From Hexactinellida sp. DTS-2022 (lineage: Eukaryota > Porifera > Hexactinellida), in NCBI GenBank assembly GCA_028753945.1, contig JAPNXP010000002.1, forward strand, positions 14,453,624 to 14,517,623: DNA of 64,000 nt, given 5' to 3'. The notes below the pieces were generated by a model. It was not told the origin of the DNA and searched no databases. It saw only the letters and a list, made by a program, of their open reading frames with translations. Shown in pieces: positions 1-64,000 of the stretch. A program made the position numbers and the translations under genes. The first letter of the stretch is position 1. Each line of letters starts with the position of its first letter.

Positions 1-43
1 TATCCGATTAACAAGATTCAATATATTCCTCTAAGTTCCAACT

Positions 44-727
44 ATGTCAAGCCTCAAGTTGTTCTCTGACTTGCTGTCCCAGCCCTGCAGATCCGTGGTC
101 CTGCTCCTAGAGGCTAATGCCATTCCTTACGAGCAAGTGTATGTCAGTCTCATGAAAGGAGAGCAGCAGACAAACCCAGAGCTGAGAGCTGCCAACCCGA
201 ACTGCATGCTCCCTACAATAATAGACGGTTCCTTCTCTCTCTACGAGAGCGGGGCAATCCTACGCTACATCTGTTCCTCCCGACAGCTGGCAGATCACTG
301 GTACCCTAAGGACGTGAAGAAGAGGGCGCTGGTCGACCAGTATCTCGACTGGCATCACTCTCTGCGGACAGGGCACTTCGTACACCGCTACGTTCTCAAG
401 AAGCCGGCCACGGATCCTGCGGTGGTAGAGACAAAGGAAAAGTTAATGAAAGCGTGTGGCATTCTTAACGATCACACCCTGCGCGAGAGCAAGTTCATAG
501 CAGGCGATGAGATCTCCATAGCAGACATACAGGCTTTGAATGAGATCACTCAGTTCTGGATGGTGGGCAAAGATGTCTACAAGGGATATCCTAACCTAGA
601 GAGGTGGGTAGGGGACTGCACCAAGGCACTGCAGCCGCATCTCGACAAGGCATACGCCGAGGTGTACAGAGCGAGAGACGAGGGTGTGTTCGGAACAGAC
701 CCGGAGCCTCTCAAGCCAGGGAAGTAG
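44..727 (+). CDS. Theta-class glutathione S-transferase
   Basis: Single uninterrupted frame of 227 residues, the normal length for a cytosolic GST. The N-terminal thioredoxin-like half begins with LFSDLLSQPCRS, the theta-class opening in which the serine (Ser12 here) activates glutathione; NP...PTIIDG and the ESGAI stretch (about residues 68-72) form the rest of the GSH site. The HWYP motif followed by an all-helical C-terminal half is also typical of theta GSTs. The expected role is conjugation of glutathione to electrophiles in the cytosol. The start is the first ATG after an AT-rich leader; it lies only 43 bases from the window edge, so an upstream exon cannot be excluded. The family call is solid; the exact paralogue is not known. 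Confidence 0.85.
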   Translation: MSSLKLFSDLLSQPCRSVVLLLEANAIPYEQVYVSLMKGEQQTNPELRAANPNCMLPTIIDGSFSLYESGAILRYICSSRQLADHWYPKDVKKRALVDQYLDWHHSLRTGHFVHRYVLKKPATDPAVVETKEKLMKACGILNDHTLRESKFIAGDEISIADIQALNEITQFWMVGKDVYKGYPNLERWVGDCTKALQPHLDKAYAEVYRARDEGVFGTDPEPLKPGK

Positions 728-902
728 CGGAGTTCTCGCTGAGACAACGATTTATACATTAGGTTTTTAGTTGCGTATTTATTCGATTATTTTTATTATT
801 TTACATTTAGTGTTCGAATGTACTATTGTAGTAAATTGTATATTTCTTGTGTGCAAATACGGAACCGTTAAGAGGGTTAATTAATTAAAGGTATAAATTT
901 AA

Positions 903-1050
903 GGAGCATCCTTATATGTAGACGTCTATGAAAGCCCATACAAACTAAGCTAAAAATTTTTTAGACCAAAAGCCCCTGCCGTCTATGGGTAATACTATTT
1001 TATATGTAAGAAAACCTGGTCTAGAAATAGACGGTCTACATACAAGTTAT
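903..1050. mobile_element. MITE family A, copy 1 (GTCTAC ends)
   Basis: About 148 bases with terminal inverted repeats built on CTTATATGTAGAC and GTCTACATACAAG. The interior shares AAAGCCCATACAAACTAAGC and AGACCAAAAGCCCCTGCCGTC with copies at 46409-46540 and 59121-59302, which lie in the opposite orientation. No reading frame is present, so it is a non-autonomous DNA element; the superfamily is not clear. Confidence 0.75.
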
Positions 1051-1192
1051 TTCAAATTTAAGGTACTACGTATTCGCCTTCAAATTGCTTACTGAAGATA
1101 TCTACCATTGGCACATAATGCTATGAGAATTTAGTTAGTCTGTACACAATTCTTAAATATAACCAAATTATAAAAACCAATAAATATAAGTA

Positions 1193-1825
1193 TCAAAACA
1201 TGAGATCTGTGAGAATACAATAGAATAGCCAGGTAGCACCTAACAGTGTGTATGACGTCAGAAGTGAGTAGCCAGATGATACGAGGGTTGTATTGAATGT
1301 GTCTGGTCTGACGTAGGGTAGCACGCATGCGTCACTAACTCTCCTCGCCACACAGAATGATATGTCTGTCAGAGACAGATCGAGGAATGAGTCTATATCG
1401 TAGTTCGTATCAGCTGTTACAGAAAGCGTCAGTTTAGTAACTAGGTAGAATCTAGCATTGGCAGAATAGTTCCCAGCTGTTATTGCATAACAGTCTGATA
1501 CGTTGTATAAGGCACTGATGCGGTGTCCTGCCGGTAGGAACTCAAAGTCTGCGGCAGAGGGAGGGAAGCGTTTGGCCACGGGACACACGAATCTAACAGC
1601 TGTTCCTCCTTCTGTTAGCGATAGAATTGGACCAGGGATGTGGTCCAGCGGAGTGCGGCGAGTAAGGAACAGGAGACCCGTCGTGTACTTGTTGGTGAGA
1701 TTAAATCTGAATAGGACCGGTTCATCTATCAGGAACACCTCTTTAATCGGATAGAATGAGTACTCTATGTAGCAGTACACAGGAGCTAATAGCAGCAGTG
1801 TTGCAATAGCTCTAATTAATTGCAT
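1193..1825 (-). CDS. Secreted protein resembling the non-catalytic N-terminal domain of M35-type metalloendopeptidases
   Basis: 210 residues. A signal peptide is evident (about residues 1-18, LIRAIATLLLLAPVYC). The body has a pattern I associate with the beta-sandwich that precedes the catalytic domain in peptidyl-Lys/deuterolysin-like M35 peptidases: TRRTPLD (56-61), an EGG turn, KRFPP (85-89), a DF..LPAG segment (93-100) and GNYSANARF (118-126). There is no HExxH zinc motif and no room for a protease domain, so it is not a protease as it stands. A hydrophobic tail (about 186-206) suggests a membrane or GPI anchor. Several NxS/T sites fit secretion. The family assignment is inference from pattern; it could be an unrelated beta-sandwich protein. 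Confidence 0.6.
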   Translation of the reverse strand: MQLIRAIATLLLLAPVYCYIEYSFYPIKEVFLIDEPVLFRFNLTNKYTTGLLFLTRRTPLDHIPGPILSLTEGGTAVRFVCPVAKRFPPSAADFEFLPAGHRISALYNVSDCYAITAGNYSANARFYLVTKLTLSVTADTNYDIDSFLDLSLTDISFCVARRVSDACVLPYVRPDTFNTTLVSSGYSLLTSYTLLGATWLFYCILTDLMF

Positions 1826-2350
1826 CTACAAGAGACTGTTCAATTAATTAGGCCATGCTAAATAAATGACTTGTTCTTCATCCGAATCTTTTTAGAAACA
1901 GACAGAGGAAGGAATTTTATATGCAAAATGTTCTATAAAATTTGTGTTGAGCACCCCATGGGCGGTCAACCGGTTAACCGTGGCGAGGAATCGATTGGTA
2001 ACACTAGACTCAGAACGGTTAACCAACCCCACCCCGCATCATGTTTGTTGTCGTATTCTTTGCATCGTTAGTCCCAAAATTTGTGCTTCTATTCCCTTCA
2101 GGTATTCTCCTTCCTATGTCCAACCGGATCTGTTCTGTTGCACTGTCTATTATTATAGGATTTTATTATTACTGTTCGGAAATATTAAATAAACATTTCA
2201 TAAACTAGATACTAACAGCAATGACATTCTCTAAAGACCCCTATGTATTACACAATACTTAACTTAAACTGGTAGACAACTCAATCAAATAAATAACACA
2301 AACAAATTCCTATGTGTAATCTCTTAATAAACGAGTTGATTAGTCTCAGT
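1826..2350. other. Intergenic, no gene seen
   Basis: AT-rich spacer between two minus-strand genes. I see no conserved frame, RNA gene or clear transposon here. It holds the 3' region of the peroxiredoxin gene and the promoter of the secreted-protein gene. Confidence 0.6.
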
Positions 2351-3115
2351 TCAGAGATCAACATGTTGATTATCTACGTCATTGCACTTCTTCCTAAAGT
2401 ATTTGAGTTTCTCAGAGGGACTAGGCACGATGGTCTCCCCCCCTGGTGTCCAGCCGGCTGGACACACCTCCCCGTGTTTGTCTGTGTACTGAAAGGCTTG
2501 CACCAGTCTAAGCGTCTCGTCGACAGAGCGACCTACCGACAGGTCATTCATAGTGATCTGTCGCAGGACCCCCCTCCCGTCTATTATGAATAAGCCTCGT
2601 AGCGAGTAGCCCTCGTTCTCCAGGAGCACTCCGTAATCCTTTGACATCTGTCTGGACAGATCGCTCAGTATCGGTATGCTGACAGGACCCAGGCCGCCGT
2701 CCTTGCGGGGCGTGTTTATCCAGGCCAAGTGGGTGTACTCCGAGTCCACACTACAGGCCAGCACCTCAGTATTTATGTCCCTGAATAGTGGCATGTTGTC
2801 ATTGAATGCTATTATCTCAGTCGGACAGACAAACGTAAAGTCCAGCGGGTAGAATAACAGAACCAGATATTTCCCTCTGTAATCCTCCAATGATATCCGC
2901 TTAAACTCTCCATTCAGTATGGCTGTACCGTTGAATGGAGGCGCTGGCTTAGAAATCTGAGCCTTGGACCAGTGCAGTGCATGTTGGTACCCAGTGCCGG
3001 CTGAGTACAGCTCGGGATAGGCGTATCTGTTTGTGACCAAGCAATTCTCAGATTGAGACCGAACGGGGCACACGGCGAGTAGCAACAGGGCACAACAAAT
3101 GTTAAGGAAGTACAT
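2351..3115 (-). CDS. PRDX4: Secretory-pathway 2-Cys peroxiredoxin (PRDX4-like)
   Basis: 254 residues. An N-terminal signal peptide (about residues 1-21) directs it to the ER or outside the cell, as in PRDX4. The peroxidatic motif FTFVCPTE gives Cys97 and the resolving motif GEVCPAGW gives Cys218. A GGLG loop (140-143) and a C-terminal YF pair (239-240) are the features that make eukaryotic 2-Cys peroxiredoxins sensitive to over-oxidation. It reduces H2O2 and in the ER can feed oxidising equivalents to protein disulfide isomerase. An N-terminal cysteine (Cys25) after the signal peptide parallels the extra cysteine of PRDX4. It ends in HVDL, which loosely resembles a KDEL-type retention signal; mammalian PRDX4 lacks one. 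Intronless here. Confidence 0.88.
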
Positions 3116-3365
3116 TTCTAAATCTTAATTAATATAAGCAAATATAATTACATAAATAGATATCATTTGAAGTAGTACAGAGATAGAGATAAATAATTAT
3201 ATAAGCCCCAGTTTTCTATAATTTCTCAAGTTTAATTAAGTATTACAAAACTCCTCACAAGTTCGCTAATTTGCTAAAATTTGTAATTTTGACATCACAT
3301 AATTGTACAATAAAAACGGAATAATTATTATAGACTTAATAAAATTCGAAGCGTGTATCGCTATA

Positions 3366-4832
3366 TTATTTTAGTGGGGTGATACGCAGTTTCAGTGGGT
3401 TCTTGAGTTTATTCAAAATGTCTTTCTGTATTTCAATCTCTGTTTCCAGGAGTGGCACAGCTAATTCCAGCTTGTATTTCTCCAATATTAGACAGCACAC
3501 GATCTTCATTTCGTTCATAGCAAACGCCTGTCCAATACAGTTCCTCTCACCAGCTGAGAATGGGAGGTAGCTGAATGGATTTACAAATTTTCCCGCAGAA
3601 AATCGCATAGGATCGAATTTTAACGGATCCGGCCATACCTCTCGACTCGTATGCAGTGACAATATAGCAATATCCACAAGGGTACCTCGTGGAATCAAAT
3701 GCTCTCCTATGTAAACTGGATTTAGTATTTCTCTGATAACAGAGTATACCGGCGGGTGCAGTCTTAAAGTTTCTTTTATGAACATGGTCAGAAACACGAG
3801 TTTCGACAAATCATTTAATTCCAATTCGTTCTCATTGAAACAGTTCATAATTTCGATCCGACATGTTTCTTGGTGATTTGGGTACAGAGCTAAATAGAAG
3901 AGTAGCCATGTTAGGGCAGATGAGGTTGTGTCGTGTCCCTCGAATACGAATGTGTCCACTTCATCACATATCTCTCTGTCGCTCAGTGATATTCCATTTT
4001 CATCTCTTGCAGTCAGCAGAATGCTAAGGAAATCTGTATGCGGAGAGAGGTTAGTCAGCTGTTGTTTGCGCTTGTTTACGAGATCACGTGTGAACGCATG
4101 TGCCCTCTTGCACGCTTGTTTATACTTCCTACCAGTCGGAGTGAGGTAGAAATAGGAATCGATCTTGTAGCGGTTGTTAATGAATCTCAATACTGAAATG
4201 TTAGTGAGTGTATTCACATCATTTACATACTGAATTGATTCTCTCTCCAACTGGCAGTTCGTTTCTAGGGACACGATACACTGCATTAGAATGTCCAGTG
4301 ACAAGAATGGAGTGAATTCCTGTACCACTACACAACTACCATTAGCCGATAACTGTTCCCACAAACCCAGCATTACACGAGTGGCACTGCAGTAGATTGG
4401 TAGAAATGAAGCGAGAATGGAGTGATGGAAAGCTGGCGTTAGGAGCCTTCTGTGTTTCTGCCATTTCTCCCCATTTGAGATTAACAAGCCGTCTCCAATC
4501 CAGTGTCCCAGCATGGTATGGTAAAGGGAGGGTTTGGGCAGTTTTAGTCCAAATAAAAACTTTATCGTATCGGGATCAGCAATAGACAAATATGCAAATG
4601 GACCAACAAAAAGCCGACATAATTTAGGGCATTTCTCATTCCATTTCCGCTTAAACTTGACCTGTTCATTGATGTTTGCCCGATCAGTAACTTCATGGCG
4701 AAATAGCCAGTCAACAGGGGGGCCTGGTAACCGTAGGAAATACAGGAGCCATTTCACATACTTAAATACAAAGAATCCAAGAATCGAGACAAGTATGCTT
4801 AGGATACCTGAAACAAGGTAAGCAGCTAGCAT
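3366..4832 (-). CDS. Cytochrome P450, CYP4 family
   Basis: 488 residues, full-length for a microsomal P450. It has an N-terminal membrane anchor (about residues 5-35) followed by a PGPP hinge, then the C-helix WxxxR (GEKWQKHRR, Trp124). The I-helix block EVDTFVFEGHDTT (291-303) is the diagnostic CYP4 motif and the ExxR pair is KETLR (353-357). The heme loop PFSAGERNCIG has the axial thiolate at Cys432. Family members are ER monooxygenases that typically omega-hydroxylate fatty acids and eicosanoids; the substrate here cannot be read from sequence. No intron interrupts the frame, which is unusual for an animal CYP4. Confidence 0.92.
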   Translation of the reverse strand: MLAAYLVSGILSILVSILGFFVFKYVKWLLYFLRLPGPPVDWLFRHEVTDRANINEQVKFKRKWNEKCPKLCRLFVGPFAYLSIADPDTIKFLFGLKLPKPSLYHTMLGHWIGDGLLISNGEKWQKHRRLLTPAFHHSILASFLPIYCSATRVMLGLWEQLSANGSCVVVQEFTPFLSLDILMQCIVSLETNCQLERESIQYVNDVNTLTNISVLRFINNRYKIDSYFYLTPTGRKYKQACKRAHAFTRDLVNKRKQQLTNLSPHTDFLSILLTARDENGISLSDREICDEVDTFVFEGHDTTSSALTWLLFYLALYPNHQETCRIEIMNCFNENELELNDLSKLVFLTMFIKETLRLHPPVYSVIREILNPVYIGEHLIPRGTLVDIAILSLHTSREVWPDPLKFDPMRFSAGKFVNPFSYLPFSAGERNCIGQAFAMNEMKIVCCLILEKYKLELAVPLLETEIEIQKDILNKLKNPLKLRITPLK

Positions 4833-5493
4833 AACGACCCTAAATATTAAAATTGGATAAGTCTAGTAATCACCCGTGCTCATCTAAAGTCTTTAAATTA
4901 AATGCGCACGTCTTAATGTATCAAATGTCAGGCCATTATTAATTAATAAAACTAATAAAACAACTTATTAACTCGCTAAAAGTATACATTTTCCTTCCTA
5001 TTAAATAACAATAACTACGTCTGTATTTACAGAATAAACTAAACACAGTAATCGCAATTATACGAACTCGTTTGGACTAGTCAAAACATGTTGGGATAAT
5101 TTATTCAAAGGCGAATAATTTTATGAAGTAACTTTGGGTCAGCCAGGTGTGTTTGGATAATCGAGATTGCACTGTATTACCAATATAATTACTTATTCTT
5201 ATTGTTAGAAAATTCAGTACCCTAATATTAGTCTGCACTCTAGAAAATCGCTTTTCGATACATGACGATTTGAGATGGGTTTATTGTATACGTATACCCG
5301 ATTTAAATATGCGGAAATAAATTAACTATTAAGATCCAATCCCGGACATTAAGATTTAACTAATTAATAAGTTAACTGACTAAGCTAAGATATATTTATT
5401 AGAATGAGAATAATGAGCACACAAGTTAGTAGAGTACAACCTATCAACTAAGCCTAAGATACTAGTTCAAAGTAGATGGATGAAGGGTAATAA
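4833..5493. other. Intergenic, no gene seen
   Basis: AT-rich spacer between the P450 promoter and the polyubiquitin 3' end. No reading frame or recognised repeat stands out. Confidence 0.6.
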
Positions 5494-7668
<2,175 letters not shown>

Positions 7669-7854
7669 CTAAAAGAAACCTAAAATTAGCCGAGTAAGGT
7701 TTCAGAAGGAATATAATTATCTAGAGTAGCTAAAATTAGCAATTGATACTAAATATAATCTAGTATCAATTAAACTTGCATGACTACACGCTGGGGTCAT
7801 TACAATTCTCAATTACGAGCCTGAGGTAATATGATGTAGTCATTACTTAAACAG

Positions 7855-7958
7855 GTACTAAATTACTTAATTACGTAATGATACTAAATTACTTAATTAC
7901 GTAATGATACTAAATTACTTAATTACGTAATGATACTAAATTACTTAATTACGTAATG
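7855..7958. repeat. Four tandem copies of a 26-base AT-rich unit
   Basis: Unit GATACTAAATTACTTAATTA plus CGTAAT repeated four times with almost no divergence, followed by a partial copy. Each unit contains the palindromic core ATTACGTAAT. It is a minisatellite upstream of the polyubiquitin promoter. Confidence 0.85.
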
Positions 7959-8508
7959 ATACTATAATTTATCATTACGTAATTAATAGTAGAACCTCAT
8001 AGATACTATCATCAACGGACGGTAAAAATTTTTCGTTTTATAAAGCTTTATCAGGAGTAAGTATTAAATGATTAAATGAGTATTACTCCGCTTAATAGCC
8101 ATTGTAGGGACCTGATTTTGTGGAACTATTTGTTTGTTTTATCCGGAAATTAGTATTTCGTGTTCGTACTAAATACTGTATATGGTATATGACATTATTA
8201 TTATTGTCAAGCACATAAAATTACCAATAATATCAAGTTAATTAAGCTCACTTTCAATGAGGAAGTACTCTTAAATCCCATCCCAACTGATATTTTGTAT
8301 TTACGTAATTAATTAACAAAAATAATTTAATATCTCTCATAATACAGAACTTAGAGTTACAAACTAAGTAACTTATAAAATATCTTTAATAGTTCACCAG
8401 TGGGAAAGGGTTGATTTGAAAGTATGAACGAGTCTCATATCCAATTCGAGGGATCCAGGATTTCGATCTGTTCATTGACATAATTAAATATTTGTTATAC
8501 ATCTAGGC

Positions 8509-8671
8509 CAGTGGTTTCCAACCCGAGGTCCGTACGTCCATAGACCCCTTGGGGGTTCACGGACGGCTGTAGGGGGTCCACAGGATGTATTACGGACAAT
8601 GGGAGGGGGTCCACAGATTGTCTAATATTTTCTATAGGGGGTCCACAGTTGAAAAAGGTTGGGAAACGCTG
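8509..8671. mobile_element. hAT-like MITE, family B copy 1
   Basis: 163 bases with ends CAGTGGTTTCCAACC and GGTTGGGAAACGCTG, flanked by a near-perfect 8-base target duplication (ATCTAGGC at 8501-8508, ATCTATGC at 8672-8679). Internal AGGGGGTCCAC units are repeated. The 8-base duplication and CAGTG-type ends fit the hAT superfamily. A second copy lies at 38709-38874. Confidence 0.85.
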
Positions 8672-8764
8672 ATCTATGCCATGGATATCTGGAAATCCAG
8701 TGTCGGAGATTTTTCAAGCCAAATCAGGCATTTATATTGCCTTAGAGCTATTTAATATACGTAC

Positions 8765-8868
8765 TACAGGTAAACCTCCCAAAGCGGCACCCATCGGGAG
8801 AATGATTTTGTGCCGCTTCTCGGAGGTTGCCGCTACTCGGAGGTGCCGCTTTGGGAGGTTTACCTGTA
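8765..8868. repeat. Inverted repeat, foldback element of 104 bases
   Basis: The ends form arms of about 26 bases: TACAGGTAAACCTCCCAAAG at 8765 is answered by its reverse complement ending at 8868. It is probably a small foldback MITE. No frame of its own. Confidence 0.75.
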
Positions 8869-8992
8869 TATGCAATTTTAGTACAATAATGTTTTCAGCC
8901 TTTTTCCTCCAGAAAAAATTCGAAAGTGTGATCGATATGTAGTACAGTAGATCTCTCATGAGTTTATTAGCAACGGAAATCCACACCCATAG

Positions 8993-9141
8993 ACATAGGC
9001 GAAAGTACAGGGGTCCAAGTGCACCCCCGCATTCAGCGATAGAAGTGCTGGTGGTGCAAGGTGGTGCTAGGTCCACCTGTACTTTGTATTGAGGTGCACC
9101 ACTGGCACTTTTGGCTACAGGTCAAAAGTTTGCGCCTATGT
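8993..9141. mobile_element. Probable MITE with ACATAGGCG ends
   Basis: The left end CATAGACATAGGCG and right end CGCCTATGTCCATAG form an inverted repeat; smaller internal palindromes around GTGCACC lie between them. No coding capacity. The superfamily is not assigned. Confidence 0.6.
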
Positions 9142-9882
9142 CCATAGATCCAAAGAAAAATCAGAAATCTAGGGAAATCCAGGGATCTTACTTTACTACC
9201 AAAATATCTAGGAATTTTTTATAGGGGTTGGTAAGTTAGGTAAAAATCTAAGGTTTATTATTACGTATACGATTGGGCTTATTGCATTCATTGTACGTAT
9301 TACAGAATAATTTCCAACATTACTAGAGAATAAGCAATCAATTTGTACCGACATGACGTACAAGAATGATGGATTCAATATATAATTAGCTGACTAGACC
9401 ACGTGCAGCTTAATTAGTAATTTTAAGTGAATTGCAACAAGATGTGATAAGTTAATCAAGACAGGTTAATAGTATCATCAATATTTTATCAAACATGCAA
9501 TGTACGAATGTAGCATGTATTGTAGATCATTTAATTAAATACGTAGTTCAAGGTCAAATTTTCTGGATAACAACATTTGCTCAGACCTCTGATATAATCA
9601 TGATAATATGACCCAATCCTTATGCCGACATATGAAGACATGTGTTTTTACTTTTTAGTAATTATAGTTAATGAAGGAAACATTATTCATTATTTTGATG
9701 AACTAATTCTTGCTATTAGTTTACAGGACTTCCAGTTCAGAAGCTTAACAAGATGGAAACATCAATTTTCTTAAATTCATTTCAAATAATCTTTCTAAAT
9801 TTCAACATTGAGCAACTTTACTACTTCATTAAGCATTATTAAATTACCCCTTTAGATTAATTGATCTTATTATGTAAATACT

Positions 9883-10270
9883 GTGGAACTCGCTTAGTAC
9901 GTACTCTCGGGTAATACGTACTTTTCTCTAATAATCGATTTCTTTCTCCTATCTGATCCATTATAAATGAATCGATTAATATACTCGGATAAGACGTGCC
10001 AATTTCTATTCCCAATTAAATAAAATGGATTCATTTAAATTCGCTTAGTACGGACTCTAGAAAACTATCAGCAGAACTAAATACAGTTCTCTTATCGCTA
10101 AGTATGTTGGAGACTTGTATACCCTACCATTGTATTTACATCATTTTACAAGTCAATATTTCGACTCGTGGATTATGTAAAGTTTGTAAACGGATAAGAT
10201 GTAGTACCTCGGTTAGTACGTACCTTTGCTTGTTTCCCAGGCTGGTACGTCTTAACCGAGTTATACTGTA
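9883..10270. mobile_element. Degenerate TA-flanked (Tc1/pogo-type) MITE region
   Basis: Left end TACTGTGGAACTCGCTTAGT and right end ACCGAGTTATACTGTA form an inverted repeat resembling Tigger/pogo-type ends. The interior repeats CTTAGTACG(T/G)ACTC, so it may be two nested copies. Related ends occur at 28664-28857 and 33261-33415. Confidence 0.5.
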
Positions 10271-11074
10271 ATAAATTATAATTTCTAAGGATATGAGCTA
10301 ATGCAGCACTACGATAAACATATTTATAAAGGAAGTGCAACGAATTGTCGTGTAACGAACTGTCTCCGGTAAAGGTTATGAAATTAGAATAAATTAAAAA
10401 GTATCCAAAGCTGATACAAGTATCCTTGACTAAGATATACTAATTAGTAAAAATCTCTAAATTTAGTGATCAGACCAAACCGCTTCATTGATATTAATTT
10501 CAAGAGGAGAGTTTTCTAGAATAGGGACACCAAGAGAACCTTGTTGCCACTACTCAGGTAGACCCTAGGCTAAAGCCAATAACCGCTTGTCTTAATACCT
10601 CTGAGAATGGATAGGTAACATCATGTCACTAAATACAGAATTGTAGGTTTCTTTATGAAGTTATTTTCAGTAACATAAGTAAGGGTAGATATTAATTTTG
10701 CAAAGCATTAGTTTCGGAAGGCATTAATGGACTGGATTGGATTATTAATTCTGGACAAAATGTATTATTTGACAAATGGGTTAGGCTATCAGAAAATAGT
10801 TATTAGGCCATGCCTTCAAAGTATTGTATCTAGAGTAGTGACTAGCGAGCGATATTATGGTTATCTTAATTAAGGGTCCGGGTGCATAATGACTAATTGT
10901 TTTGGGGAATTTCACAAACACAGTCCAACACTTATGTATAATAAACAAACAATAGGGATGGGTAGTCATTACATAGAGGTATAAATCGGTCCTACACAGA
11001 TACGAAGGGTAAATAAAAATATGCAGAATAAATGCGATAATTACGTAGCTTATAAAAAGTTAACTGTTGTACAG
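10271..11074. other. Intergenic, no gene seen
   Basis: AT-rich spacer at the 3' side of the large ankyrin/coiled-coil gene. No convincing gene or repeat was found. Confidence 0.55.
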
Positions 11075-14000
11075 TTATACTTCGTAGTTGTGGAAGATAG
11101 AAGTGAGATGTGGGTCTCTGTTGAGATGCGGGGTAAAAGAAGGAGTGTCTTGATTGGAGGTGTCACCTAAGTTCAAATGAGTAGCTATTTTACTATCCAA
11201 TGCTTCCAACCACTTAGACCCTCTAGAAGATCGTATGCTAGAGGTATAGGGTTGAGACTTCCCTGGGAGATAACTGGGGTGAGAAAACAAATCGGAATCT
11301 CCCCCAGTCACTGCAGGGACCTGTGGCATTGATAGACGTCTGCTATTGAACTTATACGAGTCTTCTGTTCCGTATCTGTTGTTCCTGTACCTGCTGGAGG
11401 CCGTGGCTTTCCTACTGCTGTTCCCGTCTTCATAGGACAAGGAGCTATTGTACCGCTTATGGGTATCTTCTCGCAAGAAATCTCCCACGTTAGAGCTCTT
11501 GCCATAGCCGCTCAGTTCTGACTCCAACTGACTAGTCTTCTTCTCCAGCTCCTTTATCAGTTGTATCTCTCCATCGCGCTTAGGCAGGTCGCGCACAGAT
11601 CGATGCTGGGTCTGTTCAAGGATGTGCGCGTTCAATTCCTGAAGTTTTTGATTGAAATCTCGCCGACTCTGCATTTCTTTCTCTTTCGTAGCGAGATAGA
11701 GTTTGTCTTTATGAGCGCACTGCTGTTGCCACTTGGCGAGGTCTTCTTGCAGCTTCCTCTGCTCAGATCTCAGTTGCGCATTCGACTTGCTCTCTTCACT
11801 CGCCTCGGATTTGTACCGAGTCAGCTCGTGACGCATCTCCCCACTTTCTCGGACCGCAGAAGTCAGCTGTTCCTTCAGTGCTGAGTTGTCTTGCTTGAGA
11901 GCCGCGGCAGATTCTCTGGAGTCTGCCATCTGAGCGCGCATTGACTGGAGCGAGTTATCAAAGAGAGTTCTATCTTTGCTGAGCTCAGACTTTAGGTCTG
12001 GAAACCTGTGTTCCCGAAGTTCAAAGTCCTTAATGCGTTTCTTATAAGATTTCAGGTCGGTACTGATGGCTTTGTTCTGTTCCTCCAAACGATTGTTCTG
12101 CTCACTCTGGTGATGCAGTTCTCTCTCAAAATCCTTTATAGAGTCGATAGCTTTATTCTTAGTGTCGGCTTCCAGTCTCAGCAGGGACTGGGCCTCTCCG
12201 TAATCCTTCTCGAACTGCAGCAGTTTAATCCCCAGCTTGGATCGGGACTTAACTTCAGTCTCCCACAGCAGCTTAGCCTCAACGGCGTCCATAAGAGCTC
12301 TGTTCTTCTCTTCGCGCATAGAGACGAGTTCTTGCTCGAGAATGTGCTTATTTTCATTCAGCTCGATGTACAAAGCATCGCTTGAAGTTTGAGATTTTCT
12401 TGACTCAGTCAGCTGATCTTTCAGAGAATCTATGTAGAAAGTTTGTTTGTCGAGACTAGACTTGAGATCGAGCCTATCGATGTCTACCATGCGGAGTTGA
12501 ATCTCCACATTCTCTTTAGCCTGTGCATTCGCATTCATTTCATTCGTGAAATCTCGAATTTTTAAGTTCAGTTCATGCATGGCATGTTGCGTACTCTCTA
12601 ACTCTCCCGTGAGAGTATTCTTCTCCCCTTCCAGTTGGGAGGCAGTGGTGCGCTGAGCATTAATCTCAGCTGCTGCTATATGGCATTGTTCTTCCAGAGC
12701 CGTGACGCGCTGCTGCAGCTCCTTATGCGTCTGCTGTAACCTATTGCTTGTCTGTGTCTGGACAGAGCACTCGTTCTTGCTGGCTACGATCTCTCTGTGA
12801 TACTCCTCGCATCTGTTCTGGCTCTCTGCCAGCTGCTCTTGCAGCAGAGAGGTTCTCTCTCTCAACACGCCCACGTCCTGTACAAGGGCCTGCCTCTCGC
12901 CCTGAGCACTGGCCCGCTGCTCGGAGATTAAGCTCTGCGCGTTCAGAGACTCCGTCTGACATCTGCTCTCCAGCTCCCGCGAGAGAGACAGGCTCTCCGT
13001 CAGCTTACAGCGAGTCTGCTCGAGCTCCGATCTCAGCTGGGCATTCTCACCTTTTGAGGAGTCTAGCTTTGCCACAGATTCCTCCAGCTGTTTCGAGAAC
13101 TTAGCACTGTTCGATTCTTCTAACTTTAGTTTGTCGCCTGTGCTACTTAGCAACATAGAGTTACGGTCCATGTCCCTCTGTAGAATAGTGACCAGGTTGC
13201 CTCTCTCAGTCAGGATGGACTGAATATGCTTCAGCTCATTTGCTTTGTCTGTCATCTGCTGTTCCAAGGTCTCTATCTTAGTCTGCTGGTACTTATTCTG
13301 ATCCCGAATATGAATCATTTCTCTCTCCAGGAGCTCCTTCTCCGTCTGGTGAGCAGTGTGCACGTTCTCATTAACCTTCTGACTCATATCGTTATTCTGT
13401 TTCAGATGCTCAATCTCTGTTGTTGCTTGTGTCAGCCTCTCTGTCAAACCATGGATATCTTTATCAAGATTGATTATATTGTCACTAGCTCGTGCCAGGT
13501 CTGCCTGCACCTGGTTCCTCTCGGAGCTCACACTTACCAACTGCATTTCCAAACCTACCTTGTCCTCACTAGACTTCTTCTCCAGAGCTCTGATCTCCTC
13601 TAGTCGCTGCTGCAGAGCCGCGTTAGCCTGTTCGGTGTGTTCGTACATGCTCTCCTGCAAGGCTTCCAGTTTAGACTCCTTCTTCCTGAGCTCCTCGGAG
13701 AGTATACCGTGCTCTGTGTGTAACTTCTCCATCTCGACATTACAAGTGTTCACACTCGTTGCCAACTTGGATACTTCACTCTTCAGTCCCTCTCTTTCGT
13801 AGCGAAGAGATTCGTTTTCTTTCCTAAGGGACTCACAGTGATCCGTAGCAGCAGAATATTCCTGCTTTACTGAACTGATCGTGTTCCTATCCTGAGCTAG
13901 GAGTGCGTCTAACTCTTGAATGCGGTTGGACAGCTGAGCTCCTGTCGTTTGGGAGAGGTGGAACTGTAACTCCAGTTCTTTCCTTCTAACCTCCTCGTTC

Positions 14001-16894
14001 GTGTGGGACTCTGTTTCCTTAATAAGTTGGAACTCTAGCTTCAGAGCCTTGTCGTTCAGCTGCTTCAACATTTCGCTCTCTTCTGAGTTAGCGCTAGATC
14101 TCTGCTGCACTTCGAATTGCAGTTTGCGTATCTGCAACTCTCCCTGGTTCTGTGCCTCCAGCAAACTCGTTCTCTCCTGTTGCAGCTCCGAACAGCTGAC
14201 TTTAAGATCCTCCACCGTTGTTGCTAGCTTTGAGGAGTTATACTCCGCGGCTCTCAGACTGCACTCCAGCTGTTCCTTCTCCTTCTGAATGGAGCCGATC
14301 TGCTGCGTGAGCGCGTGCAGGGACTTGGCCTCGCTCAGCTGGACAGACTCGTTAATCTCAGAAATAGATCTGTTCCTGGCGGCGTCCTCAGCAGAGGCGG
14401 CTTTGAAAAAGCTTCCCAGAGAGCGGGACCGGCTGGGGGAGAGGGTGCTGAGGAGGGGCGGGACACGCGAGGCCCCGGGGGGCTCCTCGGAGCTGGACAC
14501 CTCGCTGACGGACTCCTCCAGCTGAGGGGGACTACGGTACGGGTCTATCTCCGGGTCTGGGAGATAAGTGGGAGGGTCAGGGAGAGGGCGGGACTGTAGG
14601 AGGTTAGGAGGGGGGTCAACTGGGGTGTGTACTGTTTCTTCAGGTGGCTGTGTGATACTCGCTTCATGCACTATTTCAACTGGGCTTATCTTGGTACTGG
14701 TGTCAATGGGAGTAGTTACTGTCTTGTCGCTTGTAGCGGGACAATCAGGGAGGCTAGCTAAACTCTCAAACTTCGTTACAGATTTTAAAACCGTTGCTAT
14801 AGAGGAATTGTCAATATGTTTTGCTTCGTGTTGTTCTATAGCCTCAACATTCTCAGTAATCGGGAAAGGTATATCTTGAGAAAGTTCTGGCAAGATTCCA
14901 ACTGCCCCTCCCGGTAGTTTGGGAGGTGTCTCTTCAGGACTAGCCGCATTCGGAGTGGAAGATAGAGTCGCCAGCGGCTCTGCTTGCTGAGAGCTCCCAT
15001 CCAATGTCTCATCGATGCTGTCATATATATGATCAGATGAACTCTCGCATTGTGGGGCAACGTCGCTCTCGTCAGAATTAAGAATATCGTAAATTGGGTT
15101 ACCAGTTACTTTAACGGGGACGTCTAGATCTGAGTCAAACTCAGAGCTCGAACCATCAGCTACATGCTTATTGTTATCATTGTTATCATTGTTGTTATTG
15201 TTGTTATTGTTTAGTTCAGCTCCTTTATTTTCCGTTACTAAAGAAATATCTTTATCAGCTTCCACTACTGGTTCTACGGGGATTTCAGGCTCGCTTGGTT
15301 CTGAAAACTCAAACATTTCATTGCTCTCTTTCCTGCCAGAAGGGATCTGAGGTTTGGCATCCTCTGCAGTGGGTTCGTCTGTCTGCAGCAAATAGTGTAT
15401 ATTCCCCTCGTGAGTAGATCCCTGGCTCTCTCTCTGCGCGAGCGGTATGCTCACGTCGGAGAGAGGAGACAGGACGCTAATCGGGGGGACTCGGGTTGTA
15501 CCAGTGGATATCTTAGGGATGTAGAGGTTGTTCTCGGATATCGAGGTATCGCTGGAGTCCGAGTACGACCGGTCTGCTAGCGCCTCGATCAGAGCGGGCT
15601 GAGAAGAGACAGTAGCTTGGGGATTGTTAGAAGACTGAATGCTACTAACTGGTATCTCCTCTAGCATGTCCATACCCCCCTCTGTATGCTGTAAGCTTTC
15701 TGCTGGCTCAGCTGGCACCAGGTCTGGAGACTCCCCCCCAGAAGAGAGGGTGGGAGAGGAGTGGAGAGGAGAGACTCGAGGCACAGAAGCTGAGTGCATA
15801 GACTGGTAGGGACTCCCTGAGGTGGAATCCGATTCTATGTCCGGACCCCCCGCATCAGAATCTATCGTGTTGTCTCCAGGTGTCAACACCTGTGCAGTCG
15901 CGCCTGCAGCCTTAGCCAACGCTCCCGACAGGCTTATTTTAGGCTTGTCTAACTTCACAGAATTTTCGTAGGAAATAGTATCGTCCTCGCTGTAAGTGTG
16001 TATGTCCCGCGCGGATATTTCCTCGCTCAACTCAGAATCCTGGATGGCTCCCATATCCAGTGCAGGGACTCCGTACGAAATCTTAGCGGAGAACAGGCTA
16101 GGCTGGGTGTCAGCCGGGTCTGGCGGTTTTGGTAAGGTTCGTTTCACGAAGTCTTCGATAATTATTTTGCAGTGGTTGTGTCCGTTTATCTGTGCCAGGT
16201 CCACCGCCTTCCATCCTCGTTGGTTCTTCCACTCCGTCTCCACCCCGAGCTCGAGGAGACTTTTCACCACCTGAATGCGTCCGCACTCCGCAGCGGCCAT
16301 CAGTGCGGTTTGCGACTCCCCACAAAGCGCGTTCAGGTCGCAGCCCTCGTTAGCGAATAGAGCCACTAGGTTAGCGTGGCCGGCCTGCGCTGCCAGGTGC
16401 AGAGGAGACAGCCCGAGTGCGTTGGGAGTGTTTATGCCGGCGCGGTGGTCCAGCAACAGCTTTACAGACTTCTCATCGTTCAGCTGAGAGGCCACGTGAA
16501 GGGGCGTCTGTCCCTCCAGCGAGGATATGTTCGGGTCAGCCTTCGCTTGCAAGAGAATGTTGACTGCGTTGGCAGAGCCCGTCTCGCTCGCTCTCAGCAG
16601 CGGCGTTTTGCTCTCCTTGTCTTGAGAGTTTACGTTAGGACTGTAGTGACACAGGAGCTTCATAATGGGCTCGTTAGCCTTAGCAGCCGCTAAGTGCAGA
16701 GGCGTGCGTTGCTCCTTATCGCGAGCATTTACGTCACTCTTCTTGATCAGCTGTGACACCTTAGTGAACTCCTCCTGCCATACGGCTTTATGGAACTTGG
16801 GTAAGTCACTGGCAGATTTGATGAGATACCCAATCGCATCGCCAGGGAACTCTGCCTTGGATTTAGATTTCTTCTTCAGTTTTACAAACGACAT
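11075..16894 (-). CDS. Ankyrin-repeat and coiled-coil protein, ANKRD26-like
   Basis: A single 5.8-kb frame encodes 1,939 residues. Six to seven ankyrin repeats (about residues 30-250, with TPLHLAAA, TPLHVASQ and SPLHLAAQ cores) follow a short basic N-terminus. A long low-complexity Ser/Glu/Pro linker (about 260-850) contains an Asn-rich run near 570. A nearly continuous coiled coil runs from about 860 to 1795, and the tail is Arg/Ser/Tyr-rich. This order matches the ANKRD26/CCDC144 family, centriole distal-appendage and basal-body proteins in vertebrates. The N-terminal ankyrin block and the end of the coiled coil resemble ANKRD26 most; UACA and RAI14 share the general layout and are the main alternatives. 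The absence of introns in so long a coding region is notable. Confidence 0.75.
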   Translation of the reverse strand: MSFVKLKKKSKSKAEFPGDAIGYLIKSASDLPKFHKAVWQEEFTKVSQLIKKSDVNARDKEQRTPLHLAAAKANEPIMKLLCHYSPNVNSQDKESKTPLLRASETGSANAVNILLQAKADPNISSLEGQTPLHVASQLNDEKSVKLLLDHRAGINTPNALGLSPLHLAAQAGHANLVALFANEGCDLNALCGESQTALMAAAECGRIQVVKSLLELGVETEWKNQRGWKAVDLAQINGHNHCKIIIEDFVKRTLPKPPDPADTQPSLFSAKISYGVPALDMGAIQDSELSEEISARDIHTYSEDDTISYENSVKLDKPKISLSGALAKAAGATAQVLTPGDNTIDSDAGGPDIESDSTSGSPYQSMHSASVPRVSPLHSSPTLSSGGESPDLVPAEPAESLQHTEGGMDMLEEIPVSSIQSSNNPQATVSSQPALIEALADRSYSDSSDTSISENNLYIPKISTGTTRVPPISVLSPLSDVSIPLAQRESQGSTHEGNIHYLLQTDEPTAEDAKPQIPSGRKESNEMFEFSEPSEPEIPVEPVVEADKDISLVTENKGAELNNNNNNNNDNNDNNKHVADGSSSEFDSDLDVPVKVTGNPIYDILNSDESDVAPQCESSSDHIYDSIDETLDGSSQQAEPLATLSSTPNAASPEETPPKLPGGAVGILPELSQDIPFPITENVEAIEQHEAKHIDNSSIATVLKSVTKFESLASLPDCPATSDKTVTTPIDTSTKISPVEIVHEASITQPPEETVHTPVDPPPNLLQSRPLPDPPTYLPDPEIDPYRSPPQLEESVSEVSSSEEPPGASRVPPLLSTLSPSRSRSLGSFFKAASAEDAARNRSISEINESVQLSEAKSLHALTQQIGSIQKEKEQLECSLRAAEYNSSKLATTVEDLKVSCSELQQERTSLLEAQNQGELQIRKLQFEVQQRSSANSEESEMLKQLNDKALKLEFQLIKETESHTNEEVRRKELELQFHLSQTTGAQLSNRIQELDALLAQDRNTISSVKQEYSAATDHCESLRKENESLRYEREGLKSEVSKLATSVNTCNVEMEKLHTEHGILSEELRKKESKLEALQESMYEHTEQANAALQQRLEEIRALEKKSSEDKVGLEMQLVSVSSERNQVQADLARASDNIINLDKDIHGLTERLTQATTEIEHLKQNNDMSQKVNENVHTAHQTEKELLEREMIHIRDQNKYQQTKIETLEQQMTDKANELKHIQSILTERGNLVTILQRDMDRNSMLLSSTGDKLKLEESNSAKFSKQLEESVAKLDSSKGENAQLRSELEQTRCKLTESLSLSRELESRCQTESLNAQSLISEQRASAQGERQALVQDVGVLRERTSLLQEQLAESQNRCEEYHREIVASKNECSVQTQTSNRLQQTHKELQQRVTALEEQCHIAAAEINAQRTTASQLEGEKNTLTGELESTQHAMHELNLKIRDFTNEMNANAQAKENVEIQLRMVDIDRLDLKSSLDKQTFYIDSLKDQLTESRKSQTSSDALYIELNENKHILEQELVSMREEKNRALMDAVEAKLLWETEVKSRSKLGIKLLQFEKDYGEAQSLLRLEADTKNKAIDSIKDFERELHHQSEQNNRLEEQNKAISTDLKSYKKRIKDFELREHRFPDLKSELSKDRTLFDNSLQSMRAQMADSRESAAALKQDNSALKEQLTSAVRESGEMRHELTRYKSEASEESKSNAQLRSEQRKLQEDLAKWQQQCAHKDKLYLATKEKEMQSRRDFNQKLQELNAHILEQTQHRSVRDLPKRDGEIQLIKELEKKTSQLESELSGYGKSSNVGDFLREDTHKRYNSSLSYEDGNSSRKATASSRYRNNRYGTEDSYKFNSRRLSMPQVPAVTGGDSDLFSHPSYLPGKSQPYTSSIRSSRGSKWLEALDSKIATHLNLGDTSNQDTPSFTPHLNRDPHLTSIFHNYEV

Positions 16895-16983
16895 TCCAAT
16901 AGATTATACGTGTAATTGAATAATAAATGCTAATAAGTAAATGGATATCAATGAAATTCTCCTGATAACTGTAGCGTTTCTAG

Positions 16984-17283
16984 CAGTGCTCGACAAAATG
17001 AAATTTTGATGGTGGCTAATTAAGCCACCACCTCACTTTTTCTGGTGGCTAAAGAATAAACAACTGCCGGTTTAACAAACCACTGATGGCTTAACAAAGT
17101 TCTGATGCCGTAAAACAACACTAATGTTAATGACAAATGATGCAACGAAACATATAATCTACATAAAGTTAAATAAACCACAATATATGGTAGATTAGTT
17201 AAGCCACCAAAGGCATAATTTGGTGGCTTAAATAAGATTTTTGGTGGCTAGCGCCACCAAACCACCTAATTTGTCGAGCACTG
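16984..17283. mobile_element. hAT-like MITE with perfect target duplication (CAGTGCTCGACAAA ends)
   Basis: 300 bases with ends CAGTGCTCGACAAA and TTTGTCGAGCACTG, flanked by an identical 8-base duplication GTTTCTAG (16976-16983 and 17284-17291). The interior is packed with GGTGGCT/AGCCACC motifs. An intact duplication suggests a fairly recent insertion, about 90 bases upstream of the ATG of the ankyrin/coiled-coil gene. Confidence 0.92.
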
Positions 17284-17291
17284 GTTTCTAG

Positions 17292-18640
17292 TACGTACTA
17301 AGTTTTCAAATTGCGTAATCAATTGTTGCAAGATAATTCAAATTTCAAAAATTATACCAGCTTATGCAAAACAATCTTCCCTGTGCTATTCCTAAATAGC
17401 TGGATCAGAGGTGGCACATCATGAGTACTTGTCGCTGCATATGCATCAGCATTCAGTTTATTTGGCATTTATTTGTCTCGCCATTACTGTTTCCATATTG
17501 CCAAACTGATCCATCGATTAATTTTACACTAATATAAAAAGGGGATTACGTAGTTTAGTACCATAACTAATCTCGGATGAGTCTTGGTGACCGTAACTCA
17601 GCCGGCCCTAATAGGATATAGCTGATCCCAACCGAATGAATTATATCCGCCATCGCTGATCTCCTTTTTACATAGCCTGTATATGACGCAGGCACTAGCT
17701 GGCGCTCGGTATAGCCAGGATGTCATGATTAGTTGGGAATAATCCGAATTCTCGGGATACTTTTGAAGAAAAGCTAAATATTGTTCCCGAGAAGGTTTAT
17801 ATGGATTATTTGGATCGATTTCATTATTGAATAAATTGCTAAATACGTAACGTATAATAGGAATAGTGAATACGCCTCAGTCAAAAGTTGTACAATCAAT
17901 AATTTATAGACGGGTTGCTATTGCTTACCGAATTTACGAAATGGAACAGAAAATACCTAAATTACGGAATAGAATGAGAAAATTTAGCTACTAGATTCAT
18001 GCTATATAAGTTCATGACAATACACGTAAGTTCATGCAAAGTTTATGCAACAAATTTAATAGAAATACGAATTTATTCATATCTGGCAATACTGCTAGCG
18101 AAAATGCCTAAATTGCGGAGGTAATAAAAAGTCGAACGTGCATGCAGTCGAGTAAACGCGGCGGTGTCAGAAGTTATCCTGTACCCCCAAAATATTTCCT
18201 AGGAAATGTTGTTCCCCTCTAGGAAATATTCGTTCCTGGCCTTGGTTAAAGTGCTCAGCTTCGGCCAGGGGGTCCGAATATACTATGTAGAATAAAAATG
18301 TCTTGGTTATCCAGCAAATAATGTTCAGGGGAACAAAAAAATGAGGAAACAGGATTTACTATGAAAAGCGGGTCCATAAAAATCCCATTTGTAAAACAAA
18401 ATTAACATCATTAGTTGATTACCGAAGTGTAATTACATTGCTATATGCAATTTCGATATGTTTACTGTCGCTGAGAACCACTAGAATCCACCTAAATATT
18501 ATTTTCTGGATTTTCAAAAAATTGAGGGTAAATTTGGCCCACGAAAACAGTAAGCGCCGGGGAGCTTATTCTGGGAAATACATTTATTTATAACTCGTTA
18601 TTCTATGGCACATTAAATGATATCTACTTAAATGATATCT
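17292..18640. other. Intergenic, no gene seen
   Basis: AT-rich DNA between two divergently transcribed genes. Short palindromic stretches occur but I could not define an element or gene. Confidence 0.5.
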
Positions 18641-18647
18641 ACATTTG

Positions 18648-18913
18648 TAGGACAGCAACGAATATACCGAATATTCGTTCGAAATGAATATTATTTTACT
18701 TCTTTTGGACAACAACATGATTTTTGTTTAGATTGGAGAGATCGTAAATATAAATTCCTACCTAAACTAGCTGATGAAACTATTTACACCTGTATTTTTA
18801 GTTTTGAATTTGATTAAATGAAAGCCATCAAAACGAACGAAAATTGGAATATTCGTTCGTTTAGAGAAAGGTTCGTTCGTTGCATTTCGAATATTCGTTT
18901 CAGACTTTCAGCC
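18648..18913. mobile_element. Degenerate hAT-like MITE, CGAATATTCG family (copy 1)
   Basis: Both ends are rich in CGAATATTCGTTCG palindromes and resemble the better preserved copies at 41990-42402 and 42940-43138; the right end has CGTTTCAG...CAGCCC. The target duplication is not recognisable. A short open frame across it is not a gene. Confidence 0.65.
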
Positions 18914-20073
18914 CAAGGAATTATCCAGGAGCACGAGACGCTCCTATGGGATAAGATTATTTTGGAAAGTTTTAATTAGGAGCGCGAAAATATGGAATCT
19001 TCTCCTACACCGTAACGTTAATTTGTGATTTTGACTTTTTTTGTGATTTTGAAAATTGGATCAGACCATTATTAGGAGGAGCGTATTTACAAATGGTTGT
19101 ATAGTACACTGTTTCAGCCAGAAATATCTCAGTTGAGCATCAGATCACAAATTAGAAACGAGGATAATCTTTCTACTGAGCACCTAGCGGCGATATAAAT
19201 CTTATTGGAGAGAAAAAACAATGCAAAATTACATACTGAATTCCAGAATTTCGATGCAATTGTACTGTCAGTGTGCCCAAATTAACACTTTGTTATGCGT
19301 GCGTAATACACCCGTATAGCAAAGTGTCAATTTGGCCTATGAATTACAGCACGTGTAATATCAATATTTATTTATATTCTAAACCTGTTTACTTGATCAT
19401 ACGTATGTGCATGCACACTATGACACTGGACTTTTACTATATTTTACTAGAACGAAAATTAGGAATGGACAAGTTCCTAATGGCTACAAAGTTAGCAAAC
19501 CACAGGGCGTCCAATATAAGTATGTAACTTGATATAATACAACTACTCAATACAAACTAAGCAATTTGCATGTTGCATAAATATGTCAGTGATAAGCTGA
19601 ACCCCACTATAACAATAATATATAATTCCATTATAAATATTCATATTGTGTCGCTTTGTTGGAACTCTTTTGGATTCAGGTTTTGCTTTATTCATTGTAT
19701 TCAATAAGAAGCCCTGGAAACAAGCAATTATCCAACAATTAACGTAGCATAAATCTGGGCACACATAATTGCGCTCCACTAGGCAGGTCATTAACAATCT
19801 AAAGTAACAGGGTAAAATTTATTAAAGTAAATAAATCAATTGCATTCTCTGTAGGTGTAGTCATAACAACGTGAGAATCATTTTCTACAAGAAAATTGCT
19901 ACCAATTCCACGTTCTAACTCGACCTCAATTTAAATCTTTTCACTCGGTGACTAAGCTCGACTATAAATATTCATTCCCATGGTTTGATCCTGAAATTAT
20001 CTGTGTCAAAGAGTTGTACTTGTATTTATCTTCTATTTTATATATTTACGGGAATTTGTGAACCCTCGCCGTT
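18914..20073. other. Intergenic, promoter side of the RNA-binding protein gene
   Basis: No gene seen. A short inverted repeat (AAATTAACACTTTG / CAAAGTGTCAATTT) lies near 19278-19334. The rest is AT-rich sequence leading to the ATG at 20074. Confidence 0.5.
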
Positions 20074-21063
20074 ATGAGTGATTTGACAAACTCTGCTCTA
20101 GCCACCAACATGTCTCAACCTGAAAACACGAAGATGTTCGTTGGGGGCCTTAGCTGGGAGACTACTATTGATACTTTTACAGAGTACTTCAGGACCTACG
20201 GAGAAATTACCGACTCGGTCATTATGAAGGATAGTACTGGGAAGCCAAGGGGCTTTGGGTTTGTCACTTTCAAGGAGCCTAAATCTGTAAACTTAGTGCT
20301 TGCTAAGCAGAAGCATACGATTGATGAAAAGCAGGTGGACCCCAAAATCGCCGAGAAGCGAGGGACTCCCTCCACCCTAAACCACAACCATGTGCCGCTG
20401 CCTATCTACCCCTCCCAGCCAGTCGTACACCCGCGCAAGATATTCGTAGGAGGCATCGCCCCGGGGACCACTGAGCAGGACCTGTCCAAGATATTTGACT
20501 CCTACGGTAACGTGTTGAAGGTTGAGATAAAGGTGGATAAGGAGTCGCATCGCCCGCGCGGGTTCGGATTCCTAACGCTGGACAACGAGGCGAGCGTGGA
20601 GCAGATCTGCAAGCACCAGTATTTTGTTATCAACGGGAAGAAGGTAGAGTGCAAACTTGCCCAGGATCCCGGGAGTAGCCAGGACGCTTCGAACCAACAG
20701 AACCTGATGAGCTCATTCCCCTACCTCTACCCCGATCCCGCGTACTATTACTACTACTATTACGGAGGGCAGTCCATGCCATACGGGCAGTACTACCCGA
20801 TGTCCTACGGATACAACTATTCGAGTGGGGGGGAATACAACGGGTTTAGTCAGGACGCCACGCAGCGGAACATCAGTGCTTACTTCGCGCAGAACGCGGC
20901 GGGCGGGCAGCAGCAGCAGCAGCTGAACTACAGTGGCTACTACCCAGTGCAGAGCGATGTCGGACAGCAATCCAACGGGGGAGTGAGCATCTCCCGGCAG
21001 AAGAACGGGGGGAATAACGGGAGTCAGAGCCGTGGGTCGAATTCAAGCGGTAACTACTACTGA
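20074..21063 (+). CDS. Two-RRM RNA-binding protein, DAZAP1/hnRNP A-B/Musashi-type
   Basis: 329 residues. RRM1 (about 20-95) has RNP2 MFVGGL and RNP1 RGFGFVTF; RRM2 (about 120-197) has RNP2 IFVGGI and RNP1 RGFGFLTL. A phrase like HTIDEKQVDPK between them is typical of the DAZAP1/Hrp48/Musashi group. The C-terminal 125 residues are Tyr/Gly/Gln/Ser-rich, a prion-like tail that usually drives RNP assembly. Expected roles are mRNA splicing, localisation or translational control in nucleus and cytoplasm. There are two in-frame ATGs, at 20074 and 20110; the first is chosen as the longest. The coding region is unspliced and lies about 300 bases upstream of another plus-strand gene. Confidence 0.88.
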   Translation: MSDLTNSALATNMSQPENTKMFVGGLSWETTIDTFTEYFRTYGEITDSVIMKDSTGKPRGFGFVTFKEPKSVNLVLAKQKHTIDEKQVDPKIAEKRGTPSTLNHNHVPLPIYPSQPVVHPRKIFVGGIAPGTTEQDLSKIFDSYGNVLKVEIKVDKESHRPRGFGFLTLDNEASVEQICKHQYFVINGKKVECKLAQDPGSSQDASNQQNLMSSFPYLYPDPAYYYYYYYGGQSMPYGQYYPMSYGYNYSSGGEYNGFSQDATQRNISAYFAQNAAGGQQQQQLNYSGYYPVQSDVGQQSNGGVSISRQKNGGNNGSQSRGSNSSGNYY

Positions 21064-21358
21064 GCGACAGCTGTCCGCCTGTAGTAGTATGGCCACTGTG
21101 AACAATAGATTGTGATCATTTTTGATTGCACACATAGGTTGTTATTTTAGAACAATCTATTTTTCTAATAAAATGATCAAATCATATACGTAGCGTAACT
21201 GCTGCACCGCCAAACGCAGGTAAGTTCGGGATTATACGCAGCACATTAGTGGGGACAGTCTAGTGTAAAGTATCCGTGTGCTCAATCTTGGCGCCAAATT
21301 GAGTTTATTTTTATAAGCGTTGGCATGGACAGTATGATTTCTCTCTGTGTATTAGGGC

Positions 21359-23821
21359 GTGATGACAGAAGCCGCAGAACCTACCAGCGAGAACGCCGCT
21401 AAGAAGAAGCGTCTCAAGAACAGAGTGGTGCTCAACCCTAAGAAGCACAACAAAGTGCTTCCTACCATCGGCTCCCCACGCGCCGCTACAGGGCACAAAC
21501 CGGTCTGCAAGAGAGCGTGGGAAGGGGCCTTCGAGAGAGAAGACCTGTTCTCTCAGGTTAACGCCTCTACCTTAGGGGCACTGCAGGACTTTGATGATTC
21601 GGATATCGAAGAGCTAGCAAACATGGAGCCTGATGTCTGTCCTAACAAGCTTGATGACGTCACTGACATAGATAGAAACAAGCCTGATGACATAACTAAC
21701 GTAGAAACACATCTATTTCCTATGGACATGACAACTAATGAAGAACTTGTAGTCTCTGGAGGACCAGAAAAAGACATTACCATAAGCACAAACGGACTGG
21801 AGTATAATGACGTCACTACTGAGCATAAAGTTATTCCTGCACAGACACACGCCCCTCACATCGCCTGGAATGTAGAACAGCACAAACCCAAAGAGAAACG
21901 AAACAAAAACAAAACAAAGAACACTTGGGTACAGTCTTTCCTGTCTGAAGAGAAGAACAGGAGAGTGCTAGACTCTGTAGAGACACTAGAGAGTAGGACA
22001 GAAGAACCTGTTATAGCAGAGGATGTGGGGTTACCTGCTAGTGATGAAGTGAGTGGATTGGGAGACTGCGAAGTCTACGAGAACATACAGAACTCACCCA
22101 AGAGCTCACTCGCCGTTAGTTCAGAAGAGCAGTGCACTACTGCGCAAGATATAACTGATCTGAAAACCCGATTACTTAGCCTACGTCATCAACAGGTGTA
22201 TCACCCTCAGAAAATTTTGAAAAAGTTTGATTTAGTAACTCTCTTTAACCGCGTATCTCTCCCCGACAGGCCCCCTCCCCCCTACGCCACTCAGTACCCT
22301 CACCGCATGTACACGGTCCCCTGTCCCGGCTACAGAGTAGACAGCATACAGACCAGTGTGCAGGTGTTCACACCTGACGAGCTGCTCATGAGAGAGGTTG
22401 TTGCGGACGGGCTCACGCCGCTGCACCTGGCCGCCAAGCTGGGACAGCTGCACCAGATACACCTGCTCATAAGCACCGGAGCAGACGTTAACGCAGTGGA
22501 CAGACACGGGAGGATCCCACTCATGCTGGCATTCAACCAACAGCAGGTGCACATGGAATGTGTGCAGACCCTGGTTAACGACAGGTCGTTCCTGAACCAG
22601 CAGGTGACAGACGGGGCCACCGCGCTGCACATGGCTTGCTACCTGGGCCACTGCAGCCTGGTGGAGTACCTGCTGTCCCAGGGGGCGGATGCCAGGATAG
22701 CTGATGGGGAGGGGCGACTCCCTATCCACTGGGCGACACACCCACCCAACCCCAAGTCGATTCAGTTCCTAGCCAACAGACACCCACACATTGTTAACGC
22801 GACAGACGACGCCAACATGACGCCCCTGATGTGGGCCGCGTTCCACAACCAGATCGCCTGTCTGTCGCTGCTGCTCTCGCTGGGCGCGGACGCAGAGGAG
22901 AAAGACGTGGAGGGAAAAACCGCGAACCACTGGGCCGTGCACCGAGAGAACGCCAGGTGTCTGCGGAGACTCCTGCGCCTGGACTCCACATTCTTCAGAG
23001 ACCACAGGGGCAAGTCAGTGCTGCACCAGGCAGCGGAGACCGGGGCTGTCTCTGCCATGAAGGCGGTCCTGGCCCTGAGGAGGGACGCGGTCTCCGACAC
23101 GGACAAGCAGGCCCGGACGCCGCTGCACTGGGCAGCAGTGGGCGACCAGGTGGAGGCCTGCAAGTGGCTGCTGGACCGGGGCGCGGACGCGGGGCAGACG
23201 GACAGCAGCGACAGGACCCCGCTGGACTACGCGCTCATGAAGGGACACAACTACACCGTGGCCCTATTCACGTGCCACGAGACCTCTGTCATAGACCTGA
23301 GTCGCTCACTGCAGGAAGACACTATGAGCACGCTATCTCACACGAACAGCTTTGTCTCGCTCCGGTCGCAGCGCGCTCCCAGCGCTCTCTCGCGGGCCCC
23401 GGCCCCGCCCCAGTCCCGGGCGTACGCCGCCATCCGGGAGCTGGAGGTGCTGGCCTACGGGAGCGAGATGGGCCTGTACGAATTCGGCATGCAGGGGCCG
23501 CCGCACAGGGTGTACATGTGGCTGGACATCTCCACGTCCCGCGTCTGCTGGGGCAGAGGGAAGAAGAGCTACTTCAGCGATAATTACAAAGCCTCTCCTC
23601 TGAGAGAGGTTATAACGGAGAGCACGAGAGAGGAGAGGGAGAGGTGTAGGAGAGATATGAAGGGACACGAGTGTTATTTGTTTAAGATCGAGACTGAACT
23701 AGAGTTGATGTATGTCGTAGCATTTAACGAATTAGCTTTTACTGCCTGGACGGATCAGTTGGCTAAGTATCTCCTATATTCCCCCAGATCTCTGGTAGGG
23801 CTCAAGAGATTTCTAATTTAA
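21359..23821 (+). CDS. Ankyrin-repeat protein with C-terminal PH-like domain
   Basis: 820 residues. The N-terminal 340 residues are polar and probably disordered. About eight ankyrin repeats follow (about 350-640), with cores such as TPLHLAAK, MTPLMWAAFHNQ, KTANHWAV and TPLHWAAV. The spacing and the AAFHNQ phrase resemble ANKRD55 and inversin, which work with cilia and intraflagellar transport. After a Ser/Arg/Pro linker, residues about 715-812 (VYMWLDI...CYLFKIETE...FTAWTDQLAKYL) look like a PH or PTB-type fold ending in the usual amphipathic helix. ANKRD55 has no such domain, so this is either a lineage-specific fusion or a family I do not recognise. GC content rises sharply across the repeats. 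No intron. Confidence 0.72.
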   Translation: MMTEAAEPTSENAAKKKRLKNRVVLNPKKHNKVLPTIGSPRAATGHKPVCKRAWEGAFEREDLFSQVNASTLGALQDFDDSDIEELANMEPDVCPNKLDDVTDIDRNKPDDITNVETHLFPMDMTTNEELVVSGGPEKDITISTNGLEYNDVTTEHKVIPAQTHAPHIAWNVEQHKPKEKRNKNKTKNTWVQSFLSEEKNRRVLDSVETLESRTEEPVIAEDVGLPASDEVSGLGDCEVYENIQNSPKSSLAVSSEEQCTTAQDITDLKTRLLSLRHQQVYHPQKILKKFDLVTLFNRVSLPDRPPPPYATQYPHRMYTVPCPGYRVDSIQTSVQVFTPDELLMREVVADGLTPLHLAAKLGQLHQIHLLISTGADVNAVDRHGRIPLMLAFNQQQVHMECVQTLVNDRSFLNQQVTDGATALHMACYLGHCSLVEYLLSQGADARIADGEGRLPIHWATHPPNPKSIQFLANRHPHIVNATDDANMTPLMWAAFHNQIACLSLLLSLGADAEEKDVEGKTANHWAVHRENARCLRRLLRLDSTFFRDHRGKSVLHQAAETGAVSAMKAVLALRRDAVSDTDKQARTPLHWAAVGDQVEACKWLLDRGADAGQTDSSDRTPLDYALMKGHNYTVALFTCHETSVIDLSRSLQEDTMSTLSHTNSFVSLRSQRAPSALSRAPAPPQSRAYAAIRELEVLAYGSEMGLYEFGMQGPPHRVYMWLDISTSRVCWGRGKKSYFSDNYKASPLREVITESTREERERCRRDMKGHECYLFKIETELELMYVVAFNELAFTAWTDQLAKYLLYSPRSLVGLKRFLI

Positions 23822-24057
23822 AGACTTATTTTATATTTTGTAAAACTATTTGTATTATTGTCACTTGTGTTAAGTTTCTATCTTTTATTTTTGTGATAAT
23901 TATAAATATTTGTATTTCAATCGTTAGTAGCAACAGTATGAGTGTTCGCATTATTAATTTGATGGGCTTTTAGTAGAAATTAATTATTAATTATAATCAA
24001 AATGCTCGTTTCATTTTAGCGATTTATACCCGGACTTGATTAATAATAATAGTATTA
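23822..24057. other. 3' region of the ankyrin/PH gene
   Basis: AT-rich, with polyadenylation-like A/T runs and no gene. Confidence 0.5.
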
Positions 24058-24183
24058 CAGTGGAAGCCGGTTAATCGGGAGATAAGAGAACGGATGTCTC
24101 ATATAATTATCTAATCAGATCGTCGCATCGGTTAATTGAGATAAACATTACTCCCGAGGTGTTCAATTAAGCGGTATCTACTG
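24058..24183. mobile_element. TA-flanked MITE, family C copy 1
   Basis: 126 bases, TA target duplication on both sides, ends CAGTGGAAGCCGGTTAATCG and its approximate complement ending TATCTACTG. It is shorter than the copy at 40711-40884 and more diverged. TA duplication and CAGTGGAAGCC ends suggest the Tc1/mariner/pogo group. Confidence 0.8.
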
Positions 24184-24721
24184 TACCTGTTTTCAAATTG
24201 CAAGTTTGTAGTCTGGATTCTGGTAAAAGTGTTATTAATTCGGTTGCCTATACGGGTTTTAACTATTGTGAGGCTAAATTTAAAGCTAGAATTGCATATT
24301 ACTTGTAATAAGTCTCATTATTTGATTCAATCTCTTGATCCACTTTAGTCTTGCATGTATGGTTCTAGCTATAGGAACTTAGAAACTCATTAATTAGTAG
24401 GAAATTCCAATATATACAGACAAATCAGAGAAAAATTCATAAAACAAACTCCCTATCTAACAAGTACAGATATTGTAGTTGTATATTTGACTTGTCAATA
24501 ATATTAATAAGCTAAGCTGTATTCTCTCGCAGTAGCATCTTCAAAAAGGGAGTTACGTTGTGTTCTACCTTGGAGCTAGGATTGGTGGGTTGGAATTTTG
24601 AAAGTTGATTGAACATCTGAAGGTGCTCTCCCACACTACATAATTAAATGGTCTGTTAACGAAACGATTTTACATGTTCAAGTTTTAATTAGTGAAACAT
24701 AATCATGTATTTGATGACAGT

Positions 24722-24858
24722 GTTGCAGTTTATGGACGTGCCTGGTGTACACGCGTGCACACTGGGATATCCGCGTGCACACCAGAAGAAAGTCCTGGCG
24801 TGCACGCGGGTACACCAGTGTGCACGGGGATACACCAGGCACGTCCATAAACTGTAAC
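24722..24858. repeat. Long inverted repeat (hairpin 1)
   Basis: Outer arms of about 28 bases: GTTGCAGTTTATGGACGTGC at the left end is mirrored by GCACGTCCATAAACTGTAAC at the right. The interior contains several GCGTGCAC/GTGCACGC palindromes, so nearly the whole 137 bases can fold. No coding potential. Confidence 0.85.
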
Positions 24859-24898
24859 AACAATATTTTAAGTCAGAATTTAATATATAAGAAAGGAG

Positions 24899-25042
24899 TT
24901 TACTTATACAGCGATCATCGGCGTTTGTATAAAAAAACCTGGCTACTTTCTACCGATTGTTTTTTTATGTTTATAAAAACACCATCGGTAGAAAGTAGCC
25001 AGGTTTTTTAATACAAATGCCGATGATCGCTGTATAAGTAAA
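24899..25042. repeat. Near-perfect hairpin with arms of about 58 bases (hairpin 2)
   Basis: The left arm starts TTTACTTATACAGCGATCAT and runs through CCTGGCTACTTTCTACCGAT. The right arm is almost its exact reverse complement, ending at 25042. The loop is about 25 bases of T-rich sequence. It lies 40 bases from hairpin 1 and is unrelated to it. It could be a foldback transposon or a transcribed hairpin precursor. Confidence 0.88.
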
Positions 25043-25186
25043 TTCATAAGAAATTACTTACTTGTAACAGCAAAAATGGTAATAAGATAGTATGATGGTA
25101 ACGGTAATTTGACAAAGGAATTTACTTCTTACATGACAGAAATGATAGTAATAGTATACCATAAATATATGTATTACAGTAGCAGG

Positions 25187-25963
25187 TTAACTCTGCTGTA
25201 TCCCAATAATATTATTCTCAGTGAGGACGTGTATCTTTTTCCTGAGCTGGGGAGAAGCAGTTTTAAACGTGTCTTGCGCTCGCTTGGGATTATCTCGCAT
25301 GTCCATTATCAGTTGTCTGATTCTGGAGTCCCGCATTACTTCCTGGACCTCCTCCTTCTCAAATATTTCTTTCATTTTCCTGTCTTCTTCGTCTTCCACG
25401 CCTCCCCCCTGTTCCTGGTCCCCTTCGTCAGCTATCTCGGTGAAGTGCTGTCCGAGCGTAGAACAGATCTCCTGGAAGAACTCGCGAAACTCTGGCGCGT
25501 CTCCGAACTCTTTCATTGCCTGGGTTGGGTTCTGAGTGAAGCGCGTCAGAACCTGTGAGAAGTCTGGATGCCTGAATGCGTCTGCCAGTCGCGGGTTGCT
25601 CTCCACCTTGTTCAGCAGCTCCTCGGTCAGCCAGTTATCCGGCAGCAGAGGGACGGCACTCTGCTGCATAGAGTCATCCACTGCCCTACTCATCTCGTCC
25701 ATCTTGAGGGACGCACCTTCTTTGGAGGGATCGCTCTTTATCAGAGCGAGATCTTCAGGAACCTCTTGCTTAGGCTTCGTCTTGAGAAACCCCTTTTCAA
25801 AGCCACCGAAGGAACTGGACTTTGGTGTCTCTTCATCCGGTAGGGCTCTTATAGCAGAGCTACCCTCTGGTTCTACGGTAGCGCTAGCTTGCTTTGTGCT
25901 GGCTAGCTTCTTGAACAGGGGAGAGAAGTCTTCCAGCGGAGGCAGATCATCTGGTTCAGCCAT
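25187..25963 (-). CDS. Protein with two STI1-type domains
   Basis: 258 residues. After an acidic, disordered N-terminal half with a GGFEKGFLKTKP motif (about 53-64), two short helical domains follow. Residues 121-165 contain NPRLADAF and NPTQAMKEF, the asparagine-proline pattern of STI1/DP domains in Hsp-cochaperones and ubiquilins. Residues about 207-254 contain RDSRIRQLIMDMRDNP and a second helical repeat. No TPR, UBL or UBA domain is present. STI1 domains bind hydrophobic client segments, so a chaperone-adaptor role is plausible but not shown. The overall size and acidic N-terminus recall PEX19, but the PEX19 core and a C-terminal CaaX box are absent. I do not know an orthologue name. Confidence 0.65.
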   Translation of the reverse strand: MAEPDDLPPLEDFSPLFKKLASTKQASATVEPEGSSAIRALPDEETPKSSSFGGFEKGFLKTKPKQEVPEDLALIKSDPSKEGASLKMDEMSRAVDDSMQQSAVPLLPDNWLTEELLNKVESNPRLADAFRHPDFSQVLTRFTQNPTQAMKEFGDAPEFREFFQEICSTLGQHFTEIADEGDQEQGGGVEDEEDRKMKEIFEKEEVQEVMRDSRIRQLIMDMRDNPKRAQDTFKTASPQLRKKIHVLTENNIIGIQQS

Positions 25964-26759
25964 TTACTTGATTATTTGGAATTCCAACCTTTAGCATTAT
26001 ACTCCACTGGTCGTTAGATCTGAGTTATTTTGGATGGGTGTATTAGAAATTAACAAAGGTATCGGAAATCAAACTATCTATTTAGCATAGCATTCTCATT
26101 TCTGTAAGGATTGGGTCAACAAGTATTTAAATAATACTCACGTATATCATAACTTGCAAGGTAAACTTACCTGAAATTCTTAGCTCTCAATAAATTTAAC
26201 TCTTCAGAGAATTCTGTTAAGACCCCAGCCTTGAGAGAATAAATTTATAGAATAGAACCTAGCGCAATAGATTAATTTTATCCTTCCTTATGGGGTGGTC
26301 GATTGTAAATATAGTGTCATTAGTAATTGACAACCTTAGTGTGCATAAAATAAAAATATAACAATCACATACCATCTAACTAAAATTTATTAATCAACTC
26401 TCCTCAAGTGATATTCAAAGGAGGCGACTATTAAGTAGGACCATGTTTAGTCCCCTACTAGGTCCCTATCTCACTCACTAACAGCATATCCTATACAAAC
26501 TAGGTACCTGGTTCATTAAGCAGGATAGAGTCGTGAAGAGATAGAAATGTAGATAATCCTAAATATAAACAATAATAATATACAAAACTAATTATCCTAC
26601 ACAAACATATCTCACATTATGTGTGTACTGCTGCAGAACACTCAATGCAATTCTCCACTCAGCAACAGCAGCTAGTATCACAATACATTTGTTACCGGAG
26701 TTGAGGTCCTTACTATAAATACGTAGGTTATTTTATTGATATAATTATCCAATAAGAAT
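25964..26759. other. Intergenic, 3' side of the HPS6-like gene
   Basis: AT-rich. Probably contains the 3' untranslated region of the HPS6-like gene and the promoter of the STI1 protein. No further exon seen. Confidence 0.5.
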
Positions 26760-29700
26760 TTACAAGTGCCTCCACCTGTTATACAACACTTTGTAGTATG
26801 CGATAGCTTTCTGTGTTGTGAGCTGCTGGATTCCACTGAGCAGGTAGGATAGGTCGGGCAGGCTGTCCAGAGCTCGCTGGTAGGTCTGTGTGTAGCTGCT
26901 CTTGCGAACGAACGCTGGTTCTTTGTAGCAGTCTACGTCTAACAGGTGTTGACACCTGGTGATGAATGGAATCTACGGGCAAATGTTATACGATGTTTAA
27001 TTATTAGAAAGGAATTGGAATTGAATGATATTCTTACTCACTAGATACTCAGGATCATACTGGAATGTCAGACGACACACTGTCTCGAATATTGATGGCA
27101 AAAACTCTCTCGCATCCTGTATAAATAAGTTAGAAATTATTTCTAAAATTATTACTCAATAGAGTTTACTCGCTTAATTGGGTCACTTTGACCCAACCGG
27201 AGCTGGTATACTGTATTTAATTACGGTAACCTATTCTCAAATGAATAAACGTGCAGTATAGACAACAAGCTATAAAAATTATTGATAAGTGCAGATTGTT
27301 ATTTCTTAATAATTATCAGAAATAAGGATTTCAGAATACAGTTTAAGGTTTTTGGACGCTCATCGTGAGAGTAAGTACTTTGGTTTTCTTGTCGAACTGT
27401 GCGCCGACTTGTCCAGGCACCACGTAATACGGGAGACACAGATCTAGCTGGTATCTGTTGGGACGCGCAGTGAGCAGCACCCTGTCCTCCCCGACACTCA
27501 GCTCCAGGTGCTTGCTGCTCCTCAGCAGAGGCAGCTTGGTCTCCAGCACAATGTAAGCAGGAGGGCCGTCCGGCGGGTCCTTAGTTAGTGTGTACTCCGG
27601 CGTAGGAGCTGGTGCTGCCTGAGAGGGGACTTCAGTTATTAACGGAGAATACGAGTTCGATTCAATGGCGTCGCTCTCCTCCATCTCTATCCTGGGTTTG
27701 CTCTCAGTCCTGACCCTGTGCTCCGTGGGGGTGCCCATGTACTTTACGTTCTGCATGCGTCGCATCTCTCTGTTCAGCTCCAGTCCGTACTTGGCCTCCA
27801 GCCCCTCCACCGTCAGCAGCAGCAGGAACTCCATCATGAGCGGCCGGCGCTGCGACTCCGTGTACAGACAGCTGTGCAACATGACGTCATATACGACACA
27901 CGCGTTGTTGGACCTGTCCAGCTCTGTGCGCGGCTCCCCCAGAGACAGGGGCACGCGGAACTGAGAGGAGTCCTGCGTGCGGATAATCTCTAGAAGCTCC
28001 TCGTCAGTGACGTCACGCGGCTTCTTCATCGCGTCACTGGTGCAGACATTTATGAATATCTTCTCTTTCGACTTGATAGATTTTGTTTTCAGACAGAAAG
28101 CGGGTGTGGGTAGAATGCTGATGGTAGGAATAGCAGAATCATTGCTGGCAGATATGGCATCCTCAGGCGATGGAGTCGTAATCAGCTGAGAAAGGAGGTT
28201 ATCTGGTATGCTCTCCATTCTCAGATAGCTAGGCTAACGGTATACCAGATATGTTATGAGTTGTGTACAGTACATCCGTATTAACTGGAGTTCATTGTAG
28301 TACAATGCTTTGTTGATATTAAGCATTTAGGATGCAAAGCTGAAACATTATGTTTTTTTGACAAATAGTATTATGAACAAATACTAAAGTAATAATATAA
28401 TCTACCTTAATAGCTGTACGAACAGGTTCTACAGAATTGAATAATTTCTTCCAGTTAATCTTCTCATTCGGATTGTGTTTGTAATCTACAAATAACATTG
28501 TACGTACAACTACCAACCACTACACCAGTGCAGCTCTATAGTTACCTTGAGAAAAGAAGTGTTTTACAGATTGCAGCACTTCCTCCGGATTCACGAGACA
28601 GAGATACTCGAATATATAAGAATAGCCTAGAAGTACACATCTGTATAAAGGTATAGTATTAATGCAGTAGAACTCGGTTATAACATACAATCTCGAGTAT
28701 ACATGAATGGAAATAAGTACGTATTATCCGAGAGTACATACTAAAAAGTTTGAATTACTTACTGCTTTATAAACTTGTTTATAAAAAATTAGTACGAACC
28801 AAGACGAAATACGTACGTACTATCCCAGGTACGTTAAACCGAGTTTTAAAACTGTAATATTATAACACAGTACCTGAGCATATTGGTTGCACAGCAGACT
28901 CTGTAACAACAGAGTTAATATAGCTAATAACTTTATACTGAATACTAGGAGTGCTATTAACAGCTGTTGCCGTGTCTGTACAGGTGAGGACACCAGCCTG
29001 CTGAGTGGTGAGGGAGGAGTATATTGATATGTTCCTGCAGAGCTCTCCTCTGCAGTAGAAAGGCAGCAGGTTGTTCCTGAGGTGCTTAAGATCTCTCAGA
29101 GAGTTCTGGTAGCGAATCAACTCTCTATGCAGAGCTGTGTGGAACTTTGGGAACTAACGAGAAAATAAGCTGTATAACTGTTGCAATATAATTATAAGAA
29201 TATAGTGTAGAGCAACGAATATTTTTAATCGAATTTTTCTATAAATTAATACAATCCAAACGCCACATACTTATATAGAAGGCACAAATTATCTCGACAA
29301 CTGCGAAATTTTCTTTTAGTATCTTAAATATACCAAAATTGTGGATTATTTATAGAAACTTCTCACAATTAAATGCTCTATTTTTGGAATGATCGAATGT
29401 ACTACAAACAATAATAAGTTGGTTGGATATGAGGGTTATAGACTACCTTTGAGAATAAGTTGAGTAATATAGTTGGGTTCTCGATATGATCATGATCCAA
29501 CTGAGTGAACAGAGACTCCAACTCAGCTTTGTGTGCATCCTCAACATAACTCGGTGTCTAACAAACGAACTACAGTTAATTAACTAAATAATTAAGTAAA
29601 TTAACTAACTAACTAACAAACTAACTAACTAACTAACAAACTAACTAAGTAACTGACTAACTAACTAACTAACAAACTAACTAAGTAACTGACTAACTAA

Positions 29701-32700
29701 CTAAAATAAAATAATAATGAGCACTATACTACACTAATTTCCTACTTGTTTAACAATCCAATACGCCGCCTCAAGTGCTGACTTGATCTGCAGAGAGCTA
29801 GAGCCCCAGGCCCGCAAGAGATACGGAGTCTCAACAAGAGCAGACAGCTTCCTGTCCTCAGGCGTACTCGTGTGCAGATTAGATATCTGGTCCCTCAAAG
29901 GCAGATTCTACACAAGACAAAGTATGTTAATATAAACGGGTTTTGTAAAGATGTTTCTAAATTATTAACTACTATAATTCCCTACTTAGCCCATATGATT
30001 GAATCAATTTGTATTATAAAATATAATAAAGTATCGGGCATACAAAAGTGTAGTTAGTTAGGAAGAGATAGGGTTGCTATGGCTACTAAGGGGTTTTAGG
30101 ATTCTCGGGTTGTGCCCCCTCCTGGAAACTGGACTTCCTCCAGAGCATGCGCTGCTTGTCCAGCAGGTCCGACTCCTCTGCTTGCAGTTGTGTGTCGTAG
30201 AACTGATTAGCGAATGCGATGTCGTTAGCCGTGGAGGCGGAGGGGAGGTCGGTCTCAAGCGTCTGTCCCTTGTCGGTCAGCTCAGAGTACTTCCTGTAGA
30301 AGGGAGAGGTCTTGCTGGCGATGGCTTGACTGTACGCGCTGCTGTCCATTTGCTCGTCGTCCGCCGGGTCGTAGAGCTGCTCCTCCAGGGGCTCGGGGCG
30401 CCGGGAGGGCATCACGCTGGATTTGTGAGCTCGGCGGTTCTTGCTGGTGCGGCCCCAGTGCTTCTCGCACTTCCGAATCGAGAAATGCATTATCACCACA
30501 CACAAGGGCACCAGTAGGAATCCGATCAACAGCCCCACCCCCACTGACCCCCACAGGATGTAGAACTTGGTCACGTTTATCTCCTCAAACTCGGTTCTAT
30601 TGCAGCAGTGCGGCCCGAACCCGAGGTCGCAGCACACGACAGCGTCCAGGTCTGCGGGGTCGAACGGACAGAAGCCCCCGTCCGGCACCCCCGGACACCT
30701 CTGGTCGGCGGCAACCAGAGACAGGCTCCAGAGGAAGCAGGCCAGTATCAATAGGGAATCGAAATGCCGCATTACTCAAGCAATATGCTATCATACAGAA
30801 ATAACAACAATAATAGGCTATGCAACAATTGGTTCAATTATAGATAACAAGTTACCGTCACGAAGAGTATTATTACATTTCAAGAAAGTTCTTAGCATCA
30901 CCAGAAGATACCTGGCGATATTATAGTACAAGAGTTGAATACAGACAACTTGTATGACGTATGCTAAACAGCTGATAGCAAATAACTCAGGTGGCCGCCC
31001 CCTGGTTCATGCCTACGTATTTCAACTGCTTCAGCGTATCAGTGAATATCTGTCTGGACGCGTCTAGCATCTCTTTGTACACGCGTGTATCCTCCTTGCG
31101 AGACTGACTCACAGAGGAGAGTCTGTGCTGTAGAGCCGCGTTCTCGTCCTCAGCTATCTCGATGCGCTGCAGAATCACCTCTCTCGACTGGGAGCCAATC
31201 TCCCCTGTCAGAGCGGCAGCTAGTTTCGCGCCATTCTGCCCGACTCTTGACACCTCCTTCTCCAGGAGGACGCTGGAGTGTCTCAGCTGTCTCAGCTGTG
31301 CCTCCTGAGAGCTCCCGGCCGCCACCGCCTCAGTCAGTCTCTCCTGCATCAGACCGACTAGCTCCCGAAGCTTGTCTCTCTCCACACTCACACTCTGCAG
31401 CATTCCATTCACCCCAGCGGTATCCAGGAGCTCGCTGCCGGTCAGCTGTCCCCTGACCACAGCCTGTCTCCCTCTGCACTTCCCCGCCGCCTCCTCGCAA
31501 GCCGGGAGCACGGAGGGGAGCGTCACGTGGTTGTGTCTGCTAGCCAGCTCCTGCGTGAGATTCTCTATCTGCACACACTTCTTATGCAGCTCCTGCTTAA
31601 GCCCGTCTATGGCAGTCTGGTACTTAGCGACCATGGACGCGGGAGGCTCAGTCGGCTTGGGAACAGATTTCTCGCGAGCCTTGCTCTCCGCCAGTTCCTT
31701 TCTCAGCTGTTTCGCCTCCTGCGAGAGAGTCTGGTTCCTGGCATGCACAGCTGTGCACTTGTTCTTTAGCTCGGTCTGTGACCGCTTCATCTCCTCCAGA
31801 TCGCTCTGTGTCTTCTCAGCGGAGTCCTTCCTGCTGGCGTCCATCCGCCTGAGCAGCTCCCTCTGTCTGTCGCTCTGGCTGGACACGCCCCCTCTGCCCG
31901 AGTCGGCAGTGGCGAGCGACTCGTGTCCAGCCGCCGGGCTCAGCTCCCGCTCGGGGCCCAGCTGAGCCTGGGCGCGCAGCTCGCTCACTTTCTTCTTGAG
32001 CAGCTTTATCTGCTGCGCGCGGCCCTTCCACGCGGCTTCCGAGTTTATTATCTGAGAGAGCGAGTACCTGTCAGCCTCCGGGCCCAGCTCCTGCGTGAGG
32101 GCCTTCTGTGTCAGCCGCAGCTCCTGTCGTAGTGACTGGTTTGCGTTCTTGCCCTCCGTAAGCCGGGCCTTCAGCTCTGTCGCTTCCTCTCTGGCTAGCT
32201 CCAGTCTCCTCTGGCCAGAGGGAGACACGTCCCGCGGAGAGGGGGGCTCGTTCTCCAGCTGTTCTCTCAGCTGACGCGCCTCCCCCTCCCTCAGCCTAAC
32301 CAGCTCCTGCAGAGACAGCTGACTGCCCTCCAGTCGCTTGGCTCTGCTCTGCTCCGCATACAGCTCTGCCTGCAGTTCCCGCGTCCGCTTGCTGAGCTCC
32401 ACAATTCGGCCCGCCACGTTGCCGCTGCCGCCGCCCGCCCCTATCGCCTGGAGCGCCTCTTGGGACCTCTTAACCTCGCGGTCCTTCTCACCTAGCCCCC
32501 TCTTGAGCTCGCTGTTCTCGGTCTGCAGCTTAGCCACCAGCTCCTGGAAGTACCGTAGCTCCCTATCGCTAGCGCCCGTACTCTCTGTGTCGGCCTCGCT
32601 GCACTGGACAGAGGAGTAGGTCTGTAGCATCAGGTTATCGTCAGGGGGCTCTGTGGAGGTGTGAGGTTTCGCGGCCTGCAGTCGGTTCTGCTGGATAGCC

Positions 32701-35700
32701 TTAAGTCGCTCTCTGAGACGGAGAGTGTGGCTGGCTTGGTCCGACTCGGGGGAAGCTGACATGCTATTAGCTAAGTGCTAGGGTTGCTTATGGGTATTGT
32801 AAATACGTATATGTCGTGTATATAGGGTGTTAATAAGAATAGCGTATAATATAACAGAGTCCAGTAATAGGATCAAATAAAGTGAAGCAGAGATCATGTA
32901 GCGACTTAAGTTGTATACAGCTAATGTTAAACACACTTTCTAAAAGTGGCCATTAGAATACAGTTAAGAAACTTTGTACAAATAAAAACTTCGTCTCTTC
33001 TTAGAAAAGACTAACTGCATTATTTAACTACCAATATCTATGCATAACATATGAATGGACCCCTACCTCTAATAACAAGATACTGTTGCTAGTGTGGACT
33101 CCTATCTTCCTGTATTCGTATAAAGAGTAGGAATACAGACGGGCCTCTCCTTCAAGCTCCTCGCAAGACTGGACACACACTCCCTGTTTGGGTTCATATA
33201 CCCTAAGGAATACTTTGTAATATTAACCATGTGTTTTAGCTAAAAATGAATTAACACATACAGTAGAACCTCGTTAGTACAAACAAGGTTAAAGGAACAC
33301 TATTTCAGTCCCCTTCAGAGCTTTTTCAACACAAATGATATTGGTTAATACGAATTCCGGATAAGGCGAACGCATTTTGCCGGACCCTTGGTGTTCTACT
33401 AACGAGGCTCTACTGCATATCGCCAATAGAATAAGTATTGAATAAGTATTACTAATGTGGAGGATGCTTGTAAAGGAACATACATTTATTTAAACGTGAA
33501 TTCTTACAGGGAGATAGAGCAGATCGTTTAACTGATTCTTATAAATCTATCGGATTAATTAAAGCACTAGCTGTATTACCTAATATGAGCTCCTGTCAAT
33601 ATAATAATCAGCTGTTGGTATGACGTCATCTGTAGCGACACGCCAGACACAAGCTGAGGCATATCGAGAGAACACAACTTATCTCTAGAGAGGAGTTCTC
33701 TCTCGTCAATCGACAGATTCCATAAATCGTAGTTATCCTCCAGAATATAGAATGAGTTATTAGAACTGTCCTTAGGTGTTGCAGCGAGTACAGAAGTAGC
33801 AGCAGTATCCTAGTTATAACTTGATTATATCGCGTAACAATGGGAGATAACAACAAACCTCTATTCCTATAGAGGATCGGAGGATCATGAAGTTCTTTAA
33901 TGCGAGGACATTCTTCCAAGGCTGAAGGTTTGAATCTGACAGTTTAGACCAATCAATTATCTAAAATGAGAAAATATAACAGCATCCCGTGTTATATCTA
34001 ATTTCCCATTTCGACGTTGATAGATTAATCGGAAATTGAAATTTCATCCATACTATTCAGCCGTCCCATTATTCGTGGGATACTCTATCTTATTAACTTA
34101 TTACAATCGTAACTTTTAATAAATTTAAGGTGAAAAAATATATACTAGTAATTATTTTTATGAAAATTAATAAATTTAAGCAGGTATCTAAATAATTATG
34201 ATATAAAATGTCCCGTGAAATCTCATGCCTCCATCGTTATTGTTTGTTGGCAATAATGCATAACTACAAGAACTAGCACTTGGAATGCAATCACTCTAAT
34301 AACGACCTAACGACCTGAACAACTTTGTTCACAGGAGTTGTAGCAAAAATACTATAATAAATAGAAATACACCGAAAGTGGATTTATCAGTTACAGAATT
34401 ACGCAAGAGTTCATATAACCATCTGGCTGAGAAAATGAGTTCATTACGTCCTCCCCGAAATATATATACACGTCAAGATTCCATGAGGCCTCTAATGTTG
34501 TCAACGAAAAGCCATTAAAGCAATTAGTCAATTAGGTAGAACGAGTATTGACACATAAATTTTAGCATTAATCAGTTAAAAACATAGATGTTCGCACAGT
34601 AACAACATTTATTGGATTCACGTAACACAATTATAATCTGTCGATAATCTACGTATAAATCAACCTCTCGTTAAACCCAGTAGAATCCTTAATAAGTTAG
34701 CAAATATCATAGATTGATGGTTAGAAAGATAATCTTGAGTGAGGAAAATTAATTTTGACAAAATTAAATAGTATTGCAGAATTTCGCAACGAATTTAGAA
34801 TAGCTAACAAAAGATGAATAACGATTAAATTAACATTATAAAGTGAGAGATTTCATAATCCTTACCTTGAAATGTTTCTTTGTCAGAGAATATAGAAATA
34901 TTAGTCCAGAGAAAAACTTTGCTCTACAAAAAATAAAATAAAATTAATGTAACTTTAAGAAGTCAAGAAATATAAGTGTAACAAATCTGTAGAACCTCGC
35001 TACACGGTGTATACGAGATTCTGCTTAATACGAACAAGATTTCAGTCCCCTTCAAAGCCTTTTCAATACAAATGATATGGTTAATACGAATTCCGGATAA
35101 GGCGAACACATATTTTTGACGGTCCCTATGGTGTTCATACTAACGAGATTACACTGTATGTACAATAATATAAAGTAATTAATGGGTCCGAGTAACAAGT
35201 TAAGAGGACTCACTTCGGCACCAGCACTGCTACAGAGCCGCTAACAGAGATGCTAACTTGCGGACAGCTGTCACACAGAACCTGTGAGCTGCCGATCTCT
35301 CCCTGCTGAGTAGCGGGTATATTCAGGCTACAGAACACATAACTGTAGCGGCCTTCCTTCTGTCTCCCCTCGGTCCATAGCAAGGTATTGTGAGCATAGC
35401 AAACACACAGGTTGGTAACCAGGTTATCAGGGCTAGATAGAATATTGGTACTAGTCAGGAGATGAGGTACTCCCTCCCTCACACGGAGCACAACTAGACT
35501 ACCGTCTTCTTGCACCTAGAAAGTAACAAAATAAACACCTCTTATAAGTTATAACTCATAATAATTTGCTTTCTTCACCCTTTTAACAGAAATTACTGAG
35601 TATTAAAAAGTCTTGAAGGGGCCACAAACAGTGTACGTAAGTATATCTGGAAATACGTATTAATTAACCCATAGCATTATAGATGCTATGATTAACCATA

Positions 35701-38700
35701 TTTCCACTAACGAGAGTCAACTGTATTCAATAAGGCACATCACATCTACACCGTATACTGTTCGAATAGAGCTAATAAAACAAGAATAATTTACAATACA
35801 ACTTACACAAATGCAGGATTTACAAACATACGAAATATACAAATAGTAATTAATCTTCCTTAACGAAGAATAGAAAATAAATGTGACACAACATTATTTC
35901 TTGGCCTCCTGCGGTTTCTTTACCTCTTTATTGTTGTTATTATTCCTGTGATGCACTACAGTCTCAAATATAACTTTGGACGCCTTATGGTCTATGAGGT
36001 CATACTCAGTCTTCGCATCCCCTGTTGAGCTGTTGGTCTGTACAGGAGTCCCGTCGTGCTTTAGAGTGACGTAATTAAGTTTCTTCTTGCGAGCAGACTC
36101 TGTCTCTTTAACGCTGAGAGACTGTAGGTAGGCCGCGGCCTGGTTGGCTTGTATAACGAAGTCCTGGTTAATGTAGTCGGGGGTGTTGAATACGGGCTGG
36201 GACTGGATTGAGTTTAGGCTGCTACGCTTCGAGTCCCTGCTGCCGAGGCTGCTTACGTCATCAGCCAGAGACCCAGGATGTGACATCACTTCATACAGCT
36301 CATCCGTGGAGTCCGACAGCTGGCTAGCCTGCAGGCCCGTCAGGAAGTCCCGCACCCTGGGGGACGCCTGCGCGGACATGTTAAGCAGCTCCTGTTTGGC
36401 AGAGACTCCCTGTAGGTAGGAGAAGGGAGTGGTAGCGACGGGACTGTCGGTAGGCTCCATCTTCATGTAGGAGTCCTCTGGGCCCGGGTCCGAATACTGG
36501 GCGTCCGGCCAGGTGTTGGCACGCAGCCTGCACACAACAGGACCGGATGCAGGAATGTGTAAGTGGTCGTAGATATCTGAGCAGCTGGGCGTCTCCAGGG
36601 ACTGGGAGAAGTCCACCTTCCGATTGCTGGAGATTAGCTTGTAGAGGTTGTACTGGGTGTCCGAGAAGAGGGCCTCCCTGGGTATGTTGGAGGGGAGCGT
36701 CTGGTAGAGAGAGGGCGCGAGGGGGCGGTTGGAGGGGACTTGGTATATCGGACTCTTCGGGGGGAGGGGCGTGTCCAGGATGACGTCAGCAAGAGAGTTC
36801 CCGTTGTAAAACGTGGAGTTACCCACTCTGAAATACTTGCTGTTATTAGAGCACCTGGACTTTCTCTTTCCGAATCGAAACCTCTTCCTATCCAGAGTGG
36901 CAGACTTATAGTCCGGATTAGACGCGTCGCTCTCGACAGACAGACGGGACTCCTGTGTGAGGACGGAGGACCAGGAGGCGTAGGAGCTCCGGTCTGTGAA
37001 CGCAGAGGTGCGTGCGTCTCGCGGACACCCGGTCTCCGAGAAGAATACCCCGGTGGGCTCCTGGCTCAGACGGGGGCCGTCAGTGAGTGAGTGGTGCCTC
37101 CTGACGTCATCGTTAAGGTAGAGAGGCTCCTGCAGCCCCGCGAGAGAGACGGGGAGAGAGTTGTGAGAGGATTTGGCAGTGTTGTTGTTGTTGTTGTTTG
37201 ACTTCATTAACACCCCGCTGCAGTACTGTTTCCAGGTCAGATTCCGCTCCATGCGCTTGTTGCCGGTGCTGCCCATTATGCTGGATAGACTCGAGTATAT
37301 GCACTTGGCTAGCACCACGGACTCCACGTACATCCAGAGGTACCCCTCCCCCGTCACGGACTTCCGGCCCGCCTCCACGAAGATCAGCTGCTGCCAGTTG
37401 CCGCAGCGACGAAGGAACTGGATGTCAAACGCCAGCAGCTGAGAGCCCGTCTGCATGTCCAGGAATATAATGACGTTCTTCTTCAGAGCGAGGATAACAT
37501 TCGGCTGCTCGAAGTACGAGCTCTCCCCGAGCTCTCGCTTTATAATGCAGACCGGACAGGCGTCCTCAAACGCCTCCCGCTCCACTAGACTCAGGTCGAA
37601 GGGACTCCTGCAGTCGTACAGCGGAATTAGACTGATGGGGATCTTCAGCTCAGGGAGCCGCACGAGAAATTCCAAATCACTCACCCAGTCGTCAAAGTTC
37701 TCTTTTGGGTCCAATTCGAAGTATATGTCATGGAGCTTGTCCCTGTCTTTGATAAGTTCTAGCTTTATGTGGAACGGGACCAGGGACGGAGACTTGAGAG
37801 GGGAGTTGGTTTCGATTTTGTGTACACTAGCTATGGAGCGCATGGGGATAACTTTGTTTGGAGTGTTTTTCTTTCTCGCCTGCTTCTCATCATCGTAATA
37901 CTGAATGTGAGCCAGTATCGAGTTACTAGTCGCACAATGCAAACGTAGATATCTACGCTTCATGTTTCTGCCGACAATTTTGCCTACTTTCACATAACCT
38001 TCGCGAATAATCGTCTTTTCCATTTTCAAATGTAAAATATTCAATTGTAATATTTTATAGAATAGCACTTAGGCATCGCAATAAATAGAAGTGCGAATTA
38101 CTGTAAGAATTAGGCTAATAGCTACCATAGCTACCGAAAGAATTCACCAGAGACCATTAAATCCTGTTATAAGACTTCTTCATTCTTCTGCAATAAAATA
38201 TAGCCAATAATATAAATCAGGTAGCAAAATGAGAGATAGTTATGACAGAGTGAAACCATTTCGGTAATAATAAGCCATGTAGTTGCATTCCGATTCTCTA
38301 TCCAAGCTGTCAAGGAGTAATCACACGGTTTGATGGGTCATAGAATCCATGAAATTAGTTAGGTTAAATGACAACTTTGTTTCGGATACAGACAATTTGA
38401 CACAATAAAGCCATTTCAATTTCATGTATCGAAATGTCGGTATGTATTACTTTGTTTTATACCATGTTGTATGTCAATGACAATACACAATTCATAATCT
38501 ACGTTTGGTGGACAAAAATGCCTTCCTCACAAGGTTGCATATGGACTCTGGAGGGTCTAATTTTCCTGGAATTTTGCGTTACGTAACGGGCCTTATATAC
38601 TGAATTACTTCGATATAAGCAAGGTTCGTTATAAGCGGACTGAAATAAACTACTTGATCCGTCTGGAGAATATAAGTACAAATACGGTGACCTCAGTATA

Positions 38701-41700
38701 GTTTAATACAGTGATTCCCAAAAAATGGGATCCAAAGGGTCCACGGAAAGCTGTAGGGGGTCAGTAATACATCTTACAAGATGTATTACGGTCAATGGGA
38801 GGGGGTCCACATAATGTCTCATGTTTACTATAGGGGGTCCACCGTCCACGGTTGAAAAAGGTTGGGAATCGCTGGTCTAATAAAACCCATCAATATATAT
38901 ACTCATTACGAATGTCCACTTTGTAAGTTTGTATGTAACTTGAGAATAAATACGTTGTTCTCACAATATCATAACTGAAGACAGAATTATCAATGCATTT
39001 GCACTAGGGATGAAAATGTTGAGATAATACTACTCTTGACTAGGTATATCGCAGTGGCTATTGAAGTAAAAAACCCAAATTTATATTTTCAAATTCATTT
39101 TCTCATAATTTTTGAAAATCAGTGTAAGCTGCTAAGTAGATTATTTTCAATTCATCAGTTTATTTTACTTTATTGCAAATAATGAACTAAATATTTATAA
39201 AGCTACAGCACTCCGGCTATTTATACCATGTCTGGCTCTTGGCCGCGTCCCTGGCAGACGCTCTCCTCCGCCTCGCACAACCTGCAGGAGGAACTGAGTA
39301 GGGAGGTCAGCACCATGCGCAAGTTCGCGAGCAGTTTCGTGAAGAAGCGATCTGCGCCCGAGACCCCAACGCACCAGCAGGAAGAAACATCGGAAGCGGC
39401 GGCCATGTACACGCCGAGAGTTGGATACGAAGTGGTGGCTTGGAATGTAGCGAATCTATCCGAGATACGCCGCAGAGCTGTGACGGCAGCAGCAGAGGGA
39501 GACAGGATCGACCGCGATATCTCCAAGCTGAGTAAGCGAGCGAAGAAAACGTGTAAAGTCTACAGCGGGCTTCACAAGGAGCTGGAAGCAGTGGCCGATA
39601 CCGTCCTGTCGGTCGAGAAGATACACACCGACCTGTCCGACCTAGCTGACCAAGTTAACGCTATCAACTTCAGGTTGGCAGAAATGGAGCTACTAAACTC
39701 ACAGGTGCAGGTGTCCCGCGCCAAGATGGAAGAGTTCCGTCGCTTCTCTGCCTACAAACACAGCCGGCAGGAAGAGCTGAAGAAGATGGACAGCAAGCTG
39801 ACTGCAGTGAGACAGGCGCAGCGAGGGAATAACGAGCGCCAGCGACAAGAGAGCCTGGTCATGAAGCAGCGGTTCCTGGACGAATCTTTCCAGCAGCAAA
39901 TGAAGCAGTACAAGGAGTACGGCACTCTCAGACCAGGGATAGTCGACCGGAAGTTCCAAGGCTCCTCTGAGTACGACAAGCCGCTGGGGGAGGTAGAGAT
40001 AGAGGGGGACCTCAACAGGGAGCGGGACCTGACTAACTTCCTATCGGACGCGCCCTCTCTCGACCAGCCTGAGACTAATACGGACAAGGAGACAGCCGCC
40101 CCTCCACAGGACTCTCCTATCACGAATGAGCGACTAATGCAGTCTCTGTTGCAGCAGAAAATGGACGGACAGAGGATAGGAGACGTACAGGACGAGTCGC
40201 CGCCCTCCTCGGGACTAGACAAGGAGAACACTCGCGAGGATGGCGCTAGTTAATATTAATAATTGTATATAATATGGATGAGTACCATGGATGAATAATA
40301 TATTATTTCATTATTGGATGGAAGGTTATGAATCAAATTCTATTAAGTTTTTAAAGCCACCGGGCTAGGTATTCGTATATAATCTGTGTTCAATAATTTC
40401 ACTGGATAATATTGCTAAAATCCATGGGTATTTATTTGATGAGATTATTGGTAGTGTTCACTTAGTTAATGGTAACATTGTTTCACTTCGTCACGAAACG
40501 TATCTGAAGATGCGGGGCGGAATCATTAATTCATTATTTGATGACGACACAGTATTATTATAATTTGCTTTGCAAATATTCTAATTTGTGAGGCTTATCA
40601 TGATTTCTGCTTCTATGTAAAAAAAGCATGCTGCAAAAAAGCATGCTGTAAAAAGTAGTATTTGTGAATAAATACTGGGGAATCAGTTTTTGTACAAGTA
40701 AATCTAAATACAGTGGAAGCCGCTTAATCGGGAGACGGTTAATCGGGAAATTCGGTTATTACGGACGAGGCTTTGGAAACTAATTCGTATCAAATAGTAT
40801 AAAGTATATCGGTTAATCGGGAGAACCGGATAAACGGGACTAAATTCCTACTCCCGAGGCGTCCCGATTAAGCGGCTTCCACTGTACTTGCAAACTTAGG
40901 TCGTACCAAACCGTGACCCAACTTAGAAGTATTCTGAGGGAAAAAGTCAAAGAGGCGCAATGTAAGCTCCAAAATGAAAATACGTACATAGTCATATTAT
41001 AATTACAGTACGGTAGATGTCGGATATAAGCACACCGGTTATAAGAACATATCGGATATAAGAACACTATGTTGGAAAATGGTTACCATAAACCCTATAT
41101 AATTTATATCGGTTATAAGAACATTAAGTCCAGTTACCGACGATGTGCTTATAACCGGCATCCACTGTATTAAGTTAAGTAGTACACTGCTCAAATAATA
41201 ATACAGCTCTCGAGCTCTGTTTAATTAATACATGTATTACGTGTAAATCTTATTCACACAATTAATTGAGCAGAAAGATAAATGCACAATTATATATTGA
41301 CGAACCTCCGACCTCGCTATAGCTGTATTAATTAGACACAATTGCGCGTTTATTCCTTTACACTCCAGAAAGAGACAAACAACCATCCAGTTTTAACTTT
41401 ATAATATATTTTAGGTAGAGAGGGATTCCAAAATATTTCCGCAAAATGGGGGCCAAGGAATGCTCCCAAAGGATGGCCTGCAAACCAGGTACCATTCGGA
41501 GAACCGACCAGGTCCGAAGAGGGGAACTGAAATTTGTCATGACAGAAATGGATAATTGTAAGTTGATTAAATACTATCCTAGATATATTCGAACAGTTTT
41601 AATGTTCATTAAAAGAGCATACAATTTAAATTTTAAAGTACAGTAAATCCAACGCTCGTTGGGACAGGAAATTTGTGTCGGATTAAGACAAATTCCGGTT

Positions 41701-44700
41701 TATAGTGGGTCGGATTACGCGGGTTCGAATGTACCTAAAGAGCAAGTTATTATCTATTTGTTTATTCTGTAGATGAGAGCAGAAGGATATCACTTATCAT
41801 CGAAGGAATAAATTAATGAATAAAGATGAGACTACTGAAATAACTGTTAATGTATTATTTTTATTATTTACATTATTATTATTGTTGTTAATTAAGTAAT
41901 TAATAATTCGATCAAATCGAAAAGTCACACATTTTTTACAGCTTGCTTTTTTGCAGAATGCTTTTTTTGCAGCATGCTGTGATTAAAACTAGGGCTGAAA
42001 CGAATATTCGAAATGTAACGAACGAATATTTTTCTAAACGAACGAATATTCGAATATTCGTTCGTTTGGATGACTAAGCATTAAATCAATTTCTAGAGAC
42101 AAAATACAGTGGAAAATTGGTTTTTGATAATGTTACAATGATATAATTTTAGTTACAAAGTGTATTATGCACGAGTTAACAAATAATCAGATACTTTAAG
42201 TGGGAATTTATTTTTACGATATCTCTCAGCGATACAAAAGACTTTTTGTTGTCCAAAATTAGTCAACGAATCTCCGTTTCAATCTAGTATTCGTCCAAAC
42301 GAATATTCGTTTCGTAACGAATATTCGTTTGCAAACGAACGAATATTCGTTTAATCATTTCGAACGAATATTCAAATATTCGGTATATTCGTTTCAGCCC
42401 TAATTAAAACCATTAATTTAGGGAAGTGCGGTGATTATTCTATTAATAAGTTATATAAATACACTAATTAGAAATGTGTAGTGAGTTTAGTTATTCTGTC
42501 CGCAGAGTGCCACTAGTTTGTAACTATACCATACTAGCTATTATCAGTGAGATTACCCGAGTGTCCCTGTCTAAGCTATATAAGCTGGGGCCCGTCCTCA
42601 ACTTCCTATTCAATGATAATATATTTCGATGCTCTCTTTCAACCATTTTGCGCAAAATGTGTATAACCATTTGAATGTATAATACAATAATCACAATTAT
42701 CAGACTTGTAACATCAGAGGGATAATTATACATCATACATACGACTGAATTAACTAGTGCAGTTAACTGACCAGCAGTGCTGTGTCTCTGTGTGCGGCTG
42801 TGTGTATCAGTGGGGAGGCGGACTGGAGAGGGAGAGTAGCCGTCTCTAGGCCAACCCCGGGCCGGGACCTGCTCAGCAGCAACACGCGACTCTTCTCTCT
42901 AAACACACAGCATTGCAATGATATTATTATTATGTTATTTAGAGCTGAAACGAATATTCGAAATGGAACGAACGAATATTAGAATATTCGTTCGTTTTGA
43001 TGACTAAGCTTTAAAATCAAATTCAAGACTCAAAATACAGTGGAAAATAGCTTTTTGTTAATGTTACAATATTCGTTTGAAAACGAACAGATATTCATTC
43101 AATCATTTCGAATATTCGGTATATTCGTTTCAGCCCTAGTTTATTCAACCACATATAAATCCCAATATCTAATTGTTTGAACTTTGAAGTATAAGCGATG
43201 GTTGCAAGTCCTAGTGCTTGGAGGAACGAATAGCCTGCAAACAATTGATACAATCGGATAACTGTAATGGAACAAAATGCATGAAATTGCTGAGTAGACA
43301 GGATACATGCACAATATTCAAAAATTATATTTATTCTAGACAGAGTCATGTGTCCTGTAACGAATTGTCTGTATAGGGCTGTTGTGTGGTATTTTGAGAC
43401 GCCTATATGATACACTCTATACACCATGGATGTGCTATTACAAATTAGACTGTGGTATTTTGAGACGTGGTATTCTGAGGCGCAACTATATAAGGTAAAT
43501 TATATTTCTCTCCTTGTCTACAACTATCACAACACAATCAATCAATCAATCAAACAAACTAATCAAACCAAACCAAATAATCAATCATTTCTATTCTGAT
43601 TTTCAAATGAATTCAGAAGAGTATCTTGTATAGTTGCGCCTCAGAATACCACGTCTCAAAATACCACAGTCTAAAATTTTGTAATAGCACATCCATGGTG
43701 TATAGAGTGTATCATATAGGCGTCTCAAAATACCACAGCGTCTCAAAATACCACACAACAGGGCAGTCGACAGTTATTGTATAACTTGTAAGGTTTCATA
43801 ACCTGTTGATGAGTTGAGAAATTGTAGATAATTGTTTTGACTCCAACTGAGATAAAAGGAACGCTTACGTCAAGTTACTATAAATATTCACAGTTCATTA
43901 TAATGAGTAAGTAGTGTTTATTAGGAACTACAATATCAAAGTTTTCTCAACAACTTGTTTATTTATTAATTTCTGATACTCAAATGAAACAGTCTACAAG
44001 CGGTTTTCTTCCAAGCATAAATATTCACGCGCTTATCATAAATTTTGTTTGAGCTCGCTGACACATGCCTAAATTATCCATTTTTGTATTAATTCTATGG
44101 GAATATCTCTTTATTTACGCGCCTGGATGAAACCTTAGTATTGACACTCTATATTATGTGCAATTAGGATCTAACAGAGACGAGAATGGCCTACAGACGA
44201 GTGCTAAGCCTATCCAGACTCCTATCGCTACCCAAGCTCCGCGCATCAGTGCCGCCTCTCCAGCAGCCACCTCAGTTCTCTGTGTCCCTGCCCCTGCCCC
44301 GCCCCCTGACAGCTCGCTATCTGTCTTCGGACACCAGCGGACCGGACCGACACGCCAGCAAAGAGGACAGCGAAATAAAGACGCGCATCCGGTACCTGAT
44401 CAACTGCGACAAGGTAGTCGTGTTCATGAAGGGCAGGCCGGACACCCCGTTGTGCGGCTTCAGCAAGAAGGTGGTCCAGATCCTGCACGTCCATGGTGTT
44501 CAGTTCTCAAGCTTCGACGTGCTCCAAGACGCCTCGCTTAGACAGGGCATAAAGGACTTCACCGGATGGCCCACCATCCCGCAGGTGTTCTTCAGTGGCG
44601 AGCTGGTCGGGGGCGTGGACATTATATCGAGCATGCACCAGAAGGAGGAACTCCCCGCAGAGCTCGACAAGATCGGTATCAAATCCAGATTGGCTCCACT

Positions 44701-44964
44701 CAAGTAACAATGTCCTTCTATTGATATGCACCCATTTCAATTGTTAATTTTATACGGATTACTGTTAGGCTAGTTATGTATAGTAATAATAATCAATCGG
44801 ATTGCGTCTTACCTGGAGTTGGAAGTGAGAGCGACTGCTAGAAAGTCGGAGGCCCCCGTGACGCAGCTGATGCCGCAGGTGCCGTCAGCTGTGAGGGCTG
44901 TCCGGACAGACTTAGCATTCAGTTCCCAGTGTGTGGACTCCTGTAGTCGGGTTAGGTTAAACAT
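26760..44964 (-). CDS. HPS6: HPS6-like BLOC-2 subunit, 15 exons, host of six nested genes
   Basis: Spliced model on the minus strand with GT-AG introns and matching phases: 44964-44813, 42898-42772, 42601-42557, 35515-35214, 34923-34866, 33960-33859, 33809-33580, 33202-33067, 29907-29746, 29557-29447, 29153-28874, 28626-28546, 28485-28406, 27116-27042, 26972-26760. The total is 2,154 bases, 717 residues plus stop; human HPS6 is 775. Similarity I recognise: LLWTEGRQ, the SCP...VLVPKAKFFSGLIFLYSL stretch across exons 4-5, and LHRELIRYQNSLRDLKHLR in exon 11, all in HPS6 order (beta-propeller-like N-half, helical C-half). BLOC-2 moves cargo to lysosome-related organelles. The model is strong except the 45-base exon 3, whose acceptor is weak. 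The name rests on remembered similarity and needs a search. Confidence 0.68.
27343..28218 (-). CDS. PIH1D1: PIH1D1-like R2TP subunit, nested in HPS6-like intron 13
   Basis: 291 residues, intronless. The PIH-N domain (about 45-170) has KIFINVC, RDVTDEELLEI, FRVPLSLGEPRTELD and LTVEGLEAKYGLELN, each close to the PIH1D1 consensus. A C-terminal CS-like domain (about 215-290) follows, with LETKLPLLRSSKHLELSV and DLCLPYYV. PIH1D1 links clients with acidic phospho-motifs to Hsp90 through RPAP3 and RUVBL1/2, for assembly of PIKKs, snoRNPs and RNA polymerase II; PIH proteins also assist axonemal dynein assembly. It lies entirely inside intron 13 of the HPS6-like gene on the same strand, so it needs its own promoter and must be removed with the host intron. 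Confidence 0.85.
   Translation of the reverse strand: MESIPDNLLSQLITTPSPEDAISASNDSAIPTISILPTPAFCLKTKSIKSKEKIFINVCTSDAMKKPRDVTDEELLEIIRTQDSSQFRVPLSLGEPRTELDRSNNACVVYDVMLHSCLYTESQRRPLMMEFLLLLTVEGLEAKYGLELNREMRRMQNVKYMGTPTEHRVRTESKPRIEMEESDAIESNSYSPLITEVPSQAAPAPTPEYTLTKDPPDGPPAYIVLETKLPLLRSSKHLELSVGEDRVLLTARPNRYQLDLCLPYYVVPGQVGAQFDKKTKVLTLTMSVQKP
28664..28857. mobile_element. Tigger/pogo-like MITE in HPS6-like intron 11
   Basis: Left end CAGTAGAACTCGGTTATAAC and right end ACCGAGTTTTAAAACTG form an inverted repeat. The interior has GTACGTACTA-type motifs shared with 9883-10270. Non-coding. Confidence 0.6.
29580..29705. repeat. (CTAA)n microsatellite in HPS6-like intron 9
   Basis: About 125 bases of CTAA repeats broken by CAAA, GTAA and GACT variants, arranged in a partly regular higher-order pattern. 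No other feature. Confidence 0.9.
30086..30772 (-). CDS. Shisa-like single-pass membrane protein, nested in HPS6-like intron 8
   Basis: 228 residues. Signal peptide (about 1-22), then a short ectodomain with six cysteines (26, 35, 47, 48, 56, 57) in which VCC...HCC gives paired cysteines like those of Shisa-type proteins. N-glycosylation sites are at Asn58 and Asn66, and one transmembrane helix spans about 70-97. The 130-residue cytoplasmic tail is charged. Shisa relatives modulate receptor trafficking; whether this one does is unknown. The resemblance rests on layout and cysteine spacing only. It lies inside HPS6-like intron 8, same strand, about 210 bases downstream of the CCDC13-like gene. 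Confidence 0.6.
   Translation of the reverse strand: MRHFDSLLILACFLWSLSLVAADQRCPGVPDGGFCPFDPADLDAVVCCDLGFGPHCCNRTEFEEINVTKFYILWGSVGVGLLIGFLLVPLCVVIMHFSIRKCEKHWGRTSKNRRAHKSSVMPSRRPEPLEEQLYDPADDEQMDSSAYSQAIASKTSPFYRKYSELTDKGQTLETDLPSASTANDIAFANQFYDTQLQAEESDLLDKQRMLWRKSSFQEGAQPENPKTP
30987..32762 (-). CDS. CCDC13: CCDC13-like coiled-coil protein, nested in HPS6-like intron 8
   Basis: 591 residues, almost entirely coiled coil. Three segments match the CCDC13 signature: AGRIVELSKRTRELQAEL (about 118-135), LRQELRLTQKALTQELG and WKGRAQQIKLLKKKVSEL (about 200-260). The end of the protein, with ENAALQHRL...YKEMLDASRQIFTDTLKQ, matches the CCDC13 C-terminus. The human protein is about 715 residues, so this one is shorter in the middle. 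CCDC13 is a centriolar-satellite protein needed for ciliogenesis and genome stability. A Gly-rich insert (GAGGGSG) lies near residue 112. It is intronless and carried within intron 8 of the HPS6-like gene on the same strand. Confidence 0.8.
   Translation of the reverse strand: MSASPESDQASHTLRLRERLKAIQQNRLQAAKPHTSTEPPDDNLMLQTYSSVQCSEADTESTGASDRELRYFQELVAKLQTENSELKRGLGEKDREVKRSQEALQAIGAGGGSGNVAGRIVELSKRTRELQAELYAEQSRAKRLEGSQLSLQELVRLREGEARQLREQLENEPPSPRDVSPSGQRRLELAREEATELKARLTEGKNANQSLRQELRLTQKALTQELGPEADRYSLSQIINSEAAWKGRAQQIKLLKKKVSELRAQAQLGPERELSPAAGHESLATADSGRGGVSSQSDRQRELLRRMDASRKDSAEKTQSDLEEMKRSQTELKNKCTAVHARNQTLSQEAKQLRKELAESKAREKSVPKPTEPPASMVAKYQTAIDGLKQELHKKCVQIENLTQELASRHNHVTLPSVLPACEEAAGKCRGRQAVVRGQLTGSELLDTAGVNGMLQSVSVERDKLRELVGLMQERLTEAVAAGSSQEAQLRQLRHSSVLLEKEVSRVGQNGAKLAAALTGEIGSQSREVILQRIEIAEDENAALQHRLSSVSQSRKEDTRVYKEMLDASRQIFTDTLKQLKYVGMNQGAAT
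33261..33415. mobile_element. Tigger-like MITE, family D copy 1 (HPS6-like intron 7)
   Basis: 155 bases with ends CAGTAGAACCTCGTTAGTAC and GTTCTACTAACGAGGCTCTACTG. The interior GGTTAATACGAATTCCGGAT is shared nearly unchanged with 34988-35158. Confidence 0.8.
34988..35158. mobile_element. Tigger-like MITE, family D copy 2 (HPS6-like intron 4)
   Basis: Same family as 33261-33415, same orientation: TGTAGAACCTCGCTAC at the left, ACTAACGAGATTACACTG at the right, and the shared interior TTTCAGTCCCCTTCAAAGCC. It ends about 55 bases 3' of exon 4 of the host gene. Confidence 0.8.
35894..38023 (-). CDS. Insulin-receptor-substrate-like adaptor (PH + PTB), nested in HPS6-like intron 3
   Basis: 709 residues from the chosen ATG. 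A longer frame starts 45 bases upstream, but the PH domain begins immediately after the inner Met, as in IRS proteins. PH (about 5-122) and PTB (about 135-255) are followed by a disordered tail with docking tyrosines: YMKM at Tyr519 and YEVM at Tyr577 (p85/PI3K-type YxxM), YINQ at Tyr617 (Grb2-type YxN) and LNYVTL at Tyr651 near the C-terminus (SHP2-type). This set favours IRS over DOK. It would connect insulin/IGF receptor kinases to PI3K and Ras at the plasma membrane. Intronless, same strand as its host; poly-Asn stretches occur in the tail. Confidence 0.82.
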   Translation of the reverse strand: MEKTIIREGYVKVGKIVGRNMKRRYLRLHCATSNSILAHIQYYDDEKQARKKNTPNKVIPMRSIASVHKIETNSPLKSPSLVPFHIKLELIKDRDKLHDIYFELDPKENFDDWVSDLEFLVRLPELKIPISLIPLYDCRSPFDLSLVEREAFEDACPVCIIKRELGESSYFEQPNVILALKKNVIIFLDMQTGSQLLAFDIQFLRRCGNWQQLIFVEAGRKSVTGEGYLWMYVESVVLAKCIYSSLSSIMGSTGNKRMERNLTWKQYCSGVLMKSNNNNNNTAKSSHNSLPVSLAGLQEPLYLNDDVRRHHSLTDGPRLSQEPTGVFFSETGCPRDARTSAFTDRSSYASWSSVLTQESRLSVESDASNPDYKSATLDRKRFRFGKRKSRCSNNSKYFRVGNSTFYNGNSLADVILDTPLPPKSPIYQVPSNRPLAPSLYQTLPSNIPREALFSDTQYNLYKLISSNRKVDFSQSLETPSCSDIYDHLHIPASGPVVCRLRANTWPDAQYSDPGPEDSYMKMEPTDSPVATTPFSYLQGVSAKQELLNMSAQASPRVRDFLTGLQASQLSDSTDELYEVMSHPGSLADDVSSLGSRDSKRSSLNSIQSQPVFNTPDYINQDFVIQANQAAAYLQSLSVKETESARKKKLNYVTLKHDGTPVQTNSSTGDAKTEYDLIDHKASKVIFETVVHHRNNNNNKEVKKPQEAKK
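38709..38874. mobile_element. hAT-like MITE, family B copy 2
   Basis: 166 bases with ends CAGTGATTCCCAA and GGTTGGGAATCGCTG. Target duplication GTTTAATA (38701-38708) / GTCTAATA (38875-38882), one mismatch. Shares the AGGGGGTCCAC interior with 8509-8671. Lies in HPS6-like intron 3 between the IRS-like and dysbindin-like genes. Confidence 0.88.
39228..40253 (+). CDS. DTNBP1: Dysbindin-like BLOC-1 subunit, nested antisense in HPS6-like intron 3
   Basis: 341 residues (human dysbindin is 351). The central coiled coil (about 85-225) carries the family layout: YEVVAWNVANLSEIRRRA corresponds to the RYE-W-LHRRA region, and FLDESFQQQMKQYKEYG to the FEEAFQQDMEQY signature. The N-terminus is short and the C-terminal 110 residues are acidic and disordered, as in dysbindin. 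BLOC-1 sorts cargo from early endosomes to lysosome-related organelles, upstream of BLOC-2. The gene is unspliced and on the strand opposite to the HPS6-like host, inside its largest intron. The identification rests on motif order; a generic coiled-coil protein is the alternative. Confidence 0.75.
   Translation: MSGSWPRPWQTLSSASHNLQEELSREVSTMRKFASSFVKKRSAPETPTHQQEETSEAAAMYTPRVGYEVVAWNVANLSEIRRRAVTAAAEGDRIDRDISKLSKRAKKTCKVYSGLHKELEAVADTVLSVEKIHTDLSDLADQVNAINFRLAEMELLNSQVQVSRAKMEEFRRFSAYKHSRQEELKKMDSKLTAVRQAQRGNNERQRQESLVMKQRFLDESFQQQMKQYKEYGTLRPGIVDRKFQGSSEYDKPLGEVEIEGDLNRERDLTNFLSDAPSLDQPETNTDKETAAPPQDSPITNERLMQSLLQQKMDGQRIGDVQDESPPSSGLDKENTREDGAS
40711..40884. mobile_element. TA-flanked MITE, family C copy 2
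   Basis: 174 bases with 23-base almost perfect ends (CAGTGGAAGCCGCTTAATCG and complement) and TA on both sides. The interior repeats GGTTAATCGGGA. Tc1/mariner/pogo type; HPS6-like intron 3. Confidence 0.9.
41011..41167. mobile_element. TA-flanked MITE, family E copy 1 (ATATAAGAACA repeats)
   Basis: 157 bases with ends CGGTAGATGTCGGATATAAG and CTTATAACCGGCATCCACTG and TA duplication. The interior repeats CGG(T/A)TATAAGAACA. A second copy at 57331-57485 abuts the start of the receptor gene. Confidence 0.85.
41990..42402. mobile_element. hAT-like MITE, CGAATATTCG family copy 2, perfect target duplication
   Basis: 413 bases with ends TAGGGCTGAAACG and CGTTTCAGCCCTA and an identical 8-base duplication ATTAAAAC (41982-41989 and 42403-42410). 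Both subterminal regions are dense in CGAATATTCG palindromes. It lies in intron 3 of the HPS6-like gene, 155 bases from the 45-base exon 3. Confidence 0.93.
42940..43138. mobile_element. hAT-like MITE, CGAATATTCG family copy 3 (internally deleted)
   Basis: About 199 bases with ends TAGAGCTGAAACG and CGTTTCAGCCCTA. It is a deletion derivative of the 413-base form, sharing GATGACTAAGC and AAAATACAGTGGAAAAT. The target duplication is imperfect. It begins about 40 bases upstream of exon 2 of the HPS6-like gene. Confidence 0.82.
43379..43761. repeat. Large palindromic element with GGTATTTTGAGACG units
   Basis: Arms of about 115 bases: the left, 43379-43495, starts CTGTTGTGTGGTATTTTGAG; the right, 43626-43761, is its near-exact reverse complement and holds one extra GTCTCAAAATACCACA unit. 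The loop contains a CAAT-rich microsatellite. The motif GGTATTTTGAGACG and its variants occur several times. Probably a foldback DNA transposon; HPS6-like intron 1. Confidence 0.88.
44186..44707 (+). CDS. GLRX5: Mitochondrial monothiol glutaredoxin (GLRX5-like), nested antisense in HPS6-like intron 1
   Basis: 173 residues. The first 50 or so are Arg/Ser/Leu-rich without acidic residues, a typical mitochondrial targeting peptide. The glutaredoxin domain has VVVFMKG, the monothiol active site CGFS (90-93), WPTIPQVF (128-135) and GGVD (142-145), all needed to bind glutathione and a shared [2Fe-2S] cluster. It should pass iron-sulfur clusters from the scaffold ISCU to downstream targets. The start was chosen because it gives the targeting sequence in frame with the domain. 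It is intronless, and the first exon of the HPS6-like gene lies about 100 bases beyond its stop, on the opposite strand. Confidence 0.93.
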   Translation: MAYRRVLSLSRLLSLPKLRASVPPLQQPPQFSVSLPLPRPLTARYLSSDTSGPDRHASKEDSEIKTRIRYLINCDKVVVFMKGRPDTPLCGFSKKVVQILHVHGVQFSSFDVLQDASLRQGIKDFTGWPTIPQVFFSGELVGGVDIISSMHQKEELPAELDKIGIKSRLAPLK

Positions 44965-45487
44965 CTGCTAGCCTAACTCAATGCGAAAGCATTTCACTAA
45001 ATACGTGAACAAATTTTCGTCTGTTTTATATAAAAATATTTTATTATGAACAAGCCCTATGGTCCCCAATTAACTACTTAGATAGAGTTTTTATTAAGTT
45101 GAGTTCGCTTATCATTAACACAATTTTGGGTCCCTTGAATGTTCATAATAAAAGAACCGGACTACCTTTTTGTACCCAAAACTTAAATAATGACCATGGA
45201 TATAATGTGTTACAGATGGAGAAATGATCAGATTATAAATATAATTATTTTTTTGCCGACGTATACTGTATGTGTGAGTGTTTCGCAGTAGAACTGTAAG
45301 CGTATATCCATGGGTTAAAGTACATTGATAAATAGGTTCTAAATAATTGTTCTAAATCAATAATATCATAATTGTAGAAAACTGAAGAATTAATTTAATT
45401 CAATCCAAATATGTGGATGATGTGACTGCAACACACGGGTAGCATTATAATATGATTAGTCAGGTTGTATAACAAATTAGGAATAGG

Positions 45488-47612
45488 CTAGCACTCGTCT
45501 AGCGCTCTTCGGATGAGTGTGATTGAATCCATCAGCTGTTCCTCGGTGATAATAAGCGCGGGCGCCATTCGGAATATATATTCGTGCGTGGGTTTGGACA
45601 GGATGCCGTGGTCGCGGAGCTTCTCGTTGACCTGTGTGGCAGTCACCCCGCAGGTGGGGTACAACTCAAGGGCGTTAAAGAGTCCCTTCCCTCTCACCAC
45701 TCTTATGAGGTCCGGGCGAAATGTAGCGGCCTCTCTGCGGAATATCTCACCCATCTTTAGAGAGTTTTCGCACATGTCTTCCTCTACGATCGCTTTTAGA
45801 GACGCGATTGCCAGGGCAGAGGCCAGGGGGCTGCCTCCGAAGGTGGACCCGTGAGTGCCTGCCTTCATAACGGACATGATGGGGTCGTCAGCCAGGACAG
45901 CGGAGACAGGCATGAACCCTCCGGAGAGAGCCTTCCCCAGAACCAGGATGTCGGGGCGCACCGACTCGTACTCGCAGGCCAGCATCTTGCCGCACCTAGT
46001 GGGGGGAGGGTAAGGCATGAATATAGGTATGTATAGTATAGAATTAAGGCGCCTCATTAACTTAATGACATTGGACATGGATTGAAAAGAATGCTATAAA
46101 CAATATTTCAGTTATGACCTAGGGTCTCAGACATATTTCCAGAAGTTTTTTTATTTGTTTGGATGGAATTATGACCCCAGTTTCACATATTAATTAACCC
46201 ATGAAACACCTATCCTGAAAATTGGAACTCTTAGTCAATCAAACTCTGGTCTGTACATATGAAATTAGTAAATTACTAACTAATTAAGGCAGTGATTTCA
46301 ATACTGGCTCACTACGTAAGTACTTGCTAACAGAAAAATACAATCCTTCGAATAATCCTAATTTAACAGTTACTCAATAATAAATAAATAATCAATTAAT
46401 CCTAGAACTAACTTATATGTAGACCAGGTTTTCATGACTTAAATAATATTACCAATCGATGGCAGGGGCTTTTGGTCTACAAATTTTTAGCTTAGTTTGT
46501 ATGGGATTTTATATACCGTCTACATATAAGAAGCTCTTATCTATACAATACCTTCCCAGTCCACACTGTATCTCGTCACAGATAAGCAGCACGTTGTTCT
46601 CCTCGCAAATCTCCTTAACTCTGCTCATGTATCCCTGGTCCGGAATAATAACGCCCGCTTCTCCCTGTATCGGCTCCACCATAAACCCCACCACGTGGCC
46701 ACCCTTAAGCGCGTGCTCCAAAGCCGGAATGTCGTTATACGGTACCAGCTCGAATCCAGGAGTGAAGGGGCCGTATCCCTCGTAGCAGGAGGGATCCGAG
46801 CTGGCGCTAGCGGCCGCTATGCTCCGGCCCCAAAAGTTCCCCGAGCAGAACACCACTTTAGCTTCGTTGCTTGGGACACCTTTGACCTGTGAAGTTAAAT
46901 ATAGTGGGATAAGTTAGTTAAGTGTAAGAGTTGTTATGATATAATATAATATATTCCTTCGTCACCCTTGGTTAGTTATCTTATAAATTATACAACCGTA
47001 GTAAGCTGGCTTGTCAAAAGTTCCCTAATTGCTAACTCAAGAGTTCTAATTGACATTATTACATATGCTATCTTTATACGTATATCGTGTAAGATCTCCA
47101 AATAAGCTAGACTATGCTATAGCAATACAAACCTCGTATCCCCATCTCCTGGCCATCTTCACCGCTGTCTCTGCTGCCTCCACGCCTCCATTCATTGGTA
47201 TCATCTTGTCGTATCCCATTAGCTCCGTTATGTACTTGCCGTACTCCGCCAGCATGTCGTTGTAGTAGAACCTCCCAGTCAGCGTCAGTCTGTCGGCCTG
47301 CTCCCTCAGAGCCGCGAGGATCTTCGGGTGTCGGTGTCCCTGGTTCATGGCGCTGAACCCCGTCAGGAAGTCGTAGTAGCGTCTCCCCTCCACGTCCCAC
47401 ACAAACACGCCATCTCCCCTCGCCAGCGCCACGTCCTTGAGAGGTTGGTAGTTGTGAGCCACATACCTATCGTGCTCTTCTATCACCTGCTTGGTGTTGC
47501 TGTTGGCAGCCGCCTTGGGCGTCAGGCCGGAGAAAGCGCGAGTGTGAGCGCGAACTGGCGCGAGCAACCGGGGCCTGGAGAGGAGAGCAACCAACCTGGG
47601 GAGTCTAGACAT
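45488..47612 (-). CDS. OAT: Ornithine aminotransferase, mitochondrial, 3 exons
   Basis: Exons 47612-47133, 46886-46552 and 45995-45488 (480 + 335 + 508 = 1,323 bases, 440 residues; human OAT has 439). The introns are GT-AG, phases 0 and 2. The first 35 residues are Arg/Leu-rich, a mitochondrial transit peptide. The PLP lysine is in VLGKALSGG (Lys293). Other family marks are NYQPLKDVALARGDG, MNGGVEAAETAVKMARRWGY, GNFWGR, MVEPIQGEAGV and DEIQCGLGR. It transfers the delta-amino group of ornithine to 2-oxoglutarate, giving glutamate-semialdehyde and hence proline or glutamate. Intron 2 contains a MITE that ends about 11 bases from the exon-2 donor. Confidence 0.95.
46409..46540. mobile_element. 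MITE family A, copy 2 (OAT intron 2)
   Basis: Ends AACTTATATGTAGACC and CCGTCTACATATAAG. The interior TTTTTAGCTTAGTTTGTATG is shared with copies at 903-1050 and 59121-59302. It stops 11 bases short of the exon 2 donor site of OAT. Confidence 0.82.
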
Positions 47613-48297
47613 CTGCTATGCAAATAATAGTAACTACTGTAGTAGTCTCAAACAAATAACTACAGTATCTCCCTTGGTAGGGAAGTTTCGAACGAATGCG
47701 GAGACAGTAATTCACCAACAGAGCGATTGTTGAAAGCTTATACTGTAGAATAAATCCAACATTTATACTAAACTAAGCCTATAGTGAGAAAAACGTTGGC
47801 AAAGTGACAGCAAGGCTTCGTTAGGTGTTATAATGTAGCGGAAACGCAATCCTGGGGTTTCGCGAACACATTTGGGAAATGCGAAACTATCCACATTGCA
47901 TTTTAGTTTCGCAATCGTTGAAACACGAGATTAATGGTTTAAGGTGAGAATAAGACCGCTTCTTAACATTTACAATGCAACAGTTACATAACTAGTTTGA
48001 TACAAGTCTCGAAAAGACCATAAATTGTAAAAGTTTCGCAGAAACAATTTATTACTTGGAAACAACAACTTAGAATCTTAGATACTTATTAATAATTTGA
48101 TAATAAGAATCAAGATACGATATATTGCTTCTGACTGAACGAAGAAATACAAATTATAATTAACTAATTTAACTGCTAAACGCATTTAGAATGAGTCATT
48201 CTAAATTGCAAAATAAAATAGTGTCCTATAAATAATCAAGATGAATGAAAGGAATTTAGTTAAATAGAATATTCGCCAGGTCTCGTTCAAAAGTCCA
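47613..48297. other. Intergenic between divergent genes
   Basis: AT-rich spacer of about 680 bases between OAT and the coiled-coil gene. It would hold both promoters. No repeat or gene identified. Confidence 0.55.
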
Positions 48298-49500
48298 ATG
48301 GCAGTGAGTAAGGTATTCCCATTGAAACACCAAATTCTAGCTCCATGCTATCTGAAAATCAGCGAGATGATAACGGAACTCGAGAAGATGTCTTTCCAGA
48401 GGTGGGGCATAGCAATGCTGAGAGACAGCTTGCAGGCTCATCGAGTCAAGAACAAAATAACTGAGCTAAGGACTCTTCTGACCTTTGCACTGGATACAAT
48501 TGACAAGAAGCAACACGAGTTAGCAAATCTAATAGGGGACCTGTTCACTAAAAAGATAAAAATTAGAGAAGACTGGGATCAAAAGTTAATATTAAAAAAA
48601 GAGAAAGAGCTTAGGCTAGGCCAGTACACAGAAAGACGATCTGAAATAGACTTTGCGAAGAGTTCCATTGATTCCCAGATAAACGATCTTAAGAGGGAAA
48701 TACGAGATCTCGATCGAGAGAAGGACAGGCTTCAGAGCGAAGTATGCGATCTACGAAATGAAATTAGAAATCTAGAAGAAAGCATATCTTCCAAAAGAGA
48801 CGAAATTCGAAGTAATCAAAACGCGAAAGGTTGGTTGATAGCAGGAGCGGTGGTATCAGGGATAGCCAGTGTATTCACATTTGGGGCCACTGCGCCTTTG
48901 GCGTTAGCGGCAACGGGTGCGGCCATTAACTTACAGGCTGGGATTAGCGACCTCAGGGATTCCATCAACAGTTGCAGCAGTAATAGGGATTGCAAAGAAT
49001 ACCGAGTGAGATCAATAAATAGTTCATTGGACAGTAAGAGAGGAAGCGTAAGAAACAAAGAGAGCAGTTTACGGGAGAAAACGAGAGAACTGAGTGGCAT
49101 CGAAGACAAGATACGAGAATTACAAAATGAATGCTGCTTGATACAAAGGGAGATAATAAACATAGAAACAGAAATGGAGAGGTGGAATGGCGAGATCGCC
49201 ACGCTGCGAGATAAGATAACAGAATTAGCAGACCTGGACAAGTTGGTGAAGGAATTCATTGCTCAGGTTGATGGAATGCAAAATATAGCAATAGCTTTGG
49301 ATGAAGGGTCAGTGCTTAGCTTGTCACTTATAAATATAGTCACGAATTTGGGAGAATTTGAAATGGCAGCGAACAGGCTAGATAATTCTCCCCAGATGGC
49401 AGTGTGTCCGCAGCACTCACTGGAGTTTCATGAAATGAAAAGGCGCTTGGAAGATTTCACAAAAAGAGCAGATTTCGCAAGTAAAAAGGGAATTAAATAG
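48298..49500 (+). CDS. Coiled-coil protein with a central hydrophobic hairpin (alpha-pore-former-like layout)
   Basis: 400 residues, intronless. Residues about 100-175 and 240-315 are long charged coiled coils. Between them residues about 178-214 are an uncharged Gly/Ala/Val-rich stretch beginning GWLIAGAVVSGIASVFTFGA, long enough for a membrane-inserting hairpin. There is no signal peptide. Two long helices around a central Gly/Ala-rich hydrophobic tongue is the layout of alpha-helical pore-forming proteins (ClyA/HBL type) and is also reminiscent of apolipoprotein-L-like proteins. I see no specific sequence signature for either, so the function is unknown. Codon use is more AT-rich than in its neighbours, which may mean fast evolution or foreign origin. 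Confidence 0.7.
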   Translation: MAVSKVFPLKHQILAPCYLKISEMITELEKMSFQRWGIAMLRDSLQAHRVKNKITELRTLLTFALDTIDKKQHELANLIGDLFTKKIKIREDWDQKLILKKEKELRLGQYTERRSEIDFAKSSIDSQINDLKREIRDLDREKDRLQSEVCDLRNEIRNLEESISSKRDEIRSNQNAKGWLIAGAVVSGIASVFTFGATAPLALAATGAAINLQAGISDLRDSINSCSSNRDCKEYRVRSINSSLDSKRGSVRNKESSLREKTRELSGIEDKIRELQNECCLIQREIINIETEMERWNGEIATLRDKITELADLDKLVKEFIAQVDGMQNIAIALDEGSVLSLSLINIVTNLGEFEMAANRLDNSPQMAVCPQHSLEFHEMKRRLEDFTKRADFASKKGIK

Positions 49501-50105
49501 GATTATATCATAACATCAATTTATATTTAGCTAAGCTAAGTCCGATATAATATAGATTGGATTGCATGGAGCATGGAGTTTTTGGAAGTAGTTTATAGTT
49601 ATTCTTGTTGTATATTAGTATGTTAGGTTAATTTTGTACAATAAATATTTGTTTCGTTGTATAAATGAGTTAATTTGTAAATAAAAGCTCTTCGATAGAG
49701 TTGAACTCAATCGCTGTAAATAAACGGTTGCATGCTTTTGTTATCGAAAACTTCAATATTAATGATTAAATATATCAAGTGGTGGTGCGAGTAGAGAAAT
49801 AAGCTATGAGGATACCTCTTAAAGAGACAAAATTATAAATACACTTTATGTAGCAAGGTAGAATTGGTTCTCGTATAAACAAAATTTGCTTGTAACCTAA
49901 TTGTTGATTTAGTAATTCGAGATTTTTTGGCAAAGCGCGAAATTATAACTAAATTGGATCCATTTGCCATTGTGCTTGCAACACAAATACTGATCTAGTA
50001 ATTACGTCTAGATTGCAATTATATAGTTGCCTAATTCAATATACAAATAGACATCCTACAGATAACTATAATATATAAATTATATATTCATAATACATAC
50101 GCGCA
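49501..50105. other. Intergenic between convergent genes
   Basis: AT-rich spacer holding the two 3' untranslated regions. No gene or repeat identified. Confidence 0.55.
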
Positions 50106-51977
50106 TCATTTAGAAGCTATTTTCTTTTGCATTTCTTCATTTTCTTGGACAAGAAGTTGGTAGTCATTCTGCATACTTTTGAGGTTAGAACCGACTTCTT
50201 TCGCCTTCTCATCCTCAATCTGATCTTCCAGATCCTTTATATACCTTTCAATCGATCCAATCTGTTCTATCGTTTGAATTATATTCCCAAACGTGCTGTG
50301 AAGTGTTACTATCTTCTTATACAAACTTCTTAAAGATTCATCTTTTTTAGCCGCATTAAAAATCTTCTCGTCCGCAAGTGAGAATATCCGCCCTACCTTA
50401 CCCTCCAGCTGATTTATCTCCTTCTGCAGCTGTCTCATGTCCACGAGTACCCTCTCGATCTCCTTCTTCTGTTTCTGGATATTCCCTAGGATCTCCATTA
50501 TCCGCTTTGTGTACGAAGTCCGCTGTGTGTCCTTGTTGACATTCTCGTACTCCTCTCTCAGCTGCACGAGGGTGGCGTCCTTCACCTGGCTCTCCTCCGC
50601 ACACTCGCGCATCAGTTCCTTCAGTTCCTGCATCTTCTGCGTCTCCCGCTCCGCCTCGCTCTCGCTGCTGCTCATACAGTCGCTCAGTCTCCGAAGCTCC
50701 CCGTAGAGCTCCAGGCGCTGCTTCTCCCAGGCCTCTGCGCTCAGCTGGATGCGCGCAAGCATCGCCTGGATAACTTCGTCCAGCTTATCCGCGTTTGCGA
50801 CGCCCTCCTCGTGGGATCCGCCCGCCAGCTCGAGCACGCGCTTCTTGCTGCGCATGAGCTCCTTGCTCTCTGCGTTGCGCTGCTGCTGCTGCATCGCCCG
50901 CTCGCGGGTGGGGCCTATGCTCATCTTAGCGCGCCCGATCTCCAGCTCCAGGCTGGCTATCTTCTGCGCTATCAGTGCCAGCTGCTCGGTCAGCTGTTCC
51001 CGCTGCTGCTCGCGCTGCCGCCTGGCGTCCTCCGGGCCGCGGGCAGGGGTGGGGGCGGGGCCGGAGGGGGCCAGGGGCTGGGCCTGCGAGAAGTGGAACT
51101 TCTCAGTCGCCTGGAAAATAGACCCCTGGTCCCTGAGAGGAGATCCTGACTGGAACGAGGTGAGAATATCCGCGAGGGAACTGGATAGGTCATTGCTCTG
51201 GTTGTCAAAGTGCTTGTTCGCCATCATTCCGTGTCTCAGGCCTTCTGCCAGTTTCAGAGAGAAGACTTCCCTTCGACGGGCCTCCTGTCCCACCTTCTGA
51301 TGCAGCTGTAGATACTCAGTCTCCAGCTGATCGGCTCGCCGCTTGCTAATCAGGTCCAGGAGGCTGGCGGGCCACGGGTTCCAGTGCAGAGCGCCGGGGC
51401 TGTGCTGCTGGGCGCTGAGCGGCGGCAGCAGGTGTTGCTGGAAGTGGGACTTAGATTTGGAATCGTACAGGGTCAGTGGGACGGAGCGATGCACGCCGCT
51501 GCTCCTGTGGAACTTCATTTGCGCGTCGGAGTGCACAGGAACACACCTCACAGAGGGACAGTCGAACTCTGCGACGGACAGCTGGATTGCCTTAGTGATG
51601 CGTCTCTGCAGGAGCGCCTGTCCAGACACGGAGGAGTCCCCGCCCTCCCGAGCGGCCTTCGGGAGGGACTCTATCAGAAACACGAAGACCCGCCTCCACT
51701 CGATGAGGTTAGCGTAGAGAAACGTCTGGTATCCGATCTCTCCTCGATACCCTAGTGACACACAGGAATCCGCCAGCTGTTGTCCGACTCGGAACTGTTT
51801 CGCGAGCTGAGTGGGCAGCACCATGGAGCAGTTGAACTCAGGATTTATAGAAGTGAGACATCTGACTGTCCCCTCTATGACCAGTGGAATCGTAAAGTCT
51901 GCGAGAGAGTGCACGTCTTCAACTGAACAGCCGAGCTCACTGAGAGTCGATATTATAATGCGGTCAACTTCATCCAT
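50106..51977 (-). CDS. CCDC22: CCDC22, CCC/COMMD complex subunit
   Basis: 623 residues (human CCDC22 is 627). The N-terminal calponin-homology-like NN-CH domain (about 1-115) reads MDEVDRIII, DFTIPLVIEGTVRCL and SLGYRGEIGYQTFLY, a strong match to CCDC22. A Pro/Ala linker follows, and from about 320 a long coiled coil runs to the end, with a conserved late segment FSLADEKIFNAAKKDE. CCDC22 and CCDC93 form the CCC complex with COMMD proteins and act with Retriever and WASH in endosomal recycling; CCDC22 also affects NF-kB through cullin regulation. Full-length, single exon. Its presence next to BLOC-1/BLOC-2 genes adds to the endosomal theme, probably by chance. Confidence 0.93.
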   Translation of the reverse strand: MDEVDRIIISTLSELGCSVEDVHSLADFTIPLVIEGTVRCLTSINPEFNCSMVLPTQLAKQFRVGQQLADSCVSLGYRGEIGYQTFLYANLIEWRRVFVFLIESLPKAAREGGDSSVSGQALLQRRITKAIQLSVAEFDCPSVRCVPVHSDAQMKFHRSSGVHRSVPLTLYDSKSKSHFQQHLLPPLSAQQHSPGALHWNPWPASLLDLISKRRADQLETEYLQLHQKVGQEARRREVFSLKLAEGLRHGMMANKHFDNQSNDLSSSLADILTSFQSGSPLRDQGSIFQATEKFHFSQAQPLAPSGPAPTPARGPEDARRQREQQREQLTEQLALIAQKIASLELEIGRAKMSIGPTRERAMQQQQRNAESKELMRSKKRVLELAGGSHEEGVANADKLDEVIQAMLARIQLSAEAWEKQRLELYGELRRLSDCMSSSESEAERETQKMQELKELMRECAEESQVKDATLVQLREEYENVNKDTQRTSYTKRIMEILGNIQKQKKEIERVLVDMRQLQKEINQLEGKVGRIFSLADEKIFNAAKKDESLRSLYKKIVTLHSTFGNIIQTIEQIGSIERYIKDLEDQIEDEKAKEVGSNLKSMQNDYQLLVQENEEMQKKIASK

Positions 51978-52393
51978 TTAAAATTAATCCTATTGAATGA
52001 TAATACAAGGGAGATTGCTATCGTATACGTATTTATGTGTTGGAAGTTATTAATGGTATCTTCTATTTAGGAGAATTGGATACTATGTGTTCCTGTTGCC
52101 TATGATCTCTGGTAGTATGGTTTGACTAAAGGCAAGTTGCATTTGCACAGAGCATACTGGCTATAGTATTAGAGGAGCTGAATTAATAATTGGTTTAATT
52201 ATGAATTAATTGCAGTAGTTGTGCAACCTAACAATTAATCTCATTTAATTAGTTTTCAAAAGAGATTTATTAGAAGTTCTATGAAAATAAATGTTGCAAC
52301 AATTCAATCTAGTAAGTAAGGTCTGACTGTTAGAAGTACGTATAATGTATGTGATATAAAATAGAATTACATTTGTATTACAAAAATTAAAAG
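51978..52393. other. Intergenic, no gene seen
   Basis: AT-rich spacer upstream of CCDC22, probably containing its promoter. Confidence 0.5.
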
Positions 52394-52549
52394 CAGTGGC
52401 GGACACTAGGGGGGGGCGAGGGGGGGCGGTCGCCCCCCCAATAATTTCGAAAGAATAAATTGATTGGGGGCACTGACTAAGAATACTGAAAGTGTGATGA
52501 GTCCCAACTAATTTCGCCCCCCCAATATTTCGTCAAGTGTCCGCCACTG
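52394..52549. mobile_element. hAT-like MITE with perfect target duplication (CAGTGGCGGACAC ends)
   Basis: 156 bases with ends CAGTGGCGGACAC and GTGTCCGCCACTG, flanked by identical ATTAAAAG (52386-52393 and 52550-52557). Poly-G/poly-C stretches lie next to both ends. hAT-type; the intact duplication suggests a young insertion. Confidence 0.93.
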
Positions 52550-52557
52550 ATTAAAAG

Positions 52558-53193
52558 TACAAATAGTACATAAAATTTAAAATGTTGAGTTTATACAAAT
52601 TACTCCTCCTATAGGCCTTGTTATAGTTACGTATATACTCAGATAGAAGAAGTCATATAATTCAATAAACTGACCAGTAACAATACAAAATGATTAAATT
52701 TATTAGGATATGAAATAACTGCAATATTTTCATAGATTCCTGTGTATGTGTAACTTAGTTTTGCTTTCCCTTATAACAACAATTCTGTTATCGGCCTCCC
52801 CTGATTGAATCCAAGAAACTGAACGAATTAGTATTATATTATGAAAATACAGGAAACAAGATATTAATTAATAAACAACTCAACGTGGTTGACAACTAAT
52901 TGTATTAATTACAACATTTATGGTTTGTGTCAACCTTTGGTCCATATGTTAATGTTACGGGCAGGCCTTCAAAGCGGTGATGCCCAAATAATAATTCGAT
53001 CTGTCTATTCAGACTGCACTGTCGGACTGCGGAATAGATTTATTTCCTAAATGCAATATACAGGGTGTGATACTGTGAGCGCTGATTTTGTTTGCTAATT
53101 AACTTAATAAATAAATGGACCTCGACACAAAATATTTATGTTCTATTTTTAGACTAAACTAAACATACTAATTTTATTTTTTTAAGCAAAAAG
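52558..53193. other. Intergenic, no gene seen
   Basis: AT-rich spacer ahead of the tRNA gene, no supported gene. Confidence 0.5.
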
Positions 53194-53265
53194 AGGGGGC
53201 ACCCGGGTTTGAACCGGGGACCTCTCGATCTGCAGTCGAATGCTCTACCACTGAGCTATACCCCC
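53194..53265 (-). tRNA. tRNA-Cys (GCA)
   Basis: 72 bases that fold as a full cloverleaf. The acceptor stem GGGGGTA pairs with TGCCCCC, with a U discriminator, usual for eukaryotic tRNA-Cys. The D-arm is GCTCAGTGGTAGAGC (A box), the anticodon loop CTGCAGA has anticodon GCA, and the T-arm contains GGTTCAAACCC (B box). CCA is not encoded. A CTTTTT tract follows immediately and would end RNA polymerase III transcription. Confidence 0.97.
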
Positions 53266-53728
53266 AATACATTAACAACATTTCCGGACTACTTACAAAA
53301 CATGCAACTTTCATGGAAAATGAAGAATATGGTCTTGTCTCTTGAGATAACTTGTGCTCAAACTTCCCAAATCCTTTAAACTACTCCAATCAACATAATA
53401 AAATAATCCATTGTTTGATATAATTCAATTGGGATACTCCTTTTAAGACCATGGATACATGAGAAGTGAGACAAGTCAAATCAACTTCATCAATAACAGT
53501 CCACACAGCAATGATTGAAATCTAATACGAATACAAATATATTCATAGCATATAACGGGATTTCACTATAGTATCATTTATGTTATAAGTTATTAAATTT
53601 TGTAGAATAGGCATTACATAATGAACTGGGATATTATGAAATGCCTGCTTATACGAATGTTAGACGAAAGTTCCACGGATACGCATGAGGACCATTAGCT
53701 AATTATATTTTATTTTTATGGCAAAAAG

Positions 53729-53799
53729 AGAGGATACCAGGATTTGAAGCTGGGACTTAAGATTTCCAATCTCACGTTATACCACTAAGCTATACCTTT
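53729..53799 (-). pseudogene. Decayed duplicate of the tRNA-Cys gene
   Basis: About 71 bases aligning with the tRNA-Cys 460 bases away, including GTATAGCTTAGTGGTATAAC and a remnant of the T-arm (GCTTCAAATCC). The acceptor stem has mismatched pairs and the anticodon loop now reads TTGGAAA (GGA by position). Flanking sequence on both sides (TTTTATTTTT...GCAAAAAGAG, and GGACTAC...TACAA...GCAA) is also shared, so a segment was duplicated, not just the tRNA. Confidence 0.85.
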
Positions 53800-53949
53800 T
53801 TAATTCCTACTGGACTACATACAAGACTTGCAAACTTTAATTAATGCTGAGAAAATAAGTGTGTATCACGTTATACTTATGATTGGGACTGATAATAAGA
53901 TTAATTATCTAATAAGTAGTGTTGTTAATAAGACTGTTAATGTAGCTAG

Positions 53950-55785
53950 CTATTCGGGAGGCAATAAGCTCTTGAGGTTATCCCATATCTCTTTAGCTTT
54001 CTTCTTGGTAGCTTCTCGGTTAATGTACGTCTCCTTTAAAAAGTCTATTGTCAACGTCCTCAATGTGTTGTTTCCTGGAATATGTATAGACCCATTCACG
54101 AAGTAAGGTTCAGGTTTCAAAGTGGGGTTAGGATCCACTTCGTGGACAATCATTTTGTTAATGAAAGCCGACAGGTCGTATTGCACTAGCTTTCTAGCAT
54201 TAGTCACTGCGTCTGATAAGAGAAAGTACAGCTGTCTATCAATGGGACTGAGATAGCAGCAAGTGTATTTGTATGCATTATTATCCACAGGTTGCAACAG
54301 TGTTAGAATGTCAGGTGTGTCAGCTTTCACATCTCTAAGAGCTGCAACCCCGTTGGTGAGAGAGAACAGAATAAAGTTGTTAGTGGGGGAAACAGCTAAC
54401 TGATTGACATGGGAGACAGCTGGCAAGTCGGGGTCACTCGACTGATTTAGGAGAGATAGTGTTGCGTCCTGTGGAGTTTCTACTTTTATAAAATAGCTCT
54501 TCTCGCCTGAAACGCAGATAAATTCATCGACACAGCTAGGATAGCCAATGCTAGGTAGATAGTGTATAGCTGTAGGAGATATGTCGACTGGATCTCCAAG
54601 TGTTAGGAACTGGATGAGTAATCTCTGGGGAAACTTCCAAATAGACAAACAGCCATTGTACCCCAGCACTAGAATATCGCCTTCTGAGTTGACACAAGAG
54701 GAGCAGAGTATACCGGCCAGATCCATGTAGCTGTTAGGGGATACACTGAGCTCTTTGGAAGGAGAGGAGACTGAGTATAAATATACCTCAGAGCCTTGCT
54801 CCCACCACACGGCCAGGTCTCTCTTTCCCGCGCTCTCAGAAAGCACTGAACTGCAGTGCGGCCTGTGCAGAGGGACTCCAATAGAGGAGGGAGTTATTAG
54901 AGTAGAGGTGCCGCCGTGGTTATAGTTGAATCCGTTCGTCTGGTTATTGAAAAACTCCTGCGAGAGCGTGTGGCAGATTCCGTTCATTTTATTCTTCGTA
55001 TCTGAGAGGGCCGGGAGGTCGTTCTGAGAGAAGAAGCTAGAAGGGTGCAAGGGCTGCGGCTTACATATTTTCGCTGATAAAACTGGTTTTGAGAAGTTGG
55101 TAAGTTTAGCCAAGTTAGATTCGATCTCTTCCTGAGTAGACGCGATGAGAGTGTTGAGTGTCTCTCTCCACTGACTCACTGGGAAGGTGTAGACAAGTAT
55201 AAATAGCTCCTCTTCTTCTGAACAGGTCATGATAACGTAAGGTTCCGTCTCAGTGGTAGTAACAACCTTGTACGAGTCTTCATCTGGTATGGAACATACT
55301 CTGTAGCTGGTATCGGGAGTGAGGGCGTGGTACTCGACATGACCATTCACGTCTAAACAGCGCAGTATTGAGTAGCGGTTGGAAGAGGAGATCACATTGA
55401 GATCGCGTATAAGAGAGTCCACAGGGAGTTTGTATTGGAAAGTCGGCTCCTGGGCTTCGTAGGAACAAGAAACAGGGAAATATAGTAAGTGCGTTCGGGT
55501 GGCCAGTGCCAACATGCTACTGCTTTCTGCTGTCTCTCCATCAGAGTATAGCGTAACTTCAGTGATGTGGACGTAAGATATTTCTTCTGGAATTGTTATG
55601 TAATTGGTAGCTCTGTTTGATAACTTGTTGAGATATGAAAGTTTAGAACGCTCGCTCTGTGAAATCAAAAACTTCTCAAAAGCAATTTCCAATAAGGAAT
55701 AAACTAATTCGTTTATAAAGGCGAACGGCTGAGGGAGTTCCTCAAACAGTTTGTCTGGGTCCTGGATAAAGAGATCATCCGCCAT
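53950..55785 (-). CDS. WDR93: WDR93-like WD-repeat protein
   Basis: 611 residues. The N-terminal block FIQDPDKLFEELPQPFAFINELV is close to the opening of WDR93 (DPD...LPQPYRMINKLV), followed by irregular WD-like blades and a helical C-terminus ending in a basic KKAKEIWDNL segment. Human WDR93 is about 686 residues. The family is poorly studied; related proteins are found in motile-cilium gene sets, and an axonemal role is inference. Single exon. The identification depends mainly on the N-terminal block. Confidence 0.65.
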   Translation of the reverse strand: MADDLFIQDPDKLFEELPQPFAFINELVYSLLEIAFEKFLISQSERSKLSYLNKLSNRATNYITIPEEISYVHITEVTLYSDGETAESSSMLALATRTHLLYFPVSCSYEAQEPTFQYKLPVDSLIRDLNVISSSNRYSILRCLDVNGHVEYHALTPDTSYRVCSIPDEDSYKVVTTTETEPYVIMTCSEEEELFILVYTFPVSQWRETLNTLIASTQEEIESNLAKLTNFSKPVLSAKICKPQPLHPSSFFSQNDLPALSDTKNKMNGICHTLSQEFFNNQTNGFNYNHGGTSTLITPSSIGVPLHRPHCSSVLSESAGKRDLAVWWEQGSEVYLYSVSSPSKELSVSPNSYMDLAGILCSSCVNSEGDILVLGYNGCLSIWKFPQRLLIQFLTLGDPVDISPTAIHYLPSIGYPSCVDEFICVSGEKSYFIKVETPQDATLSLLNQSSDPDLPAVSHVNQLAVSPTNNFILFSLTNGVAALRDVKADTPDILTLLQPVDNNAYKYTCCYLSPIDRQLYFLLSDAVTNARKLVQYDLSAFINKMIVHEVDPNPTLKPEPYFVNGSIHIPGNNTLRTLTIDFLKETYINREATKKKAKEIWDNLKSLLPPE

Positions 55786-56063
55786 TCAATATCAGGAGCT
55801 GAGTAGAGAACTAATAAATTATAAAGTTATTGTTATTCATAATTATGTATGGGGCCGTTCAAATGGTACGTAAAGCTTACCAATATGCGACAGACCATCT
55901 TTTGCTACTATGCTATTAATTAAAGAATGGTAAAATTATTCAATGTTTGAACAGCCCCTATCCTACAACCAAAAAGGAACCTAATAATCAAACATTTCTA
56001 TTTGTAGACTCATAGATTCAGGAATTAAATAAGAATATTTCTACCAGGCCTCGGTATATCTGT

Positions 56064-56684
56064 TTACTGGTGAGAGGAAGCAGCCGTCCCCTCGCCAGCT
56101 CCGTTCTGGACCAGCTGATCCTCGTGCGGCTTGTACATAGCCACCAGAGGGTATTTCTTGACAATATCTTTCAGAAGTATGTCCACAGCTTGTCGCTGAC
56201 GAGACGAGGATTCACTGTGGATATCGAGTGGCGTTAGTTGGTGGAGTTTCTCCTCGAATGCCCACACATTTCCCTCAAGAGGCTGGTATACAGTTTGCTT
56301 ACTGAAAGCTGTATACGCTTGTTCTAATACGTTGATGCACTGCGTTAGCCTGGAGTTGATAATGGATAGGAGGTCCGGGCACTGGTATACGTCGCCGTCT
56401 ATGATGGAGTAGTAGGCAGTGGGCACGATCGTAGTAGGGGACTCTCTGTAGAGTTTGCGAATAATAAAGAGACAAGGATCCTGTATGTGAGTGACGTCAT
56501 ATTCTATGCCTGTCATAGTGCGTAACTGGGAGAGGTCTTGTCTCCGCATTTTACACATTTCATTGTTGCAAGTGGAGTCGTAAAACGGATTGCTCTTCTG
56601 ACAGAAGTAATCCAGTATGTTATGATGGTTCAGGAAGTTGAGTTTGTTGGAATCTCTCCATTTGGTGGCTAATAGCTCAGCCAT
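56064..56684 (-). CDS. MED6: Mediator complex subunit MED6
   Basis: 206 residues (human 246, the difference lies in the C-terminal tail). The conserved MED6 core is clear: LDYFCQKSNPFYDSTCNNE, a GIEY segment, FIIRKLYRESP, YYSIIDGDVYQCPDL and SIINSRL, then RQRQAVDILLKDI. MED6 sits in the head module of Mediator, which links activators to RNA polymerase II. The ATG at 56684 gives the usual short N-terminus. Intronless. Its 5' end faces the receptor gene, with about 250 bases to that gene's candidate first exon. Confidence 0.93.
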   Translation of the reverse strand: MAELLATKWRDSNKLNFLNHHNILDYFCQKSNPFYDSTCNNEMCKMRRQDLSQLRTMTGIEYDVTHIQDPCLFIIRKLYRESPTTIVPTAYYSIIDGDVYQCPDLLSIINSRLTQCINVLEQAYTAFSKQTVYQPLEGNVWAFEEKLHQLTPLDIHSESSSRQRQAVDILLKDIVKKYPLVAMYKPHEDQLVQNGAGEGTAASSHQ

Positions 56685-56934
56685 TACAAACCTGTGTTAC
56701 TAAGATATGGATCAGTTATCAACCGAACTAGGTTGTATTACAGACTTACTTCAACAGTTCTTTGGAAGGTTGCAAAAATCAGAAACCACTAAATAAATAT
56801 TACGAAAGTACTTACAAAAAGTTATAACCTAAGTTGGTTAAAGAGATACGAGCTAATTAGACTGATAAGCGAATGAGCAGAATCTCGTACATATAAGTAT
56901 AAGTAGATTGACTTACTATGGCTATCTATTAGTA

Positions 56935-56983
56935 ATGAAGAACTGTTCTTTCATCCTTATTGTGGTTGGCCTTCTTACCCGAG
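56935..56983 (+). CDS. Candidate alternative first exon of the receptor gene (signal peptide)
   Basis: ATG followed by KNCSFILIVVGLLTR, a good signal-peptide sequence, ends at CGA G|GTATCC, a phase-1 donor. Spliced to the acceptor TTAGTATAG at 57510 it would continue in frame (VALFILSY...), because the reading frame there also needs phase 1. This would bypass the ATG at 57487. Both models give a secreted N-terminus; only transcripts can decide. Confidence 0.4.
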
Positions 56984-57005
56984 GTATCCAAAAGTTAATT
57001 AATTA

Positions 57006-57138
57006 CAGTACAACCTCCTTAATCCAAACGACCGTGACATCACAAATTAGAAAAATATAAATATTGACAATACAGTACATATATTGCAAACCCCAAATTT
57101 ATAATTTTTCTTGGAAGTTTGGATTAGCGAGGTCATAA
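57006..57138. mobile_element. Degenerate TA-flanked MITE
   Basis: Left end CAGTACAACCTCCTTAATCC and right TTTGGATTAGCGAGGT are inverted and resemble family D ends. Poorly conserved. Confidence 0.5.
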
Positions 57139-57330
57139 TTAGTATTCTATATTCATTAATGCGCTAATATACCATTGTTCCAAAACTAACAATCAAAGCA
57201 GATAATACTGCGTCGGGACAAATAAGTAAATGTAAACAAAATACTTTTGGATAATGCTTATTGTCTAAAGCGGTCTAACCCGAATGGACCGAATCAAATA
57301 AAGATATCTATATAGTAATTAAATTTATAC

Positions 57331-57485
57331 AGTGGATGCCTTTTATAAAAACATCGTCGGGAACTGCTTAGAATGTTCTTATAACGGCATAAATTATGCA
57401 GGCTATATGGCAATCGTGTTCCAGTACAATGTTCTTATATCCAGTATGTTCTTATAACCGGTATTCTTATATCCGATATCTACTG
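57331..57485. mobile_element. TA-flanked MITE, family E copy 2, abutting the receptor start codon
   Basis: 155 bases with ends CAGTGGATGCCTTTTATAAA and TTATATCCGATATCTACTG and TA on both sides (57329-57330, 57486-57487). It shares the ATATAAGAACA-type interior with 41011-41167. The A of the downstream ATG is the second base of the right TA. Confidence 0.85.
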
Positions 57486-57486
57486 T

Positions 57487-60400
57487 ATGGAGAGCCTTGT
57501 TAGTATAGTAGCTCTTTTCATCTTATCTTACCGATTAGGATTGGGCTGCAATGTTTCGAAAAGTGCGTCATGCGATCTAGTTTGGGAGAACGTTTGCTAC
57601 CAATACTTCGAACAAAACAAACAATGGACAGATGCTAATTCAAGTTGCATTGCCTGGGGCGGTGAGTTGGTATCCCTGTCTTCACAGCAGCAACTAACCA
57701 CTCTATCAATACTGCAAGAAAATGGTGATGCATGGACATCATTAACGAACTTACGGTCTCAGTCCGGTGCTCTCTCTTGGGCAGACATGAGCCCGTTGGT
57801 ACTAACTCAAGAGAACAGTAGCATTAGCACCCTGTGTGGGTATATTAACACCGCAGACTCTAAATTAGAGCTAGGAGATTGTACTGTGCTAAGAGCTTTT
57901 ATGTGCAGCAAGACAGGTAATCAGTGTTTCATGAAATTACTTAGATAATCTGATAAATACCATTTATTGCAGGATTTGTGAGATTGATTATAGAGTTGAT
58001 CATCCTCTCGGGAAGAAATGAAACGCGAAAAATCGCGAATTATTTTATTAACTAAATGATGTCAATGACTTTCTAAACAAATTAGGAGAGCACTGTAATA
58101 GTTGGTAAAAATGTACTTTAGATATAATGCTTTTAGATTTCTAGTAATATCATTATACATAAATGTGTGAATAATTATTTACGTTAGGTATCCACCAAAC
58201 CCAGACAAAATAAATAATTAGTAAGATCATTGTTTCTCCACTAATCTTAATTACTTAACCAAGTTCTAAGAACCAGCAAGCCTCTAATCAAGCCCGTTTG
58301 TATTATTAATTAAATAATAATAATAACCAGGTAAGATTGCAAACTCTCAAACCAGTTTGTAATAATCAAAAGCATTAATAATCTGCAATTATATGTCAAA
58401 AATTTCTACTTGCAATAAATTAAATTATATATACTGTTTAGATGTTGCAGGAAGTTATTAATTAATAATTAAGGAGTTGTTATTTATGATCAGATAAGCA
58501 TTTAATTTCAATTTAAAGGTAATGATGATTACACTAACCGTTTTAGAATTTTGCTGCAAATATCATATAGTACCTGAATTGGTTTTTATTATACTAGAAG
58601 ATAGTTATAAGAACGTAACAACTATACGTACCTAACAAATAGCTTATTATTATATTATAATTATCTTCTATGTATGTACCATAGTACTGTGCAGTCAGGA
58701 TTGCATACGAATCGGTGGGAAGTGTTTTGAGGGATCCAGTACTGAGGCGTATCACTCAGAGGCGGTAGCGAGATGCGAAACAGGCAGCAGCTATCTTGCC
58801 ACAGTACAGTCAAACAAGGAGCTAGAAATACTAAACTCTATCTTCAACTTTTCAGCAGACACTTATTGGATTGGACTACGTTTTCAGATGTCGCTTGTTT
58901 TATGGGAAGATGATAGTCCAGTGGGATTTACTAATAATCTACAATATACTACAAACAGTACCAATGACACTGAAAAATGTGTTTTCGTTACTTCTGTAAA
59001 CAATTCTATCCAATGGATGTATCGAGACTGCAATACAGGGAGCTATAGATATATATGCAGTGCTGGAAGTAGGTTACAAGCTCATACGCTGCAAAATATA
59101 ATAATAGTTATAATAAGAAATAACTTATATGTAGACCGTCTATTCTAGACCAGGTTTTCTTGCATATACAATAGTATTACCCATAGACGGCAGGGACTTT
59201 TGGTCTAAAAAATTTATAGACTGTTACAAATTTTTAGCTTAGTTTGTATGGGCTTTTATAGACCGTCTAAAAATATACCGTCTACATATAAGGATGCTCT
59301 TATAATGAAGGTATTTATACGTATTTGTATTCCAGTTGTTAAGATCCCTCCACCTGGACTCTCCTATAAGAATATTTCCTCTTCTTCTATCGAGTTAACT
59401 TGGGATGAAATACCTCGGAAGTTCAGAAATGCTCCTATTACGCGGTATAACTTGAGTTACTACGGTATAGAGACTGATCAAACTGTCGTAAACAGACAGC
59501 TGACAGCCAATACTTACAGCGAGGTAGTAAGTGGCATGAAATATAATGTCTCGTATCTCTTCCTCTTATCAGCTGATACTAAACTGGGCACCAGCCCTCA
59601 GGTCACTCTGTTAGTTAGATTGGACCAGCAAATAGCTGAAGGTACAAATTGAAAAATCACTTATTTTTCTTAGAATATATATATATTTTTGGGACTTTAG
59701 AAATCTCAACTGTCTACTTAAGTCAAGAGTCTGCTTCTATATTTTGGCTTCCTTTTGCCAATGTCTATCAAGCCTCCACTAACTACACCATCAATATTAC
59801 TGATGCAGTAGGATCTGTCGTTGCAACAGACTCCACTTATCTCACTTGCTACTTCATATCCAACAAACTATCTCCAAATACACAATACAATATTGAAATA
59901 TCCACTCACTCACTCGATCTTATTCAAACAGTGTCTCATCAATTTACGACTCTACCGATCGGTATGTTTGTATCGAATTTTTCATATTTTTCTTGCTACT
60001 TATCGGTATCTAATTATATAAACCAATTCACTGCCTTTTTGGTTATTATCCATTAAATTTACGTGTATCTAGAATGAAACTAAAGTGAGGGCGACTTTAA
60101 TGCTGAATTTTTCGCTGTTTTGCCCATTTTCGCACTACGTAATTAATGTTAACTTGAACTAGAAGCTCTGTTAAATTGGGAAAAATTTCGGTGTTAGAGG
60201 CCGAAATCAAATTCATATTTAGCGAACCTTCGAATCGATCGCTTCACGATAGATATTGTACTCCGCGCTACGCATCTTGAATTATTAAAGAATTGTAGAT
60301 AGTTATTTATTAGCAAAATATAGATATGTAATTGTATAGAATATATTATTCACAATTGCATTGGTAAACCACAGATAATTAGTAAGCTATATTGTGTCTT

Positions 60401-63400
60401 ACTCCGCCAACTACTACAATGAACGATTATGTTCATCATCTGGCGATGTTATGACTTATAATAGATTAAAGGAACAGATTGCTTGAAGCAAATGCAGAAA
60501 AATGTTATTTTCAGAGAAAATCTACCCAAACTAAATTCCATGTATGGTTAGAAACAAGTGTTCCAAACTAGGTATCAACGGATAAATTACTTGTTCCCCA
60601 TATTAACCAAGTTAGGATACGTTTGCGATAATTTCAACCATAATTAATAATAAATTTCTCAAATATGTTGCTAAATAATTTACACTTATACTGAAATTCG
60701 GTTTCGATTTTTCGGCCCTAAGTGAGATAATGTTTCGGCCGATCATAGATGTTTTTCTTCACAGATACAATCCAATCTCTTAACTTAACAGTAATACCGG
60801 AGAATAGCATGTCCTTGAGTGTTTCCTGGTCACCTCCTCTGCTCTATAACAACGATGTAATCACTCACTACTTTCTCACCTACTCAACTGACGAAATAGA
60901 AATGGTAGAAAGGAATGTAACACTGAATTCAACTAACTCTCTCCGAGAGAGCTACACTATCACTGGACTAGAGGAGTATATTACTTACTCTGTCAAAGTT
61001 TGTTCTTACACGCAGCAGGAAGGAAAGAATGGAAAATCTGTGGAGAAGGCCAGAACGCCTCAAAGCGGTATGAGTTATAACGCATATTGAGTTATACTGG
61101 ATACTTATGTAGCAAGATCATTTTGCAATAAACTCATTTCAATTTTCAACTAATTTTTCATGACCAAAAAGCTAGTTTCGAACTTATACTACAATAGACT
61201 CTCGTTTATACAAACACGAATAAGCGAAAATTAGTTAAGGAATACAAGTTTAACTCCCTATCCTTAAAATGCAATCAAATGACTTCACTTAATGCGAATT
61301 TCAGGATAATTCGAACAAATTCTCGACATTTCCTGGTGTTCGTATTATTTTGCATTATATTTATTATTATTATTACTATTCATTTGAAAGATCCATTAAT
61401 AATAGTACAATATGACCCGTCTTTAGATCCTACTGGGGTACCCCTGTCTCTCAGTGCTAGGCCTATCTCAGAGTCTGTCCTACTCATAACGTGGCTGTTT
61501 CCTGAAAGGATAAGTATAAACGGAAATCTAACATACTTCACTTTGCTCTATTCAAGCACTAAGGAAAATGGACCTAAGAACTTTGAGAGGATAATTCCAG
61601 CAGCTGATGGATTTAATAACTTTTATTTCATCTTACAAGGGTTAACTTACGGAGGGCCAGACTATGTTATAAGTTTAGCAGCTAATAATGAGGCTGGGAG
61701 AGGGCCATTTTCAACTATCAACGCACAAACTCTATATTCAGGTAGATTAATTTTATTACAGTATGTGGCATACTAAATAAGTAGATATATGTATAAATAT
61801 TTACTTCAATTGTAATACATTTGAACAAGTGACGTTTAACGAAAACATCAATAACATTCGTTATAGACAACAAACAGATAGTTATCTGTTCAACAAGTTT
61901 GTGTCAATATGAAATTGTGTTGTACATTAGTTTAGGGCTTTGAGATAATACAATTAAATTTCTGAAAAACCACTTAACTAGTTTGATAATATTACTTACA
62001 ATGCCTCTAAACAACAATACATTAATTGACTAATTAATTGAATAATTACCAAGAATTATTAAGAATTAATGAATTATTAATTATGGCGAAATAATCTATT
62101 ATAAATTATAGTAAACAAAAAATATTCAATTTAGTGAGGATGAATTACTAAATATGTAAGTGTAGTCGAAATTAGTTTGATGTTTTAAGTTAATCGTGAT
62201 AACAAACATAAAATTCATTAAGAGAACATATTCAATTATTAATTATTCTAGAATTTGTCAACTTGGAAATTTTAATTTGTTATTGGTTAACTTTGTAATA
62301 ACTTATTTCCTTAAGGTTCTCTTCCACCCCGAAACCTTAACGCGTTCGGAATTACAACAAATTCGATATCTCTCTTATGGGACCCTCCAGAGCAGGAGGA
62401 TATAAACGGGATTCCAGATAAATACGTCCTAACCTATCAGGGATATCCACTGGACAACTATATGCACGTGAAAGATATAAATTATACAGACTATTCCCGA
62501 ACAGCTAAGTTAAGTCAACTAGAAGAGAACACAACATATACAATACAAGTTGTATTGATTGTATCAGGGCAGTATAGCAGACCTGCTACAATAGTTATAC
62601 ATACCGATGACTCAGGTAAACTAAAAATTTGTGTATTTTGTATAATTCAGTCACATACGTACATTCCTATTAATTTATAGTCCCCACTGCTCCTGTACAG
62701 AATTTGACCACTCATGAGGCTAGTCAGTACTCAGTCCTTGTTTCCTGGGAGCCTCCCCCATTCCGCGATACCAACGGACTCATTATAAGCTATGAGGTCA
62801 TCACTCAGTATACAGATCCGGAAAATACGAGCATTCCTCAACTAATTGACAATTTTAAATGGACAAATCGAACTGATAAAGAGTTCATATTACTCAGAAA
62901 CCTCTGGCATTCTGTTAACTTCACTGTTACAGTTATACCTTGTACACGAAGAGGGTATGGCCCACAAGCGTTTACTACATTCTTATTGAGAAAAGGTAAG
63001 TATACGGTAGTTGTTGGATTCTGTATAATATATCATAACTGGTTTATTTATTATTATTTGTACAGAGACTGTTCCAGTCATCTACCTCCCCGATAGAGAC
63101 AAGTTCATAACAAGAAATAATGCATCAGTTGTGCTTTTCTATCAATTTGAATGCGCAGCGGAGGGAAATCCAATTCCACTCGTTAATTGGTACAGAAAAG
63201 ATGGTATATCGATTCCTAACTATCAAGCGTACTCTCCTTTTCTGAATGTTACATCAGGAGATCTGTTGATTGGAAGAACCAATGAATATATTTGTAACGC
63301 CTCAAATCGAATTGGAGTCGATACAAAAACAATTAATTTCATTATTATTAGTAGTTCTAGTGTGAATACTGAAATTCTCAATAATACACTCAATCTGGTA

Positions 63401-64000
63401 GAAGCGCAAGTGACAATTGTAAGCGAGCAGGCAGTTAATGTGTTTGCATTGGTTGATGTAGCACTTGACTCCGCTCCTTCGCTTAACTCCACAAACAATA
63501 CTAACACAAATCAAATCATATTGGCTACTAAGATACTATCCCCAGTGGCTGATAAATTGTTGGAAGAAACGTTGGACACGATTTCATCTATGGAAATGTT
63601 CCGAGTTAACGCTAAAGCTGTTGGAGTGTCTCTGGAAAAACAGAATCGTATTACACAGTTCAATCCAGGACAGGTATGCGGTATAAACAGACTTATAGTC
63701 TGTTCTCTTTAATTATCACCAGTGGGTAAGGGGCCTCAGGTTGAATATTGGAGAACATAAATTAAGAATTGTATTATTGTACAAAAATTAGGGAAATAAG
63801 CTAAAGGGAAGGGACAACTTACTGTATTTAAATATTCGCATTTATTACATGACTATGGGTTGGAATTTCTTTTTATTTTAGAATAATTGATTTTTTTCAA
63901 AAATAAAACAACTAATACTGTAGTTAGGTCAATTCACTGCAGGTTTAATTCCCATATTATTATACTATATTATTTCCAGGCTGGATGTATTGTAAAAGAA
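57487..64000 (+). CDS. Multi-domain adhesion-GPCR-like receptor (2 CTLD, 6 FN3, Ig, GAIN start), 3' end beyond window
   Basis: Exons 57487-57916, 58685-59068, 59336-59641, 59701-59961, 60765-61067, 61427-61741, 62316-62615, 62681-62995, 63066-63673 and 63980 onward. The first eight introns are all phase 1 and exons 2-8 are multiples of three, so each is a symmetric 1-1 domain cassette. Order: signal peptide plus C-type lectin domain (CYQYF...W...C), second C-type lectin domain (CF...YWIGL...C), six fibronectin-III domains, then exon 9 with an Ig domain (FECAAEGNPIPLVNWYRKDG...YICNASN) and a helical stretch (ATKILSPVADKLLEETL) resembling the start of a GAIN domain. Many N-glycosylation sites fit a large ectodomain. 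The seven-helix part is not in the window, so the GPCR call is inference; a single-pass adhesion receptor is the alternative. Confidence 0.75.
57917..58684. other. Intron 1 of the receptor gene
   Basis: 768 bases of AT-rich sequence. No clear repeat or nested gene seen. Confidence 0.6.
59121..59302. mobile_element. MITE family A, copy 3 (receptor intron 2)
   Basis: 182 bases, the longest copy: ends AACTTATATGTAGACCGTCT and ACCGTCTACATATAAGGATG; it contains extra internal GTCTA units. It occupies most of receptor intron 2 and ends about 30 bases before the exon 3 acceptor, where the polypyrimidine tract would lie. Confidence 0.85.
59962..60764. other. Intron 4 of the receptor gene
   Basis: 803 bases without a recognisable gene. 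Read as intron because flanking FN3 exons are both phase 1. Confidence 0.6.
61068..61426. other. Intron 5 of the receptor gene with a degenerate MITE
   Basis: Contains CAATAGACTCTCGTTTATAC (about 61190) and a weakly matching inverted end near 61333, similar to the TA-flanked MITEs elsewhere. Otherwise no feature. Confidence 0.45.
61742..62315. other. Intron 6 of the receptor gene
   Basis: 574 bases, very AT-rich; no repeat or gene recognised. Confidence 0.6.

What the first reader, a model, noticed from the sequence alone, without database searches (positions are those of the whole stretch)
26760..44964. One spliced gene hosts six intronless genes inside its introns
Minus-strand exons with matching phases assemble into a 717-residue HPS6-like protein. 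Intron 1 contains GLRX5-like (+), intron 3 dysbindin-like (+) and IRS-like (-), intron 8 the CCDC13-like (-) and Shisa-like (-) genes, intron 13 PIH1D1-like (-). Nested genes are known in animals, but six full-length conserved genes in one 18-kb host is exceptional, and four are on the host strand, where their own poly(A) signals could truncate the host transcript.
Basis: partly seen in the sequence, partly recalled or inferred. Interest (0 to 1): 0.88.

Follow-up and report, generated by a model that had tools for sequence, protein, structure and literature searches.

The report
Sponge gene with six nested genes
In what looks like a glass-sponge genome, one split gene (HPS6-like) carries six uninterrupted genes inside its introns; such nesting is already reported as frequent in a glass sponge, so this is a rich example of a known arrangement.

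Summary
The core observation holds, with corrections. Its exon 3 (42631-42557) is doubtful. Its stop near 26760 reads through a splice donor: four further exons run to 26074, giving 18 exons and 762 aa. The host halves separately match HPS6_N (E 0.019) and HPS6_C (E 0.066), both below Pfam cut-off. HPS6_C needs the added exons: 0 of 8 shuffled tails gave it. Pfam ties the introns holding CCDC13-like, Shisa-like and PIH1 genes to the host. The introns holding GLRX5, dysbindin and IRS are tied only by phase, splice sites, coding score and expected N-terminal length. All six nested genes are single open frames; for IRS alone an intron-bearing paralogue was found. The organism is most likely a glass sponge (dysbindin 72% identical to Oopsacas minuta). 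A published glass-sponge genome (PMC10282587) lists 12,409 single-exon transcripts and 2,432 nested genes beside 19,578 genes. Six in this host fits the local density (5.3 expected, P 0.45). Ordinary in kind; whether host and nested transcripts coexist needs RNA data.

The parts
44813..44964 (-). host exon 1, ATG start, 50 codons
   Evidence: open frame, coding score 6.8 (4 of 2,329 control segments as high), GT donor, phase 2
44186..44707 (+). nested gene 1, glutaredoxin (GLRX5-like), 173 aa, in host intron 1
   Evidence: PF00462 E 5e-20; other hits 42-43% identical
42772..42898 (-). host exon 2
   Evidence: coding score 14.1, highest of the host exons, 0 of 2,329 control segments as high; phase match
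   Evidence: score -6.3 in frame; lowers HPS6_N match
39228..40253 (+). nested gene 2, dysbindin-like, 341 aa, in host intron 2
   Evidence: 72% to Oopsacas minuta dysbindin-A-like; no second match in genome
35894..38023 (-). nested gene 3, PH + IRS (PTB) domain protein, 709 aa, in host intron 2
   Evidence: PF02174 E 1.2e-8; PH below cut-off; intron-bearing paralogue on contig C2
35214..35515 (-). host exon 3
   Evidence: bulk of the HPS6_N match
34866..34923 (-). host exon 4
   Evidence: phase, GT-AG
33859..33960 (-). host exon 5
   Evidence: phase, GT-AG
33580..33770 (-). host exon 6
   Evidence: phase, GT-AG, score 3.8
33067..33202 (-). host exon 7
   Evidence: phase, GT-AG, score 2.7
30987..32762 (-). 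nested gene 4, coiled-coil (CCDC13-like by recall), 591 aa, in host intron 7
   Evidence: coding score 250; no second match in genome
30086..30772 (-). nested gene 5, Shisa-like (by recall), 228 aa, in host intron 7
   Evidence: coding score 61.7; no second match in genome
29746..29907 (-). host exon 8
   Evidence: score 7.2, phase
29447..29557 (-). host exon 9
   Evidence: phase, GT-AG
28874..29153 (-). host exon 10
   Evidence: score 5.7, phase
28546..28626 (-). host exon 11
   Evidence: phase, GT-AG
28406..28485 (-). host exon 12
   Evidence: start of the HPS6_C match
27343..28218 (-). nested gene 6, PIH1 + PIH1_CS protein (PIH1D1-like), 291 aa, in host intron 12
   Evidence: PF08190 E 1e-34; only other hit 29% identical
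27042..27116 (-). host exon 13
   Evidence: inside the HPS6_C match
   Evidence: score 10.0; inside the HPS6_C match
   Evidence: inside the HPS6_C match, which needs this tail
   Evidence: end of the HPS6_C match
   Evidence: phase, GT-AG
   Evidence: phase, AG acceptor, stop

Best explanation
A minus-strand HPS6-like gene (BLOC-2 subunit; 18 exons, 762 aa, 44964 to 26074) in a probable hexactinellid sponge genome holds six separate single-exon genes in introns 1, 2, 7 and 12. Shown: the reading frames, usable splice sites and phases, weak but ordered family matches, and no intron-bearing copy found for five of the nested genes. Inferred: the six arose as cDNA-derived (retroposed) copies that landed in introns, the intron-bearing parents being lost for five and represented by a paralogue for IRS. 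Each is transcribed from its own promoter, while host introns are spliced out whole around them. Same-strand nesting is tolerated perhaps because three of four same-strand nested genes lack a canonical poly(A) hexamer nearby. This follows a habit reported for glass sponges, rather than being a special device of this locus.
For: Gene model: 17 of 17 introns are GT-AG with matching phase and no internal stop (sites chosen by eye). Host exons 1 and 2 score 6.8 and 14.1 for coding; of 2,329 open AG-GT segments of 100-160 nt in unassigned sequence 4 and 0 score as high. HPS6_N is the only Pfam hit of the N half and HPS6_C the best hit of the C half, in the right order; 0 of 4 whole-half shuffles gave either (4 of the 6 made were submitted), and 0 of 8 shuffled tails gave HPS6_C. 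That match spans intron 12, which holds PIH1. IRS paralogue with four introns (sites chosen by eye) within the aligned stretch, 121 of 272 columns identical. For five of six nested genes a six-frame search found no intron-bearing copy. Seven of seven dysbindin hits are proteins of 307 to 332 aa, 61-90% identical, the one with a species name being Oopsacas minuta. Published glass-sponge nesting and proposed retrotransposition (PMC10282587).
Against: HPS6_N and HPS6_C scores are under Pfam's cut-off (16.1 and 12.6 bits against 27), and the full-length search does not list HPS6_C. Two protein searches found no HPS6 relative (0 of 7,993 scored, with the 787-aa version; 0 of 132, residues 80-200 of the 762-aa version), and a PDB sequence search found none. 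The join of exons 1-2 to exon 3 has no family support: shuffled N-termini score 14.6-18.2 bits against 18.1 for the real one (1 of 8 as high), and exons 3-7 alone give 14.9. Seven of 18 kept exons have slightly negative coding scores. No RNA evidence. No target-site duplications or poly(A) remnants were sought.
Confidence: 0.75

Rival explanations
1. Exons 1-2 are not part of the HPS6-like gene; the host starts downstream of IRS and holds only three nested genes (CCDC13-like, Shisa-like, PIH1). GLRX5, dysbindin and IRS are then upstream neighbours.
For: The Pfam evidence proper covers exons 3-16 only, and the exon 2 join is not better than shuffled N-termini.
Against: The frame upstream of exon 3 meets a stop at once and that upstream of exon 2 has no ATG before a stop, so exon 3 needs upstream exons. 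HPS6_N position 100 falls at the start of exon 3, so about 99 upstream residues are expected, and exons 1-2 give 93. Their coding scores are matched by 4 and 0 of 2,329 control segments.
Confidence: 0.15
2. The nested genes lost their introns in place and host exons were later dispersed around them by rearrangement, rather than landing as retrocopies.
For: For five of six no parental copy was found.
Against: IRS has an intron-bearing paralogue elsewhere. Breaking a host at four introns without damage is less simple than insertion into introns (inference).
Confidence: 0.12
3. Host and same-strand neighbours form an operon-like unit resolved by spliced-leader trans-splicing.
For: A trans-spliced leader is reported in Aphrocallistes vastus (PMC10282587). 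The next gene starts 110 bp below the host stop with no canonical poly(A) hexamer within 400 nt of that stop.
Against: Only 4% of long reads there carried predicted leaders. No leader or acceptor motif was tested here.
Confidence: 0.08

Closest known systems
Nested genes of glass sponges (Aphrocallistes vastus, PMC10282587; abstract, passages and section 6 seen)
   Same: Compact genome rich in single-exon genes, 2,432 nested genes; glassin is a single-exon gene nested in another gene in two species; retrotransposition suggested as a source of non-syntenic single-exon genes.
   Different: Here six nested genes share one host; the passages seen give no count per host and name neither HPS6 nor these six guests.
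Nested intronic genes of the ctenophore Hormiphora californensis (PMC8527503; passages seen)
   Same: 2,357 nested genes in 1,654 hosts, an example of four genes in one host, many parallel with the host.
   Different: That example includes two doubly nested genes; here all six lie directly in the host and are single-exon.
Nested genes of mammals and Drosophila (PMC8467205 part 1 of 4 seen; PMC3192792 passages; PMC13309782 abstract)
   Same: Internal genes typically short and intronless, external genes long with many introns; an active nested gene can promote intronic polyadenylation of its host.
   Different: Most pairs there are stated to lie on opposite strands; here 4 of 6 are on the host strand.

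Membership tests
HPS6 (BLOC-2 subunit) | match to PF15702 (HPS6_N) above cut-off | tested here: inconclusive
   only Pfam hit of the full host, E 0.0051, 16.1 bits against cut-off 27, so below it
HPS6 (BLOC-2 subunit) | match to PF20468 (HPS6_C), C-terminal to HPS6_N | tested here: inconclusive
   best hit of the C half, E 0.066, 12.6 bits against 27, in correct order; 0 of 8 shuffled tails; not listed in the full-length search
HPS6 (BLOC-2 subunit) | assembly with HPS3 and HPS5 (recalled) | not testable with these tools
   no protein interaction data
Nested intronic gene | whole gene within one intron of another gene | tested here: met
   six frames inside introns 1, 2, 7, 12 of the model; family-level bridging for introns 7 and 12 only
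Nested intronic gene | host transcript spliced across the nested gene | not testable with these tools
   no RNA data
Retrogene | no introns, with an intron-bearing parent or paralogue | tested here: inconclusive
   IRS: yes. GLRX5, dysbindin, CCDC13-like, Shisa-like, PIH1: no intron-bearing copy found
Retrogene | poly(A) tract and target-site duplication | not tested
   expected to have decayed (inference)
Dysbindin | similarity to annotated dysbindins | tested here: met
   72% to Dysbindin-A-like [Oopsacas minuta]; no Pfam dysbindin hit

The most novel reading that the evidence does not exclude
The nest is an old, conserved expression unit of glass sponges: same-strand guests are shielded from truncating the host by avoiding canonical poly(A) signals, and a BLOC-1 gene (dysbindin, HPS7 in humans by recall) sits inside a BLOC-2 gene (HPS6), linking two parts of one organelle pathway in a single locus.
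Probability: 0.08. Interest if true: 0.6.

Novelty: new member of a known kind. Interest (0 to 1): 0.3.

Why it matters
It may show how a host gene can escape annotation when single-exon genes fill its introns: two word-based searches of a 5.8-billion-protein collection found no relative of the host. It gives a clear test locus for how an animal splices across several genes on the same strand, and for whether nests persist across glass sponges.

Tried and rejected
Organism: I first took it for Xenoturbella bocki from genome size and 18 sequences (PMC11521371, passages and section 6; PMC10951248, one passage; PMC9911081, passages). The dysbindin search pointed to glass sponges instead, and I dropped that idea.

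My working label PEX19 for the gene at 25187-25963 was wrong: Pfam gives only an STI1/HOP domain above cut-off. The label cytochrome P450 for 3366-4832 is recall and was not tested.

I first read the improved HPS6_N score as proof of the exon 2 to exon 3 join; the control showed that random N-termini do nearly as well, so I withdrew that claim.

PF15702 by six-frame search of the own genome found nothing and rang in 0 of 14 control genomes, so it is uninformative. PDB sequence search of the host: 0 matches. Protein searches of the host: none. Poly(A) hexamers in host introns: 25 sense, 36 antisense, P 0.20; nested genes 1 of 6 against 7 of 11 others, P 0.13: no significant avoidance. Structure prediction was not tried, because a spliced protein is not read letter for letter from the window. 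A look for other spliced hosts in the window (357 unassigned fragments of 35 aa or more) showed 11 with a positive score, all at 45.5-47.6 kb in the aminotransferase gene; this does not exclude weakly coding exons, since 7 of 18 host exons also score below zero.

Full report
OBSERVATION. The window lies on contig C11 of a 112.4-Mb genome in 18 contigs. Glutaredoxin (PF00462, E 5e-20), IRS/PTB (PF02174, E 1.2e-8; PH at 22.9 bits, just under its cut-off of 25.1) and PIH1 (PF08190, E 1e-34) are matched by Pfam. The dysbindin-like protein is supported by a 72% match to a protein named Dysbindin-A-like of Oopsacas minuta. Five Markov-resampled copies of the window gave 0 long high-scoring frames, against 18 in the real window, two of which are exons of a spliced class-III aminotransferase (PF00202 for the downstream one).

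HOST GENE. Minus-strand exons join by GT-AG with matching phase into 18 exons and 762 aa, 44964 to 26074. I placed the sites by eye, so the fit of phases is not by itself proof. With them the C half matches HPS6_C (PF20468, E 0.066, residues 223-378 of that half). Without them it does not, and with shuffled tails it does not in 8 of 8. Without it the N-half match to HPS6_N rises from 14.2 to 18.1 bits. I drop it with moderate confidence.

HOW FAR THE HOST IS PROVEN. HPS6_N falls mainly in exon 3 and HPS6_C in exons 12-16. The two belong to one known family, so introns 7 (CCDC13-like, Shisa-like) and 12 (PIH1) are bridged, and the HPS6_C alignment itself crosses intron 12. Whole-half shuffles gave neither family in 4 of 4 submitted (six were made). 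The scores are below Pfam's cut-offs, and the full-length search lists HPS6_N only (E 0.0051). Introns 1 and 2 (GLRX5; dysbindin and IRS) have no such bridge. Shuffled exon 1-2 sequences in front of exon 3 gave 14.6-18.2 bits against 18.1 for the real ones (1 of 8 as high). What supports exons 1-2: coding scores of 6.8 and 14.1, reached by 4 and 0 of 2,329 open AG-GT segments of 100-160 nt in unassigned sequence (the top 8 listed all lie in the open frame 48298-49500, which may itself be coding); phase and splice sites; no in-frame ATG just upstream of exons 2 or 3; and an N-terminal length of 93 where the profile wants about 99.

ORGANISM. Seven of seven dysbindin hits (2,486 candidates) are 61-90% identical, and the only one carrying a species name is from the glass sponge Oopsacas minuta. 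I take the genome to be a hexactinellid; an earlier guess of Xenoturbella was dropped. Two searches for host relatives in the protein collection found none (0 of 7,993, 0 of 132). That fits a host that annotation programs miss, or a fast-changing protein, or the limits of a word-based search.

IS SIX EXCEPTIONAL? In Aphrocallistes vastus the authors report 19,578 genes, 12,409 single-exon transcripts and 2,432 nested genes, a fraction of 12.4% against a typical 5 to 10%; glassin is a nested single-exon gene in two species (PMC10282587, abstract, passages and section 6). Against a simple 'glass sponges have most' reading: their Table 1 lists more nested genes for two other sponges (Amphimedon 3,358, Sycon 5,032) and only 83 for Oopsacas minuta, and they stress that counts depend on annotation method and that about 10% of exonic bases may be normal for animals. 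In the ctenophore Hormiphora one pictured host holds four nested genes (PMC8527503, passages). Of 24 open frames of 150 aa or more in this window I count 18 as single-exon genes, 6 nested and 12 outside; I left out the two aminotransferase exons, an antisense frame (50749-51300) and three unnamed frames (48298, 57487, 61279). The host span predicts 5.3 inside; P of 6 or more is 0.45; counting the three unnamed frames would raise the expectation. At the published A. vastus density 2.6 are expected in the host's introns, P 0.046 for a single host, before allowing for the many hosts in a genome. So the local density of single-exon frames is the striking thing (41 high-scoring frames in 264 kb here, the aminotransferase exons included; 3 in 50 kb from five other contigs, all in one 10-kb stretch), and nesting follows from it.

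ORIGIN. The IRS gene has a paralogue on contig C2 with four introns within the aligned stretch, 121 of 272 columns identical. For the other five no intron-bearing copy was found: dysbindin, Shisa-like and CCDC13-like have no second match at E 0.001, PIH1 and GLRX5 have only distant relatives (29% and 42-43%), themselves in long open frames. The search scores only the best candidates, so a decayed parent could be missed. Retroposition with loss of the parent is the likeliest origin, and retrotransposition was proposed for non-syntenic single-exon genes of A. vastus. In-place intron loss is not excluded.

HOW IT COULD WORK. Each nested gene presumably has its own promoter (inference). Splicing must skip introns up to 7,256 bp. 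At a mammalian locus an active guest gene promotes early polyadenylation of its host (PMC13309782, abstract).

VERDICT. A real cluster of single-exon genes within the span of one corrected host model, in a lineage where nests are documented as frequent. A new member of a known kind.

Noticed in passing
window 43137-42940 and 42401-41991: Two palindromic, MITE-like elements with similar ends flank host exon 2, one in intron 1 and one in intron 2.
   Followed up: partly
window 25187-25963 (-): A single-exon STI1/HOP-domain gene starts 110 bp below the host stop on the same strand, with no canonical poly(A) hexamer within 400 nt of that stop.
   Followed up: partly
L005 859-3130: Three same-strand open frames about 100 bp apart, the middle one with two glutaredoxin-like stretches; operon-like spacing.
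   Followed up: no
L027 1318-1394: The IRS paralogue starts 75 bp after the preceding open frame on the same strand.
   Followed up: no
window 39228-40253 within 26074-44964: Dysbindin (HPS7 in humans, by recall) sits inside HPS6: two genes of the same organelle pathway. Seen after the fact; it may be chance.
   Followed up: no
window 5494-7551 (-): A polyubiquitin gene of nine tandem units in one open frame.
   Followed up: no
window 11075-16894 (-): A 1,939-aa ankyrin-repeat protein, coiled-coil-like in its later part by eye, in a single open frame.
   Followed up: no
window 48298-49500 (+): A 400-aa open frame whose segments gave the highest control scores; not identified.
   Followed up: no
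window 24740-24860 and 24910-25035: Imperfect inverted repeats near the STI1-domain gene, seen by eye.
   Followed up: no
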